Below, piece by piece: positions 1-64,000 of a stretch of DNA of 64,000 bases. The stretch covers positions 62,001 to 126,000 of the forward strand of contig JAFKFL010000009.1 in assembly GCA_017308235.1 (NCBI GenBank), in the 5' to 3' direction. The notes beneath the pieces were generated by a model. It saw nothing but the letters and a program-made list of their open reading frames with translations, was not told the DNA's origin and searched no databases. This DNA is from Alphaproteobacteria bacterium. GTDB taxonomy: Bacteria > Pseudomonadota > Alphaproteobacteria > Reyranellales > Reyranellaceae. Position numbers and translations under genes: made by a program. Positions within the stretch are counted from its first letter, which is position 1, and each line of letters begins with the position of its first letter.

Positions 1-123
1 GGCCTGCTTGCGGCTCTTCACCGTGCCGCCCTTGCCGCCCCTGCCGCTCTTCAATGAGCCTTTCTTGCGCCGGCTCATTGCCCGTTTCACGTCCTCGCCA
101 GCACTGCGCGAGTACCGAGCCAT
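1..123 (-). CDS. DUF6496 family small basic protein (partial, C-terminus beyond left edge)
   Basis: The 41 visible codons begin MARYSRSAGEDVKRAM and continue into a Lys/Arg/Gly-rich stretch (KSGRGGKGG, then VKSRKQA). This matches my memory of the DUF6496 family: short, highly basic proteins with a conserved KSG...SRKQAIAI pattern and no established function. The ATG at 123 has a GAGGAG ribosome-binding site a few bases upstream. It lies 11 bases after the stop of the 27-codon membrane-protein gene, so the two are probably co-transcribed. The stop codon is outside the window. Confidence 0.75.
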   Translation of the reverse strand, partial: MARYSRSAGEDVKRAMSRRKKGSLKSGRGGKGGTVKSRKQA

Positions 124-134
124 GGCTGCTCTCC

Positions 135-218
135 TCAGCGCCAGAAGATCGCAAGCAGGATGATGATCGGCAGCGGAATGCCGAGTAGCCAAAACAGAAT
201 TCCACGGCCAAAGCCCAT
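135..218 (-). CDS. 27-residue single-span membrane protein
   Basis: A short open frame, MGFGRGILFWLLGIPLPIII then LLAIFWR, consists almost wholly of one hydrophobic segment with a terminal Arg. A GGAGG ribosome-binding site sits about six bases before the ATG, which is the main reason to call it real. It directly precedes the DUF6496 gene on the same strand. Tiny one-helix proteins of this look are common in alphaproteobacteria, but I know no function. Conservation in relatives would settle it. Confidence 0.55.
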   Translation of the reverse strand: MGFGRGILFWLLGIPLPIIILLAIFWR

Positions 219-337
219 GGCAGCCTCCAGGTTCGGGAATGACGCCCCCGCCAGCAGATGCACACGACACACTGTTCAATGCGATAACGTGAGCAGGCGC
301 CGAACGTTGCCGGCACCGTGCATTCGGAGGTGCGCCG

Positions 338-2437
338 TCAGCGTCGCAATCCGGCCATGACCACGAAAAGCACGGTGGTGTCCGGCGCCAGGCCTTCGAG
401 CTCGGTGCGAGTGATAGCGCGTGCCTGATCGAGCGTGAGACCACCGGCGAGGTCGATGACGTGGCTGCCCGCCACAAGGGCCATCTCCGACGGCGAGCTC
501 GCGCCTGCCCAGAGTTGTTCCAGCGTGTCGACTGCCCGCTCGACGGACGATGTCGCTACGCGTGCATCGCCGCGCTGGAGGCGGATCGTTCCGTCGAGGT
601 CGATCACGCGCACAGGATGTCGCTCCGCAATCACCGCCTGGATCACACGCATGCGATCGGTCGCCGCCGCGACATAGGCCGCCTCGAACGGTACGGCCAA
701 CGAACGGGCGGCAATCGCCCTCGCCTCGTCCTCAGAGATCACTGTGCGGGATGTCGAATCCATCTCGACCGCCCCGACGGCCGTGGCGCGCACGTGCTGG
801 CTGTACGGATCGATCTCGATCGTCACCTCGACATTCCGGGGCATTGCCCCCATCCGTACAACGGCATCGAAGGCTTCGCGTCGGATCGCCTTCAGATCCT
901 CGGGCTGCGGATCGGGAATGACGCGTTCCACCATCTCGCGCACCAGCGCGAGCGCCACGCCGATCGACGAAATCACTTCCGCATCCTTGGAAATGACGTG
1001 CGCCAGATCCATCCGTTCGGCCACGAAGGGAATGAGCGCGCCCGCGCCGCCGCCCTCGCCGACCAGCATGGCTTGATCGCGGTCGAGACCATATTCGGCG
1101 ACCAACTGATCGACGACCGGCATCACCTTGTCAGCGGCCTGTTGCAGGATACCTCGCGCGATCTCCTCGACCGAGCCGCCAAGCAGTGCCGCCAACGGCA
1201 TCAGGGCCGTGCGGGCCGCTTCCGGATCGCCGTAGGCATGCACGCCAGACTTCGCGTAGCCCAGGGCATTCGCGGCGCATGTCGTCGTGAATGCATAAAG
1301 CTCGCCGTCGCGCGCGCGGATGGCGACATAGTCGGCCGGATCGCCGTCTCTCGGCCGAATGAGTGCGACCGTGGCACCGGCGAAAACCTCAGCGTTAGCG
1401 AACGCCGCGTAGCGCAGGCCGGCGATGTGGGCGCTACGCGGACCGATGTCGCCGAGCTTGCCTTCCCTCACGCGAACCATGCTGCCGCCACCCACGCCGA
1501 TCACCCGCACATCGAGCGAGCTGAGATGCGTCTCGTGGCCGCCAATCCGGGCATATTTCACCGTCGGGCGGCCGTTGCGAATGACGCCGATGTTCGTGCT
1601 CGTCCCGCCGACCTCGAAGTAGATCCCGTCAGAAACCCTGAGGTGCATCAGTGCGCCCGCCACGCTTGCCGCTGGCCCGGAGAGCATGGTCATGGCAGGA
1701 CGCCGGCGCATCTCGCGGATGTCCATGACACCGCCGTCGCCGCGCATGATCATCAAGGGCGCCTCGATGCCCGCCTCGTGTACGCTCGCTTCGGTCATCG
1801 CGGCGGTATCGATCATCCTGGGCAGGATGCTGGCATTGATGACGGCGGTGCGGGTGCGGGCCGCAAGCCCATAGAGCTTCGACATCTCGTGGCCGCACGT
1901 GACCGGAAGGCCGAGTGAGGCGGCCGCGAGACGCACCATCTCCTCGCTTGCATTGTCGTCGACGGCAAAGGCGCTTGTGGCGACGACAACACGCGCGCCC
2001 TCCTGCTGCAGCTCCTCGATCGCCAACCTTGCCGTCTGCTCGCTGAGCCCCTCCGCCGCAATAAATCGATGCCCGGGCGTCAGGATGTGGCCGGGAGCGA
2101 GCTCGATCTCGCCGATCTGGCTCTGCGCACGGGCCAGTTCGGCCGCCGCGCCACCCGCCATGCCGATCACGCCCACCGGCGCGACGTCGCCCTCCAGCAG
2201 GGCGTTGGTCGCCTGGGTCGTGCTGTGGGCGAGAAAGACCACATCCCGGGGATCGATCCCGGAGCGGTCGAGCACGGCATGGAAAACCTCGACCACGCCG
2301 GCAGAGACGCCACGTTCGTGGGCGTGCGTCGTCGGAACGGCATACCGCCCGACGACTTGCAGCGTCGCATTATCGATCAGGACGGCCTTGGTGAAAGTGC
2401 CGCCGACGTCGATTCCGATTCGGTACGCTTTGGTCAA
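338..2437 (-). CDS. hyuA: Hydantoinase/oxoprolinase family protein, HyuA-type (ATP-dependent ring opening)
   Basis: The 699-residue protein has the HyuA N-terminal acetate-kinase/Hsp70-like signature YRIGIDVGGTFTKAVLID at residues 5-22. Further family blocks are STTQATNALLEG near residue 75, a Gly-rich LSGPAASVAGA near 250 and EVGGTSTNIGV near 275. HyuA enzymes use ATP to open hydantoin- or oxoproline-like lactam rings, normally with a HyuB partner that is not present here. The start is a TTG 10 bases after the phyH stop, chosen because it leaves seven residues before the nucleotide-binding motif. The tight spacing suggests a phyH-hyuA operon. The substrate cannot be read from sequence. Confidence 0.85.
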   Translation of the reverse strand: MTKAYRIGIDVGGTFTKAVLIDNATLQVVGRYAVPTTHAHERGVSAGVVEVFHAVLDRSGIDPRDVVFLAHSTTQATNALLEGDVAPVGVIGMAGGAAAELARAQSQIGEIELAPGHILTPGHRFIAAEGLSEQTARLAIEELQQEGARVVVATSAFAVDDNASEEMVRLAAASLGLPVTCGHEMSKLYGLAARTRTAVINASILPRMIDTAAMTEASVHEAGIEAPLMIMRGDGGVMDIREMRRRPAMTMLSGPAASVAGALMHLRVSDGIYFEVGGTSTNIGVIRNGRPTVKYARIGGHETHLSSLDVRVIGVGGGSMVRVREGKLGDIGPRSAHIAGLRYAAFANAEVFAGATVALIRPRDGDPADYVAIRARDGELYAFTTTCAANALGYAKSGVHAYGDPEAARTALMPLAALLGGSVEEIARGILQQAADKVMPVVDQLVAEYGLDRDQAMLVGEGGGAGALIPFVAERMDLAHVISKDAEVISSIGVALALVREMVERVIPDPQPEDLKAIRREAFDAVVRMGAMPRNVEVTIEIDPYSQHVRATAVGAVEMDSTSRTVISEDEARAIAARSLAVPFEAAYVAAATDRMRVIQAVIAERHPVRVIDLDGTIRLQRGDARVATSSVERAVDTLEQLWAGASSPSEMALVAGSHVIDLAGGLTLDQARAITRTELEGLAPDTTVLFVVMAGLRR

Positions 2438-2447
2438 CGCGCGGCTG

Positions 2448-3281
2448 CTATGGACGGAAGTGCGCCTCGCCGGTGCCGCGGTAGAGGATCTGGACCTGCC
2501 GGCCGACGATGGCGGCGTGGGCCGCCAGCGCTTCCGGCGCGCAGTCGGAGCTGGGACGCGGCTCGGGCTCGAAGTTGTTAAAAAGGTCGCGGCCGCGCAC
2601 CAGCGTGGCGCTGTCTTTTACACCCACCGCCTGCTTCACGTGTGTGGGGATGTAGCGGATGGCAAAGCCGATGCGCCGGTCGCCGGATTTGTTCGGTTCC
2701 GAGCCATGCGCCAGCAGCACGTGGTGCAGGGATGCCTGGCCCGGCTCAAGCGAAACGGCGACGCCCTTCGCCTCGTCGACCTTGACCGCGATCTCCTGTC
2801 CGCGGCTCAGGAGGTTGTCTTTGTCGAAGGTGTCGCGATGTTCAAGCTGTTCGCGATGCGAACCGGGCATGAACTTCATGCAGCCGTTCAGAAGATTGGC
2901 CGGTGTGAAGGCGACCCAGACCGTCATGACGTCGGGAGAACTCAGCCCCCAATAGGTCGCGTCCTGATGCCAGGAGACGAACCCGGGATCCGACGGCTCC
3001 TTGATGAAGAAGCTGGTGCTCCAGCACAGGAGGTCGGGGCCGAACACATCCTCCACCGCGTCGAGGATGCGCGGATGGCGGATCAGGTCGTTCAGCCACG
3101 TGAGATAGAGGTGGGCTTTGTGCCGGCGATCACCCTGGATCGGGCTGCCGGTCCGGGCCTCGTGTTCCTCGAGGCGGTCACGCAATTGGCGCGTCTCCGC
3201 CGCCGACAGCACGTCGATCGGAAAATAGTAGCCGTCGCGCTTGTAGCTAGCGACCGCTGCTTCGGACAGAAGCTTAGGCAT
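2448..3281 (-). CDS. Phytanoyl-CoA dioxygenase (PhyH) family Fe(II)/2-oxoglutarate oxygenase
   Basis: The 277-residue protein has the cupin-fold iron site. The H-x-D pair is H105/D107 in VSWHQDATYWG. The distal His is probably H192 in LLAHGSEPNKSGDRR, whose following arginines would bind 2-oxoglutarate. Family members hydroxylate small molecules or acyl-CoA thioesters; the substrate here is unknown. The ATG at 3281 has a GGAAGGA ribosome-binding site at good spacing. It is the first gene of a probable two-gene unit with hyuA, which suggests oxidative plus hydrolytic breakdown of a nitrogenous compound, but that is inference. Confidence 0.85.
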   Translation of the reverse strand: MPKLLSEAAVASYKRDGYYFPIDVLSAAETRQLRDRLEEHEARTGSPIQGDRRHKAHLYLTWLNDLIRHPRILDAVEDVFGPDLLCWSTSFFIKEPSDPGFVSWHQDATYWGLSSPDVMTVWVAFTPANLLNGCMKFMPGSHREQLEHRDTFDKDNLLSRGQEIAVKVDEAKGVAVSLEPGQASLHHVLLAHGSEPNKSGDRRIGFAIRYIPTHVKQAVGVKDSATLVRGRDLFNNFEPEPRPSSDCAPEALAAHAAIVGRQVQILYRGTGEAHFRP

Positions 3282-3507
3282 CGATCCTTCCCGTTTATTA
3301 CCGTGTCCCTACTTGATGCTCCGGCCAGGACTACAGCCGGTCAAGGCATTTACCTTGCATCAGCAGGATCGGTGGAGAGTTTTCTGCACAACTACAGCGG
3401 AAATGTCGGATTCCTTTCACATCGGATCGATTGCGAAACGACAACGACAAAAACAAATGATAGGGGTTCGCTCATTGTTTGGAATCGTAATATTGGCCTT
3501 TCGAGAA

Positions 3508-3801
3508 ATGTCCGTGTCCTGCTCATTTAAGTACATTGTTTCCAATATTTCAGCGGCCGCAGCGGCTGCTCTGTTTGCTGTCGGTTTCTCTTTCTCGACC
3601 GCTGACGCCGCCTCTGACAGAGGCCCGCAAACGACGGCCTTCGAGGTCCAGCTTCCGACCTGGGGATCGGCACCGATCCAGCCGACGCTGATTGAGATCG
3701 CTCAGCGCGAGAAGCCCATCCGCGGCGTCAATCCGGCGTTGGCATCGGCGGCTGGTCGGCCCTTCCAAGCCGTGGTCTATCGAACGTCTGCCGGTCGCTA
3801 A
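3508..3801 (+). CDS. Small exported protein of unknown function
   Basis: This 97-residue frame has a clear Sec-type signal peptide. A short polar start is followed by the hydrophobic stretch AAAAALFAVGFSFS and an ADA-A cleavage site near residue 34. The mature part of about 60 residues has no motif I recognise. The upstream 220 bases are AT-richer than the surroundings and could hold its promoter. The ribosome-binding site before the ATG at 3508 is weak, and the frame stays open further upstream, so the start is uncertain. An exported protein is still the best reading of the region. Confidence 0.5.
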   Translation: MSVSCSFKYIVSNISAAAAAALFAVGFSFSTADAASDRGPQTTAFEVQLPTWGSAPIQPTLIEIAQREKPIRGVNPALASAAGRPFQAVVYRTSAGR

Positions 3802-3870
3802 GACCGTCGTTCTTGTTGTCGGCACTTTACAGAAAGTGCAACAAGGCTGACGCTCGATCGTTGGCCATCC

Positions 3871-4446
3871 ATGCAGCACACAAAACCCGCTCTTCTTGCT
3901 GCTGTCGCAATGTTTTGCGGCCTTGGCGGTTGCGCCACCCCCGCAACCGGCATCGGTGGAACCTACTATGCGCCGCAATACGACTTTGGCGAGTTCTATG
4001 CCATCACCAACGGCAGGACCTTCCGGGTCGAGATCTCGGGCAATCCTTTTCCGGGCATGACGCAGGAAGAGATGGAACGCCGCCTCCTGCCGGTCATGCA
4101 GGCCAACAAGCCTCAATCCGATCTGACGTTCACTTACGCCAAGCCTGCAGAAGAGCAGCGACCGGACTACCGACTGGTGCTCGTGTTCGACGCCGCCAAC
4201 GATCTCAGCGCCGCCCGCGTCTGCGCCAACCAGATCCGGCACAAATCCGCGCGGACGCGGCCGTTCGATCTGTTTGCCGTCTATTGCCGAAACGATCTCG
4301 ATTTGTCGCAAAGCACGGCGTGGACGCCGGCGACGTCGCCGGAAGATCCCCGCGTCGGGGATCTCTTCTCACACCTGTTCATGGTCGTGTTCAACCCGTT
4401 CAAGCGTCCGGAGCCGCGCCCCTTCCCCTTCATCAGGCCCTGGTAG
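3871..4446 (+). CDS. Putative lipoprotein of unknown function
   Basis: The 191-residue product begins with a lipoprotein signal peptide: a hydrophobic stretch and then the lipobox LGGC with Cys21. Lipid anchoring in the periplasm, probably at the outer membrane, is expected. The mature domain (GTYYAPQYDFGEFYAITNGR onward) has a conserved-looking Cys pair and a proline-rich tail (RPEPRPFPFIRPW), but matches no family I can name. It follows the small exported gene by 69 bases and converges on the deacetylase gene three bases beyond its stop. Confidence 0.7.
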   Translation: MQHTKPALLAAVAMFCGLGGCATPATGIGGTYYAPQYDFGEFYAITNGRTFRVEISGNPFPGMTQEEMERRLLPVMQANKPQSDLTFTYAKPAEEQRPDYRLVLVFDAANDLSAARVCANQIRHKSARTRPFDLFAVYCRNDLDLSQSTAWTPATSPEDPRVGDLFSHLFMVVFNPFKRPEPRPFPFIRPW

Positions 4447-4449
4447 CAA

Positions 4450-5304
4450 CTACTCTGCGGCCTTCGACACGGGCCGGCGCGCCAGCCACTCCTTCATCGC
4501 CTGCTCCATGGTCATGAAGACGGCGCCGCCAGCGGCCAGCTTCTTGATCAGGCGCTCCAGCATCATCATGCGATGGCCGCGGCCGATCACGTGGGGATGG
4601 AACGTATAGGTCAGGATGCCGAACTCGGGGCTGACCTCGGTCATGTAAGTGAAGTCGTCGACGAAATTCTCGAGCACCCCATTCGTATTCATCAGGCCAG
4701 CCTGGATGGAGCCGTTGGGATTGCGCATGTATTCGAAATGCGGGAAGTCATCGAGCGACCAGCTGATCGGCATCTCGACCAGCTGCGTTTCGCGTCCTCG
4801 CACGAACGGCGTCTTCAGCTCGACGATGTCGCCCTGGCGGGCGTAATAGCAGTCGTAGTCGTGGCCCATCAGCGAGCTGTCGTACTGAATGCCGTGCTTC
4901 AGCAGGAGCTCGATCGAATGCGGCGACAGATCCCAGGCCGGCGAGCGGTAACCGCGCGCGAACTTGCCGCTCACGCGCTTGATCGACTCGTTGCCCCGCA
5001 CAATCTCCTCTTCCTCTTCTTCGCGCGGCATCGACACCGGCAGGCGGTGGGTCCAGCCGTGATGGGCAAGCTCGTGGCCGGCCTCGACATAAGGCATCAC
5101 CGCATGGGGTGAGCTGTCGATCGTATGACCCGGCGTGAAGAACGTCGCCTTGATGTCGTACTTGCCCAGCAACGCGACCAGGCGCGGGATGACCACCGTG
5201 TCATATTCGCCGCGCGAGACCACTGTCGGCGATGTCATTCCGCGAGCGATGAATCCAGAGATATGATCATGATCGAACGTCAGGCAGACGATGTGACGGG
5301 CCAT
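4450..5304 (-). CDS. Polysaccharide deacetylase (NodB homology) family protein
   Basis: The 284-residue protein belongs to the metal-dependent carbohydrate esterase 4 fold. It has an early LTFDHDH motif (catalytic and metal Asp near residues 11-13) and GHELAHHGWTHRLP, which supplies the metal histidines. The pattern resembles the cytoplasmic HpPgdA/PuuE-like branch rather than secreted chitin deacetylases, and no signal peptide is visible. The ATG at 5304 was preferred over an upstream TTG because GAGGGAG lies about eight bases before it. The gene is divergent from the neighbouring glutathione S-transferase gene. The substrate could be a glycan or a small amide; this is unresolved. Confidence 0.8.
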   Translation of the reverse strand: MARHIVCLTFDHDHISGFIARGMTSPTVVSRGEYDTVVIPRLVALLGKYDIKATFFTPGHTIDSSPHAVMPYVEAGHELAHHGWTHRLPVSMPREEEEEEIVRGNESIKRVSGKFARGYRSPAWDLSPHSIELLLKHGIQYDSSLMGHDYDCYYARQGDIVELKTPFVRGRETQLVEMPISWSLDDFPHFEYMRNPNGSIQAGLMNTNGVLENFVDDFTYMTEVSPEFGILTYTFHPHVIGRGHRMMMLERLIKKLAAGGAVFMTMEQAMKEWLARRPVSKAAE

Positions 5305-5381
5305 AGGCGACGCTCCCTCGAAGTTGTGCAACCATATCCGGCTGGCGATGATCGGTCACCTGTCGCCGCGGAGATCTGCCC

Positions 5382-6107
5382 ATGTTGCTTCATCATGCCT
5401 GGCGTTCGAGTGCGTCACGCCGCGTTCGCCTTTGCCTGGCGGAAAAAGGCCTCTCCTACGAGAGCCACGTCGTCGACATGGAGAAGATGGAGCATCATTC
5501 GCCCGAGTATCTCCGGATCAATCCCAACGGCGTCGTTCCTGCCCTGATCCTGGATGACGGCCGCTCGCTGCATGAGAGCGGCACCATCTGCGAATATCTG
5601 GACGAGACCTACCCTGACCCGCCTTTGCGTCCTTCTGATCCCTATCAGCGCGCTGTCATGCGCAACTGGATCCGCCATGTCGACGGGTTGATCGGCAACC
5701 TGATTGTCTTCAACTGGGTTCATTCGCTGGCGAAGGTGGCGGCCAAATGGTCGGACGAAGAGCTAGCGGAAAGGCTCAAGAAGGTGCCGAGCAAGGAGCG
5801 ACAGGAAGCGTGGCTCCGCGCCGCGCGCAAGCCTTATACCGAAGAGGAGCGCGCCGACGCCCGCCGCAAGCTGGTGCTCTTGCTCGACAGGATGGAGGAG
5901 ATGATCGGTCAGGGCCGATGGCTGGTCGGCGATGCCTATTCCATCGCCGACATCGCCGTGGTCCCGTTCGTGAAGCGCATCGACGAGGAGATTGCGCCCG
6001 ACGAGACCAGAACCACGCGCCATCCGCGCGTCGCACAATGGTGGGCCGCGATCCAGGCGCGGCCAGCCTTCACGGAAGCCCGGATCGGCGCGTTCACGAC
6101 GCCTTGA
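5382..6107 (+). CDS. Glutathione S-transferase family protein
   Basis: The 241-residue product has the N-terminal thioredoxin-like GST domain (residues about 1-80), with NPNGVVPALILDDGRSLHES giving the cis-Pro and the Glu-Ser glutathione-binding pair. An all-helical C-terminal domain follows, with the N-capping pattern SIADIAVVPF. Such enzymes conjugate or transfer glutathione in detoxification or in catabolic ring-opening and isomerisation. The ATG at 5382 has GGAG about nine bases upstream. Its 3' end overlaps the convergent PEP-mutase-family gene by 14 bases. Confidence 0.88.
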   Translation: MLLHHAWRSSASRRVRLCLAEKGLSYESHVVDMEKMEHHSPEYLRINPNGVVPALILDDGRSLHESGTICEYLDETYPDPPLRPSDPYQRAVMRNWIRHVDGLIGNLIVFNWVHSLAKVAAKWSDEELAERLKKVPSKERQEAWLRAARKPYTEEERADARRKLVLLLDRMEEMIGQGRWLVGDAYSIADIAVVPFVKRIDEEIAPDETRTTRHPRVAQWWAAIQARPAFTEARIGAFTTP

Positions 6108-6960
6108 GCAGGAAGGGCTTGGCCTGCACGTCGTAGTCCGGATAGCCCAGCGTCGAGCGCAGCTCGGCCGGTGGCAGGGCGAGCTTCGTTTCCGATTCGC
6201 CCGAAGCGATCGCGGCCAGGCCCGACTTCATGCCGGCGACGGCCGGCGAGAGCATGCCGGTCGGGAAGGTTCCGATCTTGAAGCCGAGTGCCGCTGCTTC
6301 CTTCTGGGACGGTGTCGCGCGCGGCGCACCGGGTGACAGCACGGCAAACGACGGCTTGCCTTTCGCGGCGGCAACGGCGCGCCGGATCTCGCCCTCGTCG
6401 GCGGGCGAATCGAGGAACAGGATGTCGGCGCCTTCCTCGACATACATCTCGATGCGCGCAACCGCCTCGTCGATGCCCTGGGTCGGCCGGCAATCGGTGC
6501 GCGCCAGCACCAGGATGCCGGATTCCTTCGCCGCCGAGACCGCGGCCCGGATCTTCATGCGCACCTCCTCGCGCGGCAGGCAGGGCTTGCCGGCGGCCGT
6601 CAATGCGCGTGGCGTGATCTTGTCCTCGATCAATACGGCCGCAGCGCCGGCGCGGCCATAGGCGCGAACCGTGCGCTGGACGTTCATCGCATTGCCGTAG
6701 CCGTGATCGCCATCGGCCAGCACCAGCAGGTCTGGCGCCGCGCCATGCACCATGTTGAAGGACTCGAACATCTCGCCGAACGAAATCAAGTCGAGATCGG
6801 GACCGCCAAGCCGGCTTGCCGCCACGCAGGAGCCCGAAAGGAACGCCGTCTTGAACCCGGCCCCGGCCGCAAGTTTCGCGGTCAATCCGTCCCAGACGGC
6901 TGGCATCGCGACGAAGCCCGGTTGGGCAAGAAGAGCGCGCAGACGATCGGGAGCGGTCAT
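6094..6960 (-). CDS. Isocitrate lyase/PEP mutase superfamily enzyme (oxaloacetate decarboxylase-like)
   Basis: The 288-residue TIM-barrel protein carries FLSGSCVAASRLGGPD and LADGDHGYGNAMNVQRTV, the Mg2+/substrate region of this superfamily, followed by AVLIEDKITPRAL and ILVLARTDCRPT. It lacks the KKCGH loop of isocitrate and methylisocitrate lyases. It therefore resembles oxaloacetate decarboxylase or carboxyphosphonoenolpyruvate-mutase-like members that act on 2-oxo acids. The ATG at 6960 has an AAGGA site at good distance. It is divergent from the flavin monooxygenase-like gene across a 129-base gap, so the two may share regulation. Confidence 0.8.
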   Translation of the reverse strand: MTAPDRLRALLAQPGFVAMPAVWDGLTAKLAAGAGFKTAFLSGSCVAASRLGGPDLDLISFGEMFESFNMVHGAAPDLLVLADGDHGYGNAMNVQRTVRAYGRAGAAAVLIEDKITPRALTAAGKPCLPREEVRMKIRAAVSAAKESGILVLARTDCRPTQGIDEAVARIEMYVEEGADILFLDSPADEGEIRRAVAAAKGKPSFAVLSPGAPRATPSQKEAAALGFKIGTFPTGMLSPAVAGMKSGLAAIASGESETKLALPPAELRSTLGYPDYDVQAKPFLLKAS

Positions 6961-7025
6961 GTCGATATCCTTCACAAGCAGGTTGAATGGGACGATAGGC
7001 TTTCGCTGCACAAAAGGCCAAGCAC

Positions 7026-7054
7026 TTGACCGCTTCGGCGGCACTCCGCATCGT
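7026..7054 (+). promoter_or_regulatory. Candidate sigma-70 promoter of the monooxygenase-like gene
   Basis: TTGACC and CATCGT stand 17 bases apart in the divergent gap, 36 bases before the ATG at 7090. The spacing is ideal; the second box is a weak match to TATAAT. This is a pattern call only. Confidence 0.3.
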
Positions 7055-7089
7055 CTGTCAAAATCAAAACACCGGGAGGACAGCGCACG

Positions 7090-8340
7090 ATGACAGGCAG
7101 GACCGCCGCAAGGTTCGATTGGACACCGTCGGCAACCCTGCCCAAGGAACGCACTTCCTTCGCCGGCATCGGTTATGACGAAATGGTCGGCCATGCGCGC
7201 GACCTCGCACCGAAGATCGCCGCGCGCGCCGATGCCTGCGAGAAATTGCGTCGACTACCAGACGAATCCGAGCGTGAGCTTCATGCCGCGGGTTTGTTCC
7301 GCATCACCCAGCCCGCGCGCGTCGGTGGCGCGGAGCTCGATGTCGGCATCTTTGTCGATGTCTGCGCCGAGATCGCGCGCGTGTGCCCCTCGACGGCATG
7401 GAACATCGGCAATCTCGGAAGCCATCACTGGATGCTGGGCTACTTTCCGCCGGAGACGCAGGACGAGCTGTGGGACGTCTCGACCGATGTCCTGATCGCC
7501 ACGTCGCTGGTCTTCCCGGCGGGACGCGGCCGCAAGGTCGAGGGCGGCTACGAGATCTCGGGCCGCTGGCCGCTCTCCTCCGGCGTCGATAATTCCGACT
7601 GGAACATGCTGGCCTTCACCGTGCGCGAACGCGACGACGGGCCGCCCATAGATCAGCGGCTGACCCTGGTGCATCGCTCGCAATACGAGATCATCGACAC
7701 CTGGCATGCCGCGGGACTTTGCGGCACCGGATCGAAGGACGTTGCGACCAAGGGCCTGTTCGTGCCCGAACGGCGGACGATCACGGCGTGGGCCATGAAC
7801 GGCAAGCCGCATCCAGGATCGGCCGTAAACGACACCCCGCTCTTCCGCCTGCCCCTGCTCGCGCTCGGCCCCTATGTCCTGGCCGGCGTCATGCTGGGCT
7901 GTGCCGAGGGCGCGTATGAGACGACGGTCGGTGCCGCGCGCAAGCGTAATGCGACGATGACCGGCCTGCCTGTCGCCGCAAGCCAGTCGACGCAGATCAA
8001 GGTGGCCGAGGCGGCCGCACGCATCGACGGTGCGAGGCTGATGATGCAGGAGACCTGCCGTCATGCCATGGCCGTTGCGAGGTCTGGCCGCGAACCGGCG
8101 CACGAGGATAAGGTTCGCTATCGGCGTGACGCTTTTTTCTCCGTGCGCCTCTGCCTCGAGGCCGTCGACATCCTGATGGGCATCGCAGGCTCGGGCGGCC
8201 TCTATCTCACCAGCAACATGCAGCGGCTGTTCCGCGACGCGCACGCAGCCAACGCCCATGTGATGTTCTCGCCCGACATCCAAGGCAGCATCTTCGGCCA
8301 GCACGCGCTTGGCCTCGCCGGACCGCCGCCGCTGCTCTGA
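7090..8340 (+). CDS. Acyl-CoA dehydrogenase-fold flavin protein, probable two-component monooxygenase (HsaA/DszC-like)
   Basis: The 416-residue product has the acyl-CoA dehydrogenase fold: an N-terminal helical domain with LHAAGLFRITQPARVGGAEL, a middle beta domain containing GYEISGRWPLSSGVDNSDW, and a C-terminal helical bundle ending in a GLAGPPPLL-type tail. The SGRWPLSSG pattern and the lack of an obvious acyl-CoA catalytic Glu fit group D FADH2-dependent hydroxylases such as HsaA or DszC. GGGAGGA precedes the ATG. The binding-protein gene follows after 66 bases, so it may act on a compound imported by that system. No flavin reductase partner is adjacent. Confidence 0.78.
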   Translation: MTGRTAARFDWTPSATLPKERTSFAGIGYDEMVGHARDLAPKIAARADACEKLRRLPDESERELHAAGLFRITQPARVGGAELDVGIFVDVCAEIARVCPSTAWNIGNLGSHHWMLGYFPPETQDELWDVSTDVLIATSLVFPAGRGRKVEGGYEISGRWPLSSGVDNSDWNMLAFTVRERDDGPPIDQRLTLVHRSQYEIIDTWHAAGLCGTGSKDVATKGLFVPERRTITAWAMNGKPHPGSAVNDTPLFRLPLLALGPYVLAGVMLGCAEGAYETTVGAARKRNATMTGLPVAASQSTQIKVAEAAARIDGARLMMQETCRHAMAVARSGREPAHEDKVRYRRDAFFSVRLCLEAVDILMGIAGSGGLYLTSNMQRLFRDAHAANAHVMFSPDIQGSIFGQHALGLAGPPPLL

Positions 8341-8406
8341 CTGGTCGTTGTCACGCAAGCTTTCGCAAGGCTAGGATCAAGGAAATGATATCGGGAGGGA
8401 AATGAC

Positions 8407-9663
8407 ATGCTGATTGAGCGTCGCAAATTAGGAAAATTGGCCGTGGCCGGCGCCGCCGCAGGCCTTGCCGGCCGGGCCTGGGCCGATACCAAGCCCTTCA
8501 CGATCGGCTTCGGCATGGCGCTGACCGGCAGCCTCGCGCCCAACGGCAAGTCGGCACTACTCGGCATGCAGATCTGGGAAGAGGATATCAACGCGCGTGG
8601 CGGCCTGCTCGGTCGACCGGTGAAGCTCGTCTATTACGACGATGCCTCCAATCCATCGAACGTTCCGGGCATCTACACCAAGCTTCTCGACGTCGACAAG
8701 GTCGACATCGTCACGAGCGGTTACGCGACCAACATGATCGCGCCGGCCATGCCGGTCGTCATGCAGCACGACCGGACCTTCTTCTCGCTGCTGGGACTGG
8801 CCGTGAATTCGGAGTTCCACTACCCGCGCTACTTCTCGGTCACGCCGACCGGTGGACCGAACCCCAAGCGCGCTTTCTCCGATGCCTTCTTCGGCGTCGC
8901 CATGGAACAGACCCCCAAGCCGCAGACGCTGGCCATCACCGGCGCCGACGCCGAGTTCCCGCGCAACGCGCTCGACGGCGTGCGTGTCACCGCCAAAGAG
9001 CTCGGCCTCAAGATCGTCTATGACAAGACCTACCCGCCCAATACGCCCGACTACACGCCCGTCGTGCGCGCCGTGGCCGCCACCAACCCGGACATCTACT
9101 TCTCCGCGTCCTATCCGGCCGATACGGTGGGTATCATTCGCGCCGCGCACGAGGTCGGCTTCAAGCCCAAGCTGTTCGGCGGCGGCATGGTCGGTCTGCA
9201 GGCGACAGCCATCAAGACGCAGCTCGGATCGCTGCTCAACGGCATCGTGACCTACGATTTCTGGTTGCCCTGGGCAGGCTTCGCAACCGACGAGGGCCGC
9301 GCGCTCATCAAAAAGTACCAGACGCGAGCGGCCGCTGCCGGCGTCGATCTGCTCGGCTACTACATGCCGCCGTTCGGCTATGCGCTCTGCCAGATCGTGG
9401 AACAGGCGGTGACCGCGACCAAAGGCACCAACGACGACAAGCTCGCCGAGTACGCACGCAAGACGACCTTCAAGACGGTGGCCGGCGAGATCAAGTTCAA
9501 CGCCGAGGGCGAATGGGCCGAATCTCAGGTCATGGCGGTGCAGTTCCAGGGCGTTTCCGGCAACGACGTTGACCAGTTCCGCGACCCCAAGACCGAAGTG
9601 ATCCTGTGGCCCAAGAAATACGCCACGGGCAAGCTCGTCTATCCGTATGATCCCAAGAAGTAA
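8407..9663 (+). CDS. Periplasmic substrate-binding protein of a Liv-type (HAAT) ABC importer
   Basis: The 418-residue protein starts with a signal peptide (GKLAVAGAAAGLAGRAWADT, cleavage after AWA, residue about 26). It continues with the type I periplasmic binding fold typical of LivK/AmiC relatives: TIGFGMALTGSLAPNGKS, INARGGLLGRPVKLVYYDDA and NPDIYFSASYPADTVGIIRA. GGGAGGG lies seven bases upstream of the ATG. The cognate membrane and ATPase genes are probably livFGMH at 13.2-16.5 kb, beyond a drug-efflux module. The ligand is unknown; such proteins bind branched amino acids, amides, ureas or aromatic acids. Confidence 0.88.
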   Translation: MLIERRKLGKLAVAGAAAGLAGRAWADTKPFTIGFGMALTGSLAPNGKSALLGMQIWEEDINARGGLLGRPVKLVYYDDASNPSNVPGIYTKLLDVDKVDIVTSGYATNMIAPAMPVVMQHDRTFFSLLGLAVNSEFHYPRYFSVTPTGGPNPKRAFSDAFFGVAMEQTPKPQTLAITGADAEFPRNALDGVRVTAKELGLKIVYDKTYPPNTPDYTPVVRAVAATNPDIYFSASYPADTVGIIRAAHEVGFKPKLFGGGMVGLQATAIKTQLGSLLNGIVTYDFWLPWAGFATDEGRALIKKYQTRAAAAGVDLLGYYMPPFGYALCQIVEQAVTATKGTNDDKLAEYARKTTFKTVAGEIKFNAEGEWAESQVMAVQFQGVSGNDVDQFRDPKTEVILWPKKYATGKLVYPYDPKK

Positions 9664-9706
9664 GCCAGAGCCCCGGCTAGGGGCTTGAATCGACATGCTT
9701 TTCTAA

Positions 9707-9733
9707 GGCCGCCGCGATCTCGATCCGGCGGCC
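9707..9733 (+). terminator. Possible terminator hairpin after the binding-protein gene
   Basis: GGCCGCCG and CGGCGGCC form a perfect 8-bp stem around an 11-base loop, followed by AATTTGT rather than a proper T-run. A smaller 6-bp hairpin (AGCCCC/GGGGCT) lies just upstream at 9669-9685. Both lie in the gap between the binding-protein gene and tetR. Confidence 0.35.
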
Positions 9734-9767
9734 AATTTGTCACGGCAACTCGTCAAGTTTGACTCCA

Positions 9768-9793
9768 TTAATTACTGACCAGAAGGTAATTTA
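9768..9793. promoter_or_regulatory. Inverted repeat upstream of tetR, candidate operator
   Basis: TTAATTAC and GTAATTTA are inverted with a 10-base spacer and one mismatch, ending four bases before the tetR ATG. TetR-family repressors commonly bind such sites to control their own gene and adjacent efflux genes; binding here is inferred. Confidence 0.4.
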
Positions 9794-9797
9794 CGGG

Positions 9798-10502
9798 ATG
9801 TCACAGCTCCATTCCGATCGTTCGCCCGCAGTGCCTCCGTCCCGGATACGGCGGCGGCGCAAGGAGGCGCGCCCGGGCGAAATCGCGACGGCGGCGCTCG
9901 CGTGCTTTGCCGAACGCGGTTTTGCCGCCACGCGCCTGGAGGAAGTCGCCAAGCGGGCCGGCATCACCAAAGGAACGCTCTACCTCTACTTCCCGAACAA
10001 GGAAGAGCTGTTCAAGGCAGTGGTGCGCCAGTCGATCGTGCCCAACCTGATCAGCAGCGAGGCGTTGGTCGACGAAACCCGCGAACCTGCGCCCGTCGTT
10101 TTGGCGCAGCTTGTTGCCAGATGGTCGACCGTGTTGACCAAGCCATCAAGCGCCCTCTCGAAGATCGTCATCGCCGAGTCGGGCAACTTCCCCGACATCA
10201 CACGCTTCTACCTCGAAGAGGTTGTCCATCGCGGCATGAGCCTGTTCCGGCGCGTCCTGCAGGCGGGCGTGGAGAGCGGCGAGTTCCGCCCAATGGATAT
10301 CGAGAACACGGTCCGCTGCGTCGTGGCGCCGCTCGTCGTCGGCATGCTCTGGCAGCATTCCTTCGGACCGATCGAAGGGCGTCCCCTCGACGTCGACGGG
10401 CTGCGCAGCGCGCTGCTCCAGCTCCTGTTGCCAGGCCTTGCGCCGGACCGCGAACACAACGGGACGGCAGTCGCAGCGCCACTCGCGGAGGCTGACAAAT
10501 GA
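9798..10502 (+). CDS. TetR/AcrR family transcriptional regulator
   Basis: The 234-residue protein has a classic TetR helix-turn-helix at residues about 20-65: IATAALACFAERGFAATRLE then KRAGITKGTLYLYFPNKEEL. A ligand-binding C-terminal domain of about 150 residues follows. Its stop overlaps the emrA start (ATGA), so it is the first gene of a tetR-emrA-emrB operon and very likely represses it. I chose the ATG at 9798; a TTG 39 bases earlier keeps the frame but would overlap the inverted repeat. Confidence 0.9.
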   Translation: MSQLHSDRSPAVPPSRIRRRRKEARPGEIATAALACFAERGFAATRLEEVAKRAGITKGTLYLYFPNKEELFKAVVRQSIVPNLISSEALVDETREPAPVVLAQLVARWSTVLTKPSSALSKIVIAESGNFPDITRFYLEEVVHRGMSLFRRVLQAGVESGEFRPMDIENTVRCVVAPLVVGMLWQHSFGPIEGRPLDVDGLRSALLQLLLPGLAPDREHNGTAVAAPLAEADK

Positions 10503-11608
10503 GCCCCTACGAAACCGAGACGGCCGAACGGCCGGTCTCCGCCGCTCCGGCTGTTACCGATCCTCTCCTTCCCAAGCCCAAGCTGAAGAAGCGCCGTCGC
10601 CGCGTGCCCTTCCTGCTCCTGGCGGTCGTCTTCGGCGCCGCGTTGATCGGCGGCGTGGTCTGGTGGCTCCAGGCGCGCCAGTGGGAATCGACCGACGATG
10701 CGTTTGTCGATGTGCATTTGGTGCAGGTCGCACCCCAGGTCGCCGGCCGTGTCGTGCGCGTGCTGGTCGACGACAACCAGTTGGTGAAAGCAGGCGACGT
10801 CCTGATCGAGGTCGACCCGGCGAATTTCCAGGCGAGCCTCGATCAGGCCGTGGCCACCCAGGCGAACGCCGCCGCGAGCCTGGCCCAAGCCAAAGCGCAG
10901 CAGGCGGTCAACCAGGCGAATGCGGAGCAGTCTCTCGCCCAGATTGGTGTCGCGAAGGCCAATGCAGATGTCGCCCAAATCCAGCTGAAGCGCGACCAGG
11001 CGCAGGCCGCGGCAAAGGCGATTTCGAGCCAGCAGCTCGACAACTCGACCGCGAATGCGCAGAGCTCGGCGGCCAGCCTGTCGGCGGCGCAAAAGAAACA
11101 TGCCTCCGACGAGGCCCTGCTCGATGTCACGGAAAGCCAGATCGCGGCCGCCAAAGCGAACCTCGAGGGCGCCAAGGCGCAAGTCGAGCAGGCGCGACTC
11201 AACCTTTCATATACAAAAATCGTCGCGCCCGAGGCGGGACGCGTTGCGCGCAAGAACGTCGCGCCCGGCGACTATGTGCAGGTCGGGCAAAACCTGATGG
11301 CGCTGGTGCCACCGCGCGTCTGGGTCACCGCCAACTTCAAGGAAACGCAACTCGCCCTGATGCACGTGGGCCAGCCCGTCGAGATCGAGATCGATGCCTA
11401 TCCCGGCCAGGTCTTCAAAGGGCACGTCGACAGCTTCCAGCCGGGCAGCGGCGCCGCCTTCAGCCTGCTGCCGCCGGAGAATGCGACCGGCAATTACGTC
11501 AAGGTCGTGCAGCGCGTGCCGGTGAAGATCGTGTTCGACGACCTTCCCGATCCACAGCGGCCGCTTGGTCCCGGCATGTCGGTCGTGCCGAGCGTCAAGG
11601 TCCGGTGA
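10499..11608 (+). CDS. emrA: HlyD/EmrA-type membrane fusion protein of a multidrug efflux pump
   Basis: The 369-residue protein has one N-terminal membrane anchor (residues about 38-58, FLLLAVVFGAALIGGVVWWL). A biotinyl-lipoyl half-motif (STDDAFVDVHLVQVAPQVAG) and a long Ala/Gln-rich coiled coil (residues about 110-225) follow. The second half-motif is YTKIVAPEAGRVARKNVAPG, then a beta-barrel with WVTANFKETQL. This is the layout of EmrA, which links the inner-membrane exporter to an outer-membrane channel. It overlaps tetR upstream and ends seven bases before emrB. No TolC gene is nearby. Confidence 0.92.
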   Translation: MSPYETETAERPVSAAPAVTDPLLPKPKLKKRRRRVPFLLLAVVFGAALIGGVVWWLQARQWESTDDAFVDVHLVQVAPQVAGRVVRVLVDDNQLVKAGDVLIEVDPANFQASLDQAVATQANAAASLAQAKAQQAVNQANAEQSLAQIGVAKANADVAQIQLKRDQAQAAAKAISSQQLDNSTANAQSSAASLSAAQKKHASDEALLDVTESQIAAAKANLEGAKAQVEQARLNLSYTKIVAPEAGRVARKNVAPGDYVQVGQNLMALVPPRVWVTANFKETQLALMHVGQPVEIEIDAYPGQVFKGHVDSFQPGSGAAFSLLPPENATGNYVKVVQRVPVKIVFDDLPDPQRPLGPGMSVVPSVKVR

Positions 11609-11615
11609 GCGGGCG

Positions 11616-13211
11616 ATGACGAGCCAGGCTGCCGCGGCGGTGCCCGATGCGCCCAAGGCGGCCCCTTGGGTCATCGCGCCGATCGTCGGGCTGGCCGCCT
11701 TCATGGAGGTGCTCGACATCTCCATCGCCAACGTCGCCTTGCAGCACATCGCCGGCAACCTGTCGGCAAGCCAGGACCAATCGACCTGGGTCCTGACCTC
11801 CTATCTCGCCGCGAATGCCATCGTCCTGCCGATGAGCGGCTGGATCGCTTCCACCATCGGCCGCCGCCGCTACTTCCTTGGCTGCATCATCGGCTTCAGC
11901 ATCACTTCCTTGCTCTGCGGCCTCGCCCCCAACCTCGAACTGCTCATCCTTTTTCGTGCCCTGCAGGGCGCGACCGGCGGCGGGCTGCAGCCCAATGCCC
12001 AGGCGATCCTGGCCGACGCCTTCCCGCCGAACAAACGCGGCCAGGCGTTCGCCGCCTTCGGCATCGCCGTCATCGTGGCGCCGGTGATCGGCCCGACCGT
12101 CGGCGGCTGGATCACCGACAGCTTCTCCTGGCGCTGGGTATTCCTGTTGAACGTGCCTGTCGGCGTGATTGTCTCGCTCCTGGCGGCGCGGGTGGTCGTC
12201 GATCCGCCCGAGCGGACAGCGGCCCGCCTTGCCCAGCTCGTGCGCGGCGTACGCTTTGACTACATCGGCTTCGCACTGCTGGTCGTCGGCATGTGCTCGC
12301 TCCAGGTGGTGCTCGACAAGGGACAGCAAAACGACTGGTGGGCGTCTTCCCTCATCCTCGATCTTGGTATCGCCGCGGTGGTGAGCCTCGTCGCCTTCGT
12401 CGTCTGGGAACTCAATCGCGATGACCCGGTGGTCGACCTGCGGCTGCTCAAGAACCCGAACTTCGCGATCGGCAGTCTCCTGATGTTCATGCTGGGGTTC
12501 ATCCTGAACAGCAGCACGGTCCTGTTGCCGCAATTCGTCCAGGCCCTGATGGGCTATACCGCGACCGATGCCGGACTGGTCCTCTCACCAGGTGGACTGG
12601 CGGCAATGTTCATGATGCCGATCGTCGGGAACCTGATTAATCGGGTCGACGCCCGCTGGCTGATTGCGACCGGCCTCGCCACGACCGCGTTCGGCCTCTT
12701 CTACATGACGCGCTTCTATCTCGACGTCGACTACAACACCTTCGCCTGGGCGCGGATCTACCAGTCGGTCGGGCTTGCCTTCCTCTTCATCCCGATCAAC
12801 ACGGTTGCCTTCATCGGCGTGCCGCTGGCCAAGAACAACGATGCCTCGGCGCTCATCAACATGATGCGCAATCTCGGCGGCAGCTTCGGCATCTCGCTCG
12901 CCATCACGCTGCTCGCGCGCCGTCAGCAATATCACCAGAGCGTGCTCGTCGAGCACGTCGGCTCCTACAGCAGCCAGTATCACGACACGATCCAGCGGCT
13001 GCAGCAGGCGTTCCTCGCCCGTTCGTCCAGCACCGTCGATGCCCTCCATCATGCGCAGGCCATGGTCTATGCCATGGTCCAGAAGCAGGCCGCGCTCCTC
13101 TCCTACATCGATACCTTCTGGGTGCTGGCCATCGGGTTCACGGCGCTGGTGCCGCTGATCTTCCTGCTGCGCAAGCCTACGCCGGGTGCGGGTGGGCCGG
13201 CAGGACACTGA
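11616..13211 (+). CDS. emrB: DHA2-family MFS drug efflux transporter, EmrB-type (14 TM)
   Basis: The 531-residue protein is rich in membrane segments. It has the DHA2 signatures LDISIANVALQHIAGNL (motif D1 region, residues about 30-46), LPMSGWIASTIGRRRYF (motif A) and IVAPVIGPTVGGWITD (motif C). Fourteen helices are expected for this family. With EmrA it would export hydrophobic toxic compounds across both membranes by proton antiport. The start at 11616 lies seven bases after the emrA stop, with only a weak ribosome-binding site, as expected for coupled translation. It converges with livF three bases beyond its stop. Confidence 0.92.
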   Translation: MTSQAAAAVPDAPKAAPWVIAPIVGLAAFMEVLDISIANVALQHIAGNLSASQDQSTWVLTSYLAANAIVLPMSGWIASTIGRRRYFLGCIIGFSITSLLCGLAPNLELLILFRALQGATGGGLQPNAQAILADAFPPNKRGQAFAAFGIAVIVAPVIGPTVGGWITDSFSWRWVFLLNVPVGVIVSLLAARVVVDPPERTAARLAQLVRGVRFDYIGFALLVVGMCSLQVVLDKGQQNDWWASSLILDLGIAAVVSLVAFVVWELNRDDPVVDLRLLKNPNFAIGSLLMFMLGFILNSSTVLLPQFVQALMGYTATDAGLVLSPGGLAAMFMMPIVGNLINRVDARWLIATGLATTAFGLFYMTRFYLDVDYNTFAWARIYQSVGLAFLFIPINTVAFIGVPLAKNNDASALINMMRNLGGSFGISLAITLLARRQQYHQSVLVEHVGSYSSQYHDTIQRLQQAFLARSSSTVDALHHAQAMVYAMVQKQAALLSYIDTFWVLAIGFTALVPLIFLLRKPTPGAGGPAGH

Positions 13212-13214
13212 TCC

Positions 13215-13946
13215 TCAGGCGCCGAGATAGAATTCCCGGATCAGCTCGTTGTTGTTTAGCGCTTCTGCCGACTCGCCCTCGAAGGCGATGCGGCCATGCA
13301 CGATCACGTAGCCGCGGTCGGCGATGCGAACGGCCTGGGTGAAGTTCTGCTCGGCCATCAGCACGGTAAGATTGAAACCTTCCTTCAGCTCTTTGATCTT
13401 GTCGATGGTGCGGCTCACCAGCAGCGGCGCCAAGCCGACCGACGGCTCGTCGATCAGCAGGATGCGCGGCGAAGACATCAGCGCGCGGGCGAGCGCCAGC
13501 ATCTGTTGCTCGCCGCCGCTCATGCTGCCGGCAAGCTGACGCGCCCTCTCCTTCAGCCGGGGAAAAGTCTCGAAACAGAAGTCGAGATTGCGCGCGATGG
13601 CCGAACGCGCGGTCGGCCGATAGGCGCCGAGTAGCAGGTTCTCGGTCACCGTCTGCTTGGGAAACAGCCGCCGTCCCTCGGGCACGAAGGCGATGCCGAG
13701 ATCGACGATCTCCTCCGTCGAGCGGCCCACTAGTTCGTGCGTCGCGTCGTCGATCGTGGCCGTGATCCGCCCCGCCGACGGCCGCACGATGCCCATGATC
13801 GATTTCATGAGCGTCGACTTGCCGTTGCCGTTGGTGCCGAGCAGCGCCACCGTCTCGCCGGCGCCGACTGTGAGCGAAACGTCTTCCAACACGCGAACGG
13901 CACCATAGCCCGCGTCGACATTGGCCAGAGTCAAGCTACTCGCCAA
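13215..13946 (-). CDS. livF: Liv-type ABC importer ATP-binding protein LivF
   Basis: The 243-residue ATPase has Walker A LLGTNGNGKSTLMKSI near residue 35, the LivF signature SMSGGEQQMLALARAL and Walker B ILLIDEPSVGLAPLL. QQMLALARALM followed by the PSVGLAP region marks the LivF rather than the LivG subgroup. The start appears to be a TTG overlapping the end of livG by 11 bases. It is the last gene of the livH-livM-livG-livF transcript and powers import of the ligand caught by a periplasmic binding protein. Confidence 0.9.
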   Translation of the reverse strand: MASSLTLANVDAGYGAVRVLEDVSLTVGAGETVALLGTNGNGKSTLMKSIMGIVRPSAGRITATIDDATHELVGRSTEEIVDLGIAFVPEGRRLFPKQTVTENLLLGAYRPTARSAIARNLDFCFETFPRLKERARQLAGSMSGGEQQMLALARALMSSPRILLIDEPSVGLAPLLVSRTIDKIKELKEGFNLTVLMAEQNFTQAVRIADRGYVIVHGRIAFEGESAEALNNNELIREFYLGA

Positions 13947-14670
13947 GGTAAGCCCTCACGACTTCTGCGTCGCGCACGACGTCGGCTGGCTTGCCGTCGG
14001 CGATCTTGCGGCCAGCAACCAGCACCGCAAGCCGCTGGGAGAACTGCATCACCGCCCGCATGATGTGCTCGATCATGATCACGGTCACGCCCTGGCCGTT
14101 CAGCCGGAACAGGAGCGCGATGATCTCGTCGATCTCGGCGTGCGAGAGGCCAGCCATCACCTCGTCGGCAAACAGGAGCTTGGGCTGGGCGGCCATGGCG
14201 CGTGCCAGCTCGAGCTTGCGCATCTCGATCTGGGTCAGGTCGCGTGGCAGGCGATGCGCCTTGTCGGCAAGCCCTACCTCGGCCAGCAGATCGCGGCACC
14301 GCGCATCGATCGCCGGGCCGGCAAGACCGCCCTCGCCACGCGCATTGACGGCATAGAGGATGGGAATGCGCAGGTTCTCGGCCAGCGACAGCGTACCGAA
14401 CGGCCGCGGCAGCTGGAAGCTGCGGGCGAGACCGCCACGCGTGCGTTGATGGGCCGCCAGCCCATCCAGCGGCTTGCCGCCAAAGCGCACGCTGCCGAGG
14501 TCGTGGCGCAGGGTCCCGCAGATGCAGTTCACCAGCGTCGACTTGCCCGATCCGTTGGGACCGATCAGGCCGAGCCGTTCGCCCTCCTGCACGTCGAGAT
14601 CGATCGCCTGCAGCGCGGTGAAGCCGCCGAACCGCTTGCCCAGGCCCGAGATCTGCAGGAGCGGTGTCAT
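13936..14670 (-). CDS. livG: Liv-type ABC importer ATP-binding protein LivG
   Basis: The 244-residue ATPase has Walker A GLIGPNGSGKSTLVNCI, the LivG-type Q-loop region RGGLARSFQLPRPFGTLSLA and Walker B LLFADEVMAGLSHAEID. The C-terminal GKPADVVRDAEVVRAYLGE tail is the usual LivG ending. It overlaps livM by four bases (ATGA) and livF by 11. The signature loop is RDLTQIEMRKLELARAM, divergent from the LSGGQ consensus as is common in LivG. Confidence 0.9.
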   Translation of the reverse strand: MTPLLQISGLGKRFGGFTALQAIDLDVQEGERLGLIGPNGSGKSTLVNCICGTLRHDLGSVRFGGKPLDGLAAHQRTRGGLARSFQLPRPFGTLSLAENLRIPILYAVNARGEGGLAGPAIDARCRDLLAEVGLADKAHRLPRDLTQIEMRKLELARAMAAQPKLLFADEVMAGLSHAEIDEIIALLFRLNGQGVTVIMIEHIMRAVMQFSQRLAVLVAGRKIADGKPADVVRDAEVVRAYLGE

Positions 14671-15605
14671 CGCCGCCTCCTCCGGAACAGGCCGACGATG
14701 CCTTCGGGCGCAAGGACCACGAACACCACCAGCAGGACGCCTGCTACAAGCACGTTCACTGCGGATGAGATCGTGACCCTGATGTATTCCTGCAGGCCGC
14801 CGACCAGGACCGCACCCACGACCGGCCCCAGCCAGCTCGACGTTCCGCCGATCAGCGGCATGGCGATCGCATTGACGGCATAGTTCAGGCTGAAGCCGGA
14901 GGACGGATCGAGGTAGGTGACATAGTAAGGCAGGGGCGCGCCGGCCATGCCCATGAAGCCGCCCGACAACACCGTCGCGATCAACTTAAGTCGGAGCGTC
15001 GGCACACCCGAGGCCTCAGCCGCCCCCTCGTCATCCCGAATGGCGGCAAAGCCGTAGCCCAGGGCCGAGTGCTCGATGGCCCGCGCCGTCGTCAGCGCGA
15101 TCACGCACAGTCCCAGCATGAGCAGGAACAGGTATTGGATGTAGTCGCCTCCGATCAGCGGCGCCACCCGGGGGCGCAACACATAGGCGCCGCGCGCGCC
15201 GCCCACGAAGTCCCAGTTGGTGATCAGGGTCTGCACCACAACGGCGAGCGCGAGTGTGGCGATCGAGAAGAACACGCCACGCAGGCGCAACGTCAGGTAG
15301 CCGGTCCCGAGGCCCACCAGGCCCGCCACGATCCCGCCCACCACCATCATGATCGGCAACGGGAGGCTGGGCACCAGCTTGTAGAGCACCACGCTTGAAT
15401 AAGCGCCGAGAGCAAAGAAAGCGGTGATGCCGAAATTCACGTAGCCGGTGTAGCCGCCCAGGATGTTCCAGGCCGTGCCGAGTACGATGTATTGCACGAC
15501 CACGTAAGCGGCAAAGAAGGCGTAACTGATATTCAGCCAGCGTCCGACCGCGAACAACGCGGCCGCCACGCAGACGAGCGCCAGCGCGAAGGGCACGCTG
15601 CCCAT
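14667..15605 (-). CDS. livM: Liv-type ABC importer permease LivM
   Basis: This is a hydrophobic permease of about 312 residues containing the LivM block NILGGYTGYVNFGITAFFAL and the EAA-like loop AIRDDEGAAEASGVPTLRLK. About ten membrane helices are likely. The ATG at 15605 has AAGGTGG about 11 bases upstream; a GTG at 15653 would add 16 residues and overlap livH less cleanly, so the start is not certain. It is the second gene of livHMGF. Confidence 0.88.
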   Translation of the reverse strand: MGSVPFALALVCVAAALFAVGRWLNISYAFFAAYVVVQYIVLGTAWNILGGYTGYVNFGITAFFALGAYSSVVLYKLVPSLPLPIMMVVGGIVAGLVGLGTGYLTLRLRGVFFSIATLALAVVVQTLITNWDFVGGARGAYVLRPRVAPLIGGDYIQYLFLLMLGLCVIALTTARAIEHSALGYGFAAIRDDEGAAEASGVPTLRLKLIATVLSGGFMGMAGAPLPYYVTYLDPSSGFSLNYAVNAIAMPLIGGTSSWLGPVVGAVLVGGLQEYIRVTISSAVNVLVAGVLLVVFVVLAPEGIVGLFRRRRR

Positions 15606-15633
15606 CCTGGGAGCAACCACCTTATCGGCGCCC

Positions 15634-16509
15634 TTATCGACCAAGGATACCACTGGGCCGCACCGCAAGCGTCACAAGGAGAACGCCGAACGACACGGCA
15701 GGCGCCCAGGACGGTCCGAAGAAGGTCGCGGTGAGACTCTCGACCACGCCCAGCGTGACCGCCGCGATCACCATGCCGGAGAAGCTGCCGAGTCCGCCCA
15801 GCACGCAGATCGCGAAAACGCGGCCGATATATTCGCGGCCGATCGACGGTTCGACCGGCTGGATGATGATCAGGATGGCGCCAGCGATCGCGGCAGTTGC
15901 GAAGGAGAGACCGAACGCCACGCGCTTGATCCGCGTCGGATTGGCCGCCATCAACCGCAGTGCGAGCTGGTCCTGCGCCACCGCCTCGATCGCCCGGCCG
16001 AGAAAGCTGCGCGACAGGAAGAGCTGAAGGCCCACCACCATGACCATCGAGACGAGAAAAGGCACGAACAGGCGAAGCGGCAGCTCGACCCAGCCGAGGT
16101 TGAGGCTCGGGCCGATATAGCGGGCCTGCACCAGCCGGTAGTCGACGCCGAAGATCAGGACCAACCCGACCTCGGTGATGAACAGCAGGCCGAAGAAGAA
16201 CGACAGGCCGCCCAGCGACTGGTCCTGCCGTCGCTCGAAGGCGATGTAGTAGATCTGATAGACGAGCGCGCCGAGCGCATAGAAGGCCGGGAGCGCGATC
16301 ACGGCCGCCAGGATGGGGTCCATCCCCAGCACCGTATTGGCAAAGTAGGCCACATAGGAGCCGAGCAGGATGAAGCCCGGATGCGCGATGTTCACGATGT
16401 CGAGCATGCCGAAGGAGATCGCGACGCCGATCGAGACAGCAGCGTAGAAACCGCCCAGCAACAACCCGGAAATCACCGCATTCAAGAGCAGATCGAGCGA
16501 GGCATCCAT
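15634..16509 (-). CDS. livH: Liv-type ABC importer permease LivH
   Basis: This is a 291-residue membrane protein with LivH landmarks: GLLLGGFYAAVSIGVAISFG then MLDIVNIAHPGFILLGSYVA at the N-terminus, and AVAQDQLALRLMAANPTRIK as the ATPase-coupling loop. FAICVLGGLGSFSGMVIAAV is the late conserved block. It is the first gene of the livHMGF run. The 192-base gap to the divergent LLM gene should hold its promoter, which I cannot resolve. Confidence 0.9.
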   Translation of the reverse strand: MDASLDLLLNAVISGLLLGGFYAAVSIGVAISFGMLDIVNIAHPGFILLGSYVAYFANTVLGMDPILAAVIALPAFYALGALVYQIYYIAFERRQDQSLGGLSFFFGLLFITEVGLVLIFGVDYRLVQARYIGPSLNLGWVELPLRLFVPFLVSMVMVVGLQLFLSRSFLGRAIEAVAQDQLALRLMAANPTRIKRVAFGLSFATAAIAGAILIIIQPVEPSIGREYIGRVFAICVLGGLGSFSGMVIAAVTLGVVESLTATFFGPSWAPAVSFGVLLVTLAVRPSGILGR

Positions 16510-16701
16510 GGGCCGGTCAATCCGCCAGCAAGGCAAACCGGCGGCGCGGCCGCTGCGACATTGGTCTTCCTCCCTCGCGTGGCGATTTTTCGCCTTCTCT
16601 TTCGCAGTCTGCGCCAGACCGGGGATCGTTGCCTAGTGCCGATTTACAGGATCGGTTAGGGTCGTTGCTTGACAGACGGAAGGGCGGCGAAGGAATTCGG
16701 A

Positions 16702-17691
16702 ATGCGGTTCGGACTGTTCGGCGGCGCCAGGACCAAGCGCAGCATCGGCCTCGAAGATAGCCAAGGTTACGAGAGCTTCATCGAATACGTGGTCGAGGCC
16801 GATCGGCTGGGCTTCGCCCAGCTCTTCATGGTCGAGCATCATTTCACCGGGCAGGGCCAGGTCTCCGCATCGATGACGGTGCTGGCGTATCTCGCTGCCC
16901 GGACTCGGAACATCCGCCTCGGCACCGCGGTCGTCGTGCTGCCCTGGCACAATCCAGTGCTGATCGCCGAGCAGGTCGCCACACTCGATCTGCTGACCGG
17001 CGGTCGGGTCGACTTCGGCGTTGGCAAGGGCTACCGCAAATCGGAGTTCGACGGCTTCTGCATTCCGATGGCGGAGGCAACCGAGCGCTTCGACGAGGCG
17101 ATGGAGATCATCCGCAAGGCCTGGACCACCGAGGGGCGCTTCAGCCACCACGGCAAGCGCTGGCGCTACGACAATATCGTGGTCGAGCCTGAGCCGTTGC
17201 AGCGCCCGCATCCGCCGCTCTGGCTGGCGGCCGGCAGCCACGACAGCATCCGCCGTGCGGCACGCGAGGGCTACAACCTGCTGCTCGACCAGCTCGCCCA
17301 GGTGAACCAGATCGTCGAGCGCATCGCGATCTTCCGGGAGGAATGCGAGCGCGTGGGCCGTTCCTACGATCCAGCCATGGTGGCGACGGCGCGCCCCCTG
17401 CAGATGATCCATCACGAGAGCGAGCGAGCGCAGGCCCTGGAAACGCGCAAACGCGTGCTGGCAACGATCGGCGATCTCGCACGCGACAAGCTTCCCGATC
17501 GGATCGAAGACGATACGGCCTCGCTGCTCGGCATGCCCGACGAAGTGATCGCCCGCCTGAAGGAACTTGAAGCCGGCGGCGCAACCAACATCCTGCTGGT
17601 CGATCCCAACGCTTCGGTCGCCAACCTGCGCGCCTTTGCCCGCGAAGTGATGCCCGCTTTCCGGTCGACGCAGCCGGCCAGCGCCGCGTAA
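16702..17691 (+). CDS. LLM-class flavin-dependent oxidoreductase (bacterial luciferase-like)
   Basis: The 329-residue TIM-barrel protein has the luciferase-family hallmarks LFMVEHHFTGQGQ and VDFGVGKGYRKSEFDGF. The EHHF motif is typical of FMNH2-dependent monooxygenases of the LuxA-like group. The F420-binding pattern seen in the Fgd of this same window (SDHFQPW, TSGKG) is missing, so I do not assign it to F420. The ATG at 16702 has AAGGA seven bases before it. It is followed by a GMC oxidoreductase after 53 bases, which suggests a small oxidative catabolic unit beside livHMGF. Confidence 0.82.
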   Translation: MRFGLFGGARTKRSIGLEDSQGYESFIEYVVEADRLGFAQLFMVEHHFTGQGQVSASMTVLAYLAARTRNIRLGTAVVVLPWHNPVLIAEQVATLDLLTGGRVDFGVGKGYRKSEFDGFCIPMAEATERFDEAMEIIRKAWTTEGRFSHHGKRWRYDNIVVEPEPLQRPHPPLWLAAGSHDSIRRAAREGYNLLLDQLAQVNQIVERIAIFREECERVGRSYDPAMVATARPLQMIHHESERAQALETRKRVLATIGDLARDKLPDRIEDDTASLLGMPDEVIARLKELEAGGATNILLVDPNASVANLRAFAREVMPAFRSTQPASAA

Positions 17692-17744
17692 ATCAAGAGC
17701 TGTATGAATCAAGACAAGAAGTTTGCCGGGAGGAATGACGTCGA

Positions 17745-19385
17745 ATGGAGAGTTTCGACTATGTGATCGTGGGCGCCGGATCGGCGGGCAGCGTGCTTGC
17801 GAACCGGCTGAGCGAAGACGGAAAGGCGAGCGTCTGCGTGCTCGAAGCCGGCCCGAGCGACTGGCATCCCTTCATCCATATTCCGGCCGGCTTCATGTAC
17901 ACGCTGGTCAATCCCCGGGTGAACTGGCTCTATACTTCCGAGCCCAGCGAATGGACCGGCGGCCGGCGCATCGCCGCACCACGCGGCAAGACACTGGGCG
18001 GCTCGAGCTCCATCAACGGTCATATCTACAATCGCGGCCAGCGGCTCGACTTCGACGGCTGGGCGCAGCGCGGCAATCGCGGCTGGGGCTATGCCGACGT
18101 GCTGCCCTACTTCCGGCGCACCGAGCAGCGCATCGCTCCCGAGATCGACGATACGTTCCGCGGCCGCGACGGCAATCTTCCGATCACCGATCTCGACTGG
18201 CGCGATCCCTTGTGTGAGGCCTTCATCGAGGGCGCGGTCGAAATGGGGATCCCGCGCAACACGGACTACAACGGCACCTTGCAGGCGGGCGTCAGCTACG
18301 TGCAGCGCATCATCCGCAACGGCCGCCGCATCAGTGCCGCGCGAGGCTATCTTCATCCAGCGATGAAGCGGCCCAACCTCGCCGTGCATACCCATGCGCA
18401 TGCCACCTCCCTCGTACTCGAGGGCAAGAAGGCAGTGGGCGTCCGCTACCGCAAGGGTGGCCGCAATGGTCCGCAAGTCGAGGTCCGCGCGCGTCGCGAG
18501 GTGATCCTGAGTGGCGGCGCGGTCAATTCGCCTCAACTCCTCCAGCTCTCGGGCATCGGGCCCGCATCGCTGCTGCAGTCGCTCGGCATCCCGCTGCAGC
18601 ACGACCTGGCGGGCGTTGGCGAGAACCTGCGCGACCATTACGCCCCACGCTTCGTGGCCCGCGTGAAGGGCGCCGAGACCATCAACGAGAAGGCGCACGG
18701 GTTGCGGCTTGCCGGCGAGGTCCTGAAATATGCCCTTACGCGCAAGGGCATCCTCTCGCTCAACCCGACGCTGATCTATGTCTTCTGGAAGTCGGACGAG
18801 CGGGTCGACAATTACGACCTGCAGCTCACCTTCACGCCGGCGAGCTACAAGGAGGGCGTGCAATCGACGCTCGACGACTTCCCCGGCATGACGATCGCGT
18901 CATGGCAGCAGCGGCCTGATAGCACAGGCTATGTACGTTCGAAGTCGGCCGATCCGTTCGGCCACCCCATCATTCAGCCCAACTATCTCGCAGCCGAGAG
19001 CGACCGGCAGGTCCTGCTGGCCGGCATGAAGCTCGCACGACGCCTGCTCGGTTCCCGCCCACTTAGCAAATACTACGATCGCGAGGAGTTTCCGGGTTCG
19101 CAGGCGCAGTCCGACGCCGATCTGCTGGCAGCCGCCAAGCAGCGCGGCACCACGACATTTCACCTCATGGGAACCTGCCGCATGGCTCCTGACAGCGACC
19201 CGACAGCCGTGGTCGACGACCAGCTCCGTGTCCGCGGTCTGGAAGGTTTGCGTGTCGTCGATGCTTCGATCATGCCGACCATGCCGTCGGCCAATCTCAA
19301 TGCCTCGGTGCTGATGATTGCCGAGAAAGCGGCGGACATGATCCGCGGGCGGCCGGCACTCGATGCTGTATTGCTCAGCGAATGA
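17745..19385 (+). CDS. GMC-family FAD oxidoreductase (choline/alcohol dehydrogenase-like)
   Basis: The 546-residue flavoprotein starts with the FAD-binding Rossmann motif YVIVGAGSAGSVLANRLSED. GMC signature 1 follows (GKTLGGSSSINGHIYNRG, residues about 83-100), then signature 2 (SGGAVNSPQLLQLSGIGP). The C-terminal block is FHLMGTCRMAPDSDP with the active-site His, and ANLNASVLMIAEKAADMI with the conserved Asn. Members oxidise primary alcohols, polyols or choline. GGGAGGA lies about 10 bases before the ATG. The substrate is unknown; it may act in series with the adjacent LLM enzyme. Confidence 0.9.
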   Translation: MESFDYVIVGAGSAGSVLANRLSEDGKASVCVLEAGPSDWHPFIHIPAGFMYTLVNPRVNWLYTSEPSEWTGGRRIAAPRGKTLGGSSSINGHIYNRGQRLDFDGWAQRGNRGWGYADVLPYFRRTEQRIAPEIDDTFRGRDGNLPITDLDWRDPLCEAFIEGAVEMGIPRNTDYNGTLQAGVSYVQRIIRNGRRISAARGYLHPAMKRPNLAVHTHAHATSLVLEGKKAVGVRYRKGGRNGPQVEVRARREVILSGGAVNSPQLLQLSGIGPASLLQSLGIPLQHDLAGVGENLRDHYAPRFVARVKGAETINEKAHGLRLAGEVLKYALTRKGILSLNPTLIYVFWKSDERVDNYDLQLTFTPASYKEGVQSTLDDFPGMTIASWQQRPDSTGYVRSKSADPFGHPIIQPNYLAAESDRQVLLAGMKLARRLLGSRPLSKYYDREEFPGSQAQSDADLLAAAKQRGTTTFHLMGTCRMAPDSDPTAVVDDQLRVRGLEGLRVVDASIMPTMPSANLNASVLMIAEKAADMIRGRPALDAVLLSE

Positions 19386-19446
19386 ATCGGCAGCCTCACA
19401 CGGTGCGCAATTGACGCGACAGAAAAGCAGGCAGCTGCAACTTTTG

Positions 19447-19458
19447 TTGACGCGTCAA
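19447..19458. promoter_or_regulatory. 12-bp perfect palindrome TTGACGCGTCAA
   Basis: TTGACGCGTCAA is a perfect palindrome in the 152-base gap before the unknown membrane-protein gene, and a second TTGACGCG lies about 35 bases upstream. It could be an operator for an unidentified regulator; no further evidence is visible. Confidence 0.25.
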
Positions 19459-19537
19459 TTTCCCAGTTGGCAGAAGGACCATTGAGGAGAATATTTGGCG
19501 TGGGCGCCTATTCATTTTCTGGTTTGCGCTTCAGATC

Positions 19538-20050
19538 GTGATCGCACCGATTAGCCTTTCCAACGTACTCACCGTGGCAGCCGCCATCGCCTGCCTCTGG
19601 TCCATCGGCACCCAGTCGTCGGGTGGCGTCGTAAAGCTGTGGCGGCTCGCCATTCCACCGTCGCTGGCTGCCGTGATCGCGCTGATGCTGCTGGCCGGTA
19701 TCGTCGAAGCGACCCTCATTCACGATGCCGAATGGGCTCTCGGTCTGGTGCTGGGCGGCATCGTGGGACGCACGCGCGGCTGGCTGATGTCGGTGACATC
19801 CGATCAGAAATGGAGACTGGTGCGCGTGCCGCGTACGATCGATGGGTTGACTGTCGGGTTTGCCCTTCTCGTGGTAGCGATGACTGATTTTGCTGGAGCC
19901 TTGCTCGACGATCCGGTGATCGAGCCCCAGCATCTCGCGGCCGCCGCGGCTTTCTGTGCCGGCTACCTCGGCCTGCGGGCTCTGGGGATGACGATGCGGG
20001 CCGTGCGCGCACCGCATGTCGAGCTCTACGACACCGAGTCGGCGCGCTAG
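19538..20050 (+). CDS. Multi-pass membrane protein of unknown function
   Basis: The 170-residue frame has about four or five hydrophobic segments (for example NVLTVAAAIACLW, PSLAAVIALMLLAGIVEATL and LTVGFALLVVAMT) separated by short basic loops such as VGRTRGWLM. I do not recognise the family. The GTG at 19538 lacks a good ribosome-binding site. A strong GAGGAG at 19485-19490 precedes an in-frame ATT and further hydrophobic residues (WRGRLFIFWF), so translation may begin upstream. It meets the matrixin-like gene tail to tail with a four-base overlap. Confidence 0.5.
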   Translation: MIAPISLSNVLTVAAAIACLWSIGTQSSGGVVKLWRLAIPPSLAAVIALMLLAGIVEATLIHDAEWALGLVLGGIVGRTRGWLMSVTSDQKWRLVRVPRTIDGLTVGFALLVVAMTDFAGALLDDPVIEPQHLAAAAAFCAGYLGLRALGMTMRAVRAPHVELYDTESAR

Positions 20051-20736
20051 CGCCTCGACATCAGGCTGCGGCCGTCGCTCGTACCTGCACACCAGTTGAG
20101 CTGCGGCAGTGGCAGCCGCTGCGCTTCGGCGACCATGGCAATTGCGTCATGATCGATGCAGCGCGACGCAGCCGCACTGTAAACCGGCGCCATCAAGCCT
20201 GCGGAATCATGGCCGGCTCCCAGCACATGTCCGAGTTCGTGCAGGACGACTCCCGTCAAGCGGCGACCGCCAATGCGGTCGCTGATCACATAGACGAAAC
20301 CGGTATGGCTATCGCCGACCGTTACCGCCAGCGCATGACGGCCCTCGCCGGTTTTTGTGACAGGATGGCTGCTGTCGACGCGGGCCACGATCCATCCGCC
20401 TGTCCGCCTGATCTCGGCGACCATGCTCGATGGCACATCCTGAGGCAGCAGGCTGGTCCGGAAGCGGACGAAGCCGTTCAAGGCGTAGTTCCATTGCCGG
20501 ACAGCCGCCAGGATGTACCGACGATCCGGAACCTCGAACTCACGGTCGACATAGAGATCCAGGATGCGAGGCCCCGTGGCGCGCGACAGGTGGTCGGTGT
20601 AGCCGTCGGTCGCCAAGCCATTGTCCATGTCGTCACGCTCGCGGGCACTGACAGGGAGCGACGCGAGAAAGAGGGCGATCGCCAGCAGCGCAAACCCGCT
20701 TCCCAACAGCATCGCGATCAGTCGTGCGAACCGCAT
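20047..20736 (-). CDS. Putative exported matrixin-like zinc metalloprotease
   Basis: The 229-residue product has an N-terminal signal or anchor (MRFARLIAMLLGSGFALLAI to about residue 31). It carries the full metzincin zinc signature HELGHVLGAGH at residues 166-176 (H166, E167, H170, H176, with G173), and a methionine 6 residues later (LMAP) that fits the Met-turn. That combination is characteristic of matrixin/metzincin peptidases acting outside the cytoplasm. The size fits a single catalytic domain without a prodomain. It lies 96 bases downstream of bluB on the same strand, but no link to B12 is evident. Confidence 0.72.
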   Translation of the reverse strand: MRFARLIAMLLGSGFALLAIALFLASLPVSARERDDMDNGLATDGYTDHLSRATGPRILDLYVDREFEVPDRRYILAAVRQWNYALNGFVRFRTSLLPQDVPSSMVAEIRRTGGWIVARVDSSHPVTKTGEGRHALAVTVGDSHTGFVYVISDRIGGRRLTGVVLHELGHVLGAGHDSAGLMAPVYSAAASRCIDHDAIAMVAEAQRLPLPQLNWCAGTSDGRSLMSRR

Positions 20737-20832
20737 ATGTCGATTACGTAGCTACCGGGAACTGCATCCCCGATCCTTCAGACGTGCCGCGGTACCTGAC
20801 GCGAAAATGCGACAAATTCCGGGCCGGCAGCC

Positions 20833-21495
20833 TCACCGCTCGAACACCAGATCGCCGGTATAGTGGCGCCGTTCCCAGTGGTGCCGCTCCAGCTCCGGAT
20901 CGAGATGTTCCTCGGCCGGCCAACCCAGGTCGAGGTACGCGACCAGCGTCCAGCTTGCCGGCACGTCGAGCGCCCGCGTAACGGCGGCGGGATCGAGGAT
21001 CGATACCCAGCCCATGCCGAGCCCTTCCGCGCGAGCGGCAAGCCAGAGCGTCTGCACGGCCGAGACCACGGAATAGCGCAGCGTCTCTGGCATCGTCTGG
21101 CGGCCGAGACCACCGCCCGTGGTGGTCGATTCATCGGCGAACACCGCGAGATGCATCGGAGCTTCCTTCAGGCCCGCGAGCTTGAGGCTGGCGTAGTTGG
21201 CCCGTCGCGTGCCTTCGTATTCCTTCAGGGCTTCCTCATTGGCGGCAGCGAAGCTCTCCCACACCGCCTGCCGCCGTTGGGGTGAGTTCACCTTCACGAA
21301 GCGCCAGGGCTGGCTCAAGCCGACCGATGGCGCGTGGGTGGCAAGCTCGATCAGATCGTCGAGCAGCTTGTCCGGCACCGGGTCGCGGCGAAACCGCCGC
21401 ACGTCGCGCCGCCACAGCACCAGATCGCGGAAGGTCGCGCGAAAAGTTGCATCGAACGGCAGATGTCCCGGTGGCGGACGCTTGATCTTGGTCAT
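20833..21495 (-). CDS. bluB: 5,6-dimethylbenzimidazole synthase BluB
   Basis: The 220-residue nitroreductase-fold protein begins after the cobB stop (four-base overlap). It has the BluB blocks WRRDVRRFRRDPVPDKLLDD, HAPSVGLSQPWRFVKV and AEGLGMGWVSILDP. BluB cleaves reduced FMN with oxygen to give 5,6-dimethylbenzimidazole, the lower ligand of cobalamin. Its place at the end of the cobL-E-M-A-B-bluB run supports synthesis of true B12. The ATG at 21495 was chosen over an in-frame extension that would lie inside cobB. Confidence 0.92.
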   Translation of the reverse strand: MTKIKRPPPGHLPFDATFRATFRDLVLWRRDVRRFRRDPVPDKLLDDLIELATHAPSVGLSQPWRFVKVNSPQRRQAVWESFAAANEEALKEYEGTRRANYASLKLAGLKEAPMHLAVFADESTTTGGGLGRQTMPETLRYSVVSAVQTLWLAARAEGLGMGWVSILDPAAVTRALDVPASWTLVAYLDLGWPAEEHLDPELERHHWERRHYTGDLVFER

Positions 21496-22787
21496 GGCGA
21501 GCCTGCACTGAGAAGATGGAAGAAGGTGCCGCTGACCGGTCCGCGCCGCGCGCCGGCCTCCGCCACCATCGCTCCGTTGGCGTCGCAACAATCGACGAGA
21601 GGCTCGTCGCCCATCGAGACGATCGAGGCATAATGGAACTCGTGACCCAGCACTTCGGTTCCCTGCCGGCCGAGCGCGCAAGCGCCGCGCAAGCGGGCCC
21701 GGCGATAGCCAAGATGTAGGCGACGCTCGGCGAACGACGTCTCGAGCTGGAGCAAGCCAGCCATTGCGTGACGGTCGCCGGCGGCATCGACGATCCCCTG
21801 CCCCAGCACCATGTAGCCGCCGCACTCGCCGTGGATCGACACCGCACCCGCCGCCGCATCGCGCAGTCCTTGCTGGAACCGCTTCGCCGCCGCGAGCACA
21901 CCGGCATGCAGCTCGGGGTAGCCGCCGGGCAGCCACACGGCATCGGCGTCAGGAGCCGGAGCCTCATCTGCCAAAGGCGAGAACGGCAGAATCTCTGCGC
22001 CCGCCGCGCGCCAGCACTCGAGAAGATGCGGGTACATGAAGGAGAAGGCCTGATCCGACGCAACGGCGATGCGTTGCCCGGGCGGCTCGACCTGGAGGGC
22101 GGCCGTTTGCGGCAGGAAAGCCTCGCGTGCACTGGCTTCGACGGCGGAAAGGTCGATCGACCCGGCAACTGCATCGGCCAAACGGTCGAGGCGGCTCTCG
22201 AGGTCAGTCGTCTCGAGGGCCTGGACGAGACCCAGGTGTCGCTCGGGCAGGACGAGCCGCGCATCCTCGCCAAGCGCGCCGAACAATTCGAGGCCGATCC
22301 TCGCGAAAGCAGGCTCGATCAGGGACAGATGGCGCGGGCTTGCGACCCGATTGAGGATGACACCGGTGATCGCCACGTCGTCGCGATAAGTTGCGCAACC
22401 TGTGGCGATGGCGGCGGCCGTCTCGGTCTGTCCCTTCACGTCGAGCACCAGCACGACCGGCCACTTGAGCAGCGCCGCGAGATCGGCCGTGGCGCCGCGC
22501 CCGCCGACGCCGTCGAACAGGCCCATCACGCCCTCGGCGATGGCGATGTCCGCCGGATGACGTGCCACAAGATCCGCAATCAAGCCTGGTGTCATGGCCC
22601 AGGTGTCGAGGTTGAAGCTCGCCCGTCCTGTCGCGCTCCCGTGAAATGCCGGATCGATATAGTCGGGGCCGCATTTGAACGGCTGCACCGAGAGCCCGCG
22701 CCGCGCCAGCGCCCGCATGAGGCCCAACGTCACGGTCGTCTTGCCCGATCCAGAGCGCACGCCCGCGACGATCAGGCCGCGAGTCAT
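21492..22787 (-). CDS. cobB: Hydrogenobyrinic acid a,c-diamide synthase (CobB/CbiA family)
   Basis: The 431-residue enzyme opens with the ATP-binding motif GVRSGSGKTTVTLGLMRAL and PFKCGPDYIDPAFH. Its C-terminal glutamine amidotransferase part contains VWLPGGYPELHAG and the nucleophile Cys in SIHGECGGYMVLGQG. It amidates carboxylates a and c of the corrin ring using glutamine and ATP. It overlaps cobA by four bases upstream and bluB by four downstream, so it is within a tightly coupled minus-strand operon. Confidence 0.93.
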   Translation of the reverse strand: MTRGLIVAGVRSGSGKTTVTLGLMRALARRGLSVQPFKCGPDYIDPAFHGSATGRASFNLDTWAMTPGLIADLVARHPADIAIAEGVMGLFDGVGGRGATADLAALLKWPVVLVLDVKGQTETAAAIATGCATYRDDVAITGVILNRVASPRHLSLIEPAFARIGLELFGALGEDARLVLPERHLGLVQALETTDLESRLDRLADAVAGSIDLSAVEASAREAFLPQTAALQVEPPGQRIAVASDQAFSFMYPHLLECWRAAGAEILPFSPLADEAPAPDADAVWLPGGYPELHAGVLAAAKRFQQGLRDAAAGAVSIHGECGGYMVLGQGIVDAAGDRHAMAGLLQLETSFAERRLHLGYRRARLRGACALGRQGTEVLGHEFHYASIVSMGDEPLVDCCDANGAMVAEAGARRGPVSGTFFHLLSAGSP

Positions 22788-23575
22788 CGCCAGCCGATGA
22801 GATGAGAGAGAAGCTGTCGGCGCAGGCCGACGATTGCGCCGATCACCAGGATCGCCGGTGATCCGATCTCGTTCCGACGGGCGTCGTCGACCAAGGCGCC
22901 CAGCGTGCTTTCCATCACCCGCTCGTTCTCGGTCGTTGCCGATTGGAGCAATGCTGCCGGCGTCTCTTTGGCAAGTCCGCCTTGCAGGAGCGCCGTCACG
23001 ATCTCCGGCAACTGCGTCATCGGCATGTAGAGGATGATCGGCTGGCCGAGCTTGGCGAGTGCCGCCCAGTCCTCGGCCGTCGAGCCATCGTCTTCGGCGC
23101 GATGGCCGGCCGCCAGCACCACGGCATGATTGGTCTCGCGCGTCGTCGCCGGAATGCCGGCCAGCGCCGCTGCCGCCAGACCCGCCGTCACGCCCGGGAT
23201 CACCCGGAAGCGGATGCCGGCCGCGATCAGGGCCGAAGCCTCGTCCCAGCCACGGCCGAACACGAAAGGGTCGCCGCCTTTCAGCCGCAGCACGCGACGG
23301 CCTGCCCTGGCGCGTTCGATCAGGATCTCGTTGATGTCGCGTTGATGCGGCGAAGGTCGGCCGCCACGCTTGCCGGCCGGGATCAGCTCGGCGTCGGCGC
23401 GCTTCAGTCCCAGCACGCGCGGATCGACCAGTGCGTCGTGCACGATATCGTCCGCCGTCGCGAGCGCGTGCAAGGCGAGCAAGGTGAGGAGCCGCGGATC
23501 GCCCGGCCCCGCACCGGCCAGCCAGACCTCGCCGGCGGGAAAATCGGGCATCGGCGGAAAGCCAGGCAGGTTCAT
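22784..23575 (-). CDS. cobA: Uroporphyrinogen-III C-methyltransferase (SUMT)
   Basis: The 263-residue SAM enzyme has the SUMT signatures [19 protein letters not shown] and [18 protein letters not shown], then [20 protein letters not shown]. It makes precorrin-2, the first dedicated step of the pathway. There is no siroheme (CysG) dehydrogenase domain, consistent with a B12-dedicated enzyme. The ATG at 23575 overlaps the cobM stop by four bases. Confidence 0.92.
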
Positions 23576-24333
23576 GTGCCCCTGCCCCGGAACCGCCGCT
23601 GGTAGGCCGCGTCGTAGAGCGCGCTGTCTCGGAAGTCGTGCGCCGACAGGACTTTGCCGACCAGGATCAGCGCCGTGCGCTCCATCGGACTCTTGGCGAC
23701 CTCGGCCGCGATCGTGCCTAGAGTGCCGCGCACGATGCACTCATCCGGCCAGCTCGCGCGATAAACGACGGCCACCGGACAGTCGCTGCCGTAGAACGGC
23801 AGAAGATCGGCCACGACCTTGTCGAGAACGTGAACCGAGAGATGAATGGCAAGCGTCGCGCCCGTCGCGGCGAAGGCCTCGAGATCCTCCCCGGCCGGCA
23901 TCGCCGAGGCGCGGCCCGAAGTGCGCGTCAACACGACCGTTTGGGCGAGCTCCGGCAAAGTCAGCTCGCGGCCGAGCGCGGCCGCGGCCGCCGAGAAGGA
24001 CGGCACGCCAGGGGTTACCGTGTAGGGAATGCCCTCTGCCTCCAACCGCCGCACCTGCTCGCCAAGCGCACTCCAGATCGAGAGGTCGCCGGAATGCAGC
24101 CGCGCGACATCCCGGCCGGCGTTGGTGGCGTTGCAGCATTCGGCGACGATCTCATCGAGCGACATCGGAGCCGTATCGATGACGCGTGCGCCCGGCGGGC
24201 AATGCTCCAGCAGCGCCTTGGGCACCAGGGATCCGGCATAAAGGCAGACCGGGCAGCGGCCGATGAGTTCGCGGCCCCGCACGGTGATGAGATCGGGTGC
24301 GCCCGGACCGGCCCCGATGAAATGGACCGTCAT
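23572..24333 (-). CDS. cobM: Precorrin-4 C11-methyltransferase
   Basis: The 253-residue tetrapyrrole methylase starts [20 protein letters not shown] and contains [15 protein letters not shown] and [20 protein letters not shown], which distinguish CobM/CbiF from the other methylases here. It converts precorrin-4 to precorrin-5, the substrate of CobF, a gene I do not find in this window. Four-base overlaps join it to cobE and cobA. Confidence 0.92.
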
Positions 24334-24731
24334 CGGCCCTCTCCGATCGCGATGGCGCAGGTCGCCCGCGCCGTCGCCACGCGCGTGCCGAGCAGGCGCG
24401 CATTGCGGCCGGCGATCACCAGCGCCGACGCCTCGGCGATCGATGGCACGCCCTTCGTCTCCAGCACCAGCTTGGACGGTGACAGCACCTGACCGGCGAC
24501 GCGATCAAGTTCCTCAAGAGTGCAGGCGGTCAGGCTCACGGCAAGTCGCCGCGCGACCTCGATGACCGCGGGCTCGGTCGCCTTCTCCGATTCCGTCGCC
24601 AGCGCATCGAGCCGTTCCGCCGGCAGATGGAACATGTCCAGCGCCATGCGCACCACCTGCTCGATCTCCTCGACCGATGCACCGCTTCGGCAGCCCACAC
24701 CCGCCACGATCACGGCTTCCTCACGCGCCAC
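24330..24731 (-). CDS. cobE: Cobalamin biosynthesis protein CobE (CbiG C-terminal domain family)
   Basis: The 133-residue protein matches the stand-alone CbiG C-terminal domain: [20 protein letters not shown] at the start and [20 protein letters not shown] near the end. Its exact role in aerobic B12 synthesis is unclear; it is usually encoded with cobL, cobM and cobA, as here. The start is a GTG inside the last 22 bases of cobL. Confidence 0.9.
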
Positions 24732-25951
24732 TGAATGATCGGCGCGGCCGGTCGCCAGACAAAGACGTCGCCGCTGCCAGCCTTCCCCGCGCGTGCCACG
24801 TCGAGCCGCACCAGCTCGCCGCCGTGGCGCTGGAACAGCTCGATCAGTCGTGCTTCGGTTGCGAGCGAGACGGCGTTGGCCACCAATCGCCCGCCCGGCT
24901 TGAGTGCAGCCCAGGCAACATCGAAGACCTGGGCATTCGACAGGCCACCGCCGACAAAGACAGCGTCGGGTGAAGGGAGGTCCGCCAGCGCCTCAGGCGC
25001 GCGATCCTGCACGATCCTGAGATCCGGCGTGCCGAGCTTTGCCGCATTCCGCGCAGCGCGTGCCGCCCGTTCAGCCTCGGCCTCGATACCGATTGCCTTT
25101 AACGACGGATGGTGCAGCAGCCATTCGATGGCGATCGACCCCGCACCCAAGCCGATATCCCACAAAAGCTCATCCTGACGCGGTGCCAGTGCCGACAGCG
25201 TAACGGCCCGCACCTCGCGCTTGGTGAGCTGGCCATCATGCTCGAACAATGCATCGTCGAGGCCGGCAGACAGCGGAACGACCACGGCATCGGATGCAGC
25301 AAACACTTCGACAGCGATGGTGTTGAGAGCTGCGACATCATCGAGGTCGAACGCCGAGGCCTTGGCCCGTCTCACATGCTCCTTCGGTCCGCCGAGATGC
25401 TCGAGAACGGTGATGAACGACTCACCCATGCCGCGCGCGGTGAGAAATGCCGCGAGTTTGGCAGGCGTTTCGCCATCCCATGACAGGGCGAGGATCCGCG
25501 CGCCGGGCTGCAGGTAGCGCACGATGCTTTCCAGCGCGCGGCCGTGCAGGCTCACCAGCGAGACTTCCTGCTGCGACCAGCCGAGCCGGCTTGCGGCCAG
25601 GCTGAAGGCCGAGGGCTGCGGCAGGCAAAGGGTTTCCTCTGACCGAACCACCCGCATCAGCATGTCGCCGACGCCATAGTGAAACGGATCGCCACTCGCC
25701 AGGACCGCCACAGGGCGGCATCGATGCTTTTCGATCTCCGGCAGCACCTCGCCGATCGGGCTGGGCCAGGAAAGACGCCTGCCGCGGATCAGGCTGTCGG
25801 CGAGTGCCAGATGGCGCTTGCCGCCCAGCACCAGCTCGGCGTCGGAGACGAGCCGCTGCGCCACCGACGAAAGGCCCGCAACGCCATCCTCGCCGATGCC
25901 GATGATGGACAGCCACGGCCTCGCCGGGCAGGTTGCGCGCTCAACAGCCAT
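24710..25951 (-). CDS. cobL: Precorrin-6Y C5,15-methyltransferase (decarboxylating)
   Basis: The 413-residue bifunctional enzyme has an N-terminal CbiE-like methylase (WLSIIGIGEDGVAGLS, LASGDPFHYGVG). Its C-terminal CbiT-like SAM domain has LLWDIGLGAGSIAIEWLL and PDAVFVGGGLSNAQVF. It methylates C5 and C15 and removes the C12 acetate carboxylate. The ATG at 25951 has GAAGAG eight bases upstream. That places the start codon on top of the cobK start on the other strand, with the ribosome-binding site inside cobK. No nearby alternative start was seen. Confidence 0.92.
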   Translation of the reverse strand: MAVERATCPARPWLSIIGIGEDGVAGLSSVAQRLVSDAELVLGGKRHLALADSLIRGRRLSWPSPIGEVLPEIEKHRCRPVAVLASGDPFHYGVGDMLMRVVRSEETLCLPQPSAFSLAASRLGWSQQEVSLVSLHGRALESIVRYLQPGARILALSWDGETPAKLAAFLTARGMGESFITVLEHLGGPKEHVRRAKASAFDLDDVAALNTIAVEVFAASDAVVVPLSAGLDDALFEHDGQLTKREVRAVTLSALAPRQDELLWDIGLGAGSIAIEWLLHHPSLKAIGIEAEAERAARAARNAAKLGTPDLRIVQDRAPEALADLPSPDAVFVGGGLSNAQVFDVAWAALKPGGRLVANAVSLATEARLIELFQRHGGELVRLDVARAGKAGSGDVFVWRPAAPIIQWRVRKP

Positions 25952-26732
25952 GGCCAAAGCTCTTCGCGTTCTGATCCTCGGCGGCACCACCGAAGCGTCC
26001 GCGCTTGCGCGACTGATCGCAGGCGACGCGCGGTTCGACGCAACGCTGTCGCTGGCCGGCCGCACGTCCGCGCCCAAGGCGCAGCCCATCGCGACGCGCG
26101 TCGGCGGCTTCGGCGGTGTCGATGGACTTGCGAAGCACCTTCGAGAACAGAGCGTCGATGCCATGGTTGACGCGACGCACCCCTACGCCGATCAGATGTC
26201 GACGAACGCCGTCGCCGCTTGCTCGCGTACCGGCACGCCGCTTGCGTCGTTCGTTCGCCCGCCTTGGACTCAGCACACCGACGATCGCTGGCAGGTCGTC
26301 CCGACCGCGACCAGTGCGGCTCTTTCCCTCGGCTCCGAGCCACGGCGCGTCTTCCTCAGCCTTGGCCGCCAGGAGCTGCAGGCCTTCGTGGCGGCGCCAC
26401 AACATCACTATCTCGCGCGCGTGATCGAGCCGCCTGACGCCGTGGATCTGCCGCCCGACTTGCGCCTTCTGCAGGCGCGTGGGCCCTTCGACCGCGCAAC
26501 CGAAGAGCGGTTGCTCAAGGGCGAAAGGATCGAAGTTCTCGTCTCCAAGAATGCCGGCGGCAGTGCCACGTATGCCAAGATCGAAGCCGCACGCGCGCTC
26601 GGCCTGCCAGTGATCATGATCGCACGACCACATAAGCCCGCCGGTCATGCAGTCGAAAGCGCCGAAGCAGCGATCGCGTGGTTGGAGCAGCACCTTCATG
26701 AAGCCGTTCCATGTTCGCGGCGCGGCGTGTAA
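25950..26732 (+). CDS. cobK: Precorrin-6A reductase
   Basis: The 260-residue NADPH-dependent enzyme begins LRVLILGGTTEASALARLIA and includes MVDATHPYADQMSTNA and VLVSKNAGGSATYAKIEAAR, all CobK/CbiJ family blocks. It reduces precorrin-6A to precorrin-6B. It is the only plus-strand gene between two minus-strand cob operons. Its ATG overlaps the cobL ATG within CATG, and its last 37 bases overlap the end of cobJ. The ribosome-binding site is weak. Confidence 0.92.
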   Translation: MAKALRVLILGGTTEASALARLIAGDARFDATLSLAGRTSAPKAQPIATRVGGFGGVDGLAKHLREQSVDAMVDATHPYADQMSTNAVAACSRTGTPLASFVRPPWTQHTDDRWQVVPTATSAALSLGSEPRRVFLSLGRQELQAFVAAPQHHYLARVIEPPDAVDLPPDLRLLQARGPFDRATEERLLKGERIEVLVSKNAGGSATYAKIEAARALGLPVIMIARPHKPAGHAVESAEAAIAWLEQHLHEAVPCSRRGV

Positions 26733-27445
26733 ACCCAGCGACCGACTGTGCGGGTCGTGCTGGCGCCCACGATCACCAGCGTGCGCATATCGGCGACAGA
26801 TGCGTCGGCAGCGGCTAGCGTCGTCGTCAAAACTTTCGCTTCGGCCGTCCCCGCCGCGCGGACGAACAGCACCGGCGTGGCACCCGATTTCACCGACCGT
26901 AGAACGTCAAAGGCCTGCGCAAGCTGGTGCGGCCGCGCCTTCGATGCCGGGTTGTAAAGCGCGATCACGAAATCGGCTTCAGCTGCCGCCTTCAACCGTC
27001 GCTCGATCGTCGCCCAGGATTTGAGATTGTCCGAAAGCGAGATCGCGCAGAAATCGCCGCCGAGCGGCGCGCCGACTTCCGCGGCTGCCGCCAGCATCGC
27101 CGTCACGCCCGGCTCGACGCGGATGTCGAGCGCCTGCCACGCCGGATCGCCCATCTCGATAGCTTCGAACACCGCCGCCGCCATCGCGAACACCCCGGGA
27201 TCGCCGCCCGAGACGACCACGACATCGCGGCCCGATGCGGCAAGCGTAAGGGCATGGCGCGCACGGTCGAGCTCGACGCGATTGTCCGAGGCGTGCCGGC
27301 GCTGGCCGTTTCGCGGCGGAACACGGTCGAGATAAGGGCCGTAGCCAACGAGGTCCGTCGCCTTGGCAAGCACCGCCTCCGTCGCCGGCGTCATCAGCTC
27401 CGGCTTGCCCGGCCCTGTGCCGACGATAACCAGCGAGCCGATCAC
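26696..27445 (-). CDS. cobJ: Precorrin-3B C17-methyltransferase
   Basis: The 249-residue methylase has SLVIVGTGPGKPELMTPATE, VVVVSGGDPGVFAMAAAVFE and GGDFCAISLSDNLKSWATIE, the CobJ/CbiH signatures. It methylates C17 and contracts the ring. It starts with GTG in a GTGA overlap with the cobI stop and is the last gene of the long riboswitch-led operon. Its 3' end runs 37 bases into the opposite-strand cobK. Confidence 0.92.
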   Translation of the reverse strand: MIGSLVIVGTGPGKPELMTPATEAVLAKATDLVGYGPYLDRVPPRNGQRRHASDNRVELDRARHALTLAASGRDVVVVSGGDPGVFAMAAAVFEAIEMGDPAWQALDIRVEPGVTAMLAAAAEVGAPLGGDFCAISLSDNLKSWATIERRLKAAAEADFVIALYNPASKARPHQLAQAFDVLRSVKSGATPVLFVRAAGTAEAKVLTTTLAAADASVADMRTLVIVGASTTRTVGRWVYTPRREHGTAS

Positions 27446-28200
27446 AACCGTCTTCCCTCGCCCGGGATCAGCACCATGGCGAAGTAGGCGCCTTGCGGCT
27501 CGCCGCATTGAGCGAGTGGCAGGATGCGCTCGTCCTGCATGGTGCCGCGCTCGACATAGACCGCCCGCTGCAGCAAGCCTGCCGCTTCGACTGCGCGTCG
27601 CACTTTGCCGAGATGGCGTCCCACTTTCATGATTACCGCGGCATCGGTGCCACGCAGCCGCTCGACGAGCTTTGCCTCGCCCAACGTGCCAGGCAGAACC
27701 GAAAGCGTATCGTTGCCCCAGGTGATCGGCAGGTTGGCGCGCGTCCAACATCCCGACATGCCCGTCACGCCCGGCACGACCTCGATCGGGAACTCGCCCG
27801 AGAGGCGACGCCACATATGCATGAACGATCCGTAGAAGAAGGGATCGCCTTCGGCCAAAAGTCCGACCGACTTGCCTTCGCGCAGGAGGGACGCGAGTTT
27901 CGCTGCTGTCTCGCGATAGAAGCACGTGATCTTTTCCTGGTAGTCGGGATGCTCGGCCGGGACTTCGTCGGTGACGGGATACTCGCAGCGCAGCTCGGCA
28001 CGTCCCGCCAACAGCAACGGCGCCACGATGCGGCGCGCATTGCCTTCCAGCCCACGCTTGGCGAAGAAGGCCAAAACATCAACGGCGCGCACGAGGCCCG
28101 CCGCTCGCAGCGTGAGATAGCGCACGTCGCCTGGTCCGACACCAATGCCGTAGAGCGTACCGCCTTGTGCCGTACCGGCTAGGCTGTCGAGGCTTGTCAT
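27442..28200 (-). CDS. cobI: Precorrin-2 C20-methyltransferase
   Basis: The 252-residue methylase contains [39 protein letters not shown] and [20 protein letters not shown], matching CobI/CbiL. It makes precorrin-3A from the SUMT product. It overlaps cobH by four bases and cobJ by four bases. Confidence 0.93.
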
Positions 28201-28826
28201 TCGGCCTCGCTCGCGAGCGCATTGACGGCCGCGGCCGCCATGGCGCTGCCGCCCCTGCGTCCTCTCACGATCAGGAACGGCACGCGGCCATCATTCGCCA
28301 GCGCCTCTTTCGATTCCTTCGCCCCGACGAAACCCACCGGCAGGCCGATCACGGCAGCCGGCGGCGGCGCGCCTTCGTCAAGCAACTCGAGCAGGCGGAA
28401 AAGCGCCGTGGGGGCGTTGCCGATCGCCACGACAGCGCCGCGGAGCTGGTCGCGCCATAATTCCATTGCCGCAGCGCTGCGGGTGTTGCCGATCTTGCGG
28501 GCAAGCTCCGGCACGCGCGCATCGTCCAGCGTGCAGACCACCTCGTTGCCGGCAGGCAGGCGCGCCCGCGTGACGCCGTTGGCGACCATCTTCGAATCGC
28601 AGAGGATTGGTGCACCGCCGATCAGGGCCCAACGCGCGTTGTCGGCGAAGGCCGGCGACATGACGATCTCGCGCGCAACCTCGACCATGCCGCAGGCGTG
28701 GATGAGGCGCACTGCCACTCGCTCCTCGGCCGGCGAGAAGCGAGCGAGATCCGCTTCGGCGCGAATGATGGCGAACGAGCGGCGATAAATCTCGGCGCCG
28801 TCGCGAATGTAGGCACGATCAGTCAC
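28197..28826 (-). CDS. cobH: Precorrin-8X methylmutase
   Basis: The 209-residue protein matches CobH/CbiC: an early [20 protein letters not shown], the catalytic-His region [16 protein letters not shown], and [18 protein letters not shown] near the end. It moves the methyl group from C11 to C12 to form hydrogenobyrinate. It is overlapped by cobG upstream (8 bases) and cobI downstream (4 bases). Confidence 0.94.
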
Positions 28827-29925
28827 GAAGCACCGTCATAAGATCGTCTGGATCGATCGTCTGCTGCGGAAGATCACGCGCGGTGCCGTTGCGCACGACC
28901 CCGTAGCGCCCGTCGCTTCCGACCAGCACCAGATCCGCCGGTGCCAAACGTGCGCATCCCTTGGCGCAGCCCGAAACATGAAGGCTGCCCGTGAAGCCGT
29001 GTGCTGCGAGGCGCTGGGCATCGCGGCGCGTGTCCACACTGGCGGACCGACAAGCAGGCTTTCCGGGGCAGGTGTCGATGCGCAGCAACGGATCGTCGTT
29101 GTCGATAATCAAGCCGAGTTCGCGCGCACCCTCCATCGGCGTATCGATGTAAAGAGTACGCCATGGAGAGAGGCGTAGCTCCGATGCTCCGGCTTTCGCC
29201 GCAAGCGCCACGAGGTCCCGCAGTTGGCGCGCTTCGAGCCGGCCGAACGGCGCGGCGACGCCGAATGCCCCTCCCACCGCGCCCAGCCTGCGTCGGCCGG
29301 ATGTGGGAACCACATCCATCTTGGCAAGCGTCGGCAACTCGCGGCCTGCAAGGTAAGCTCGTGCTGCCTCGAGTGCGAATGAGACGACTTCGTCGCGAGG
29401 CGCGACGCCCAGCCACCGCCCATCGACGCCGAGCGCCACGCCTTCCGTCAGAAGGCACAGAGCGACATCCGCCCGTTCGCCGACGATTGACAATGGTCCA
29501 GCTGCATCGACCAGCCAGCCGAACTTGGCAGGCAGAATTGCGGCAAGCGGGCGATCGGCGAGCAGTGCGTCCGTCAGGGAGAACGCCAGGGCGCGTGCGT
29601 CAGGGCCGGCCAATGGACCGACCATGATGTTGCGGGCTGCTTCGGTCTCGGGATCGGGATCGAGCAGGCCAAACCGATCGAGCGCCCGATGCAGTTCGGC
29701 GAGCGATTGCCCGCGAAGGCCACGGATTTGCAGGTTGGCGCGGCGCGTGAGGTCTATGTTGCCGTTGCCCAGCCGCTCGGCAACGTCGGCCAGTCCATTC
29801 GCCTGTTCCAATGACAACGCGCTGCCGCGCGGCTTCACACGCACCAGCAGTCCGTCGCCGCTTTCCATCGGCCGTAGTGCGCCGGGGCACCAGCCTTTGA
29901 TCTCGATGGCGGCAGCGAGGCTCAC
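28819..29925 (-). CDS. cobG: Precorrin-3B synthase
   Basis: The 368-residue protein is a sulfite/nitrite reductase-fold monooxygenase. It has duplicated ferredoxin-like segments and the 4Fe-4S cysteines in [13 protein letters not shown] and [14 protein letters not shown]. CobG uses oxygen to form the C20-hydroxylated precorrin-3B, so its presence marks the aerobic pathway. The start is a GTG forming a GTGA overlap with the cobN stop. Confidence 0.92.
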
Positions 29926-32900
29926 GAGCCGCTCCCCAACGCGCGCTTGAGTTCTTCTTCGACCGAATTGCGTCGCGTCACCCACAGGCCGCGCGACAGC
30001 GCATCCCTCAGGCGATTCGCGATGGCGGCGACAGCTTCGGGATTCCTGTCGAGCATGGCCGACAGAATGGCCTCGTCAGCGATCAACGCCGCGTGTGTGG
30101 CATCGAACAGATGGCCGGGCACCGCCTGCGCGGTCGCGGCGAAGGCATAGAGCACATCGACACCTTGCGCGATCTCGGCCACGCCACGATGGCCGTGCGC
30201 CAGCATGCCGGCGATCCAGCGCGGGTTGGTAAGCCGGCCACGCACCACGCGGGCGATTTCTTCGGAAAGCAGTCGCGCTTTCGGCGTTTCCGGACGGCTG
30301 GTGTCGAGGTGATAGAGCTCCGGTTCGTTGCCCAGAAGCGCCGCGGCAGCCGCGAAGCCGCCGGCGAAGTCGGCGACACCATCGCCGTCAAGGACGTCGC
30401 GCTCGCGATCGTCCTGCGGATGGACGAGTAGATCGGCGACGGACACGCGGCCGCGAAAGCCGTCACCGGCGTCGCGCATCGGTTCGGTGGCGCCATAAGC
30501 ATGGGTCACCGCCGAGAGATAGGCAGCACCCAGTTCATCACGCGTCTGCCAGGTGCCGTCGAGCGCCAGATCGCCGGCTTGTGCCCCATAGCTACCGGGT
30601 GCCGCGCCGAACACACGGGCGAGATCCCGTCCGCTGCGTCGGGCATCGGCCAGCGGATTGTCAGCGGCATCCTCATCCAGTGCGGCGACGCGTTGCACCG
30701 CCATGTCGAAGAGCGCGATCTGCGTCTCGAAGATGTCGCGAAACAGGCCCGAGATGCGCAGCGTGACGTCGATGCGCGGCCGGTCGAGTGTTGCAAGCGG
30801 CAGCACTTCGATACCGATCACGCGGCTCGAGTTCTTGTCCCAGGTCGGCCGCACGCCGAGATAGGCCAACGCCTGGGCGAGATCGTCGCCACCGGTGCGC
30901 AGCGACGCCGAGGCCCAAAGATCGATCACCAGGGAATGGGGGTAGTCGCCATGATCCTGCAGGTAGCGGCGCACGACCTCGTCCGCGGCGCGCACGCCGA
31001 TTGCGGCCGCGGTGCGCGTCGGGATCGCACGCGGATCGATCGAGGTGAGGTTGCGGCCGGTCGGCAGGACATCGGCGCGGCCGCGGGTTGGCGCACCGGC
31101 AGGTCCCGGCGCGACGCGACGGCCGTTGAGCGCGGCCAACAGGTTGCGTCGTTCGGAGTCGGCACAAGCTTGCAGCGCAGCCTCCGGCACTTTGATCGCC
31201 TCGGCCAATGCAGCAGCGGCTTCCGCATCGGGGGCGCGGCCGAAGACATGCAGGCCGTCACGAATGCTGAGTTCCTTGATGTCGCAAAGCTGTGCATCGA
31301 GCTTGGCGATAGCGGCACGCGCGGGCTCGCCGCGCACCAGGCCGCAATCGACGGCAAGACCGTTGCTCCAGGCGCGTTCGACGATCTCGTCCTCTAGATG
31401 GCTGAGGCGCCGGCGATCGAGCCCGTCGGCCGCGGCGTACTCCTCGATGATGCCTTCCATCTCGGCGAGCGCGCCGTGCAAGCCGGCGGCGCCGAGCGGC
31501 GGCGTCAGATGACCGATCGTGACGGCCGCGAGCCTTCGCTTGGCCTGCACGGCCTCGCCGGGATTGTTCACGATGAAGGGATAGATCACCGGCAGCGGCC
31601 CCAGCACCGCCTCGGGCCAGCATTCGGCCGACAGCGCCAGCGCCTTGCCCGGCAGCCATTCGAGCGTGCCGTGCGTGCCGAGATGGATGAGCGCATCGAT
31701 CTTCTCGACCTCGCGCAGCCAGGCATACAGCGCGACATAGGCATGGGTCGGCGGGCAGGTGGTGTCGTGATAGCCCGATTTGCGATCCCCCAGGCTCCCC
31801 CGATCTGGTTGCAGCAGGACCAGCACCTTGCCGCAGCGCAGGACCGGCAATCGGAAATCGCCCTCTGGCTCGCCCCATGTCTCATTGAGGGCGCGCTGCA
31901 GACCTTCCGGCAGGGTCGCGAGCCATGCCTTGTAGAAGTTGAGCGGGATGTCGATGTGTTCTGTCGGCAATCGCAAAAACGCGCCGACACCGTTAAACGG
32001 AACACATGTTCCGTACCCTTCTTTTTGCAGCAGGTGCAGGATCTCGTCGGCACTCGCGGCGGTATCGAGGCCAACTGCGTAGCCGGTGCGGCCGCCGCGG
32101 GCGGGATAGTCCGAGAGAACCAATGCCAACTTCCGGTTGCGGCATGGCGTTAGATGCAATCTGGACCAGGCGGCCGCGAGCCGAGCCACGTAGTCGATGC
32201 GGTCGGGATCGGGCGTGTGCCGGACGGCGGCGAATTCGAGCCGCGGGTCGGTCGGCGTCTCGGCCTTGAACGAGATCGCGCGCGTCAGCAGCCGGCCGTC
32301 GAGCTCCGGCAGCACGACATTCATGGCGAGATCGGCCGGCGACAGCCCGCGCCCCGACTCGCGCCAGGCGTCCTGGCTGCTGCCCGATAGCACGACCTGC
32401 AGCACGGGCACATCGGCGGCATCGAGCACGGTCGTATCGTCCTCGCGCAAGGCCGAGAAGGCCGTCGTATTGAGGATGATCGCCGGGCGCCGCGTTTCGA
32501 TCAGCCGCACAAGCTCCGAATCGATCGCCCGGTCCTTGAGGCTGCCCACGGCGACAGCAATTGGCGCCAGACCCTGACGGTCGAGTGCCTCCATTAAGGC
32601 GGTGATGGGTGCGGTATCGCCCGCCAGCAGGTTCGCCCGGTAAAGGACGATCAGGGCCGTCGGGCGATCGTCCGCTTTCTCACCAAGGATGGTGATCGGC
32701 CCGACCGGCACGGGTGGCGACCAGGGCGTGTCGCGTCCCAGGAGAGAACCGACACAGCACAGGGCCTGCCGGAGATTGTCGGGACCGCCTTCGCGAAAGA
32801 AGCAGTCGAGCAGGGCAAGCTTGTCGGCAGGGAGAGTCGACATCGAGGCGAGCCGCGAATCGGCACGGTCGTCACCGGGCAGAGCCGCGAACAAGACGCC

Positions 32901-33221
32901 ATGATCGCGCGCAGCATCGGCAATGTGCTCCAGCCCATAGCGCCAATAGTCGAGCCCACCCAGGCAGCGCACGATCACGGCGCGCGCCTTGGCGATCACC
33001 TGCTCGACATAGAGATCGACCGACATCGGATGCCTGAGCCGCTTGAGGCTCGCGAGCCGAAGCGTCGGAAGCGCCTCCGGTTCCTGCTGCCAGGCGGCAG
33101 CCAGTGCGGAAAGATCGCTGTCGGAGAAGGAGAGCACGACAACGTCAGCCGGCGACTGGCCAAGATCGATCGCGACATCGGTCTCGTCCAGGGTAGCCAG
33201 CTGTGTCGCCAGGACGTGCAT
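29922..33221 (-). CDS. cobN: Aerobic cobaltochelatase large subunit CobN
   Basis: The 1099-residue protein has CobN/BchH family blocks: HLGTHGTLEWLPGKALALS, VIYPFIVNNPGEAVQAKRR and YGTCVPFNGVGAFLRLPTEH. It binds hydrogenobyrinic acid diamide and inserts Co2+ together with the AAA+ subunits CobS and CobT, which are not in this window. It is somewhat shorter than the roughly 1270 residues I recall for the classic enzyme. It lies 12 bases after cobW. Confidence 0.93.
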   Translation of the reverse strand: MHVLATQLATLDETDVAIDLGQSPADVVVLSFSDSDLSALAAAWQQEPEALPTLRLASLKRLRHPMSVDLYVEQVIAKARAVIVRCLGGLDYWRYGLEHIADAARDHGVLFAALPGDDRADSRLASMSTLPADKLALLDCFFREGGPDNLRQALCCVGSLLGRDTPWSPPVPVGPITILGEKADDRPTALIVLYRANLLAGDTAPITALMEALDRQGLAPIAVAVGSLKDRAIDSELVRLIETRRPAIILNTTAFSALREDDTTVLDAADVPVLQVVLSGSSQDAWRESGRGLSPADLAMNVVLPELDGRLLTRAISFKAETPTDPRLEFAAVRHTPDPDRIDYVARLAAAWSRLHLTPCRNRKLALVLSDYPARGGRTGYAVGLDTAASADEILHLLQKEGYGTCVPFNGVGAFLRLPTEHIDIPLNFYKAWLATLPEGLQRALNETWGEPEGDFRLPVLRCGKVLVLLQPDRGSLGDRKSGYHDTTCPPTHAYVALYAWLREVEKIDALIHLGTHGTLEWLPGKALALSAECWPEAVLGPLPVIYPFIVNNPGEAVQAKRRLAAVTIGHLTPPLGAAGLHGALAEMEGIIEEYAAADGLDRRRLSHLEDEIVERAWSNGLAVDCGLVRGEPARAAIAKLDAQLCDIKELSIRDGLHVFGRAPDAEAAAALAEAIKVPEAALQACADSERRNLLAALNGRRVAPGPAGAPTRGRADVLPTGRNLTSIDPRAIPTRTAAAIGVRAADEVVRRYLQDHGDYPHSLVIDLWASASLRTGGDDLAQALAYLGVRPTWDKNSSRVIGIEVLPLATLDRPRIDVTLRISGLFRDIFETQIALFDMAVQRVAALDEDAADNPLADARRSGRDLARVFGAAPGSYGAQAGDLALDGTWQTRDELGAAYLSAVTHAYGATEPMRDAGDGFRGRVSVADLLVHPQDDRERDVLDGDGVADFAGGFAAAAALLGNEPELYHLDTSRPETPKARLLSEEIARVVRGRLTNPRWIAGMLAHGHRGVAEIAQGVDVLYAFAATAQAVPGHLFDATHAALIADEAILSAMLDRNPEAVAAIANRLRDALSRGLWVTRRNSVEEELKRALGSGS

Positions 33222-33233
33222 GCTCTCTTCCCG

Positions 33234-34265
33234 TCAGCCTGCGATCAGCGCTTCGATGGCCGTCCGATCGAGGCCTTTTTCACCAATCACCACCAGTCGT
33301 CCCTGGCGCGCACCGCTCGGCCAGCGCCGGTCGAACTGATGTTGTAGCCGCGCGCCCACCCCCTGCACCAGAAGCCGCATCGGCTTGCCGGCAATATCGA
33401 CAAAGCCTTTTAGCCGCAGGATGTCATGAGCTGTTGCCGCCTTCTGCAGGCGCTCGATCAGGACCTGAGGCGTGTCGAACGGCGGCAGGTCGACAATGAA
33501 CGTATCGAAATCGTCGTGATCGTGCTCGCCCTCGGCATCGTGATGCGAGGGTCGTTGGGCGAGATCGGCTTCGGCCTCGGCGCCAAGCCCCAGCAGCACC
33601 GCAACCGGCACCTGGCCATTCTCGGCTTCCACGACCTTCACCGCGCGCGGCAAGGTCTTGCCGATTTCGCCCACGACATCGCGACGCTGGTCCGCCGAGA
33701 TCAGGTCGGCCTTGTTCAGGATCACGAGGTCGGCGCACAGAAGCTGGTCCTCGAACACCTCCTCGAGTGGATTGTCGTGGTCGAGCGATTCGTCATTGGC
33801 GCGCTGCCGCGCGATCGCCTCGGGATCGTCGGCGAAGCGGCCGGCCGCGACAGCAGCGCCGTCGACCACGGTCACCACGCCATCGACCGTCACGCGCGAG
33901 GCGATCTCGGGCCAGTTGAAAGCCTTCACCAGGGGTTTGGGCAGCGCCAGCCCCGAGGTCTCGATCACGATGTGCTCTGGCGGCGACGGGCGGTCGAGCA
34001 GCCCCTTCAGCGCCGGCACGAAATCGTCGGCGACGGTGCAGCAGATGCAGCCGTTGGCGAGTTCGACGATCGCATCCTCGGGACAGCTTTCGATACCGCA
34101 ACTCTTCAGGATCTCGCCGTCGATGCCGACATCGCCGAACTCGTTGACGATCACCGCGAGCCGCCGGCCCTGGGCGTTCTCCAGCACGTGACGCACCAGC
34201 GTGGTCTTCCCCGCGCCGAGAAAGCCCGTGACGATGGTGCAGGGCACTTTGGCAAACGATGTCAT
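33234..34265 (-). CDS. cobW: CobW, G3E-family GTPase (cobalt metallochaperone)
   Basis: The 343-residue GTPase has Walker A VTGFLGAGKTTLVRHVLE, the metal-binding CxCC motif in LANGCICCTVADDF, guanine motif NKAD (LVILNKADL) and a His/Asp-rich loop (HHDAEGEHDHDDFD). CobW proteins deliver Co2+ to the chelatase. Between the DUF1636 gene (four-base overlap) and cobN, it sits in the usual place. The His-rich loop suggests real metal loading. Confidence 0.93.
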   Translation of the reverse strand: MTSFAKVPCTIVTGFLGAGKTTLVRHVLENAQGRRLAVIVNEFGDVGIDGEILKSCGIESCPEDAIVELANGCICCTVADDFVPALKGLLDRPSPPEHIVIETSGLALPKPLVKAFNWPEIASRVTVDGVVTVVDGAAVAAGRFADDPEAIARQRANDESLDHDNPLEEVFEDQLLCADLVILNKADLISADQRRDVVGEIGKTLPRAVKVVEAENGQVPVAVLLGLGAEAEADLAQRPSHHDAEGEHDHDDFDTFIVDLPPFDTPQVLIERLQKAATAHDILRLKGFVDIAGKPMRLLVQGVGARLQHQFDRRWPSGARQGRLVVIGEKGLDRTAIEALIAG

Positions 34266-34654
34266 GGCTCTACGGGCTCCAAATTGGAAGGACGAGGCGG
34301 AACGCGGGCAACCACGCCCTTGCGAAAGGACGACGGCCGCTCCCGCCAGGCGACGATGCCGTTCTCTGATGCGGCGAAGCTTTTGACCGTGGCGACGATC
34401 TCATCGAGGTGCGATTCAGGTTCGAGATCGCCAATCAGGTAGGTCCACTTGTTCTCGGCAGAGAGAGCCAGCGTGCAGGGACGGGTGCAGACGGCGAGGC
34501 AATCCACTTCAGCGATTGCAACGTCCGACCCATGGAATTTCTGCCGCAGCACCGAGGCGAGGTCGGCGCCTGGCCGGTCGAAGGCCTCGTCGCCACCGTC
34601 GACGGGGCGGCGGCACGAAACGCAGATGAATACGGTGACAGCAGATTTGGTCAT
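34262..34654 (-). CDS. DUF1636 protein, thioredoxin-like ferredoxin-type, B12-cluster associated
   Basis: The 130-residue protein has cysteines arranged as VFICVSCRRP near the N-terminus and VDCLAVCTRPCTLAL mid-protein. This resembles a thioredoxin-fold 2Fe-2S ferredoxin and matches DUF1636, a family commonly found in cobW/cobN operons. It may donate electrons or handle metal; the function is not established. The ATG at 34654 is 29 bases after cbtA. Confidence 0.82.
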   Translation of the reverse strand: MTKSAVTVFICVSCRRPVDGGDEAFDRPGADLASVLRQKFHGSDVAIAEVDCLAVCTRPCTLALSAENKWTYLIGDLEPESHLDEIVATVKSFAASENGIVAWRERPSSFRKGVVARVPPRPSNLEPVEP

Positions 34655-34683
34655 GTCGGTGGCTTCGCGCCCTGCAATGAAAT

Positions 34684-35412
34684 TCAAGTCGCCGGCCTGC
34701 GTACCAGCCTCGGCCACAGAAGGCCGATCGCGATACCGACAAGCACCCAAAGGGACGCCTGGACGACCAGCGAGAGCGCAGTGAATTGCGCGGCGAGCTC
34801 GGCTGGCACCCGGCTCTCGAGCTCATGCGGTTGCGGCGCACCGATCACGTGTGGGGCGAGCAGCACTGCAAACGCCAGTGCGCGCAGGATCGCCTTCTCC
34901 GACTTGAAAAACATCCAGAGGGCAATCGCGGTGGCGCATCCCGTAGCGGCCCACCAGATCTGCCGCGCGACAAGGTCTGCAGCGGCGCTTCCAGGTAATT
35001 CGGGCGCGAGACCGGCAGCCGGCGCGAGACCGAACGCCACGAAGCCAGCGACCGCCCAGGCAAGGGCGCGGCGGTCGTCGATCTCTTCCCCGGTCACGAC
35101 CATCGCCGCGAGCATCAGCAGTGCCATGCCGACGGCGGTCACGATGGTCGCGAGCGACGTGTAGAACAGGCGCGGAAGCCCGTCGGCCGGTTTCCAGCCT
35201 TCGTCGTGCCCGCCATGCTCGTGCGTGCCGTGCTCATGCGTGCCGTGGTCGTGAACCGTCTGCGCCGTAGCAGCAGGCTGATCTGCGGCCTTGGTCTCGA
35301 AAACTTCCGCCGCGACGATCAGCGGCGTAGTCGTGACCTGCTGAAGGACGGCAACCAGAAGCCCGGCCACGAGCCCAGCCAGCAGGCCGACCGACAAAAT
35401 CCTCGCCAGCAT
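34684..35412 (-). CDS. cbtA: Predicted cobalt transporter subunit CbtA
   Basis: The 242-residue membrane protein has about five hydrophobic helices and a periplasmic His-rich loop with repeated HDHGTHEHGTHEHGGH at residues about 54-69, a likely cobalt-binding element. The first helix, LLAGLVAGLLVAVLQQV, matches CbtA. With CbtB it forms a proposed cobalt importer regulated by B12 riboswitches. It starts 10 bases after cbtB. Confidence 0.9.
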   Translation of the reverse strand: MLARILSVGLLAGLVAGLLVAVLQQVTTTPLIVAAEVFETKAADQPAATAQTVHDHGTHEHGTHEHGGHDEGWKPADGLPRLFYTSLATIVTAVGMALLMLAAMVVTGEEIDDRRALAWAVAGFVAFGLAPAAGLAPELPGSAAADLVARQIWWAATGCATAIALWMFFKSEKAILRALAFAVLLAPHVIGAPQPHELESRVPAELAAQFTALSLVVQASLWVLVGIAIGLLWPRLVRRPAT

Positions 35413-35422
35413 TTCCGCAGCC

Positions 35423-35602
35423 TTAGTGGCAGGGAAAGCTCAGGCTGTGCCGCGTATCGTGGGCCGCGTTGTGAAGCAGTTGGGGCTGGGCGAATCCGGT
35501 GAGGAACACAAGCGACAGCCCCAGCAGCGCCGCAACGAATGCCGCTCTGAGGGTTTCCTGTCGCTCTGTCGATCCGCTTACCGGTACGGACGTGCTAGCC
35601 AT
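35423..35602 (-). CDS. cbtB: Predicted cobalt transporter subunit CbtB
   Basis: The 59-residue protein has one membrane helix (AAFVAALLGLSLVFLTGFAQ) and a His-containing tail, HNAAHDTRHSLSFPCH, the pattern expected of CbtB. GAGGAGGA precedes the ATG at 35602. It is the first gene after the cobalamin riboswitch and heads the nine-gene transcript cbtB-cbtA-DUF1636-cobW-cobN-cobG-cobH-cobI-cobJ. Confidence 0.9.
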   Translation of the reverse strand: MASTSVPVSGSTERQETLRAAFVAALLGLSLVFLTGFAQPQLLHNAAHDTRHSLSFPCH

Positions 35603-35647
35603 GTCATCCTCCTCGATCGCCCCTCCGGCGATCCGAATGCTGAAAGC

Positions 35648-35812
35648 GACGGCAGGTATCCTGGCTTTCGGATCTTCGCCGCAGGCCACCTTCCCGGTTT
35701 CCCAGTGGTATGCCGGCCGTTGGCTAGCCGATGACAGTTGCGGGGGCAGCCGCGGATTGAGGCATCAACGCCCTTCACCACGTTCCCTTTTGATCCCCGA
35801 AGGGAACCGTCG
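35648..35812 (-). promoter_or_regulatory. Cobalamin (B12) riboswitch
   Basis: On the minus strand the order of conserved elements is exact for this class: AAAAGGGAA then GGTGAAG, the core GCTGCCCCCGCAACTGT (about 35733-35749), GAAGGTGGCC, and the B12 box AGCCAGGATACCTGCC (about 35651-35666). It ends about 45 bases before the cbtB ATG. Adenosylcobalamin binding would shut down cobalt uptake and corrin synthesis genes. The conserved core leaves little doubt. Confidence 0.95.
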
Positions 35813-35871
35813 TCCGTTTGATAAGGGCCGGCCGGCTTGCTGACAAGGGCTTTGCCGTCCATTTTGACTGC

Positions 35872-36483
35872 ATGACTGACGCAAACGACGAAGAGGCGCG
35901 GCACAAGGCCAAGATGGCCCACCGCAAGGCCGTCCAGGACGCCGAAGTGGCCGGCAAGAAGATCGAGAAAGGCCTGCTGATCGTCCATACCGGCAAGGGC
36001 AAGGGCAAATCGACGGCTGCCTTCGGGCTGATGCTGCGGGCGCTGGGCCGCGGCTTCCGCTGCGGCGTGGTGCAGTTCGGCAAAGGCATGTGGCAGTCGG
36101 GCGAGCGGGCAGCCATCGAGCGCTTCGGCGACCAGGTCGAATGGCACACGCTGGGCGAGGGCTTTACCTGGGAAACGCAGGACCGCGCACGCGACGTCGA
36201 GGCGGCGAAGCGGGCCTGGGCGGCGGCACAGAAGCTGATGGCCGATCCGTCGATCCGGCTGATCGTGCTCGACGAACTCAACATCACGCTGCGCTATGAC
36301 CATCTCGACGTCGCCGAGATCGTGTCGGCATTGCAGGCGCGCCGCTCCGACCAGCACATCGTCGTTACCGGCCGCAATGCCAAGCCGGAGATGATCGAAG
36401 CGGCCGATCTCGTGACGGAGATGGCGCCGGTGAAGCATCACTTCGCCGCCGGTGTGAAGGCGCAGGAAGGCATCGAGTTCTGA
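35872..36483 (+). CDS. cobO: Cob(I)yrinic acid a,c-diamide adenosyltransferase
   Basis: The 203-residue protein has the CobO/BtuR P-loop [20 protein letters not shown] (residues about 33-52), [20 protein letters not shown] then [12 protein letters not shown], and [20 protein letters not shown]. It attaches the adenosyl ligand to the cobalt centre. The start at 35872 lacks a clear ribosome-binding site. Its 5' region abuts the riboswitch-bearing strand, so the two promoters lie back to back in about 270 bases. It overlaps cobQ by one base. Confidence 0.92.
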
Positions 36484-37967
36484 TGCCAGTTCGGATGCCA
36501 GCGCGCGCCCTCATGATCCAGGGCACGGGCTCGGATGTCGGCAAGTCGTTGATCGTGGCGGGACTCGCGCGTGCCTTCACGCGGCGCGGGCTCAAGGTGC
36601 GGCCGTTCAAGCCGCAGAACATGTCGAACAATGCCGCCGTGACTGCCGATGGCGGCGAAATCGGCCGCGCCCAGGCGCTGCAGGCCCGCGCCGCACGCGT
36701 GGCAGCCACCGTCCACATGAACCCGGTCCTACTGAAGCCCCAGAGCGAAACAGGCGCGCAAATCGTCGTGCAGGGCAAAGTCGTGGGCAACGCCAAGGCG
36801 CGCGAGTATCAGGCAATGAAGCCGAAGCTGCTGGACGCGGTCCTCGACAGCTTCCGCAAGCTCATTGCAGAAGCCGATCTCGTCCTGGTGGAAGGTGCTG
36901 GCTCGGCATCGGAAGTGAACCTGCGCAAGAGCGATATCGCCAACATGGGCTTTGCGCGCGCGGCTGACGTGCCCGTCGTGCTGCTGGGAGACATCGACCG
37001 CGGCGGGGTGATCGCGAGCCTGGTCGGCACAAAAGCCGTGATCGATCCTGACGACGCGGCGACGATCGTGGGTTTCATCGTCAATCGCTTTCGCGGTGAT
37101 CCTTCGTTGTTCGACGACGGCATGAAAATGATCGCAGTGAAGACCGGCTGGCCGGCATTGGGCCTCGTACCCTATTTCGATTCAGCGCACCGTTTACCAG
37201 CCGAGGATGCCCTCGGCCTGCCGACGGTGCCGCGTGGCGAAGGCTTGAAGATCGCGGTCCTCGCTTATCCGCGGATCGCGAATTTCGACGACTTCGATCC
37301 GCTGCGGCTCGAACCTTCGGTGAACCTCGTGTTCGTGCGGCCAGGCGACGCCATTCCGGGCGACGCGGCGCTGGTGATCCTGCCCGGATCCAAGGCGACG
37401 ATCGCCGATCTCGCCGCCCTGCGACAGGCTGGCTGGGATATCGACCTCCAGGCACATGTCAGGCGCGGCGGTCACGTGCTGGGCATCTGCGGCGGGTACC
37501 AGATGCTGGGCCGCAGCGTCGCCGATCCCGAAGGCATCGAAGGCCCGCCGGCGGCCATCGAAGGACTTGGCCTCCTGCCCGTCGACACCATGCTCGAAGG
37601 CGACAAGATGCTGGTCGAGATTTCAGGCGAGACGGCCGTCGGAAGCGTGCCGTTCAAGGGTTACGAGATGCATGTTGGACGCACCAGCGGTGCTGCCCGG
37701 CCGTTGCTGCGTCTGGGCAATGCGCACGATCAGGGCGCGGTCAGCGCCGACGGGCGCATCGCCGGCTGCTATGTCCACGGCTTGCTGACCGACGACCGAC
37801 AGCGTCGTCACTGGCTGCGGCGCATCGGCGGGACGGCATCGGCCTTCGATTACGAGGCCGACGTCGACGCAACGCTCGATCTGTTGGCCGACCACATTGA
37901 GGCGCACGTCGATTGCGACCGCCTGCTCGCGCTGGCGCGCGAACCCAGGATCACGGCAGCAGGGTGA
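36483..37967 (+). CDS. cobQ: Adenosylcobyric acid synthase (glutamine-hydrolysing)
   Basis: The 494-residue enzyme starts with the ATPase motif [20 protein letters not shown] and [14 protein letters not shown]. Its amidotransferase half has [14 protein letters not shown] with the nucleophile Cys and a C-terminal CYVHGLLTD with the catalytic His. It amidates side chains b, d, e and g. Its stop lies 17 bases inside the convergent cobD gene. Confidence 0.94.
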
Positions 37968-38925
37968 GCCCCAGCAGCACGACCAGCACGGCCATCTGCA
38001 GGCCGCAGGCCGTTCGATAGAGCGAGAGCGCGGTCCGGATGTCGTGGGCCGTGGCGATCACGCGGCCATCGCCCATCCAGGGAGCATCGGCCGGCTCGCC
38101 GTCATAGCTGCGCGGCCCCATCAGCTTGACGCCAAGTGCACCCGCCATCGCCGCTTCCGGCCAGCCGGCGTTGGGCGAGTCGTGGTGGCGCGCATCGCGC
38201 CACGCCGTCACGAGCGCCCGGCGCGCCGACAGGCCGGGACGAAACAGCGCGGCCAACACCAGCCAGAGCGCGGCGAGGCGCGAGGCCGGCAAATTGACGA
38301 GATCGTCCGTGCGAGCGGCGGCCCAGCCGAAATAGAGATAACGGCTCGTCTTGTGGCCGATCATGCTGTCGGCGGTATTGATCGCCTTGTAGGCCAGCGC
38401 GCCGGGCAACCCGGCCATCGCCATCCAGAAAAGCGGCGCCACGACGCCATCGGAAAAGCTCTCGGCCAGGCTTTCGATGGCGGCGCGACTGACGCCCGCC
38501 TCGTCGAGGTTCTTGGTGTCGCGGCCCACGATCATCGCCACGGCCTCGCGACCGGCCGCAAGCCCTCTCGCTTCAAGCGCATCGGCGACGGCGACCACGT
38601 GCGAGGCAAGACTGCGCTGGGCTAGCAGCGCGCTTGCGAGCACAGCCACGACAACCAGCGCCACGATCGCCGGCAACAGGAGATGCAGGATACGCCACAG
38701 CAGAAACCCCATCAGCAGGCTGACCGCCACCAGCAGCAGGAGCAGCACCGCGCCTTGCAAGCGTTGTTCCAGCTCGGAGTCCTCGGGCGAATTCCACCTC
38801 CGGTCCCCCCATGATATGACGCGCGCGATCCAGGTTACCGGATGACCGATCGCGCGGAACAGACGGTCGGGATAGCCGATCACCGCCTCGATCACCGCGG
38901 CAAGAAGGGCGAGACCGACGAACAT
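37951..38925 (-). CDS. cobD: Adenosylcobinamide-phosphate synthase (CobD/CbiB)
   Basis: The 324-residue integral membrane protein contains [20 protein letters not shown] then [12 protein letters not shown] at the N-terminus and [20 protein letters not shown] then [15 protein letters not shown], the strongest CbiB signature. It attaches the aminopropanol arm to cobyric acid. Its start is only 15 bases from that of the divergent cobC, and its end overlaps cobQ. Confidence 0.93.
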
Positions 38926-38940
38926 GACCTTGTGCCTATC

Positions 38941-39936
38941 ATGGCGACCACGACAGTGAAACAAGGCGCTGAGCCGATCTTGCACGGCGGCGACCTCGGC
39001 GCTGTGCGTCGTCGCTTCCCGCAGGCAACCGAGCCGTGGCTGGACCTGTCGACCGGAATCAATCCTGTCGCCTATCCTGTGGGAGCAATCGCGGCCGAAG
39101 CCTGGGCGCGCCTGCCCGGCCGAGCCGACGAAGCGGCCCTTCGCGCCGTGGCGGCAAAACGATTCGGCGTGCGCGATCCGGCGATGATCGTCACCGCGCC
39201 GGGCACGCAGGCACTGATCCAGCTCCTGCCACGAGTGATGGCGAAAGCACGGGTCGCGATCGTCGGCCCAACCTACGGCGAGCACGAGGTCTCCTGGCGT
39301 CGGCAGGGACATGACGTGACGGTCGTCGGAGATTTCGCCGAAACCCAAGCCTATGACGTCGCGGTTGTCGTCAACCCCGACAATCCGACCGGCCGATTGC
39401 TGTCTGCGGCCGAGCTGCGAGCGAGCAAAGCAACATTGGTCGTGGACGAAGCCTTCATCGATTTCCTGCCGACTTCAGCAAGCCTTGCCGACGATCTGCC
39501 GTCCAACGCCATCGTGCTGCGTTCCTTCGGCAAGACCTATGGGCTCGCGGGCCTGCGTCTGGGCTTCGCCATCGCCCAGCCCAACATTGCCGGGCGACTG
39601 CGCGAGGAGCTGGGACCCTGGGCTGTTTCGGGGCCGGCCTTGGCGGTCGGCACGACGGCGCTCGCCGACACGGCCTGGCTTCGATCGGCCGCTGCTCGAT
39701 TGAAGGACGATGGCGCGCGGCTCGATACCCTGCTCGCGAAGTCGGGTTTCGTATTGCTGGGCGGCACGCCGCTCTTTCGCCTGGCGCAGCACGAAGAGGC
39801 AGCGAGGGTGGTCGAGCGCCTGGGCCAGCAGGGCATCCATGTCCGCGCATTCCCGCATCAACCCTACTGGCTGCGCTTCGGCCTGCCGGGAAGCGATACA
39901 GCGTTTCGTCGCCTCGGCGCCGCGCTTGGCATTTGA
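38941..39936 (+). CDS. cobC: Threonine-phosphate decarboxylase (CobC), PLP enzyme
   Basis: The 331-residue class I aminotransferase-fold protein has LDLSTGINPVAYPVG at the N-terminus, VVNPDNPTGRLL, LVVDEAFIDF and the PLP lysine in LRSFGKTYGLAGLRLGFA. It makes aminopropanol phosphate for the nucleotide arm. The symbol follows the Pseudomonas/alphaproteobacterial scheme; this is the enzyme called CobD in Salmonella. The ATG at 38941 faces cobD across 15 bases. Confidence 0.9.
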   Translation: MATTTVKQGAEPILHGGDLGAVRRRFPQATEPWLDLSTGINPVAYPVGAIAAEAWARLPGRADEAALRAVAAKRFGVRDPAMIVTAPGTQALIQLLPRVMAKARVAIVGPTYGEHEVSWRRQGHDVTVVGDFAETQAYDVAVVVNPDNPTGRLLSAAELRASKATLVVDEAFIDFLPTSASLADDLPSNAIVLRSFGKTYGLAGLRLGFAIAQPNIAGRLREELGPWAVSGPALAVGTTALADTAWLRSAAARLKDDGARLDTLLAKSGFVLLGGTPLFRLAQHEEAARVVERLGQQGIHVRAFPHQPYWLRFGLPGSDTAFRRLGAALGI

Positions 39937-39968
39937 CCTTCGCAAGCGCTCAATAACGGGCGGAGGAA

Positions 39969-40811
39969 ATGATGGCGCTTCAACACGAAAAGCTTGGCGG
40001 TCACATGGCGGCGGCCGTCACGGGGATCGACCTCAACACCCTGCCCGACGGTCCGACGCAGGCAAAGCTAGTCGACGCTCTGCATGCGAACCTGGTGCTG
40101 TGCATCCGCGGCCAGAACCTCGCCCCTGTCCCGTTCCGCAACGCCATGGCGCGTTTCGGCACGCCCATGCTGCGCAAGCAGCTCGCGCATACGGCGGAGT
40201 GCGCCGAGGTCAACATCATCTCGAGCGAGGATCGCGACGAGCTGGGCGACGGCAAGAAGCTGGTGAATGGCGCGAGCTGGCACACCGACGACAGCTTCAT
40301 GCGCGCGCCCTGCTCGCTCACCATGCTTTATGGCGTGACCGTGCCGTCCCGCGGCGGCGACACGCAGTTCACCAACATGTATGCCGCCTACGACGACCTG
40401 CCGGCCGAGATCAAGGCGCGCATCGACAGGCTCAAGGTCATTCACAAGTATGAATCAAGCCGCAAGACGAACCGGGTCGCCAAACGCCCCGAGACGGAAA
40501 TGGCGGCGATGCCGGAAGCCACCCATCCGCTGGTGCGCACACATCCCGAGACGCGACGCAAGGCGCTCTATCTCAACGCCAACCGGATGGAACAGGTCGT
40601 GGGCCTCGAGCGCGCGGAAAGCGACGAACTGCTCGACGCGCTGATCGGCCATGCGATCCAGCCCAAATTCCAGTACCGCCATGTCTGGCGGCAAGGCGAT
40701 ATCGTGATCTGGGACAATCGCTGCACCATGCACAAGGCCAACGCCGATTATCCCGAAGGCGAGCGCCGCCTGATGCACCGCGTGATCGTCGCCGGCACGG
40801 AGCCGTTTTAA
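39969..40811 (+). CDS. TauD/TfdA family 2-oxoglutarate-dependent dioxygenase
   Basis: The 280-residue enzyme has the iron-binding HxD at H105/D107 in ASWHTDDSF. The Thr/Arg block WDNRCTMHKANADYPEGERR then LMHRVIVAG provides the distal His and the 2-oxoglutarate Arg. Relatives hydroxylate taurine, herbicides, alkyl sulfates or carnitine-pathway compounds; the substrate here is unknown. GGAGG lies just before the tandem ATGs, so either 39969 or 39972 could be used. It lies 32 bases after cobC but is probably unrelated to B12. Confidence 0.87.
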   Translation: MMALQHEKLGGHMAAAVTGIDLNTLPDGPTQAKLVDALHANLVLCIRGQNLAPVPFRNAMARFGTPMLRKQLAHTAECAEVNIISSEDRDELGDGKKLVNGASWHTDDSFMRAPCSLTMLYGVTVPSRGGDTQFTNMYAAYDDLPAEIKARIDRLKVIHKYESSRKTNRVAKRPETEMAAMPEATHPLVRTHPETRRKALYLNANRMEQVVGLERAESDELLDALIGHAIQPKFQYRHVWRQGDIVIWDNRCTMHKANADYPEGERRLMHRVIVAGTEPF

Positions 40812-40836
40812 CCGCCTCGTCATCGGCCTCCACAAG

Positions 40837-40913
40837 CCGTGTCATCCCGAGCGCAGCGAGGGATCCTTTGCGGCGCTGATTAAAGATCCCTCGCTGCGCT
40901 CGGGATGACACGG
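40837..40913. repeat. Perfect 29-bp inverted repeat (REP-like or bidirectional terminator)
   Basis: Arms at 40837-40865 and 40885-40913 are exact reverse complements with a 19-base loop. Each arm contains GTCATCCCGAGCGCAGCGAG and continues to GGATC. It fills the tail-to-tail gap between the TauD-type gene and the ABC ATPase gene. I recall this arm sequence as a recurrent intergenic repeat in many high-GC soil bacteria, which suggests a dispersed REP-like element that may also stop transcription both ways. Confidence 0.85.
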
Positions 40914-40924
40914 GGTCACGTCCC

Positions 40925-41989
40925 CTACCCCTGCAAAAGCACGGTGTGCTCGGGGGAGAAGGAGAGCGTGACTGATGCGCCTTCCTCTAAAAGATTGGTC
41001 GGTGGGCGGCGCACGATCAGCGGGCCGACGGCGCTGTCCACGACGTATTGAACGAAGTCGCCGTGGAACAGGCGCTGGCGAACGGTGCCCGCCACATGGT
41101 TGTCGCCCGGCTTCGGTGCGAGGTCGATATAGGCGGTGCGGACCGCCACTTCGTTCCCTGTGCCGCTCGGCCCGTGCGCGGCGCTCACCTTCAGGACCGG
41201 GCCGCCCTCCGCCACAAACAGCCCCTCCCCCGTCAGCTTGCCCTTGATGAGGTTGGCCGATCCCACGAAATCGGCGACGAAGCGGCTGCGCGGCCTGTTG
41301 TAGATCTCCTCGGGCGTGCCGATCTGCTCGATCACGCCGACATTCATCACGATCACGCGGTCGGAGATGGCGAGCGCCTCTTCCTGGTCGTGGGTGACAT
41401 AGACCGATGTGACGCCGAGCCGCCGCTGCAGATCGCGCAATTCGACCCGCATCTCGGCGCGCAGCTTGGCGTCGAGGTTGGAGAGCGGCTCGTCGAACAG
41501 GACCACCGTGGGAGAGAACGCGACGGCGCGCGCCAGCGCCACACGCTGCTGTTGGCCGCCCGACAGCTTCGAGGCCGGCCGGTCGGCGAGATGGCGCATC
41601 TGCACCAGATCGAGCGCGCGCTCGACGTTGGCCTTCAGCTCGGTGGGCGCCTGCTTACGCACGCGCAGGCCGTAGGCGACGTTGTCGGATACCGTCATGT
41701 GCGGCCACACCGCATAGGACTGGAACACCATGCTCACGCCGCGCTGCTCGGTGGGCACGTTGCGGCGCTCGGCGGCGTTGAACATCGCCTTGCCGTCGAT
41801 GGTGATGCTACCGCTTGCGGGCTGCTCGAGGCCGGCGATGGCGCGCAAGGTCGTGGTCTTGCCGCAGCCCGACGGTCCGAGCAGGGTCAGGTGCTCGCCG
41901 CGGCCGACCGTGAAGCTGACGCCGTTCACCGCCACCTGCTCGCCGTAACGGATGACCAGATCCTTCACCTCGATGCGCGTCTCGCTCAC
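40925..41989 (-). CDS. ABC importer ATP-binding protein (PotA/FbpC type)
   Basis: The 354-residue ATPase has Walker A LLGPSGCGKTTTLRAIAGLE, signature KLSGGQQQRVALARAVAF, Walker B VVLFDEPLSNLDAKLR and a C-terminal TOBE-like domain (about residue 240 onward). It starts with GTG in a GTGA overlap with the double permease, after AGGGAG. It is the last gene of an eight-gene minus-strand run and the only ATPase in it. It may also serve the upstream UgpABE, which lacks its own ATPase gene. Confidence 0.9.
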   Translation of the reverse strand: MSETRIEVKDLVIRYGEQVAVNGVSFTVGRGEHLTLLGPSGCGKTTTLRAIAGLEQPASGSITIDGKAMFNAAERRNVPTEQRGVSMVFQSYAVWPHMTVSDNVAYGLRVRKQAPTELKANVERALDLVQMRHLADRPASKLSGGQQQRVALARAVAFSPTVVLFDEPLSNLDAKLRAEMRVELRDLQRRLGVTSVYVTHDQEEALAISDRVIVMNVGVIEQIGTPEEIYNRPRSRFVADFVGSANLIKGKLTGEGLFVAEGGPVLKVSAAHGPSGTGNEVAVRTAYIDLAPKPGDNHVAGTVRQRLFHGDFVQYVVDSAVGPLIVRRPPTNLLEEGASVTLSFSPEHTVLLQG

Positions 41990-43692
41990 GTCAGCTCCCT
42001 GGTCACGCCGCGTGTCAGGCGGAAAAGAATCACCAACGCCACGATCACGGTGAAGGTCTGGACCAATGCCATCGCCGCCGTGAGTTCCGTCCCGCTCGAG
42101 GCGAAGGCGTTGACGATCGAGGGCGCGATCACCTTGGCATTGGGGCCCATCAGGAACACCGAGGCACCGAGCTCGCGTACGCAGGCCATGAAGATCAGCA
42201 GCCAGGCCGCGATCACGCCGGGCTTCAGGAGCGGCAGCGTGACCGTGCGCATCTGGTAGACCCAGCCCGCCCCGCAGACCCGGGCGCATTCCTCGAGGCT
42301 CTTGTCGATCTGCAGCACCACGCCCGCCAGCGTGCGCACGCCGAGCGGCAGCATCACCGTGAAATAGGCGAGCGCCAGCAGCCAGAGCGTGCCGTAGATC
42401 GGGACTGGAATGTTGAGCCACGCCCACAGGAGCGCGAGGCCGAAGACCAGGCGCGGCACGGCCTGCGGAAACATCACGAGATATTCGATCGCGCCGCGTC
42501 CCGTGAGCTGCGAGCGGTAGATGATCCAGACCAGCAGCGCCATCACCAGCACACCGACGCTCGCCACGCCAAAGCCCAGCATGAGGCTGTTAACCAATGC
42601 GGTGCGGACCGGTCCGAGGGAGAGCGCGGTCTGGTAGTTGGCGAGCGTGAATTGGGCCTGGCTCAGGATCACCGTGGCGAAGCGCTGCAGCGACGTGAAC
42701 AGCAGGGCGGCGATCGGCAGCACGACCGCGAGGAAGACGTAGAGGCAACACACGCCGAACAGCACCCAGGCGAGCCGTCCCATATCCATCGCCCGCGGGC
42801 GGAACGCCTTGCCGGTGATGGTGGCGAAGCTGCCCCTGCTGATCATGCGGCGATAGAAGGTGAGCATGCCGAACATCACGATAAACAGCGCTAGACCCAT
42901 CGCCGAGGCGCGGCCGTAGTCCGGCGGAAAGGCGAGCGTGGAATCCCAGATCGCGGTGGTGATGACATAGATGCGTCCGGGGATGCCGATCACCAGTGCA
43001 GCGGCAAACGAGCCCAGCATCTCGGCAAAGACGAACAGCGTGGCGCCCATCACGCCCGGCATCACCATCGGCAAGGTGACGGTGAGCGTGGTGCGCAGCT
43101 TGGAAGCACCCATGACCCGCGCCGATTCCTCCAGTGCCGGATCCATCGACTTCATTGCTGCCGAAATCATGACGAAGGCGACCGTGCCCTCGAACAGCGC
43201 CATCACCCAGGCGATGCCGAAGTGGGTGTAGATGTCGACCAGATCACCGCCGCCGCCCGCCCTTTTCCAGAGCTGGTTGACGAAGCCGCTCTTGGGCCCG
43301 GCGATGACGGCCCAGGCGAGCGCGCCGACCAGCGGGGTCATATAGTAGGGCAGCTCCATCAACCGCTCGAGCTGGGCGCGGCCGGGCACATTGGTGCGAG
43401 TCAGGATCCAGGCCAACGCGAAGCCGATCAGGATCGCCATCACCGTGGCCATGACGGCGATAAACAGCGTGTTCCAGAGGACCCTGATGTCCTCGTCGAA
43501 GATCGCGAGGTAGTTGGCGATCCCGTAGGCCTGCGGCGGGAACGACATCGGATCGCCGGTGTTGAGCGACTCCTCAACCAGGAACACCAGCGGCAGGATG
43601 ACGAGGAAGCCCACGCCCAACACGACGACAAGCGTGATGATCGCCTGCCAATTCCAGCGCGGCCGCAGCACCTCCGCCGATTGCAGCGTCAA
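41986..43692 (-). CDS. ABC importer permease with two fused membrane domains (FbpB type)
   Basis: The 568-residue protein has about 12 membrane helices and two EAA loops: EESARVMGASKLRTTLTVTL (residues about 187-206) and EECARVCGAGWVYQMRTVTL in the C-terminal half. Such duplicated permeases accompany iron(III), phosphonate or sugar-phosphate binding proteins. It overlaps the ATPase gene by four bases and follows the binding-protein gene by seven. Confidence 0.9.
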   Translation of the reverse strand: MTLQSAEVLRPRWNWQAIITLVVVLGVGFLVILPLVFLVEESLNTGDPMSFPPQAYGIANYLAIFDEDIRVLWNTLFIAVMATVMAILIGFALAWILTRTNVPGRAQLERLMELPYYMTPLVGALAWAVIAGPKSGFVNQLWKRAGGGGDLVDIYTHFGIAWVMALFEGTVAFVMISAAMKSMDPALEESARVMGASKLRTTLTVTLPMVMPGVMGATLFVFAEMLGSFAAALVIGIPGRIYVITTAIWDSTLAFPPDYGRASAMGLALFIVMFGMLTFYRRMISRGSFATITGKAFRPRAMDMGRLAWVLFGVCCLYVFLAVVLPIAALLFTSLQRFATVILSQAQFTLANYQTALSLGPVRTALVNSLMLGFGVASVGVLVMALLVWIIYRSQLTGRGAIEYLVMFPQAVPRLVFGLALLWAWLNIPVPIYGTLWLLALAYFTVMLPLGVRTLAGVVLQIDKSLEECARVCGAGWVYQMRTVTLPLLKPGVIAAWLLIFMACVRELGASVFLMGPNAKVIAPSIVNAFASSGTELTAAMALVQTFTVIVALVILFRLTRGVTRELT

Positions 43693-43699
43693 GACCCGC

Positions 43700-44776
43700 T
43701 CAGCGCCGGGCGCCGACGATGCGGTCCCACTCCTTGGCGAACTCGGGCCGGTCCTTCTCGAAGGCGTTCCAGTCGGCCGGCGTCAGCAGCTTCATGTCCT
43801 TGAGCGGCACGCTGCCGGCCGGCGCCGGCACATCGGGGCGCGGCGAATGCAGCAGCAACGCGTCGCTGAGCGCCTTCTGGCCGACCGGCGAGAGGAACCA
43901 GTCCATGAACAGCTCGGAGGCATGGGGATGCGGGCCGTCGGCCACGATGCCGTAGGTCTCCGGCACCGCCGGCACGCCGGTTTCAGGGAAGACGAAACCG
44001 AGCGGCGCGCCCTTGGCCTTGAACTCGATGTAGCCGGAATACTGTGCGCCCATGATGATCTTGTCCTGGCCGTCGACCAGGCGGCCGTACTGCTGGACAT
44101 AGGAATCGAAGGCGCGCGGCTTCTGCTCGGCGAATTTCTTGAAGTAGTCCATGCCCAGGATCGGCTTCAGCATGTACCAGACGCCGTGCTGCAGGCCGGA
44201 GTTGGAGACCTTGACGTTGATCGAGTCCTTCCACTTGGGATCGAGCAGATCCTCCCACTTCTTGGGCGCCTCGGCTGCCGGCACGTCCTTGGGATTGTAG
44301 GCAATGCCCGCCATGATGATGGAGCCCCAGGTGAAGAAACCTTCGGGCGTGCTCTTATATTCGGGCTTGAAGGCGGCCATCTCGGGCGAGAGATATTGGC
44401 GGAAGCCGCCGCGCTTCTGGAAGTCCAGGATCATGCCCATGTCGGAGATCTGGATGACGTCGACCAGGTAGGACTTGGCCTGACGTTCCGACAGGACCTT
44501 GGCGTAGAGCGCCCCCGCCTGGAGGCGCACGTAGTTGGTCTTGATCTTGGGGAAGGCCTTGTTGAAGGCGGCGAGCAGCTTGGCCTGGCCCTGCTCGGGA
44601 TCAGTCGAATAGAGCACGAAGGCACCCTCGGCCTCGGCCTTGTCGACATCGGCGCAGGTCTTGAAGCCTTCCATCTGGCGTGGCTTGTCGCAGAGCTTCG
44701 CGCCCTCGGCGAAGGCCATGCCCGTCCAGGCCAGTGCGCAGGCAGCCACGCTCGCGGCAGCAAGAAGCTTCATCAT
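43700..44776 (-). CDS. Periplasmic solute-binding protein of the FbpA/AfuA/PhnS-like group
   Basis: The 358-residue protein has a signal peptide (LLAAASVAACALAWTGMAFA, cleavage after AFA). Its body is of the group 1 iron/polyamine/phosphonate type: EGAFVLYSTDPEQGQAKLLA, WEDLLDPKWKDSI and ASELFMDWFLSPVGQKAL. The adjacent-tyrosine iron site of true ferric-binding proteins is not seen, which argues for an organic ligand, perhaps a phosphorylated one given the neighbours. GGAGG precedes tandem ATGs at 44776 and 44773. The gap to ugpQ is 56 bases. Confidence 0.85.
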   Translation of the reverse strand: MMKLLAAASVAACALAWTGMAFAEGAKLCDKPRQMEGFKTCADVDKAEAEGAFVLYSTDPEQGQAKLLAAFNKAFPKIKTNYVRLQAGALYAKVLSERQAKSYLVDVIQISDMGMILDFQKRGGFRQYLSPEMAAFKPEYKSTPEGFFTWGSIIMAGIAYNPKDVPAAEAPKKWEDLLDPKWKDSINVKVSNSGLQHGVWYMLKPILGMDYFKKFAEQKPRAFDSYVQQYGRLVDGQDKIIMGAQYSGYIEFKAKGAPLGFVFPETGVPAVPETYGIVADGPHPHASELFMDWFLSPVGQKALSDALLLHSPRPDVPAPAGSVPLKDMKLLTPADWNAFEKDRPEFAKEWDRIVGARR

Positions 44777-44832
44777 TTCCTCCCCGGGTGCTTGTTTTCA
44801 GGCGAGGAGCCTAGAGGCGGCCAACCGCCGAT

Positions 44833-45609
44833 TCAATCGCTGTGTAGTGACGCCTGAACCCGCTCTCTCTGTTGCAGAGCGATATCCGGCCGGTCGGTCG
44901 TGAGCTGCCGCAACGGGCGTGACAGCCACTGGGCAAGTTCCGAAGCGTCGTTTGGCACCCAGACGCCGAGCCGCTCTGGACCAAGTCGCTCCCGGCAGAG
45001 ATCGAAGCTCTGCGCCAAAAGCCCTTTCTCCACGGCGACCATGCAGTCCTCGATGGCCATCAGGCGTTCAAGGGCTGGCTCCAGGCCGCCCAGCATCTCG
45101 GCCGAACGACGGTCGAGCGAGGCGAGGACGCGCTGCCTCGATGATAGCTGTCGGACATTTTTCAGCATCTGCGGCACGAAACAGGTCAGGACAGCGTCAT
45201 TCTGCATCCGTCGCCGCGCGAGCAGGTCGATGAGGCGTCGCTCGAGGTCCGGATAGGGCCGGCCGAACGCATCGGTCTTGAGCTCGATATGCAGTTCCAT
45301 GCGCGAGCCGGCGAAGATATCGAGCACCGAGGCAAGGTCCGGCACGCCCTCACCATTGCCATCGCGCAACCGGATTGCTGCGAGCTCGGCGGCGGTACGA
45401 TCGGCGACGGCGCCCGCTCCCTCAGTCGTGCGCTCGAGCGTCGGATCGTGGATCACCACGAGCTCGCCGTCGCGCGCGACATGGACATCGAACTCCACGG
45501 CATCGATGCCGAGCGCCTTCGTCCGCCGGAAGCCATCGAGACTGTTCTCCGGCCAAAGATTGCGCGCGCCGCGATGGCCGACGATCAGCACCCGCTCATT
45601 TTCCGGCAT
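44833..45609 (-). CDS. ugpQ: Glycerophosphodiester phosphodiesterase (UgpQ-like, cytoplasmic)
   Basis: The 258-residue TIM-barrel enzyme has the GDPD signature VGHRGARNLWPENSLDGF at the N-terminus, AVEFDVHVARDGELVVIHDP with the metal and acid residues, and MELHIELKTD. There is no signal peptide, so it acts on imported substrate, releasing glycerol phosphate and an alcohol. It overlaps ugpE by 14 bases, matching the UgpQ role of processing diesters brought in by the Ugp importer. Confidence 0.92.
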   Translation of the reverse strand: MPENERVLIVGHRGARNLWPENSLDGFRRTKALGIDAVEFDVHVARDGELVVIHDPTLERTTEGAGAVADRTAAELAAIRLRDGNGEGVPDLASVLDIFAGSRMELHIELKTDAFGRPYPDLERRLIDLLARRRMQNDAVLTCFVPQMLKNVRQLSSRQRVLASLDRRSAEMLGGLEPALERLMAIEDCMVAVEKGLLAQSFDLCRERLGPERLGVWVPNDASELAQWLSRPLRQLTTDRPDIALQQRERVQASLHSD

Positions 45610-46498
45610 CGACGAGGCCCTTCACCAGCCAGCGCTGCAGCGCCACCACAACAACCACCGGAGGCAGCATGACCAGCAGGGCCGCATTCATGGCGATGTT
45701 CCAGGCGGGCTCGGTATCGGATTGCGGGATCAGGTCCTTCAACCCGACGACGGCGGTCGCCATGCTCTTGTCGGTCGTGAACAGCAAAGGCCACAGATAC
45801 TGGTTCCAGCCGTAGAGAAACAGGATGATGCCCAGCGCCACGATATTCGAGACCGAAAGCGGCAGCAGCACGCTCCAGAAGAAGCGCAGCGGCGAGGCGC
45901 CGTCGATGCGCGCGGCCTCGGCCAGCTCCTCCGGTACGGTGAGGAAGAACTGGCGGAACAGGAAGGTCGCGGTGGCGGAGGCGATCAGGGGTAGGATCAG
46001 CCCGCCGTAGCTGTTCATCATGTTCCAATCGAGTGCGATCTCGATTCCCAGCCACCGGCCGACGTCGAGCGCATCGATCAGCCATTGCAGCGGCAGGGCG
46101 ACGTTTGCGACCGCCTCGTAGGTCGGCAGGATGCGCACCTCGACCGGCAGCATCAGCGACACGAAGATCAGCCAGAAGGCCAACATGCGCCATCGGAAGC
46201 GGAAGTAGGCGACGGCGAAGGCCGAGAGCAGCGAGACCGCGATCTTGCCCACCGCGATACCGACCGCGACGATGAAGGAATTCACGAACAGCCGGCCGAG
46301 ATTGCCCTTCTCCCAGGCCGTCGCCGCGTTGGCGAAGAAGGCATGTCCGGGCAGCCAGGGCGGCGGGACAGTCAGCACCTCGCTCACCGTATGCGAGCCG
46401 ACGACGAAGGCGAAGTAGATCGGCAGGCAGACAAGCAGGCCGCCCAGGATCAGGATCCCGTGGCAGGCGATGTCGATGCCGCGCGTGCGCTCGACCAT
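45596..46498 (-). CDS. ugpE: Glycerol-3-phosphate-type ABC importer permease UgpE
   Basis: The 300-residue permease has six predicted helices and the EAA loop EELAEAARIDGASPLRFFWS, followed by LYGWNQYLWPLLFTTDKSMA, a UgpE/MalG-type block. The ATG at 46498 lies two bases after ugpA. It is a membrane partner of UgpA; the ligand may be glycerol phosphate or a glycerophosphodiester. Confidence 0.9.
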   Translation of the reverse strand: MVERTRGIDIACHGILILGGLLVCLPIYFAFVVGSHTVSEVLTVPPPWLPGHAFFANAATAWEKGNLGRLFVNSFIVAVGIAVGKIAVSLLSAFAVAYFRFRWRMLAFWLIFVSLMLPVEVRILPTYEAVANVALPLQWLIDALDVGRWLGIEIALDWNMMNSYGGLILPLIASATATFLFRQFFLTVPEELAEAARIDGASPLRFFWSVLLPLSVSNIVALGIILFLYGWNQYLWPLLFTTDKSMATAVVGLKDLIPQSDTEPAWNIAMNAALLVMLPPVVVVVALQRWLVKGLVDAGK

Positions 46499-46500
46499 GG

Positions 46501-47481
46501 TCACACGTCGTAGTTCACATTCCGCTCGACATAGCGGAACTGCAGCACGGTAAGCACCAGGGCGAAGATCATCATCAGCACCGATTGAGCGGCCGACGAA
46601 CCGAGATCGATGTGCACAAAGCCGTCGATATAGACCTTGTAGACGAGGATCATGGTGGCGCCGCCCGGGCCGCCATGGGTCACCGCATCGACGATGGCGA
46701 AAGTCTCGAAGAAGCCGTAGACGAAATTCATCACCACCAGGAAGAAGATCGTGGGGCCAATCATCGGCAGCGAGATGCGCGCGAAGCGCAGCAGCGGGCC
46801 GGCGCCGTCGACGGCAGCCGCTTCCAGCAACGAGGCCGGAACGGAGAGCAGGGCTGCGATCAGGAAGATGTAGTCGTAGCAGATGTGCTTCCACGATGCG
46901 GCAAAGGTCACCAGCAGGAAGGCATCGATGCCGTGCCGGTTGGGATCCCAGTCGATGCCAACGCCGTGCAGGATGAAGGAGATCGGGCCAACAGCGGTGT
47001 TGAACAGGAAGGCCCACAAGATGCCGGCGATAACCGGCGCAATGGCGTAGGGCAGCAGGATGATGCTGCGATAGAAGCCGCGGCCGCGCAGGATCCGGTC
47101 GGTCGCAAACGCAAGCACCAGCGACACGACGATGGTGAGCGCGTTCTGTGCCAGCGTGAACCAGAATGTGACGCCGATCGAGGCACGATATTCGGGGCTC
47201 GCCAGCAAGCGGCGAAAATTGTCGAACCAAACGAACTGCACGCTGTTGCCGAACGGATCGGTCAGCACGAACGACTGCGACAGTGCGCGCAGCGCCGGAA
47301 TAAAGAAGAAGAGCAGCAGCACCAACAACTGCGGCAGCAGCAGCAGGAACGGCAGGCGCGCCTCGCGGAAATGGGAACGCTTCAGCCCGCGCGTGCCGCC
47401 CGCCGGCGTCGGCCGGCGCTGCCGGGGCGCGGTGACGACCGGCCCCGGTATCGCAGGCGAAAGGCTAGTACTTGCCCGCAT
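46501..47481 (-). CDS. ugpA: Glycerol-3-phosphate-type ABC importer permease UgpA
   Basis: The 326-residue permease has six helices, beginning LPFLLLLPQLLVLLLFFFIP. It contains the coupling loop SLLEAAAVDGAGPLLRFARI and the UgpA-like block FETFAIVDAVTHGGPGGATM. The ATG at 47481 lies within the last codons of ugpB (17-base overlap) with GAGAAG just before it. An unusual basic, proline-rich N-terminal extension of about 40 residues precedes helix 1; a shorter start is possible. Confidence 0.9.
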   Translation of the reverse strand: MRASTSLSPAIPGPVVTAPRQRRPTPAGGTRGLKRSHFREARLPFLLLLPQLLVLLLFFFIPALRALSQSFVLTDPFGNSVQFVWFDNFRRLLASPEYRASIGVTFWFTLAQNALTIVVSLVLAFATDRILRGRGFYRSIILLPYAIAPVIAGILWAFLFNTAVGPISFILHGVGIDWDPNRHGIDAFLLVTFAASWKHICYDYIFLIAALLSVPASLLEAAAVDGAGPLLRFARISLPMIGPTIFFLVVMNFVYGFFETFAIVDAVTHGGPGGATMILVYKVYIDGFVHIDLGSSAAQSVLMMIFALVLTVLQFRYVERNVNYDV

Positions 47482-48793
47482 TCAGCTTCTCGAACTGCCG
47501 CAGCAGCTCGTTGCCGCGGCGGACGGCATCGTCCAGCCCCTGCTGCGGCGTCTTCTTGTTCGCGAACACCGATTCCATCTCCTCGCGCAACGCGAACGTG
47601 GCCTGGGTGTAGTTGCCGAAGTGAAAGCCCTGCGAATTCGGCGTCGGCGTGCCGCGGTTGAGCTGCAGGATCGCGATCTCCCGGGTGGGATGATCCTTGT
47701 AGTAGCCCGCAGACTTCGCCATCTGATAGGCCGTGTTGGAGATCGGCACGTAGCCAGTCTCCTCGTGCCACCAGACCTGCAGGTCGGGCTTGGCCAAGAA
47801 CTCGAGGAAAGCGGCAACGCCGTCGTACTCCTCTGACTTATGGCCCTTCATCACCCAAAGCGTGGCGCCGCCGATGCTGCTGTTGCGCGCCGTGAGGTCC
47901 GCCTCGTGCGGCAGGTACGTAGCACTCCACTTGATCGAAGGTTCGCGCTCGATCCCGCCATGAGCGGCGGTCGAGGCGAAATAGGTCGCGCACTTGCCCG
48001 ATGTGAAGAGCTGCTGCGGGCTGAGGCCCTGGCCTGCGATCTGGATGATGCCGTCGTTGACCCACTTCTGCAGCCGAGCGACCTGCTGCACCAGCCGCGT
48101 CTTGTTGTAGACGAACTCCGTGTCGAGCCCATCGTAGCCGTTGGATTTCGTGCCCCACGGCTGGTCGTTCACCGTGCTGTAGTTCTCCATCAGGCTCCAG
48201 AAGTAGTCACCGGCCAGCGACGACCCACACTCGGCCGCGCCCTTGCTCTTGATCGCATAGAGCTGCTTCTCGAATTCGGCCCAGGTGTCGGCAGGTCCCG
48301 AGAAGCCCGCCTTCTCGAACTGCTCCTTGTTGTAGAACAGGATTGGCGTCGAGGAATTGAAAGGCATGCTCATGAGCTTGCCCTTGTATTGGTAGTAGCT
48401 CGCGACCGGCTTGATGAAGTCGGAGAAGTCGACCTGCTTCTTCTTCTCGGTCATCAGATCCTGCACCGGCACGATGGCGCCCGAGAGCAGCATCGCCATG
48501 AAGCCGCGTTCGTAGATCTGCACGATCTGCGGCGCTTTCTTGGCACGATAGGCGGCGATCGTGGCGTTGATCACCTCATCGTAGTTGCCCTTGTTGGTGG
48601 CGACGACCGTGTATTTGGTCTGCGAATCGTTGAAGCGCTTGACGATCTCGCCCACCCGCTCGCCCAACACGCCGCTCATGGCATGCCAGAACTGGATCTC
48701 GACCCGCTGCTGCGCAAGCGCGGGGACGGCATCTCCGGCCGCGATGCTGGCTGCCAACGCTCCCGTGAACAGCGCCCTCTTGGTCAGGTTCAT
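47465..48793 (-). CDS. ugpB: Glycerol-3-phosphate/glycerophosphodiester-binding protein UgpB
   Basis: The 442-residue periplasmic protein has a signal peptide (cleavage after PALA, residue about 27). It then matches UgpB: VEIQFWHAMSGVLGERVGEI, NKGNYDEVINATIAAYRAKK then APQIVQIYERGF, and MPFNSSTPILFYNKEQFEKA. The FWHAM start and NSSTP segment are typical of UgpB ligand-site regions. It overlaps araM by four bases, tying glycerol-phosphate uptake to glycerol-1-phosphate dehydrogenase. Confidence 0.92.
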   Translation of the reverse strand: MNLTKRALFTGALAASIAAGDAVPALAQQRVEIQFWHAMSGVLGERVGEIVKRFNDSQTKYTVVATNKGNYDEVINATIAAYRAKKAPQIVQIYERGFMAMLLSGAIVPVQDLMTEKKKQVDFSDFIKPVASYYQYKGKLMSMPFNSSTPILFYNKEQFEKAGFSGPADTWAEFEKQLYAIKSKGAAECGSSLAGDYFWSLMENYSTVNDQPWGTKSNGYDGLDTEFVYNKTRLVQQVARLQKWVNDGIIQIAGQGLSPQQLFTSGKCATYFASTAAHGGIEREPSIKWSATYLPHEADLTARNSSIGGATLWVMKGHKSEEYDGVAAFLEFLAKPDLQVWWHEETGYVPISNTAYQMAKSAGYYKDHPTREIAILQLNRGTPTPNSQGFHFGNYTQATFALREEMESVFANKKTPQQGLDDAVRRGNELLRQFEKLNAGKY

Positions 48794-50184
48794 CCTTCCC
48801 TCCCTTTGTTAAACGATCGTTTCAAACCGCCGCGCGAGCCGGCCCAGTAGCCGCCGGCTGCAAAGAGATCGGCGACAACCCTGTCGAGCCATCCAAGATC
48901 GTGCAGCAGATCGAGGCCGGTGAATCGGCGGCGAATCAGACGCGCCCGCCTGTAGTCCCGGGCATGCTTCTCGCGCGACACGCCGACATCGGCTGACTGC
49001 GATGGGGCGCCAACCGCTTCGAGCCACCGCTGCACGACCGCTGCCTTGGGCAGCCGCCCGTGCAAGTAGGCGAGGATGTCGGGCCACTTGTCGCGCAAGG
49101 CGCGCAGCCTTTGTTCGACGTGCGCTGGCGACGCCGCCTTCGCCGCCGTCTCGACAGCGGCATTGGCGGCCATGAAAGAAAGCGGGAAGGACGTCCGCAC
49201 GCCGGCATCAAGTGCCAATGCCGACGGCGTCCGGCCCGCGAGCCGCGCCGGATCGATCGCGCCGATGTCCTGGCGTTGCAGCCATTCATAGGCGGCCAGC
49301 ATCGAAAGACAGCCGACCCCGACGCAGGCGCCATGCGACACGGGCTCGCCTCCAACGGTGACCTCCTCCATCTCCCAGAGATGGGCGAACTGATGGTCGC
49401 TACCGCTGGCCGGCCGCGAGTTGCCATGCGCCTGCATGGCAAGCCCCGACATCACGAGACCCTGCATCAAGCCGCCGAGCGTCGCGCGATCGCCATTGCG
49501 GATACCGGACGGGTTGCCGAGCCAATCGGTCAGGTTGTCCTGGACCATGGCGAAGGGAGCGGCGTTCATGGCCTCCTCGCCCAGCGCATCGGCCACGATC
49601 CAGTCCGCACCGGCGACCAGCTTGCCGGCAAGATCGCCGTAGCCCCATGCGGCCATGATCCCCGGCGCCCGCGCGATCACATCGAGATCGGCCACGATTG
49701 CCACCGGCGCGGCACAGGCAAGGGTGCGCTTGAAGCCGCCTTCGCGGAGCGCGGCACCGGATGCGGCGTAGCCATCCATCGATGCCGCGGTGGGCACGCA
49801 GACATAAGGGGTTCCAGCCTCTTCCGCCGCATGTTTCACGAGGTCACTGATCACGCCCGAGCCCACGGCGATCGGCAGCCGCTTGCTGGCACGCAGCTGG
49901 TGAGCGAGGTCGCGCGACAGTTCGACAGTTGGCTTCACCCGCGGATGGCCGCTCAGCACAACCGGCTCCGCTTGGCCAATACCGGCGGCCTCCAGGACCC
50001 CGGCCACGCGTCCGCCTGCAGCAATCCAGGTTTTGTCGTCGGCAACGATCACATAGGCCGCGGCAGGTGCCGTTCGCACGAGCACGGCCGGTAGCGCATC
50101 GAGGCCTCCCGCAGCGATGACGACATCGCGCGTCGTGCCGGCAGCGGCGACCGCTTTGCGGAGATCAGACTCCTGTCCGTCCAT
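48790..50184 (-). CDS. araM: sn-Glycerol-1-phosphate dehydrogenase (AraM/EgsA family)
   Basis: The 464-residue protein is of the iron/zinc alcohol-dehydrogenase-like G1P dehydrogenase family. It has the nucleotide-site block AVGSGVISDLVKHAAEEAGT, VCVPTAASMDGYAASGAAL, AWGYGDLAGKLVAGADW and a metal site with SDHQFAHLWEMEE and VSHGACVGVGCL. The family interconverts dihydroxyacetone phosphate and sn-glycerol-1-phosphate, the archaeal-type enantiomer. Next to ugpBAEQ a catabolic direction seems likely. The ATG at 50184 lies 23 bases from the palindromic operator and has no clear ribosome-binding site; an ATG at 50205 is an alternative. Confidence 0.88.
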   Translation of the reverse strand: MDGQESDLRKAVAAAGTTRDVVIAAGGLDALPAVLVRTAPAAAYVIVADDKTWIAAGGRVAGVLEAAGIGQAEPVVLSGHPRVKPTVELSRDLAHQLRASKRLPIAVGSGVISDLVKHAAEEAGTPYVCVPTAASMDGYAASGAALREGGFKRTLACAAPVAIVADLDVIARAPGIMAAWGYGDLAGKLVAGADWIVADALGEEAMNAAPFAMVQDNLTDWLGNPSGIRNGDRATLGGLMQGLVMSGLAMQAHGNSRPASGSDHQFAHLWEMEEVTVGGEPVSHGACVGVGCLSMLAAYEWLQRQDIGAIDPARLAGRTPSALALDAGVRTSFPLSFMAANAAVETAAKAASPAHVEQRLRALRDKWPDILAYLHGRLPKAAVVQRWLEAVGAPSQSADVGVSREKHARDYRRARLIRRRFTGLDLLHDLGWLDRVVADLFAAGGYWAGSRGGLKRSFNKGREG

Positions 50185-50206
50185 GGGGAAGGAATAGCAG
50201 CTCATT

Positions 50207-50238
50207 AAACATTTGTATATAATACGATACAGATGTTT
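50207..50238. promoter_or_regulatory. 32-bp palindromic operator between araM and the SorC-type regulator
   Basis: AAACATTTGTAT and ATACAGATGTTT are inverted around an 8-base centre and match at 11 of 12 positions. A TATAAT-like -10 sequence lies across the left arm and centre (50215-50220). The position between divergent genes suggests the adjacent SorC-type protein binds here to control both directions. Confidence 0.7.
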
Positions 50239-50245
50239 TCGGAGT

Positions 50246-51211
50246 ATGACAGCGCCCATGGCGGACGATGACGAGCAGCTCCGGGTGCGTGTGGCCTGGC
50301 TCTATTTCATGGAAGGCCTCACGCAGGCCGATATCGCGAGCAAACTCGGGATCACGCGGCTGCGCGCCAATCGGCTATTGGGTGAGGCGCGCGAAAGCGG
50401 CCTGGTGAACATCCAGGTGAATGCACAGCTTTCGGGCTGCGTCGCCCTGGAGCGCGAGCTGATCGCGGAGACCGGGCTCAAGGACGCTGTCATCGTGCCG
50501 ACACCGGCTGACCCCGAGCAGACCGCTCCGATCCTGGGCCGGGCGACGGCCGACTATCTCGCCCGGCACCTGGATGAAAACCGCGTGCGCGCGCTCGGCA
50601 TCGGCTGGGGCGGTACCCTGCGCGAGACCGTACGGCATCTGCGCAGCGCCAATCTGCCGGAGCTCAGCGTCAACTCGATGATGGGTGGACTGACCTACGG
50701 CTCGGAGCTCAACACCTTCGAGATCGCGAGCGAATTCGCGCGCCGCGTGAACGCGCAATGTAATTACCTCGCCGCGCCGATCTATGCCGGCAGCGCCCGC
50801 TCGCGCGACACGATCCTCGAGCAGGACGTGTTCCGCGAGACGTTCCAGCGCCTTGCCGGCATCGATATGGCCTTGATGAGCGTGGGCGATCTCAGCCGCC
50901 GCTCGCTCCTGATCCGTTATGGCCTGCCCCGCGATGTGACCGTCGATTCCCTGCGCGGTGCCGGCGTCATCGGCGACATCATGGGCACGTTCCTCGACGC
51001 CCGCGGCCAGCCGGCGCGCCACGCCGTGAACAAGCGCGTGATCGCGATGCCGATCGAGATGCTGCGCAAGGTGTCCACGGTGATCGTGGCATCGGGTGGC
51101 CTCAACAAGGCGGCGATCCTGGCCGGCGTGCTCAGGGCACGCCTCTGTTCGGTGCTCGTGTGCGACGAGGCAACTGCACGCGCCGCCCTCGGCATCGTCC
51201 GCGGCGGCTGA
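50246..51211 (+). CDS. SorC/DeoR-type sugar-responsive transcriptional regulator
   Basis: The 321-residue protein has an N-terminal helix-turn-helix (YFMEGLTQADIASKLGITRL then RANRLLGEARESGLV). A SugarBind (SorC) effector domain follows: VRALGIGWGGTLRETVRHLR, CNYLAAPIYAGS, MSVGDLSRRS and TVIVASGGLNKAAILAGVLR. SorC proteins sense phosphorylated sugars or polyols. The stop overlaps the kinase start (TGATG). ATGs at 50246 and 50258 are both possible; GGAG is too close to the first and far from the second. Confidence 0.9.
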   Translation: MTAPMADDDEQLRVRVAWLYFMEGLTQADIASKLGITRLRANRLLGEARESGLVNIQVNAQLSGCVALERELIAETGLKDAVIVPTPADPEQTAPILGRATADYLARHLDENRVRALGIGWGGTLRETVRHLRSANLPELSVNSMMGGLTYGSELNTFEIASEFARRVNAQCNYLAAPIYAGSARSRDTILEQDVFRETFQRLAGIDMALMSVGDLSRRSLLIRYGLPRDVTVDSLRGAGVIGDIMGTFLDARGQPARHAVNKRVIAMPIEMLRKVSTVIVASGGLNKAAILAGVLRARLCSVLVCDEATARAALGIVRGG

Positions 51212-52653
51212 TGTACCTCGGCATCGATATCGGCACGTCAGGCGTGAAGGCCGTCGTGATGGACGAACATGACCGGCCGGTCGCGGAGGCAACGGCGCCG
51301 CTCGCGATCTCGCGGCCGCAGCCGCTTTGGGCCGAGCAGGCGCCGGAGGGCTGGTGGCACGCCGTCGAACACACGCTCGATGCCCTGGCAACCCGTGCGA
51401 CGCATGCCATGGCGGCCGTCAAGGCGATCGGATTGTCAGGACAGATGTTGGGCGTGACTTTGCTCGACGAGACCGATCATCCGCTGCGTCCTGCGCTCCT
51501 CTGGAACGATGGCCGTGCGACGGCAGAATGCCGGGACCTGGAGCGGTGCTTTCCCGGCTTCGCGGCGCGCGTGGGCTGTCGACCCATGCCGGGTTTCTCC
51601 GCGCCAAAGCTCCTGTGGCTCGCCCGCCACGAGCCTCTCGCTCTCGAACGCACCCGTCGCGTGCTGCTCACCAAGGACTATATCCGTCTGCGCCTGACGG
51701 GCGAAGCCGCGAGCGATCGCGCCGATTCCTCGGCGATGCTGCTGATGGACACTGCCGCCGGCGAGTGGGATGACGCCCTTCTCGCGGCCTGTGGCATCGA
51801 CCGAAGCGTGATGCCCCGACTTGTCGACAGTGCAGAGGTCGCGGGGAGCTTGCGCCCCGAGTGGGCAGCACGTTGGCATCTGCCTTCGGGAACGCCGGTC
51901 GCGGGCGGCGGCGGAGACAATATGTGCGCCGGTGTCGGGGTCGGCGCGGTCAGATCCGGCGACGCCTATATCGGTCTCGGCACTTCGGGTGTCTATTTCC
52001 TCGCCAACGATCGCTTCATCCCGGCGACATCGGCAGGCATGCACACCCATCGTCATGCCGTGGCCGGTCTCTACTGCCAGCACGCCGTCGTCCTGAGCGC
52101 AGGCGAATCGCTCGCCTGGATCGGCCGCCTGCTGCGGATGCCCGATCTCTCGTCATTGATCGCCGAGGTGGAAGCGGCAACCCTCATGCCGGCCGAGACA
52201 CCGGTCTTCACGCCTTACCTCGGCGGCGAACGCACACCGCATGACGATCCGACCCTGACCGCGACCTTCTCGGGCCTCACGCACGAGACGAGTCCGCTCG
52301 CGTTGGCACAAGCCGTCATGGAAGGCGTCGCCATGGCGCTCGCCGACGGTCAAGCAGCGCTGATCGAAAGCGGCGCAAACATCGGAAACGTCACGCTGAC
52401 CGGTGGCGGCGCCCGGAGCGTCTTGTGGGGCCGCCTTATCGCTGCAGCGACAGGCATTTCGCTGAGGCTTCCGACAGACGGGCATACCGGCCCGGCACTC
52501 GGTGCCGCACGGCTTGCGCGACAGAGCGTCGGCGGCCCGCTGATCGCCTCCATCAACGGCGAGGAGGCCGTCGTGCCTGTCGAACCGTCGCTGCGCGAAC
52601 AGCTCTTGCAGAAACACACGCTTTTCCGCCGACACCTTCGCCTTTCGCGCTAA
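51211..52653 (+). CDS. FGGY-family carbohydrate kinase (xylulokinase-like)
   Basis: The 480-residue kinase has the FGGY ATPase fold: MYLGIDIGTSGVKAVVMDEH, IGLSGQMLGVTLLD, PALLWNDGRATAEC, the catalytic-Asp region PVAGGGGDNMCAGVGVG and VTLTGGGARSVLWGRLIAAA. It resembles XylB, but FGGY members phosphorylate many pentoses, polyols and trioses. Co-transcription with a SorC regulator and divergence from araM-ugp genes point to a polyol or sugar alcohol. cofD follows after eight bases. Confidence 0.88.
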   Translation: MYLGIDIGTSGVKAVVMDEHDRPVAEATAPLAISRPQPLWAEQAPEGWWHAVEHTLDALATRATHAMAAVKAIGLSGQMLGVTLLDETDHPLRPALLWNDGRATAECRDLERCFPGFAARVGCRPMPGFSAPKLLWLARHEPLALERTRRVLLTKDYIRLRLTGEAASDRADSSAMLLMDTAAGEWDDALLAACGIDRSVMPRLVDSAEVAGSLRPEWAARWHLPSGTPVAGGGGDNMCAGVGVGAVRSGDAYIGLGTSGVYFLANDRFIPATSAGMHTHRHAVAGLYCQHAVVLSAGESLAWIGRLLRMPDLSSLIAEVEAATLMPAETPVFTPYLGGERTPHDDPTLTATFSGLTHETSPLALAQAVMEGVAMALADGQAALIESGANIGNVTLTGGGARSVLWGRLIAAATGISLRLPTDGHTGPALGAARLARQSVGGPLIASINGEEAVVPVEPSLREQLLQKHTLFRRHLRLSR

Positions 52654-52661
52654 GGTGGGCC

Positions 52662-53627
52662 ATGAGCCAGGACAATCGTAGAGTTCTCGCCCTCGCCGGA
52701 GGGGTGGGCGGCGCAAAGCTTGCGCTCGGCCTCAGCGCCGTCTTGCCGGCCGACGCGCTGACGGTGGCGGTGAACACCGCCGACGATTTCGAACATCTCG
52801 GCCTCTCGATCTCGCCCGACCTCGACACCGTCATGTATACGCTGTCCGGCCTCGCCAATCCGGAGACTGGCTGGGGCCGGCGCGATGAGAGCTGGAACGC
52901 GATGGCGGCCCTTGAACAGTTGGGCGGAGAAACCTGGTTTCGGTTGGGTGACAAGGATCTCGCCACGCACATCGAACGCACCCGTCGGCTGCGCGCCGGC
53001 GAGACGCTCTCGGCGGTCACCCGCGACCTCGCGCAGCGACTCGGCATCAAATGCGCCGTCGTCCCGATGACGGACAGCCCGGTACGCACCGTCGTCACCG
53101 CTGACCAGGGCGACCTCGCCTTCCAGGATTGGTTCGTGCGCCTGCGTTGCGAACCGGCTGTCCGGCGCATACGGTTCGCCGGCGCGGACAAGGCGCGGGC
53201 AAATCCCGCCCTTCTCGATATGGTTAAGTTGCGTGGTGTGGTCTTTTGCCCCTCGAACCCGTTCGTGAGCGTCGCCCCCATTCTCGCAATCCCCGGCGTT
53301 CGCATGACCCTGCAGCAGACCAGGGTACCGCGCGTGGCCGTGACGCCGATCGTGGGGGGCCAGGCGATCAAGGGCCCCGCCGCCAAGATGCTGGCCGAGC
53401 TCGGGCATGATGTTTCCGCCCTGGGCGTGGCGCGTTATTATAAGGGCCTGATCGACGGCTTCGTGCTCGACCAGGCCGATGCCTCGCTGAAGGCCGAGAT
53501 CGAGGGCCTCGGCATCAAGGTGCATGTCGCAGACACGATGATGCACACCGATAACGACAAGCGACGGCTTGCCGCCGCCACCCTCGAATTCGTGGACGCC
53601 CTCGCCCGCTCTCTGCAACACTCCTGA
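52662..53627 (+). CDS. cofD: 2-phospho-L-lactate transferase (CofD/FbiA), F420 biosynthesis
   Basis: The 321-residue enzyme has VLALAGGVGGAKLALGLSAV, VAVNTADDFEHLGLSISPDL then DTVMYTLSGLANPETGWGRR, CPSNPFVSVAPILAIPGVR and VADTMMHTDNDKRRLAA, all CofD landmarks. It transfers the phosphoenolpyruvyl, phospholactyl or phosphoglyceryl unit from its GDP-activated donor to FO. AAGGTG precedes the ATG. It starts eight bases after the sugar-kinase stop and three bases before cofC, so F420 genes share this transcript. Confidence 0.94.
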   Translation: MSQDNRRVLALAGGVGGAKLALGLSAVLPADALTVAVNTADDFEHLGLSISPDLDTVMYTLSGLANPETGWGRRDESWNAMAALEQLGGETWFRLGDKDLATHIERTRRLRAGETLSAVTRDLAQRLGIKCAVVPMTDSPVRTVVTADQGDLAFQDWFVRLRCEPAVRRIRFAGADKARANPALLDMVKLRGVVFCPSNPFVSVAPILAIPGVRMTLQQTRVPRVAVTPIVGGQAIKGPAAKMLAELGHDVSALGVARYYKGLIDGFVLDQADASLKAEIEGLGIKVHVADTMMHTDNDKRRLAAATLEFVDALARSLQHS

Positions 53628-53630
53628 CCC

Positions 53631-54197
53631 ATGCCTGTCGCTGTCGTCCCGATGAAATCCCTGCCGCTCGCCAAAGGCCGCCTGGCCCCGGTGCTCGACG
53701 CGGCCGGTCGGCGTGCGCTCGCTCAAAAGATGCTGGACCACGTGCTGGGTACGCTGCAGGAAGCCGGATTGCCGGTCCGCGTGGCGAACGGCGCCGGCAA
53801 TGATGCCGATCTCAATCGCGACGTGACTGACGCTGCACGTGCGGTGCAGGCCGAGGGAGCCGACGACCTCCTGCTGGTGATGGCCGACCTGCCCTATCTC
53901 TCCGTGGCCGATATCCAGGCCCTGATCGAGGCCGGGCGGCAAAGCCCGATCGTCATCGCCGAGGCCAAGGACGGCGGCACCAACGCCCTGCTGCTGCGCC
54001 CGCCGACGGTGCTGCCCTTCACCTTCGCAACCAACCGGCCCAGCGCCGCATTGCATGGCGAACGGGCCCGCGCCGCCGGCATCGAGCCGGTCATCGTGCG
54101 TCGCCCCGGCCTCGCGCGCGATATCGACACGCCGGCCGATCTCGCCCAGCTTGTCTCCGACCATCCTGCGTACCATGTGTTCCGCCATGTCGCCTGA
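53631..54197 (+). CDS. cofC: 2-phospholactate/phosphoenolpyruvate guanylyltransferase CofC (FbiD)
   Basis: The 188-residue nucleotidyltransferase begins VAVVPMKSLPLAKGRLAPVL. It contains LLVMADLPYLSVADIQALI, AEAKDGGTNALLLRPP and GLARDIDTPADL, the CofC signature set. It activates a three-carbon phospho acid with GTP for CofD; whether that is 2-phospholactate, PEP or 3-phosphoglycerate cannot be read here. It is slightly shorter than the roughly 200-220 residues I recall for the family. It overlaps fbiC by 11 bases. Confidence 0.93.
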   Translation: MPVAVVPMKSLPLAKGRLAPVLDAAGRRALAQKMLDHVLGTLQEAGLPVRVANGAGNDADLNRDVTDAARAVQAEGADDLLLVMADLPYLSVADIQALIEAGRQSPIVIAEAKDGGTNALLLRPPTVLPFTFATNRPSAALHGERARAAGIEPVIVRRPGLARDIDTPADLAQLVSDHPAYHVFRHVA

Positions 54198-56616
54198 AGT
54201 CCAAAGCATCCTCGCCGAAGCCGCTGATCTGCCGGTCCTGATGAAGAAGGCGGCGGCATCGCGCGATGCCGCCTTCGGCGATCGCGTGACCTTCTCCAAG
54301 AAGGTCTTCATTCCGCTGACACATCTCTGCCGCGACAACTGCGGCTACTGCACCTTCGTGCATCCGCCGCGCCGCGGCGAAGCGGCGTACCTCACGCCCG
54401 AGCAGGTGCTGGAGATCGCGCGCGCCGGGCAAGCAGCCGGCTGCGCCGAGGCGCTGTTCACCCTGGGCGACAAGCCGGAGCTCAAATGGAAGCCCGCGGC
54501 CGAGGCGCTCGCCGTGATGGGCCATGCCACGACACTCGACTACCTCGCTGACATGGCCGGGCGCGTCTTCAAGGAGACCGGCCTGCTGCCGCACCTCAAT
54601 CCCGGGCTGATGACCGCGGCCGATCTCGCGAAGCTCAAGCGAGTCTCGGTGTCGATGGGCATCATGCTGGAGACGACGGCAGAACGTCTTGGCGAACGCG
54701 GCGGGCCACACTTCGGCGCCCCAGACAAGGAGCCGGCGGCCCGCCTCGCCACGCTCGAGGCGGCGGGCAAGGCGAAGGTGCCGTTCACGTCGGGCATCCT
54801 GATCGGGATCGGCGAAACGCGCGCCGAGCGGATCGAAGCCTTACTGGCGCTGCGCGATCTGCATCGCGCGCACGGCCATCTGCAGGAAGTCATCATCCAA
54901 AATTTCCGCGCCAAATCAGACACGCGCATGGCTGATGCGCCCGAGCCCTCGTTCGAGGAGCTTTTGTGGACCGTCGCGGTGGCGCGCCTGATCTTTGGCG
55001 ACACGCTCTCGGTCCAGGCGCCGCCCAACTTGCAGGAGCCTGGCTACGGACGATTGATCGAGGCGGGCATCGACGACTGGGGTGGCGTCTCGCCGGTGAC
55101 ACCCGATCACGTCAATCCCGAGCGGCCGTGGCCGCAGATCGCCGCGCTTGCGGCCGAAAGCGCACGATACGGCAAGGTGCTGACCGAACGGCTCGCGGTC
55201 TATCCGCGCTACATGAACGACAAGGCCTGGATCGATCCGGCGCTGCGCCCGCGCGTGCTGTCGATGAGCGAGGCGAGCGGTCTCAGGCGTGACAACGACT
55301 GGCGGCCGGGCCTCGTGCTGGCGATGCCCGAGGACGACGTCGCGACCCTCGCACAGCCGGCCGTGCGGCCGAGCGCCAGTCTCGCGCCGATCCTCGATCG
55401 GGCAACGCGCGGCGAGGATCTCGGCGAAGAGGACATCGTGCGGCTGTTCGCCGCCCGCGGTTCGGATTTCGCCGCCGTGGCTCAGGCCGCCGATGCGGTG
55501 CGGCGCGACATGGTGGGCGACGCGGTCTCCTACGCCGTCGTGCGCAACATCAACTACACCAACATCTGCTACTTCCGTTGCGGCTTCTGCGCCTTCTCCA
55601 AGGGCAAGCTCGCGGCCAACCTGCGCGGCTCGCCCTATGATCTCACCGTGCAAGAGATCGTGCGCCGCGCGGCCGAAGCCTGGGATCGCGGCGCCACCGA
55701 GGTCTGCATGCAGGGCGGCATCCATCCCGACTACACGGGCCAGCATTATCTCGACGTCTGCCAAGCCGTGCGCGAGCGCATCCCCGGCATGCATGTGCAC
55801 GCCTTCTCGCCGCTCGAGGTCTGGCATGGCGCCACGACACTTGGCCGCTCGATTCCCGACTACCTGGCCGAGCTGCGCGACGCGGGCCTCGGCAGCCTGC
55901 CCGGCACAGCGGCCGAAGTGCTCGACGACGAAGTGCGCGACATCCTCTGCCCCGACAAGGTCTCGACCGACCAGTGGCTCGACATCATGCGGGCCGCGCA
56001 CAAGGTCGGCCTGCGCTCGACCGCCACCATCATGTTCGGCCATGTCGACCAGCCGATCCATTGGGCGCGCCATCTCCTGCGCCTGCGCAACCTGCAGAAG
56101 GAGACCGGCGGCTTCACCGAGCTGGTGCCGCTGCCGTTCGTCGCCGCCGAGGCGCCGATCGCGCTGAAAGGCCAGGCGCGACTGGGACCGACCTTCCGCG
56201 AAGCCGTGCTGATGCATGCCATCGGCCGTCTGGCGTTGCATCCGCATTTCAAGAACATCCAGACTTCGTGGGTGAAGATGGGAGTCGAGGGCGCCAAGCT
56301 CTGCCTGCAGGCCGGCGCCAACGATCTCGGTGGCACGCTGATGAACGAGTCGATCACGCGCGCCGCCGGTGCCGAGCATGGCGAGGAGCTGCCGCCCGAG
56401 GCGATGGAACGCCTGATCACCGAGCTTGGCCGCACCGTGCGCATCCGCACCACGCTCTACGACGATGCCGGCGCCGAACGACACGCCGCGGCACATGCCG
56501 CGAAGGCGCTGGAACCGATCAAGCTCGAAGTAGCGGAACGCTGGGCCGGTCCGGCGCTCGAAAGCGACAAGCGCCGCGTGCTGCCCAAACCGCGGCAGCC
56601 CATCCCGGCGCGCTGA
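54187..56616 (+). CDS. fbiC: FO synthase FbiC (fused CofG-CofH radical SAM enzyme)
   Basis: The 809-residue protein has two radical SAM modules. The CofG half has Cys48, Cys52 and Cys55 (HLCRDNCGYCTF). The CofH half has Cys461, Cys465 and Cys468 (ICYFRCGFCAFSKGK), and further CofH blocks such as VCMQGGIHPDYTGQHYLDVC and TSWVKMGVEGAKLCLQAGAN. It builds the deazaflavin FO from tyrosine and a ribityl-uracil. The single-chain fusion is the form known from actinobacteria and other bacteria, whereas archaea usually use two proteins. It starts inside cofC. Confidence 0.95.
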   Translation: MSPEVQSILAEAADLPVLMKKAAASRDAAFGDRVTFSKKVFIPLTHLCRDNCGYCTFVHPPRRGEAAYLTPEQVLEIARAGQAAGCAEALFTLGDKPELKWKPAAEALAVMGHATTLDYLADMAGRVFKETGLLPHLNPGLMTAADLAKLKRVSVSMGIMLETTAERLGERGGPHFGAPDKEPAARLATLEAAGKAKVPFTSGILIGIGETRAERIEALLALRDLHRAHGHLQEVIIQNFRAKSDTRMADAPEPSFEELLWTVAVARLIFGDTLSVQAPPNLQEPGYGRLIEAGIDDWGGVSPVTPDHVNPERPWPQIAALAAESARYGKVLTERLAVYPRYMNDKAWIDPALRPRVLSMSEASGLRRDNDWRPGLVLAMPEDDVATLAQPAVRPSASLAPILDRATRGEDLGEEDIVRLFAARGSDFAAVAQAADAVRRDMVGDAVSYAVVRNINYTNICYFRCGFCAFSKGKLAANLRGSPYDLTVQEIVRRAAEAWDRGATEVCMQGGIHPDYTGQHYLDVCQAVRERIPGMHVHAFSPLEVWHGATTLGRSIPDYLAELRDAGLGSLPGTAAEVLDDEVRDILCPDKVSTDQWLDIMRAAHKVGLRSTATIMFGHVDQPIHWARHLLRLRNLQKETGGFTELVPLPFVAAEAPIALKGQARLGPTFREAVLMHAIGRLALHPHFKNIQTSWVKMGVEGAKLCLQAGANDLGGTLMNESITRAAGAEHGEELPPEAMERLITELGRTVRIRTTLYDDAGAERHAAAHAAKALEPIKLEVAERWAGPALESDKRRVLPKPRQPIPAR

Positions 56617-56617
56617 T

Positions 56618-56710
56618 CTCTTCCGGACCTCGAGCCTCCGGCTCGCTCATGAAGGCGCATGTGAATGCGCTGACATGAGCGCGCAGGATGCGCGCGGTCC
56701 AAAAGAAGAG
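56618..56710. repeat. Cloverleaf-like inverted repeat between fbiC and fgd
   Basis: The outer stem CTCTTC...GGACC pairs with GGTCC...GAAGAG. Inside are three hairpins: CGAGCC/GGCTCG, CTCATG/CATGAG enclosing GCGCAT/ATGCGC, and GCGCGC/GCGCGC. It exactly fills the tail-to-tail gap of two genes. It shares its TCTTCCGGACC start and the motif GCTCGCTCA with the element at 58536-58604, which suggests a repeat family. Confidence 0.75.
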
Positions 56711-56712
56711 CG

Positions 56713-57717
56713 CTAGCCGAATTTCTTCCTGAGCCGCGGCAGCACGTCCTTGGCGTAGAGCGACAGGAAGCGCGACTGGTCGGCGCCAGGCGCGTGGAAG
56801 ACCAGGTGATTGAAGCCGAGCTGCACGTAGGGGACGATGCGCTCGACATGCTCGTCGGGATCGGTCGAGACGATCCAGCGGCTGGCGATGCGGTCGATCG
56901 GCAGCGCATCGGCGAGCCGCGCCATCTCGGTCGGATTGTGGACCGAGGTCTTCTCCTCCGCTGACAGCGCCAGCGCCGACCAGAAGCGCGTGTCTTCCTT
57001 CGCCCGCGCGAGGTCGGTGTCGAATGACACCTTCATCTCGATCATGTAGTCGACCGAGCCGGGCGCCTTGCCGGCCGCCGTCATGCCTTCGGCGACGCTC
57101 GGGATCAGCTTGTCGCGATAGAGCTCGGTGCCCTTGCCGCTAGTGCAGATGAAGCCGTCGCCAGCGCGGCCGGCGTACTTGGCAACCTGCGGCCCACCCG
57201 CCGCCACGTAGATCGGAATGAGCTCGGCCGGCCGGTCGTAGATCGTGGCGTCGCGCGTCTTGTAGAACTCGCCGTCGAAGGTGACGTGCTCCTCGCTCCA
57301 GAGCTTACGCATCAGCACGATCGATTCGCGCATGCGCGCATAGCGCTCCTTGAACTCGGGCCAGGGCTGGCCGGTCGCCGGCACTTCGTTCAACGATTCG
57401 CCGGTCCCGACGCCCAGGATCACGCGGCCGGGAAAGAGACAGCCCAAGGTCGCGAAGGACTGCGCCACGATCGAGGGATGGTAGCGGTAGGTCGGCGTCA
57501 GCACGCTGGTGCCCATGGCGATGCGGCCGGTGCGCGCGCCCAGCGCGCCCATCCAGGTGACGGAGTGCGGGGCGTGGCCGCCCTCGTGCCGCCATGGCTG
57601 GAAATGGTCGCTGATGAAGACCGAATCGAAGCCCTGTCGCTCGGCCTCGCAGGCGAATTCGAGCAGCTCCTTCGGACCGAATTGTTCGGCGGACGCCTTG
57701 TAACCCAGCTTCAACAT
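56713..57717 (-). CDS. fgd: F420-dependent glucose-6-phosphate dehydrogenase
   Basis: The 334-residue LLM-fold protein is strikingly close to mycobacterial Fgd1 as I recall it, including [59 protein letters not shown] and [15 protein letters not shown]. Active-site residues align: His38, Trp42 and Glu107. The sugar-phosphate ligands Lys195, Lys256 and Arg280 also align, corresponding to His40, Trp44, Glu109, Lys198, Lys259 and Arg283. It would oxidise glucose-6-phosphate to phosphogluconolactone while reducing F420. AAGGGG lies eight bases before the ATG. It is divergent from cofE across 92 bases. Confidence 0.93.
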
Positions 57718-57809
57718 GGATCGGCCCCTTTCAAAGACAGAGAAAAGGCTTATCACTACCGGCCTCTCCCCTGCGACGGAGTTTTTCGATTCCTGCCCAG
57801 CGTCTCGAG

Positions 57810-58532
57810 TTGATCGCGCCCACCGGCCTGCCGCGCATCCAGCCGGGTGACGACCTCGCTTCCCTGATCGCACCTTTTGGCCTCCAGGATCACGACGTCG
57901 TGGTGCTGGCTCAGAAGATCGTGTCCAAGGCCGAGGGGCGGTTGTTTCGCCTCTCGGACATCACGCCGTCAGAACGCGCCATCGAACTCGGCCCAAAGGT
58001 CGACAAGGACCCGCGCCTGGTCGAGCTGATCCTGCGCGAATCGACCGAGATCGTGCGGGCGATCAAGGGCGTGGTGATCGTCCAGCATAGGCTGGGTTTC
58101 GTGATGGCCAATGCCGGCATCGACGCTTCCAATGTCGACGATCCCGACCAGGTGCTGCTGCTGCCGGCCGATCCCGACGCCTCGGCACGGCGGCTGCGCG
58201 CGCGGCTGAAGGAGCTCGCGGGCGTCGAGGTGGGCGTGATCATCAACGATTCCTGGGGCCGCGCCTGGCGCATGGGCACGATCGGGGCGGCGATCGGCGC
58301 ATCAGGCTTGCCGGGCCTGATCGACATGCGCGGCCAGCCTGACATGAACGGCCGCATCCTGCGTGTCACCGAGATCGGCCATGCCGACGAGATCGCAGCG
58401 GCAGCCTCTCTCCTGATGGGCCAGGCAGCCGAAGGCCGGCCGGTGGTGATCGTGCGTGGCCTGGGACGCCCCGATCGCGACGGCAATGCCGCCGAGCTCG
58501 TGCGGCCGAAGAACATGGATCTGTTCAGGTAG
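57810..58532 (+). CDS. cofE: Coenzyme F420-0:L-glutamate ligase CofE (FbiB N-terminal domain)
   Basis: The 240-residue protein has [62 protein letters not shown] and [15 protein letters not shown], all CofE blocks. It adds glutamates to F420-0 using GTP. It lacks the C-terminal FMN reductase domain of actinobacterial FbiB. The start is poorly defined: a TTG at 57810 fits the family N-terminus best, with no strong ribosome-binding site. Confidence 0.92.
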
Positions 58533-58535
58533 GAT

Positions 58536-58604
58536 CTTCCGGACCGCGAGCTTCCAGCTCGCTCACAATCATGAGCGAGCCGGAGGCGGCTCGCGGTCCC
58601 GAAG
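58536..58604. repeat. Nested inverted repeat between cofE and a binding-protein gene
   Basis: The 11-bp outer stem GGACCGCGAGC/GCTCGCGGTCC is flanked by CTTC/GAAG and encloses the perfect 9-bp hairpin GCTCGCTCA/TGAGCGAGC. It lies in the tail-to-tail gap of cofE and the binding-protein gene. It resembles the element at 56618-56710 in its outer ends and its GCTCGCTCA motif. Confidence 0.8.
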
Positions 58605-58608
58605 AGGT

Positions 58609-59748
58609 CTACTCCACCTTCACGAGATCGGCGACGCCGACCTTGCGGTTCTTCACTGTCTGCAGCACGACGTAGTGGCCCATTGAATTGTGGTCGTCGA
58701 AGCCCACGGTCTTGCCCATGAGATTGTCGATCTTCACCTTGCGCATGGCCTCCATGACCTTCTGGCCGTCGGTGCTGTTCGCATCCTTGATCGCCTGCAT
58801 GATGATGCGCAGCGACTGGTAGCCAGCCCAGGTCTGCAGGTAGGGCTCGGACTTGTACTTGGCCCTGATCTTCTCGGCGAAGGCCTTGTTCTGCGGATCT
58901 TCGATCGTCGCGTTGTAGACCCAGGCGCTGATCGAATTCTCCATGCCGCCCGCCTCGATGATGGGCTGGTTGCGCCCGCCCAGCTCGACGCGGCCAGTGT
59001 ACGGGATATGGACGCCAAGCTGCATCGCCTGGCGCAGGAAGTTGATCGAATCGCCGCCGATCTGGAAGGTGGCGATGGCGTCGGGATGAAGCTGCTGCAG
59101 GCGGGTCAGCAGGCTGGTGAAGTCAGGCGTGTTCTGCGGCGGATAATCCGTCGACAGTATCTTGACACCCGCTTTGTCAGCTACCGCCTTGAAGGCGTCG
59201 GCACCGCCGCGGCCGAAGTCGGTGTCCTCGGCCACGATCGCGACCGTCTTGAACAGCTTTTTCTGGCCGAGATACATGCCGAGCGCGTCCATCATGGCGG
59301 TGTCGGACGGGCTGATGCGGAACGAATATTCGTTGCGGCCCGGCCCCGCGAGCTCGGTGATCTGCGGGTTCGAAGCGATGCCGGTGATCATCGGGATCTT
59401 GGCGTCGGCCATGATCTTCATCGTGGCGAGGTGGACCGAGCTGCAGTGGGCGCCCTCAACTGCGGCAACCTTGGCCTCGACAAGCTTGTTGGCGACGTTC
59501 ACGCCTTCCGAGGGATTGCACTTGTTGTCGAGGACCATCAGCTCGACCTTGCGGCCGCCGAGCAGGCCGCCCGCGGCATTGATCTCATCGACGGCGAGAT
59601 TGACGCCCCACATCTCCCATTCCGACGCGACCGCCGCCGGGCCCGTCTTGGGCGTCGAGACGCCGATCACGATCGGCTGGGCAAGCGCCGGCACGGCACC
59701 AAGCACGCAAGCGGCCGCGGCCGCCAGCCAGGTCTTCGTCTTCATCAT
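58609..59748 (-). CDS. Periplasmic binding protein of a second Liv-type ABC importer
   Basis: The 379-residue protein has a signal peptide (TWLAAAAACVLGAVPALAQP, cleavage after ALA). Its type I binding fold includes VIGVSTPKTGPAAVASEWEM, EINAAGGLLGGRKVELMVLD and FKTVAIVAEDTDFGRGGADA. GAGGAG lies five bases before the ATG at 59748. It follows the IclR gene by eight bases on the same strand, with permease and ATPase genes divergent at 60.7 kb. The ligand is unknown, possibly an aromatic or branched carboxylate. Confidence 0.9.
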   Translation of the reverse strand: MMKTKTWLAAAAACVLGAVPALAQPIVIGVSTPKTGPAAVASEWEMWGVNLAVDEINAAGGLLGGRKVELMVLDNKCNPSEGVNVANKLVEAKVAAVEGAHCSSVHLATMKIMADAKIPMITGIASNPQITELAGPGRNEYSFRISPSDTAMMDALGMYLGQKKLFKTVAIVAEDTDFGRGGADAFKAVADKAGVKILSTDYPPQNTPDFTSLLTRLQQLHPDAIATFQIGGDSINFLRQAMQLGVHIPYTGRVELGGRNQPIIEAGGMENSISAWVYNATIEDPQNKAFAEKIRAKYKSEPYLQTWAGYQSLRIIMQAIKDANSTDGQKVMEAMRKVKIDNLMGKTVGFDDHNSMGHYVVLQTVKNRKVGVADLVKVE

Positions 59749-59756
59749 GTTTCTCC

Positions 59757-60629
59757 TCACACGCTCCCTGTGGTCCCATTCATTTGCATTGCAGGCGGCA
59801 TGCCAAGCAGCCGCGAGATGCGCAGCGCCGCCGCCGTCACCAGAGGCTCGACGCTCGCCAGCGTCAGGCCAGGTTCGAGATATTTCGGGAAGGCGACGCT
59901 CAGCGCCGCGACCACGGCGCCGGTGCGATCGCGGATCGGCGCGCCGACCGACAGCACGCCGGGGATGTTCTCCTCGTTGACCAGGGCAAAACCCTGCCGC
60001 CGCACCTTGGGGAGCAGCGCGACCAACGCCACGGGATCGGTGACGGTATGCGGCGTGATGGCCGCGAGCTTGCGCGCGCCCAGGACCTTGCGCGCCTCGC
60101 TATCGCTCAGCGAGGCCAGCAGGACCTTGCCCGCACCGGTGCTGTGCAACGGCATCTCGCTGCCGGGATGGACCTTGATGGCGACCGGGCCATCGGCCTG
60201 CACCGCCAGCAGGTAGATCGCGCGGCCGCCACGCAGCACCGAGACGAAGCCGTTCAAGTGATGCTCGTGCGCCAGCCATTCCAGCTCGCGGCGGGCCGCC
60301 ACGACATAGTCGAACGCCCCCTCGCCGCTTGCCCCCAGCGCCAGTGCCTGGTGGCCAAGGTGATAGCGCGACGTATCGCCGTTCTTCTCGATGTAGCCGC
60401 GGCTTGCCAGCGAGCTCACGAGGCGCTGCACGATGGTGGGGCTTAGCCCGCAGCGGCGCGCCAGCTCGCGCACACCGAGCTCGGCCCCTTCGGTCGCGAT
60501 GGTCTCCAGCACGTCGAGCCCGCGCTCGAGCGACTGCGAGCGCGCGCCCTTGCCAGGCTCGGTGCGCGCCGCCTGCGGTCGTGGCGCCAGGATCACCCGC
60601 CGCCCGGTCATTCTGGGCGCCGCGGTCAT
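59757..60629 (-). CDS. IclR family transcriptional regulator
   Basis: The 290-residue protein has a winged helix near residues 30-90 (SLERGLDVLETIATEGAELG then VRELARRCGLSPTIVQRLVS). The IclR effector domain has LHSTGAGKVLLA, RRQGFALVNEENIPGVLSVG and AAPI-like APIRDRTGAVVAALSVAFP. It sits between the binding-protein gene and the divergent livHMGF and probably controls both. The 118-base divergent gap has a direct repeat TTGCGA AG TTGCGA at 60729-60742. Confidence 0.9.
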   Translation of the reverse strand: MTAAPRMTGRRVILAPRPQAARTEPGKGARSQSLERGLDVLETIATEGAELGVRELARRCGLSPTIVQRLVSSLASRGYIEKNGDTSRYHLGHQALALGASGEGAFDYVVAARRELEWLAHEHHLNGFVSVLRGGRAIYLLAVQADGPVAIKVHPGSEMPLHSTGAGKVLLASLSDSEARKVLGARKLAAITPHTVTDPVALVALLPKVRRQGFALVNEENIPGVLSVGAPIRDRTGAVVAALSVAFPKYLEPGLTLASVEPLVTAAALRISRLLGMPPAMQMNGTTGSV

Positions 60630-60747
60630 GGCCTATGCGCCAGAGTGTGTGCCGAATATCGGTACATCGTTTCGATAGTTGCAAGGTCACAGACTTGTCG
60701 ATTATCTGTCAACCGCCCGGCCCGGAAATTGCGAAGTTGCGACAAGG

Positions 60748-61635
60748 ATGACCATCGACGCCGCCTATCTCCTTCAGCTCACGCTGAACGGCATCGCGCT
60801 GGGGCTGCTCTACGCGCTGATCGCCGTCGGCCTCTCGCTGATCTTCGGCGTGATGGAGATCATCAATTTCGCGCACGGCGAGCTCCTGATGCTGGGCGCC
60901 TTCGCCATGACCTTCGCGCTGCCTGTGGTGGGCCTGCTCTATTGGCCCGCCCTCGCCGCTTCCCTCTTCGCCACCATGCTGGCCGGGTTCGTGATCTTCG
61001 AGATCCTGCTGGTGCGGCTCAAGCCCGACGAGTTCGAGCGCAGCATCCTGATCACGCTCGGCCTCTCGATCATCCTGATCCATACCGTGCAGTATCTTTT
61101 CACCGCGACGCCGCGCATGGTCGACACGCAATATGGCTTCGATGGTGTTGCGATCGGCACCATCCGCCTCACCTGGACGCGCCTGATCGGCGCCGGCGCC
61201 GCCATCGTGGCCTTCACCGGGCTCTATCTCACCCTGCGCTTCACCCAGTTCGGCCGCGCCATGCGCGCCATCGCCCAGAACCGCGAAGCGGCCCTAATGG
61301 TCGGCATCCGCCCCCGCACGGTCGCACGCAATGCCGTGATCCTGGCCGCCGGCCTCTGCGGCCTTGCCGGCTCCGCGCTGGCGCCAATCCAGCTCGTCAC
61401 GCCCTATATGGGACAGTTCCTGATCTTCAAGGCCTTCGCCCTGGTGATCATTGGCGGGCTGGGCAACATCCCGGGCGCCGTCGTGGCCGCGGTCGCGCTT
61501 GGCCTGGTCGAGAGCTGGATTGGCGGCTTCTTTACCGCAGCCTGGCAGGAAGGCGCGGTGTTCGTGATCATGATCGTCGTGTTGATGCTGCGGCCCGACG
61601 GCCTGTTCAAGCGCGGGGGCATGCGGGTCGGATGA
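60748..61635 (+). CDS. livH: Second Liv-type importer permease LivH
   Basis: The 295-residue membrane protein starts LTLNGIALGLLYALIAVGLS then LIFGVMEIINFAHGELLMLG. It has the loop RAIAQNREAALMVGIRPRTV and the late FALVIIGGLGNIPGAVVAAV block. It is the first gene of livHMGF and overlaps livM by four bases (ATGA). An AAGG directly abuts the ATG, so the ribosome-binding site is unclear. Confidence 0.9.
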   Translation: MTIDAAYLLQLTLNGIALGLLYALIAVGLSLIFGVMEIINFAHGELLMLGAFAMTFALPVVGLLYWPALAASLFATMLAGFVIFEILLVRLKPDEFERSILITLGLSIILIHTVQYLFTATPRMVDTQYGFDGVAIGTIRLTWTRLIGAGAAIVAFTGLYLTLRFTQFGRAMRAIAQNREAALMVGIRPRTVARNAVILAAGLCGLAGSALAPIQLVTPYMGQFLIFKAFALVIIGGLGNIPGAVVAAVALGLVESWIGGFFTAAWQEGAVFVIMIVVLMLRPDGLFKRGGMRVG

Positions 61636-62573
61636 AACTCGCCTTGGCCTTCCTGGGTGCGCTCGCCTTTGCGGCGCTGCCCTTCCTCACCTCGTCGAAC
61701 TACATAATCGGTGTCGGCATCTCGGCCCTGACCTTCACCGTGGCGGCGGCGGCGCTCAATCTCGTCTACGGTTTTGCCGGCCTCCTGTCGTTCGCCCAGC
61801 TCGGCTTCTGGGGCATCGGCGGCTATGCCGCGGCGCTCACGGTCGTGACCTTCGGCGGCACGTTCTGGGAAGGCGTGCTGTGGGCCGCACTGCTGAACGG
61901 CGCGATCGCGCTCGTGGTCGGCTATCCGACGCTGCGCACCAACCGCCATGCCTTCGTGATCTCGACCCTCACCTTTGCGTTGCTGGTCACCTTGATCGCG
62001 CGCGACTGGGTGAGCCTGACGCGCGGCCCACTCGGTATCCCCAACCTGCCGTCGCCGGAGGCCTTCGGCCAGCGCTTCGACACGCCGGCCAAGTTCTACT
62101 GGATCGCCTGGGCCTTCGCCGTGGCGACGATCGCCTTCCTCTATGCGCTCTGCAGCTCGCGCATCGGCCGCACCCTGGTCGCGATCAAGCAGAACGAACC
62201 GCTCACGCGGGCCCAAGGCATCTCGCCCATGCCCTACAAGCTCGCTGCCTTCGCAGTCGGCGCCGCGATCACCGGTGCCGCGGGTGGCGTCTATTGCTTC
62301 GAGCTCCGGATCATCGATCCGACATTCCTCGACTTCTATTACATGCAGACTTTCCTGATCATCGTGATCATCGGCGGCACCGGCAGCTTCTGGGGCGTGA
62401 TCGCCGCCGGCATCGCGCTCTCGGCCCTGCCCGAGGTGCTGCGCTTCTCCGAAGATCTGCGCATGATCATCTACGGCGTGATCCTGGTTGCGGCGATGTT
62501 CGTCATGCCTTCGGGTGTCGCGGGCTGGCTGCGCGAGCGTAGGCTTACGGCCATGCGCGAGGCGCTACGATGA
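61632..62573 (+). CDS. livM: Second Liv-type importer permease LivM
   Basis: The 313-residue permease contains ALNLVYGFAGLLSFAQLGFW then GIGGYAAALTV, the coupling loop AIKQNEPLTRAQGISPMPYK and FLIIVIIGGTGSFWGVIAAG. The ATG at 61632 overlaps the livH stop by four bases and its own stop overlaps livG by four. An upstream in-frame extension is open but lies inside livH and is not protein-like. Confidence 0.9.
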   Translation: MKLALAFLGALAFAALPFLTSSNYIIGVGISALTFTVAAAALNLVYGFAGLLSFAQLGFWGIGGYAAALTVVTFGGTFWEGVLWAALLNGAIALVVGYPTLRTNRHAFVISTLTFALLVTLIARDWVSLTRGPLGIPNLPSPEAFGQRFDTPAKFYWIAWAFAVATIAFLYALCSSRIGRTLVAIKQNEPLTRAQGISPMPYKLAAFAVGAAITGAAGGVYCFELRIIDPTFLDFYYMQTFLIIVIIGGTGSFWGVIAAGIALSALPEVLRFSEDLRMIIYGVILVAAMFVMPSGVAGWLRERRLTAMREALR

Positions 62574-63367
62574 GCGCGATCCTGCGACTTTCCGGACTAC
62601 GCAAGGCCTATGCCGGCGTGCGTGCGCTGGACGGCGTGTCGTTCGAGGTCGAAGCCGGCAGCATCACCGGCCTGATCGGACCCAACGGCTCGGGCAAGAG
62701 CACGGCGATCGACTGCATCTCCGGCTTCCAGAAGCTCGACGCCGGCACGGTGACGCTCGCCGGCACTGACATCACCGGCCGACCGGCCCATCACATTGCG
62801 CGCACCGGCCTGATGCGCACGTTCCAGACGGTGCGCGTCTACGAACGCCTGTCGCTCGCCGACAATCTCGCGATCGCAGCGCAGCAGTTCGATCCCGCAA
62901 CCTGGGTCGACGAGTTCTTGCGCACGCGGCGCTATCGCCAGGCGGTCGAGGCGTCGGAACGACGGGCGCGCGAACTGGTCGAGCTGATCGGCCTCGAGCG
63001 CTATTACAATGCCGAGGCCGGCATTCTCTCCTACGGGCAGAAGAAGCTGGTGGCGCTTGCGGCCGCCCTGATGCCGCATCCCAAGATCGTGGTCCTCGAC
63101 GAGCCAGTGGCGGGCGTCAACCCGAGCCGTATCCGCGAGATCGAGGTGGCGCTGCAGCAGCTCAACGAAGCCGGCGAGACCTTCCTGATCGTCGAGCACA
63201 ATGTCGAATTCATCACCACCCTCTGCCACCGAGTGATCGTGCTCGAGCAGGGCCGCAAGCTGACCGAGGGCACCGCCGCCGAGATCCATACCGATCCGCG
63301 TGTGCTCGAAGCCTATCTCGGCATGACGCCTGAGATGGCCGAGGCGGAAATGCGGGGGGCCGCATGA
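62570..63367 (+). CDS. livG: Second Liv-type importer ATP-binding protein LivG
   Basis: The 265-residue ATPase has Walker A GLIGPNGSGKSTAIDCISGF, RTGLMRTFQTVRVYERLSLA, a degenerate signature ILSYGQKKLVALAAALM, Walker B IVVLDEPVAGVNPSRI and the LivG tail GTAAEIHTDPRVLEAYLGM. It is co-transcribed with livH, livM and livF through ATGA overlaps. Confidence 0.92.
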   Translation: MSAILRLSGLRKAYAGVRALDGVSFEVEAGSITGLIGPNGSGKSTAIDCISGFQKLDAGTVTLAGTDITGRPAHHIARTGLMRTFQTVRVYERLSLADNLAIAAQQFDPATWVDEFLRTRRYRQAVEASERRARELVELIGLERYYNAEAGILSYGQKKLVALAAALMPHPKIVVLDEPVAGVNPSRIREIEVALQQLNEAGETFLIVEHNVEFITTLCHRVIVLEQGRKLTEGTAAEIHTDPRVLEAYLGMTPEMAEAEMRGAA

Positions 63368-64000
63368 CGACGGCCCTGGAGCTCGACGTCGTGACAGCGG
63401 GCTACGGCGACAATCCGATCGTGCGCGAATTCTCCGCGCGCCTGGAGGCCGGCACCATCACGACACTGCTGGGCGGAAACGGCGCGGGGAAATCGACGCT
63501 CCTTCGGGCCATCTACGGCACCAACCGCCTCTTCTCCGGCCGCATTCTGTTCAAGGGAGAGGCAATCGAACGCCTGCCGCCCTGGGAACGCCTGCGGCGT
63601 GGCGTCGGTTTCGTACCGCAAGGCCGCTGCAATTTCCCGGCGATGAGTGTGGGCGAAAACCTCAAAATGGGCTGCTACACCTTGCCATCGAGCAAGCATG
63701 AAGCGGCGATCGGGCGCATGACCGACCTGTTTCCGCTCCTGCGCGAGAAATGGCGGACCGAGGCGGGCAACATGTCGGGCGGCGAGCAGCAGATCCTCGA
63801 GATGGCGATGGTGCTGTTGCTGGAGCCGAGCCTGCTGTTGCTCGATGAGCCCTCGCTCGGCCTGTCGCCACGCATGCAGGGTGACGTATTCGCGACCGTG
63901 CAACGCATCGCCGCGACCGGCGTCACCGTCCTGATCGTGGAGCAGAACGTGCGTGGCGCACTCCTGATCTCGGACCGCGCCCTGGTGATGGAGCAGGGCC
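63364..64000 (+). CDS. livF: Second Liv-type importer ATP-binding protein LivF (partial at right edge)
   Basis: The 212 visible codons begin MTTALELDVVTAGYGDNPIV and include Walker A LLGGNGAGKSTLLRAIYG, VGFVPQGRCNFPAMSVGENL, signature NMSGGEQQILEMAMVLL and Walker B LLLLDEPSLGLSPRM. The frame is open at base 64000, so about 25-30 residues are missing. It overlaps livG by four bases. Confidence 0.92.
   Translation, partial: MTTALELDVVTAGYGDNPIVREFSARLEAGTITTLLGGNGAGKSTLLRAIYGTNRLFSGRILFKGEAIERLPPWERLRRGVGFVPQGRCNFPAMSVGENLKMGCYTLPSSKHEAAIGRMTDLFPLLREKWRTEAGNMSGGEQQILEMAMVLLLEPSLLLLDEPSLGLSPRMQGDVFATVQRIAATGVTVLIVEQNVRGALLISDRALVMEQG

Follow-up and report, generated by a model that had tools for sequence, protein, structure and literature searches.

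F420 biosynthesis genes at the 3' end of a SorC-led kinase row in Reyranella: predicted dual control at a stop-codon junction

In a stretch of 64,000 nucleotides (hereafter the window) from a 6.3-Mb genome of the genus Reyranella, the genes cofD, cofC and fbiC for synthesis of the cofactor F420 directly follow the genes of a SorC-family regulator and an FGGY kinase. We favour dual control of cofDC-fbiC, at a probability of roughly 55%: the three genes would be transcribed by read-through from the SorC-controlled promoter and, in addition, from a leaderless promoter predicted at the kinase-cofD junction itself. The parts are of known kinds; their junction is what is new.

The gene row and its F420 neighbours

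The five genes lie on one strand (+, 50246-56616; Table 1) and are separated, in row order, by a 1-nt overlap, 8 nt, 3 nt and an 11-nt overlap; gene order, strand and spacings are as an earlier note on this DNA had given them. The sorC stop codon TGA (51209-51211) shares one nucleotide with the kinase ATG (51211), the kinase TAA (52651-52653) is followed by 8 nt and the cofD ATG (52662), cofD ends at 53627 shortly before the cofC ATG (53631), and the fbiC ATG (54187) lies inside the 3' end of cofC, which runs to 54197. Downstream of fbiC, fgd and cofE each form a unit of their own. The position of cofE past fgd goes beyond the earlier note, as does the module on the sorC side described below.

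Table 1 Features in and around the gene row (window coordinates)
Feature	Position	Strand	Remarks
GDPD, glycerophosphodiester phosphodiesterase-like	44833..45609	-	last of divergent arm; Pfam GDPD PF03009 92.8 bits (cut-off 23.6)
ugpE (to about 46513), ugpA (46501-47481), ugpB (47465-48793)	45596..48793	-	ABC uptake, glycerophosphate-like substrate
Glycerol-1-phosphate (G1P) dehydrogenase-like gene	48790..50184	-	first of divergent arm; Pfam Fe-ADH_2 106.9 bits
Predicted operator palindrome AAACATTTGTAT-N8-ATACAGATGTTT	50207..50238		between the two divergent arms
SorC-family regulator	50246..51211	+	Pfam Sugar-bind PF04198 175.7 bits (cut-off 27); alternative possible start ATG at 50258
FGGY kinase, xylulokinase type	51211..52653	+	TIGR01312 453.3 bits (cut-off 380.25)
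TAAGGT, predicted -10 of leaderless cofD promoter	52651..52656	+	begins with the kinase stop codon
cofD	52662..53627	+	TIGR01819 305.7 bits (cut-off 257.45)
cofC	53631..54197	+	TIGR03552 126.2 bits (cut-off 105)
fbiC (CofG-CofH fusion)	54187..56616	+	NF006687 1140.8 bits (cut-off 1018)
REP-like hairpin 3' of fbiC	56617..56700	+	possible transcript end; predicted -50 kcal/mol
fgd, F420-dependent glucose-6-phosphate dehydrogenase (FGD)	56713..57717	-	TIGR03554 519.1 bits (cut-off 420)
cofE, own unit, without FbiB reductase domain	57810..58532	+	TIGR01916 284.8 bits (cut-off 180.65) over all 240 residues

With CofD, CofC, CofG/H and CofE all scoring above their curated profile cut-offs, we regard the locus as an F420 cluster. 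It resembles bacterial F420 biosynthesis clusters, as far as these are outlined in a 2021 review (PMC8498797), in that cofD, cofC, fbiC, cofE and fgd are all present above family cut-offs, but differs in the placement of cofDC-fbiC behind a sorC-kinase pair and of cofE in a separate unit. The regulator was assigned to the SorC family by a PF04198 score above the gathering score, an N-terminal helix-turn-helix and a full-length alignment to LsrR, its nearest solved structure (4go1, E 1.3e-34); it scores below the NCBIfam cut-offs for both DeoR and LsrR. The kinase, whose nearest solved structure is the xylulose kinase 2itm (E 1.2e-119), passes the xylulokinase family cut-off (TIGR01312).

A consensus scan of 48700-58700 gave five terminator-like sites (3.8 expected), with none inside the three short gaps between genes, and no sigma-70-type promoter site (0.9 expected). 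A second REP-like hairpin follows cofE (predicted -53 kcal/mol); genome-wide, the motif occurs in 53 copies with at most one mismatch, against three for the reversed control. The search of 43000-59000 against Rfam returned no match at gathering scores, and megablast of 48790-58532 against plasmids returned eight records, each covering 5-9% of the query.

A divergent module, its operator and the phoD slot

Regulator and kinase are part of a separate module together with a divergent G1P-dehydrogenase-like gene, ugpBAE and a GDPD gene. The first protein of the divergent arm misses the cut-off of the glycerol-1-phosphate dehydrogenase family (NF002022, 154.6 vs 413), yet may act as such an enzyme because its nearest solved structure is a G1P dehydrogenase (9h4x, E 7e-43). 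UgpB also stays below its family cut-off (NF008211, 390.9 vs 411 bits), and its nearest solved structures are UgpB; ugpA and ugpE were named from synteny and by eye, without a profile scan. No ugpC was seen within the module, and an ABC ATPase read by eye in the frame 40925-42427 may stand in for it. Seven of the nine ligand positions reported for Phaeobacter UgpB (PMC12718374) are retained, including the four phosphate contacts (numbering offset 20), while Trp188 is replaced by Asp and Arg393 by Thr. The locus thus shares ugpB, ugpA, ugpE and GDPD with the Phaeobacter glycerophosphate uptake system as presented there, but differs from it in these two residues, in the lack of an adjacent ugpC, in the joined G1P-dehydrogenase-like and kinase genes and in the predicted SorC control. 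A phosphodiester or polyol phosphate is the likely substrate. The proposal of the earlier note that a phosphorylated carbon source serves as cue is in line with these module parts, with the two changed UgpB positions as a caveat.

Between the two arms lies a palindrome, which in the window encloses a TATAAT. Its pattern recurs in all 12 modules examined (11 from Reyranella, one from another genus of the family) and occurs only once in the whole 6.3-Mb genome, with a chance expectation in the window of 0.00. PMC11229326 describes how repressors of the SorC family occupy palindromic operators until sugar phosphates release them. As in the carbohydrate operons of DeoR and CggR from Bacillus subtilis described there, a sugar-binding regulator, a palindrome at the head and a catabolic kinase directly behind are found here; unlike in those operons, cofactor genes stand at the 3' end.

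SorC orthologues (E up to 1e-90) were found in 11 of 65 Reyranella genomes. A class-wide sample of 385 genomes gave four matches at E up to 1e-70, namely the window's genome, Reyranella G015, G250 from the same family, and G040, which matches at 40% and has no module of like gene order. The module lies apart from cofD in six of the 11 Reyranella genomes, and in five of these six the phosphatase gene phoD comes next after the kinase, overlapping it by 4 nt in four genomes and abutting it directly in one (three phoD genes were confirmed by Pfam; the PhoD of L052 was found by tblastn). No phoD follows the kinase in the sixth, G080; in G250 a phoD-like gene (61%) comes after GDPD instead. The five genomes in which the kinase is joined to cofD carry one PhoD gene each elsewhere (E up to 1e-20), only 52-54% identical to the operon type, whose copies share 75-90% identity among themselves. 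By position, cofDC-fbiC therefore occupies the phoD slot in the fused genomes. Together with the single conserved operator, this makes read-through from the SorC promoter into the cof genes likely.

Distribution and history of the kinase-cofD junction

A cofD gene is present in 47 of the 65 Reyranella genomes: 16 carry the type found in the window (type A, 73-100% identity) and 31 another type (about 55-59%). The surroundings of cofD were mapped in all 16 type-A genomes, in some on short contigs, and five show the kinase-cofD junction, with gaps of 8, 9, 9, 9 and 9 nt (G000, G002, G015, G058 and G004, respectively). In the other four fused genomes CofD is only 74-89% identical to that of the window, and the junction they share is more than chance. 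In the remaining 11 genomes, the cof operon stands without the module in front; SorC is missing from ten and located elsewhere in G080.

The synteny search proposed in the earlier note gave no such arrangement beyond Reyranella: none of the 79 other cofD loci examined has a kinase beside cofD on the same strand. This set comprises 66 non-type-A loci, drawn from the best 80 of 182 relatives and with at least 1.5 kb upstream of cofD in 59 cases, and a further 13 with the other cofD type; none of these 13 contains SorC, kinase, G1P-dehydrogenase-like protein, UgpB, GDPD or PhoD. Three loci from Thermomicrobiales and Chloroflexi (L089, L110, L113) are no more than leads: their FGGY kinases lie on the opposite strand, 0.4-0.6 kb upstream, and score below the xylulokinase cut-off. 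The remaining 63 of the 66 loci gave no kinase match. The genus assignment to Reyranella comes from named relatives, Reyranella sp. (L058) and the unfused Enhydrobacter aerosaccus ATCC 27094 (L065).

Upstream of the unfused type-A operons, cofD is divergent from a solute-binding gene in six genomes (G023, G001, G080, G050, G042, G041); four fused genomes carry the same gene past GDPD, and the contig of the fifth, G058, stops short of this place. The other five unfused genomes have an aminotransferase (G010, G057), a DUF3500 gene (G077), a short-chain dehydrogenase (G063) or a gene without family match (G064) at this place. In a tree of the module (11 rows), the five fused modules form one side of a branch with an SH-aLRT of 100. 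The tree of cofDC-fbiC has 15 rows, without G050 and the fused copy of G004, which were not complete enough; it splits the four fused rows between two places, and shares with the rpoB tree the groupings of G058 with G001/G041/G042 and of G004 with G023, each at 100 in the latter. The two trees differ in that rpoB puts G057 beside G000, away from G010. The rpoB tree holds 18 rows of 21 genomes (G053 was too short, G077 and G080 gave no match), and G002 and G061, which have long branches in it, are possibly contaminant pieces.

We read this pattern as one early fusion that was probably followed by several losses, with transfer between species as the alternative. A second allele of G004 (L026) shows one such apparent loss: GDPD is joined directly to the 39 nt that precede the kinase stop, and cofD comes next; the module is gone, and the 39-nt kinase tail, the hexamer described below and cofD are still there. 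The assembly perhaps mixes two strains. A kinase-tail fossil in all unfused genomes was rejected, given that nine of 12 upstream stretches had p values of 0.39 or more; the tail is clear in the second allele of G004 (39/39 nt), perhaps present in G064 (shuffle p = 0.0035) and barely so in G041 (p = 0.0245).

Control of the cof genes

Of the 17 type-A cofD copies, 16 have a hexamer of the form TARNNT that begins 11-13 nt ahead of the ATG, 12 of them at exactly -12. It is found in all five fused and in ten of the 11 unfused genomes (G063 being the exception), whatever DNA lies upstream, and in the fused genomes its TAA or TAG is the kinase stop codon. A fixed distance to the ATG is thus kept over changing upstream DNA, which we take as conservation of the hexamer itself. 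At other starts in the same loci it occurs in 0 of 122 cases; the background, cofD included, is 32 of 11143 for all ATGs and 18 of 508 for first ATGs of long frames. These counts come from related rows and are therefore not independent, and automatic start choice gives only 12 of 17 cofD copies with the hexamer, as four starts were placed at GTG or TTG. By eye, no common -35 was found upstream of the cofD copies. The element looks like a leaderless promoter whose -10 position would have transcription begin at the ATG; Alphaproteobacteria are known to have mRNAs of this kind, with 7% given for Methylorubrum (PMC9320726). Alternatively, the hexamer could contribute to a ribosome site in some copies, or be a relic of the kinase stop. 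As to the finding that was to speak against a joint operon according to the earlier note, a strong promoter and a terminator between kinase and cofD, the terminator half is absent from the scan and a -10 for cofD itself is predicted.

Is F420 synthesis then switched by a sugar-phosphate-type regulator, with the cofactor formed only in the presence of a phosphorylated carbon source? The tight and conserved junctions, the lack of a scanned terminator between the genes and the single operator in front of the row would agree with such a switch. We nevertheless consider strict control unlikely because 11 of 16 cof operons lack the module in front and cofE lies outside the row; the hexamer retained at cofD in all five fused genomes also argues against it. 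'Switched by', the wording of the earlier note, is thus too strong, and 'boosted by read-through' fits better.

The opposite view, that the genes are neighbours only and that cofD is served by its own promoter with negligible read-through from sorC, could draw on the same hexamer and on sister species in which the cof operon persists in the absence of the module. A gap of 8-9 nt kept in five genomes while CofD identity falls to 74%, and a kinase-cofD junction free of terminator-like sites, make this view improbable as well. A metabolic link, in which the kinase makes a small phosphate that CofC activates and both act in one pathway, has in its favour the adjacency of kinase and cofD and the activation of 2-phospholactate, PEP or 3-phosphoglycerate by CofC (reported in PMC8764529), and is very hard to reconcile with the xylulokinase score, the 11 of 16 type-A genomes without such a kinase in front and the same kinase preceding phoD in five of six other modules. 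At the CofC position of Ser162 in Mycetohabitans, given in PMC8764529 as diagnostic for 3PG-F420, the protein of the window has Asn (alignments read by hand).

Under dual control, our preferred reading, cofD, cofC and fbiC would form the 3' end of the sorC-kinase row of a phosphodiester-type uptake module. By analogy with DeoR and CggR, SorC would sit on the palindrome as a repressor and leave it on binding a phosphorylated product of the module, whereupon both arms would be turned on and expression of cofDC-fbiC would presumably increase by read-through. Basal expression of cofD would come from the junction element whose -10 overlaps the kinase stop, and cofE and fgd would be governed by the region they lie in. 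F420 would hence always be present at a basal level and be raised when the substrate of the module is available, and FGD could reduce it with glucose-6-phosphate derived from the carbon of the module. It is a point against dual control that no more than five of 16 type-A genomes have retained the fused form. More tentatively, we suggest as a possible history that a catabolic repressor captured the F420 pathway via the phoD slot, that the kinase stop also acts as the -10 of a leaderless promoter in reserve, and that the pathway could come under nutrient control when the module is inserted and leave it when the module is deleted, in neither case being silenced.

Our literature search, with most subscription journals lying outside it, yielded no paper on Reyranella together with F420; among the matches listed for F420 gene clusters and for F420 with kinase or SorC, no title or abstract opening mentioned such a fusion. 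In the main text of the 2021 review (PMC8498797), the word 'promoter' is absent and 'regulat-' occurs four times, and the way in which bacteria set their amount of F420 seems little described. With the same F420 genes occurring with and without a SorC-led module, a single genus offers a natural experiment. If dual control holds true, one junction at a stop codon puts a cofactor pathway under nutrient control, and this control can be lost again while the cofactor is retained.

Two types of cofD in Reyranella

Across the 65 Reyranella genomes, cofD falls into two types with different gene orders, one found in 16 genomes (73-100% identity to the cofD of the window) and the other in 31 (about 55-59%), while a search at E up to 1e-60 recovered neither type in the remaining 18. 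The assembly of one genome, G004, holds two alleles (locus L026 on contig G004:C7 and locus L027 on contig G004:C93): L027 carries the complete module in front of cofD, whereas in L026 the module is deleted as far as the final 39 nt ahead of the kinase stop. Outside the genus, cofD and an FGGY kinase gene lie divergently, 0.4-0.6 kb apart, at three loci of Thermomicrobiales/Chloroflexi (L089, L110 and L113).

Features flanking the gene row

Features in the window
Feature	Position	Strand	Location
ABC transporter with solute-binding protein	40925-44776	-	downstream of GDPD, same strand
G1P-dehydrogenase-like gene	48790-50184	-	beside ugp and GDPD
REP-like hairpin	56617-56700		3' of fbiC
REP-like hairpin	58533-58608		3' of cofE

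The motif shared by both hairpins occurs 53 times genome-wide.

Possible roles of the transporter and dehydrogenase genes

The ATPase of the ABC transporter may have a second role, serving the ugp permeases. The G1P-dehydrogenase-like gene next to ugp and GDPD could point to the use of archaeal-type glycerol-1-phosphate.
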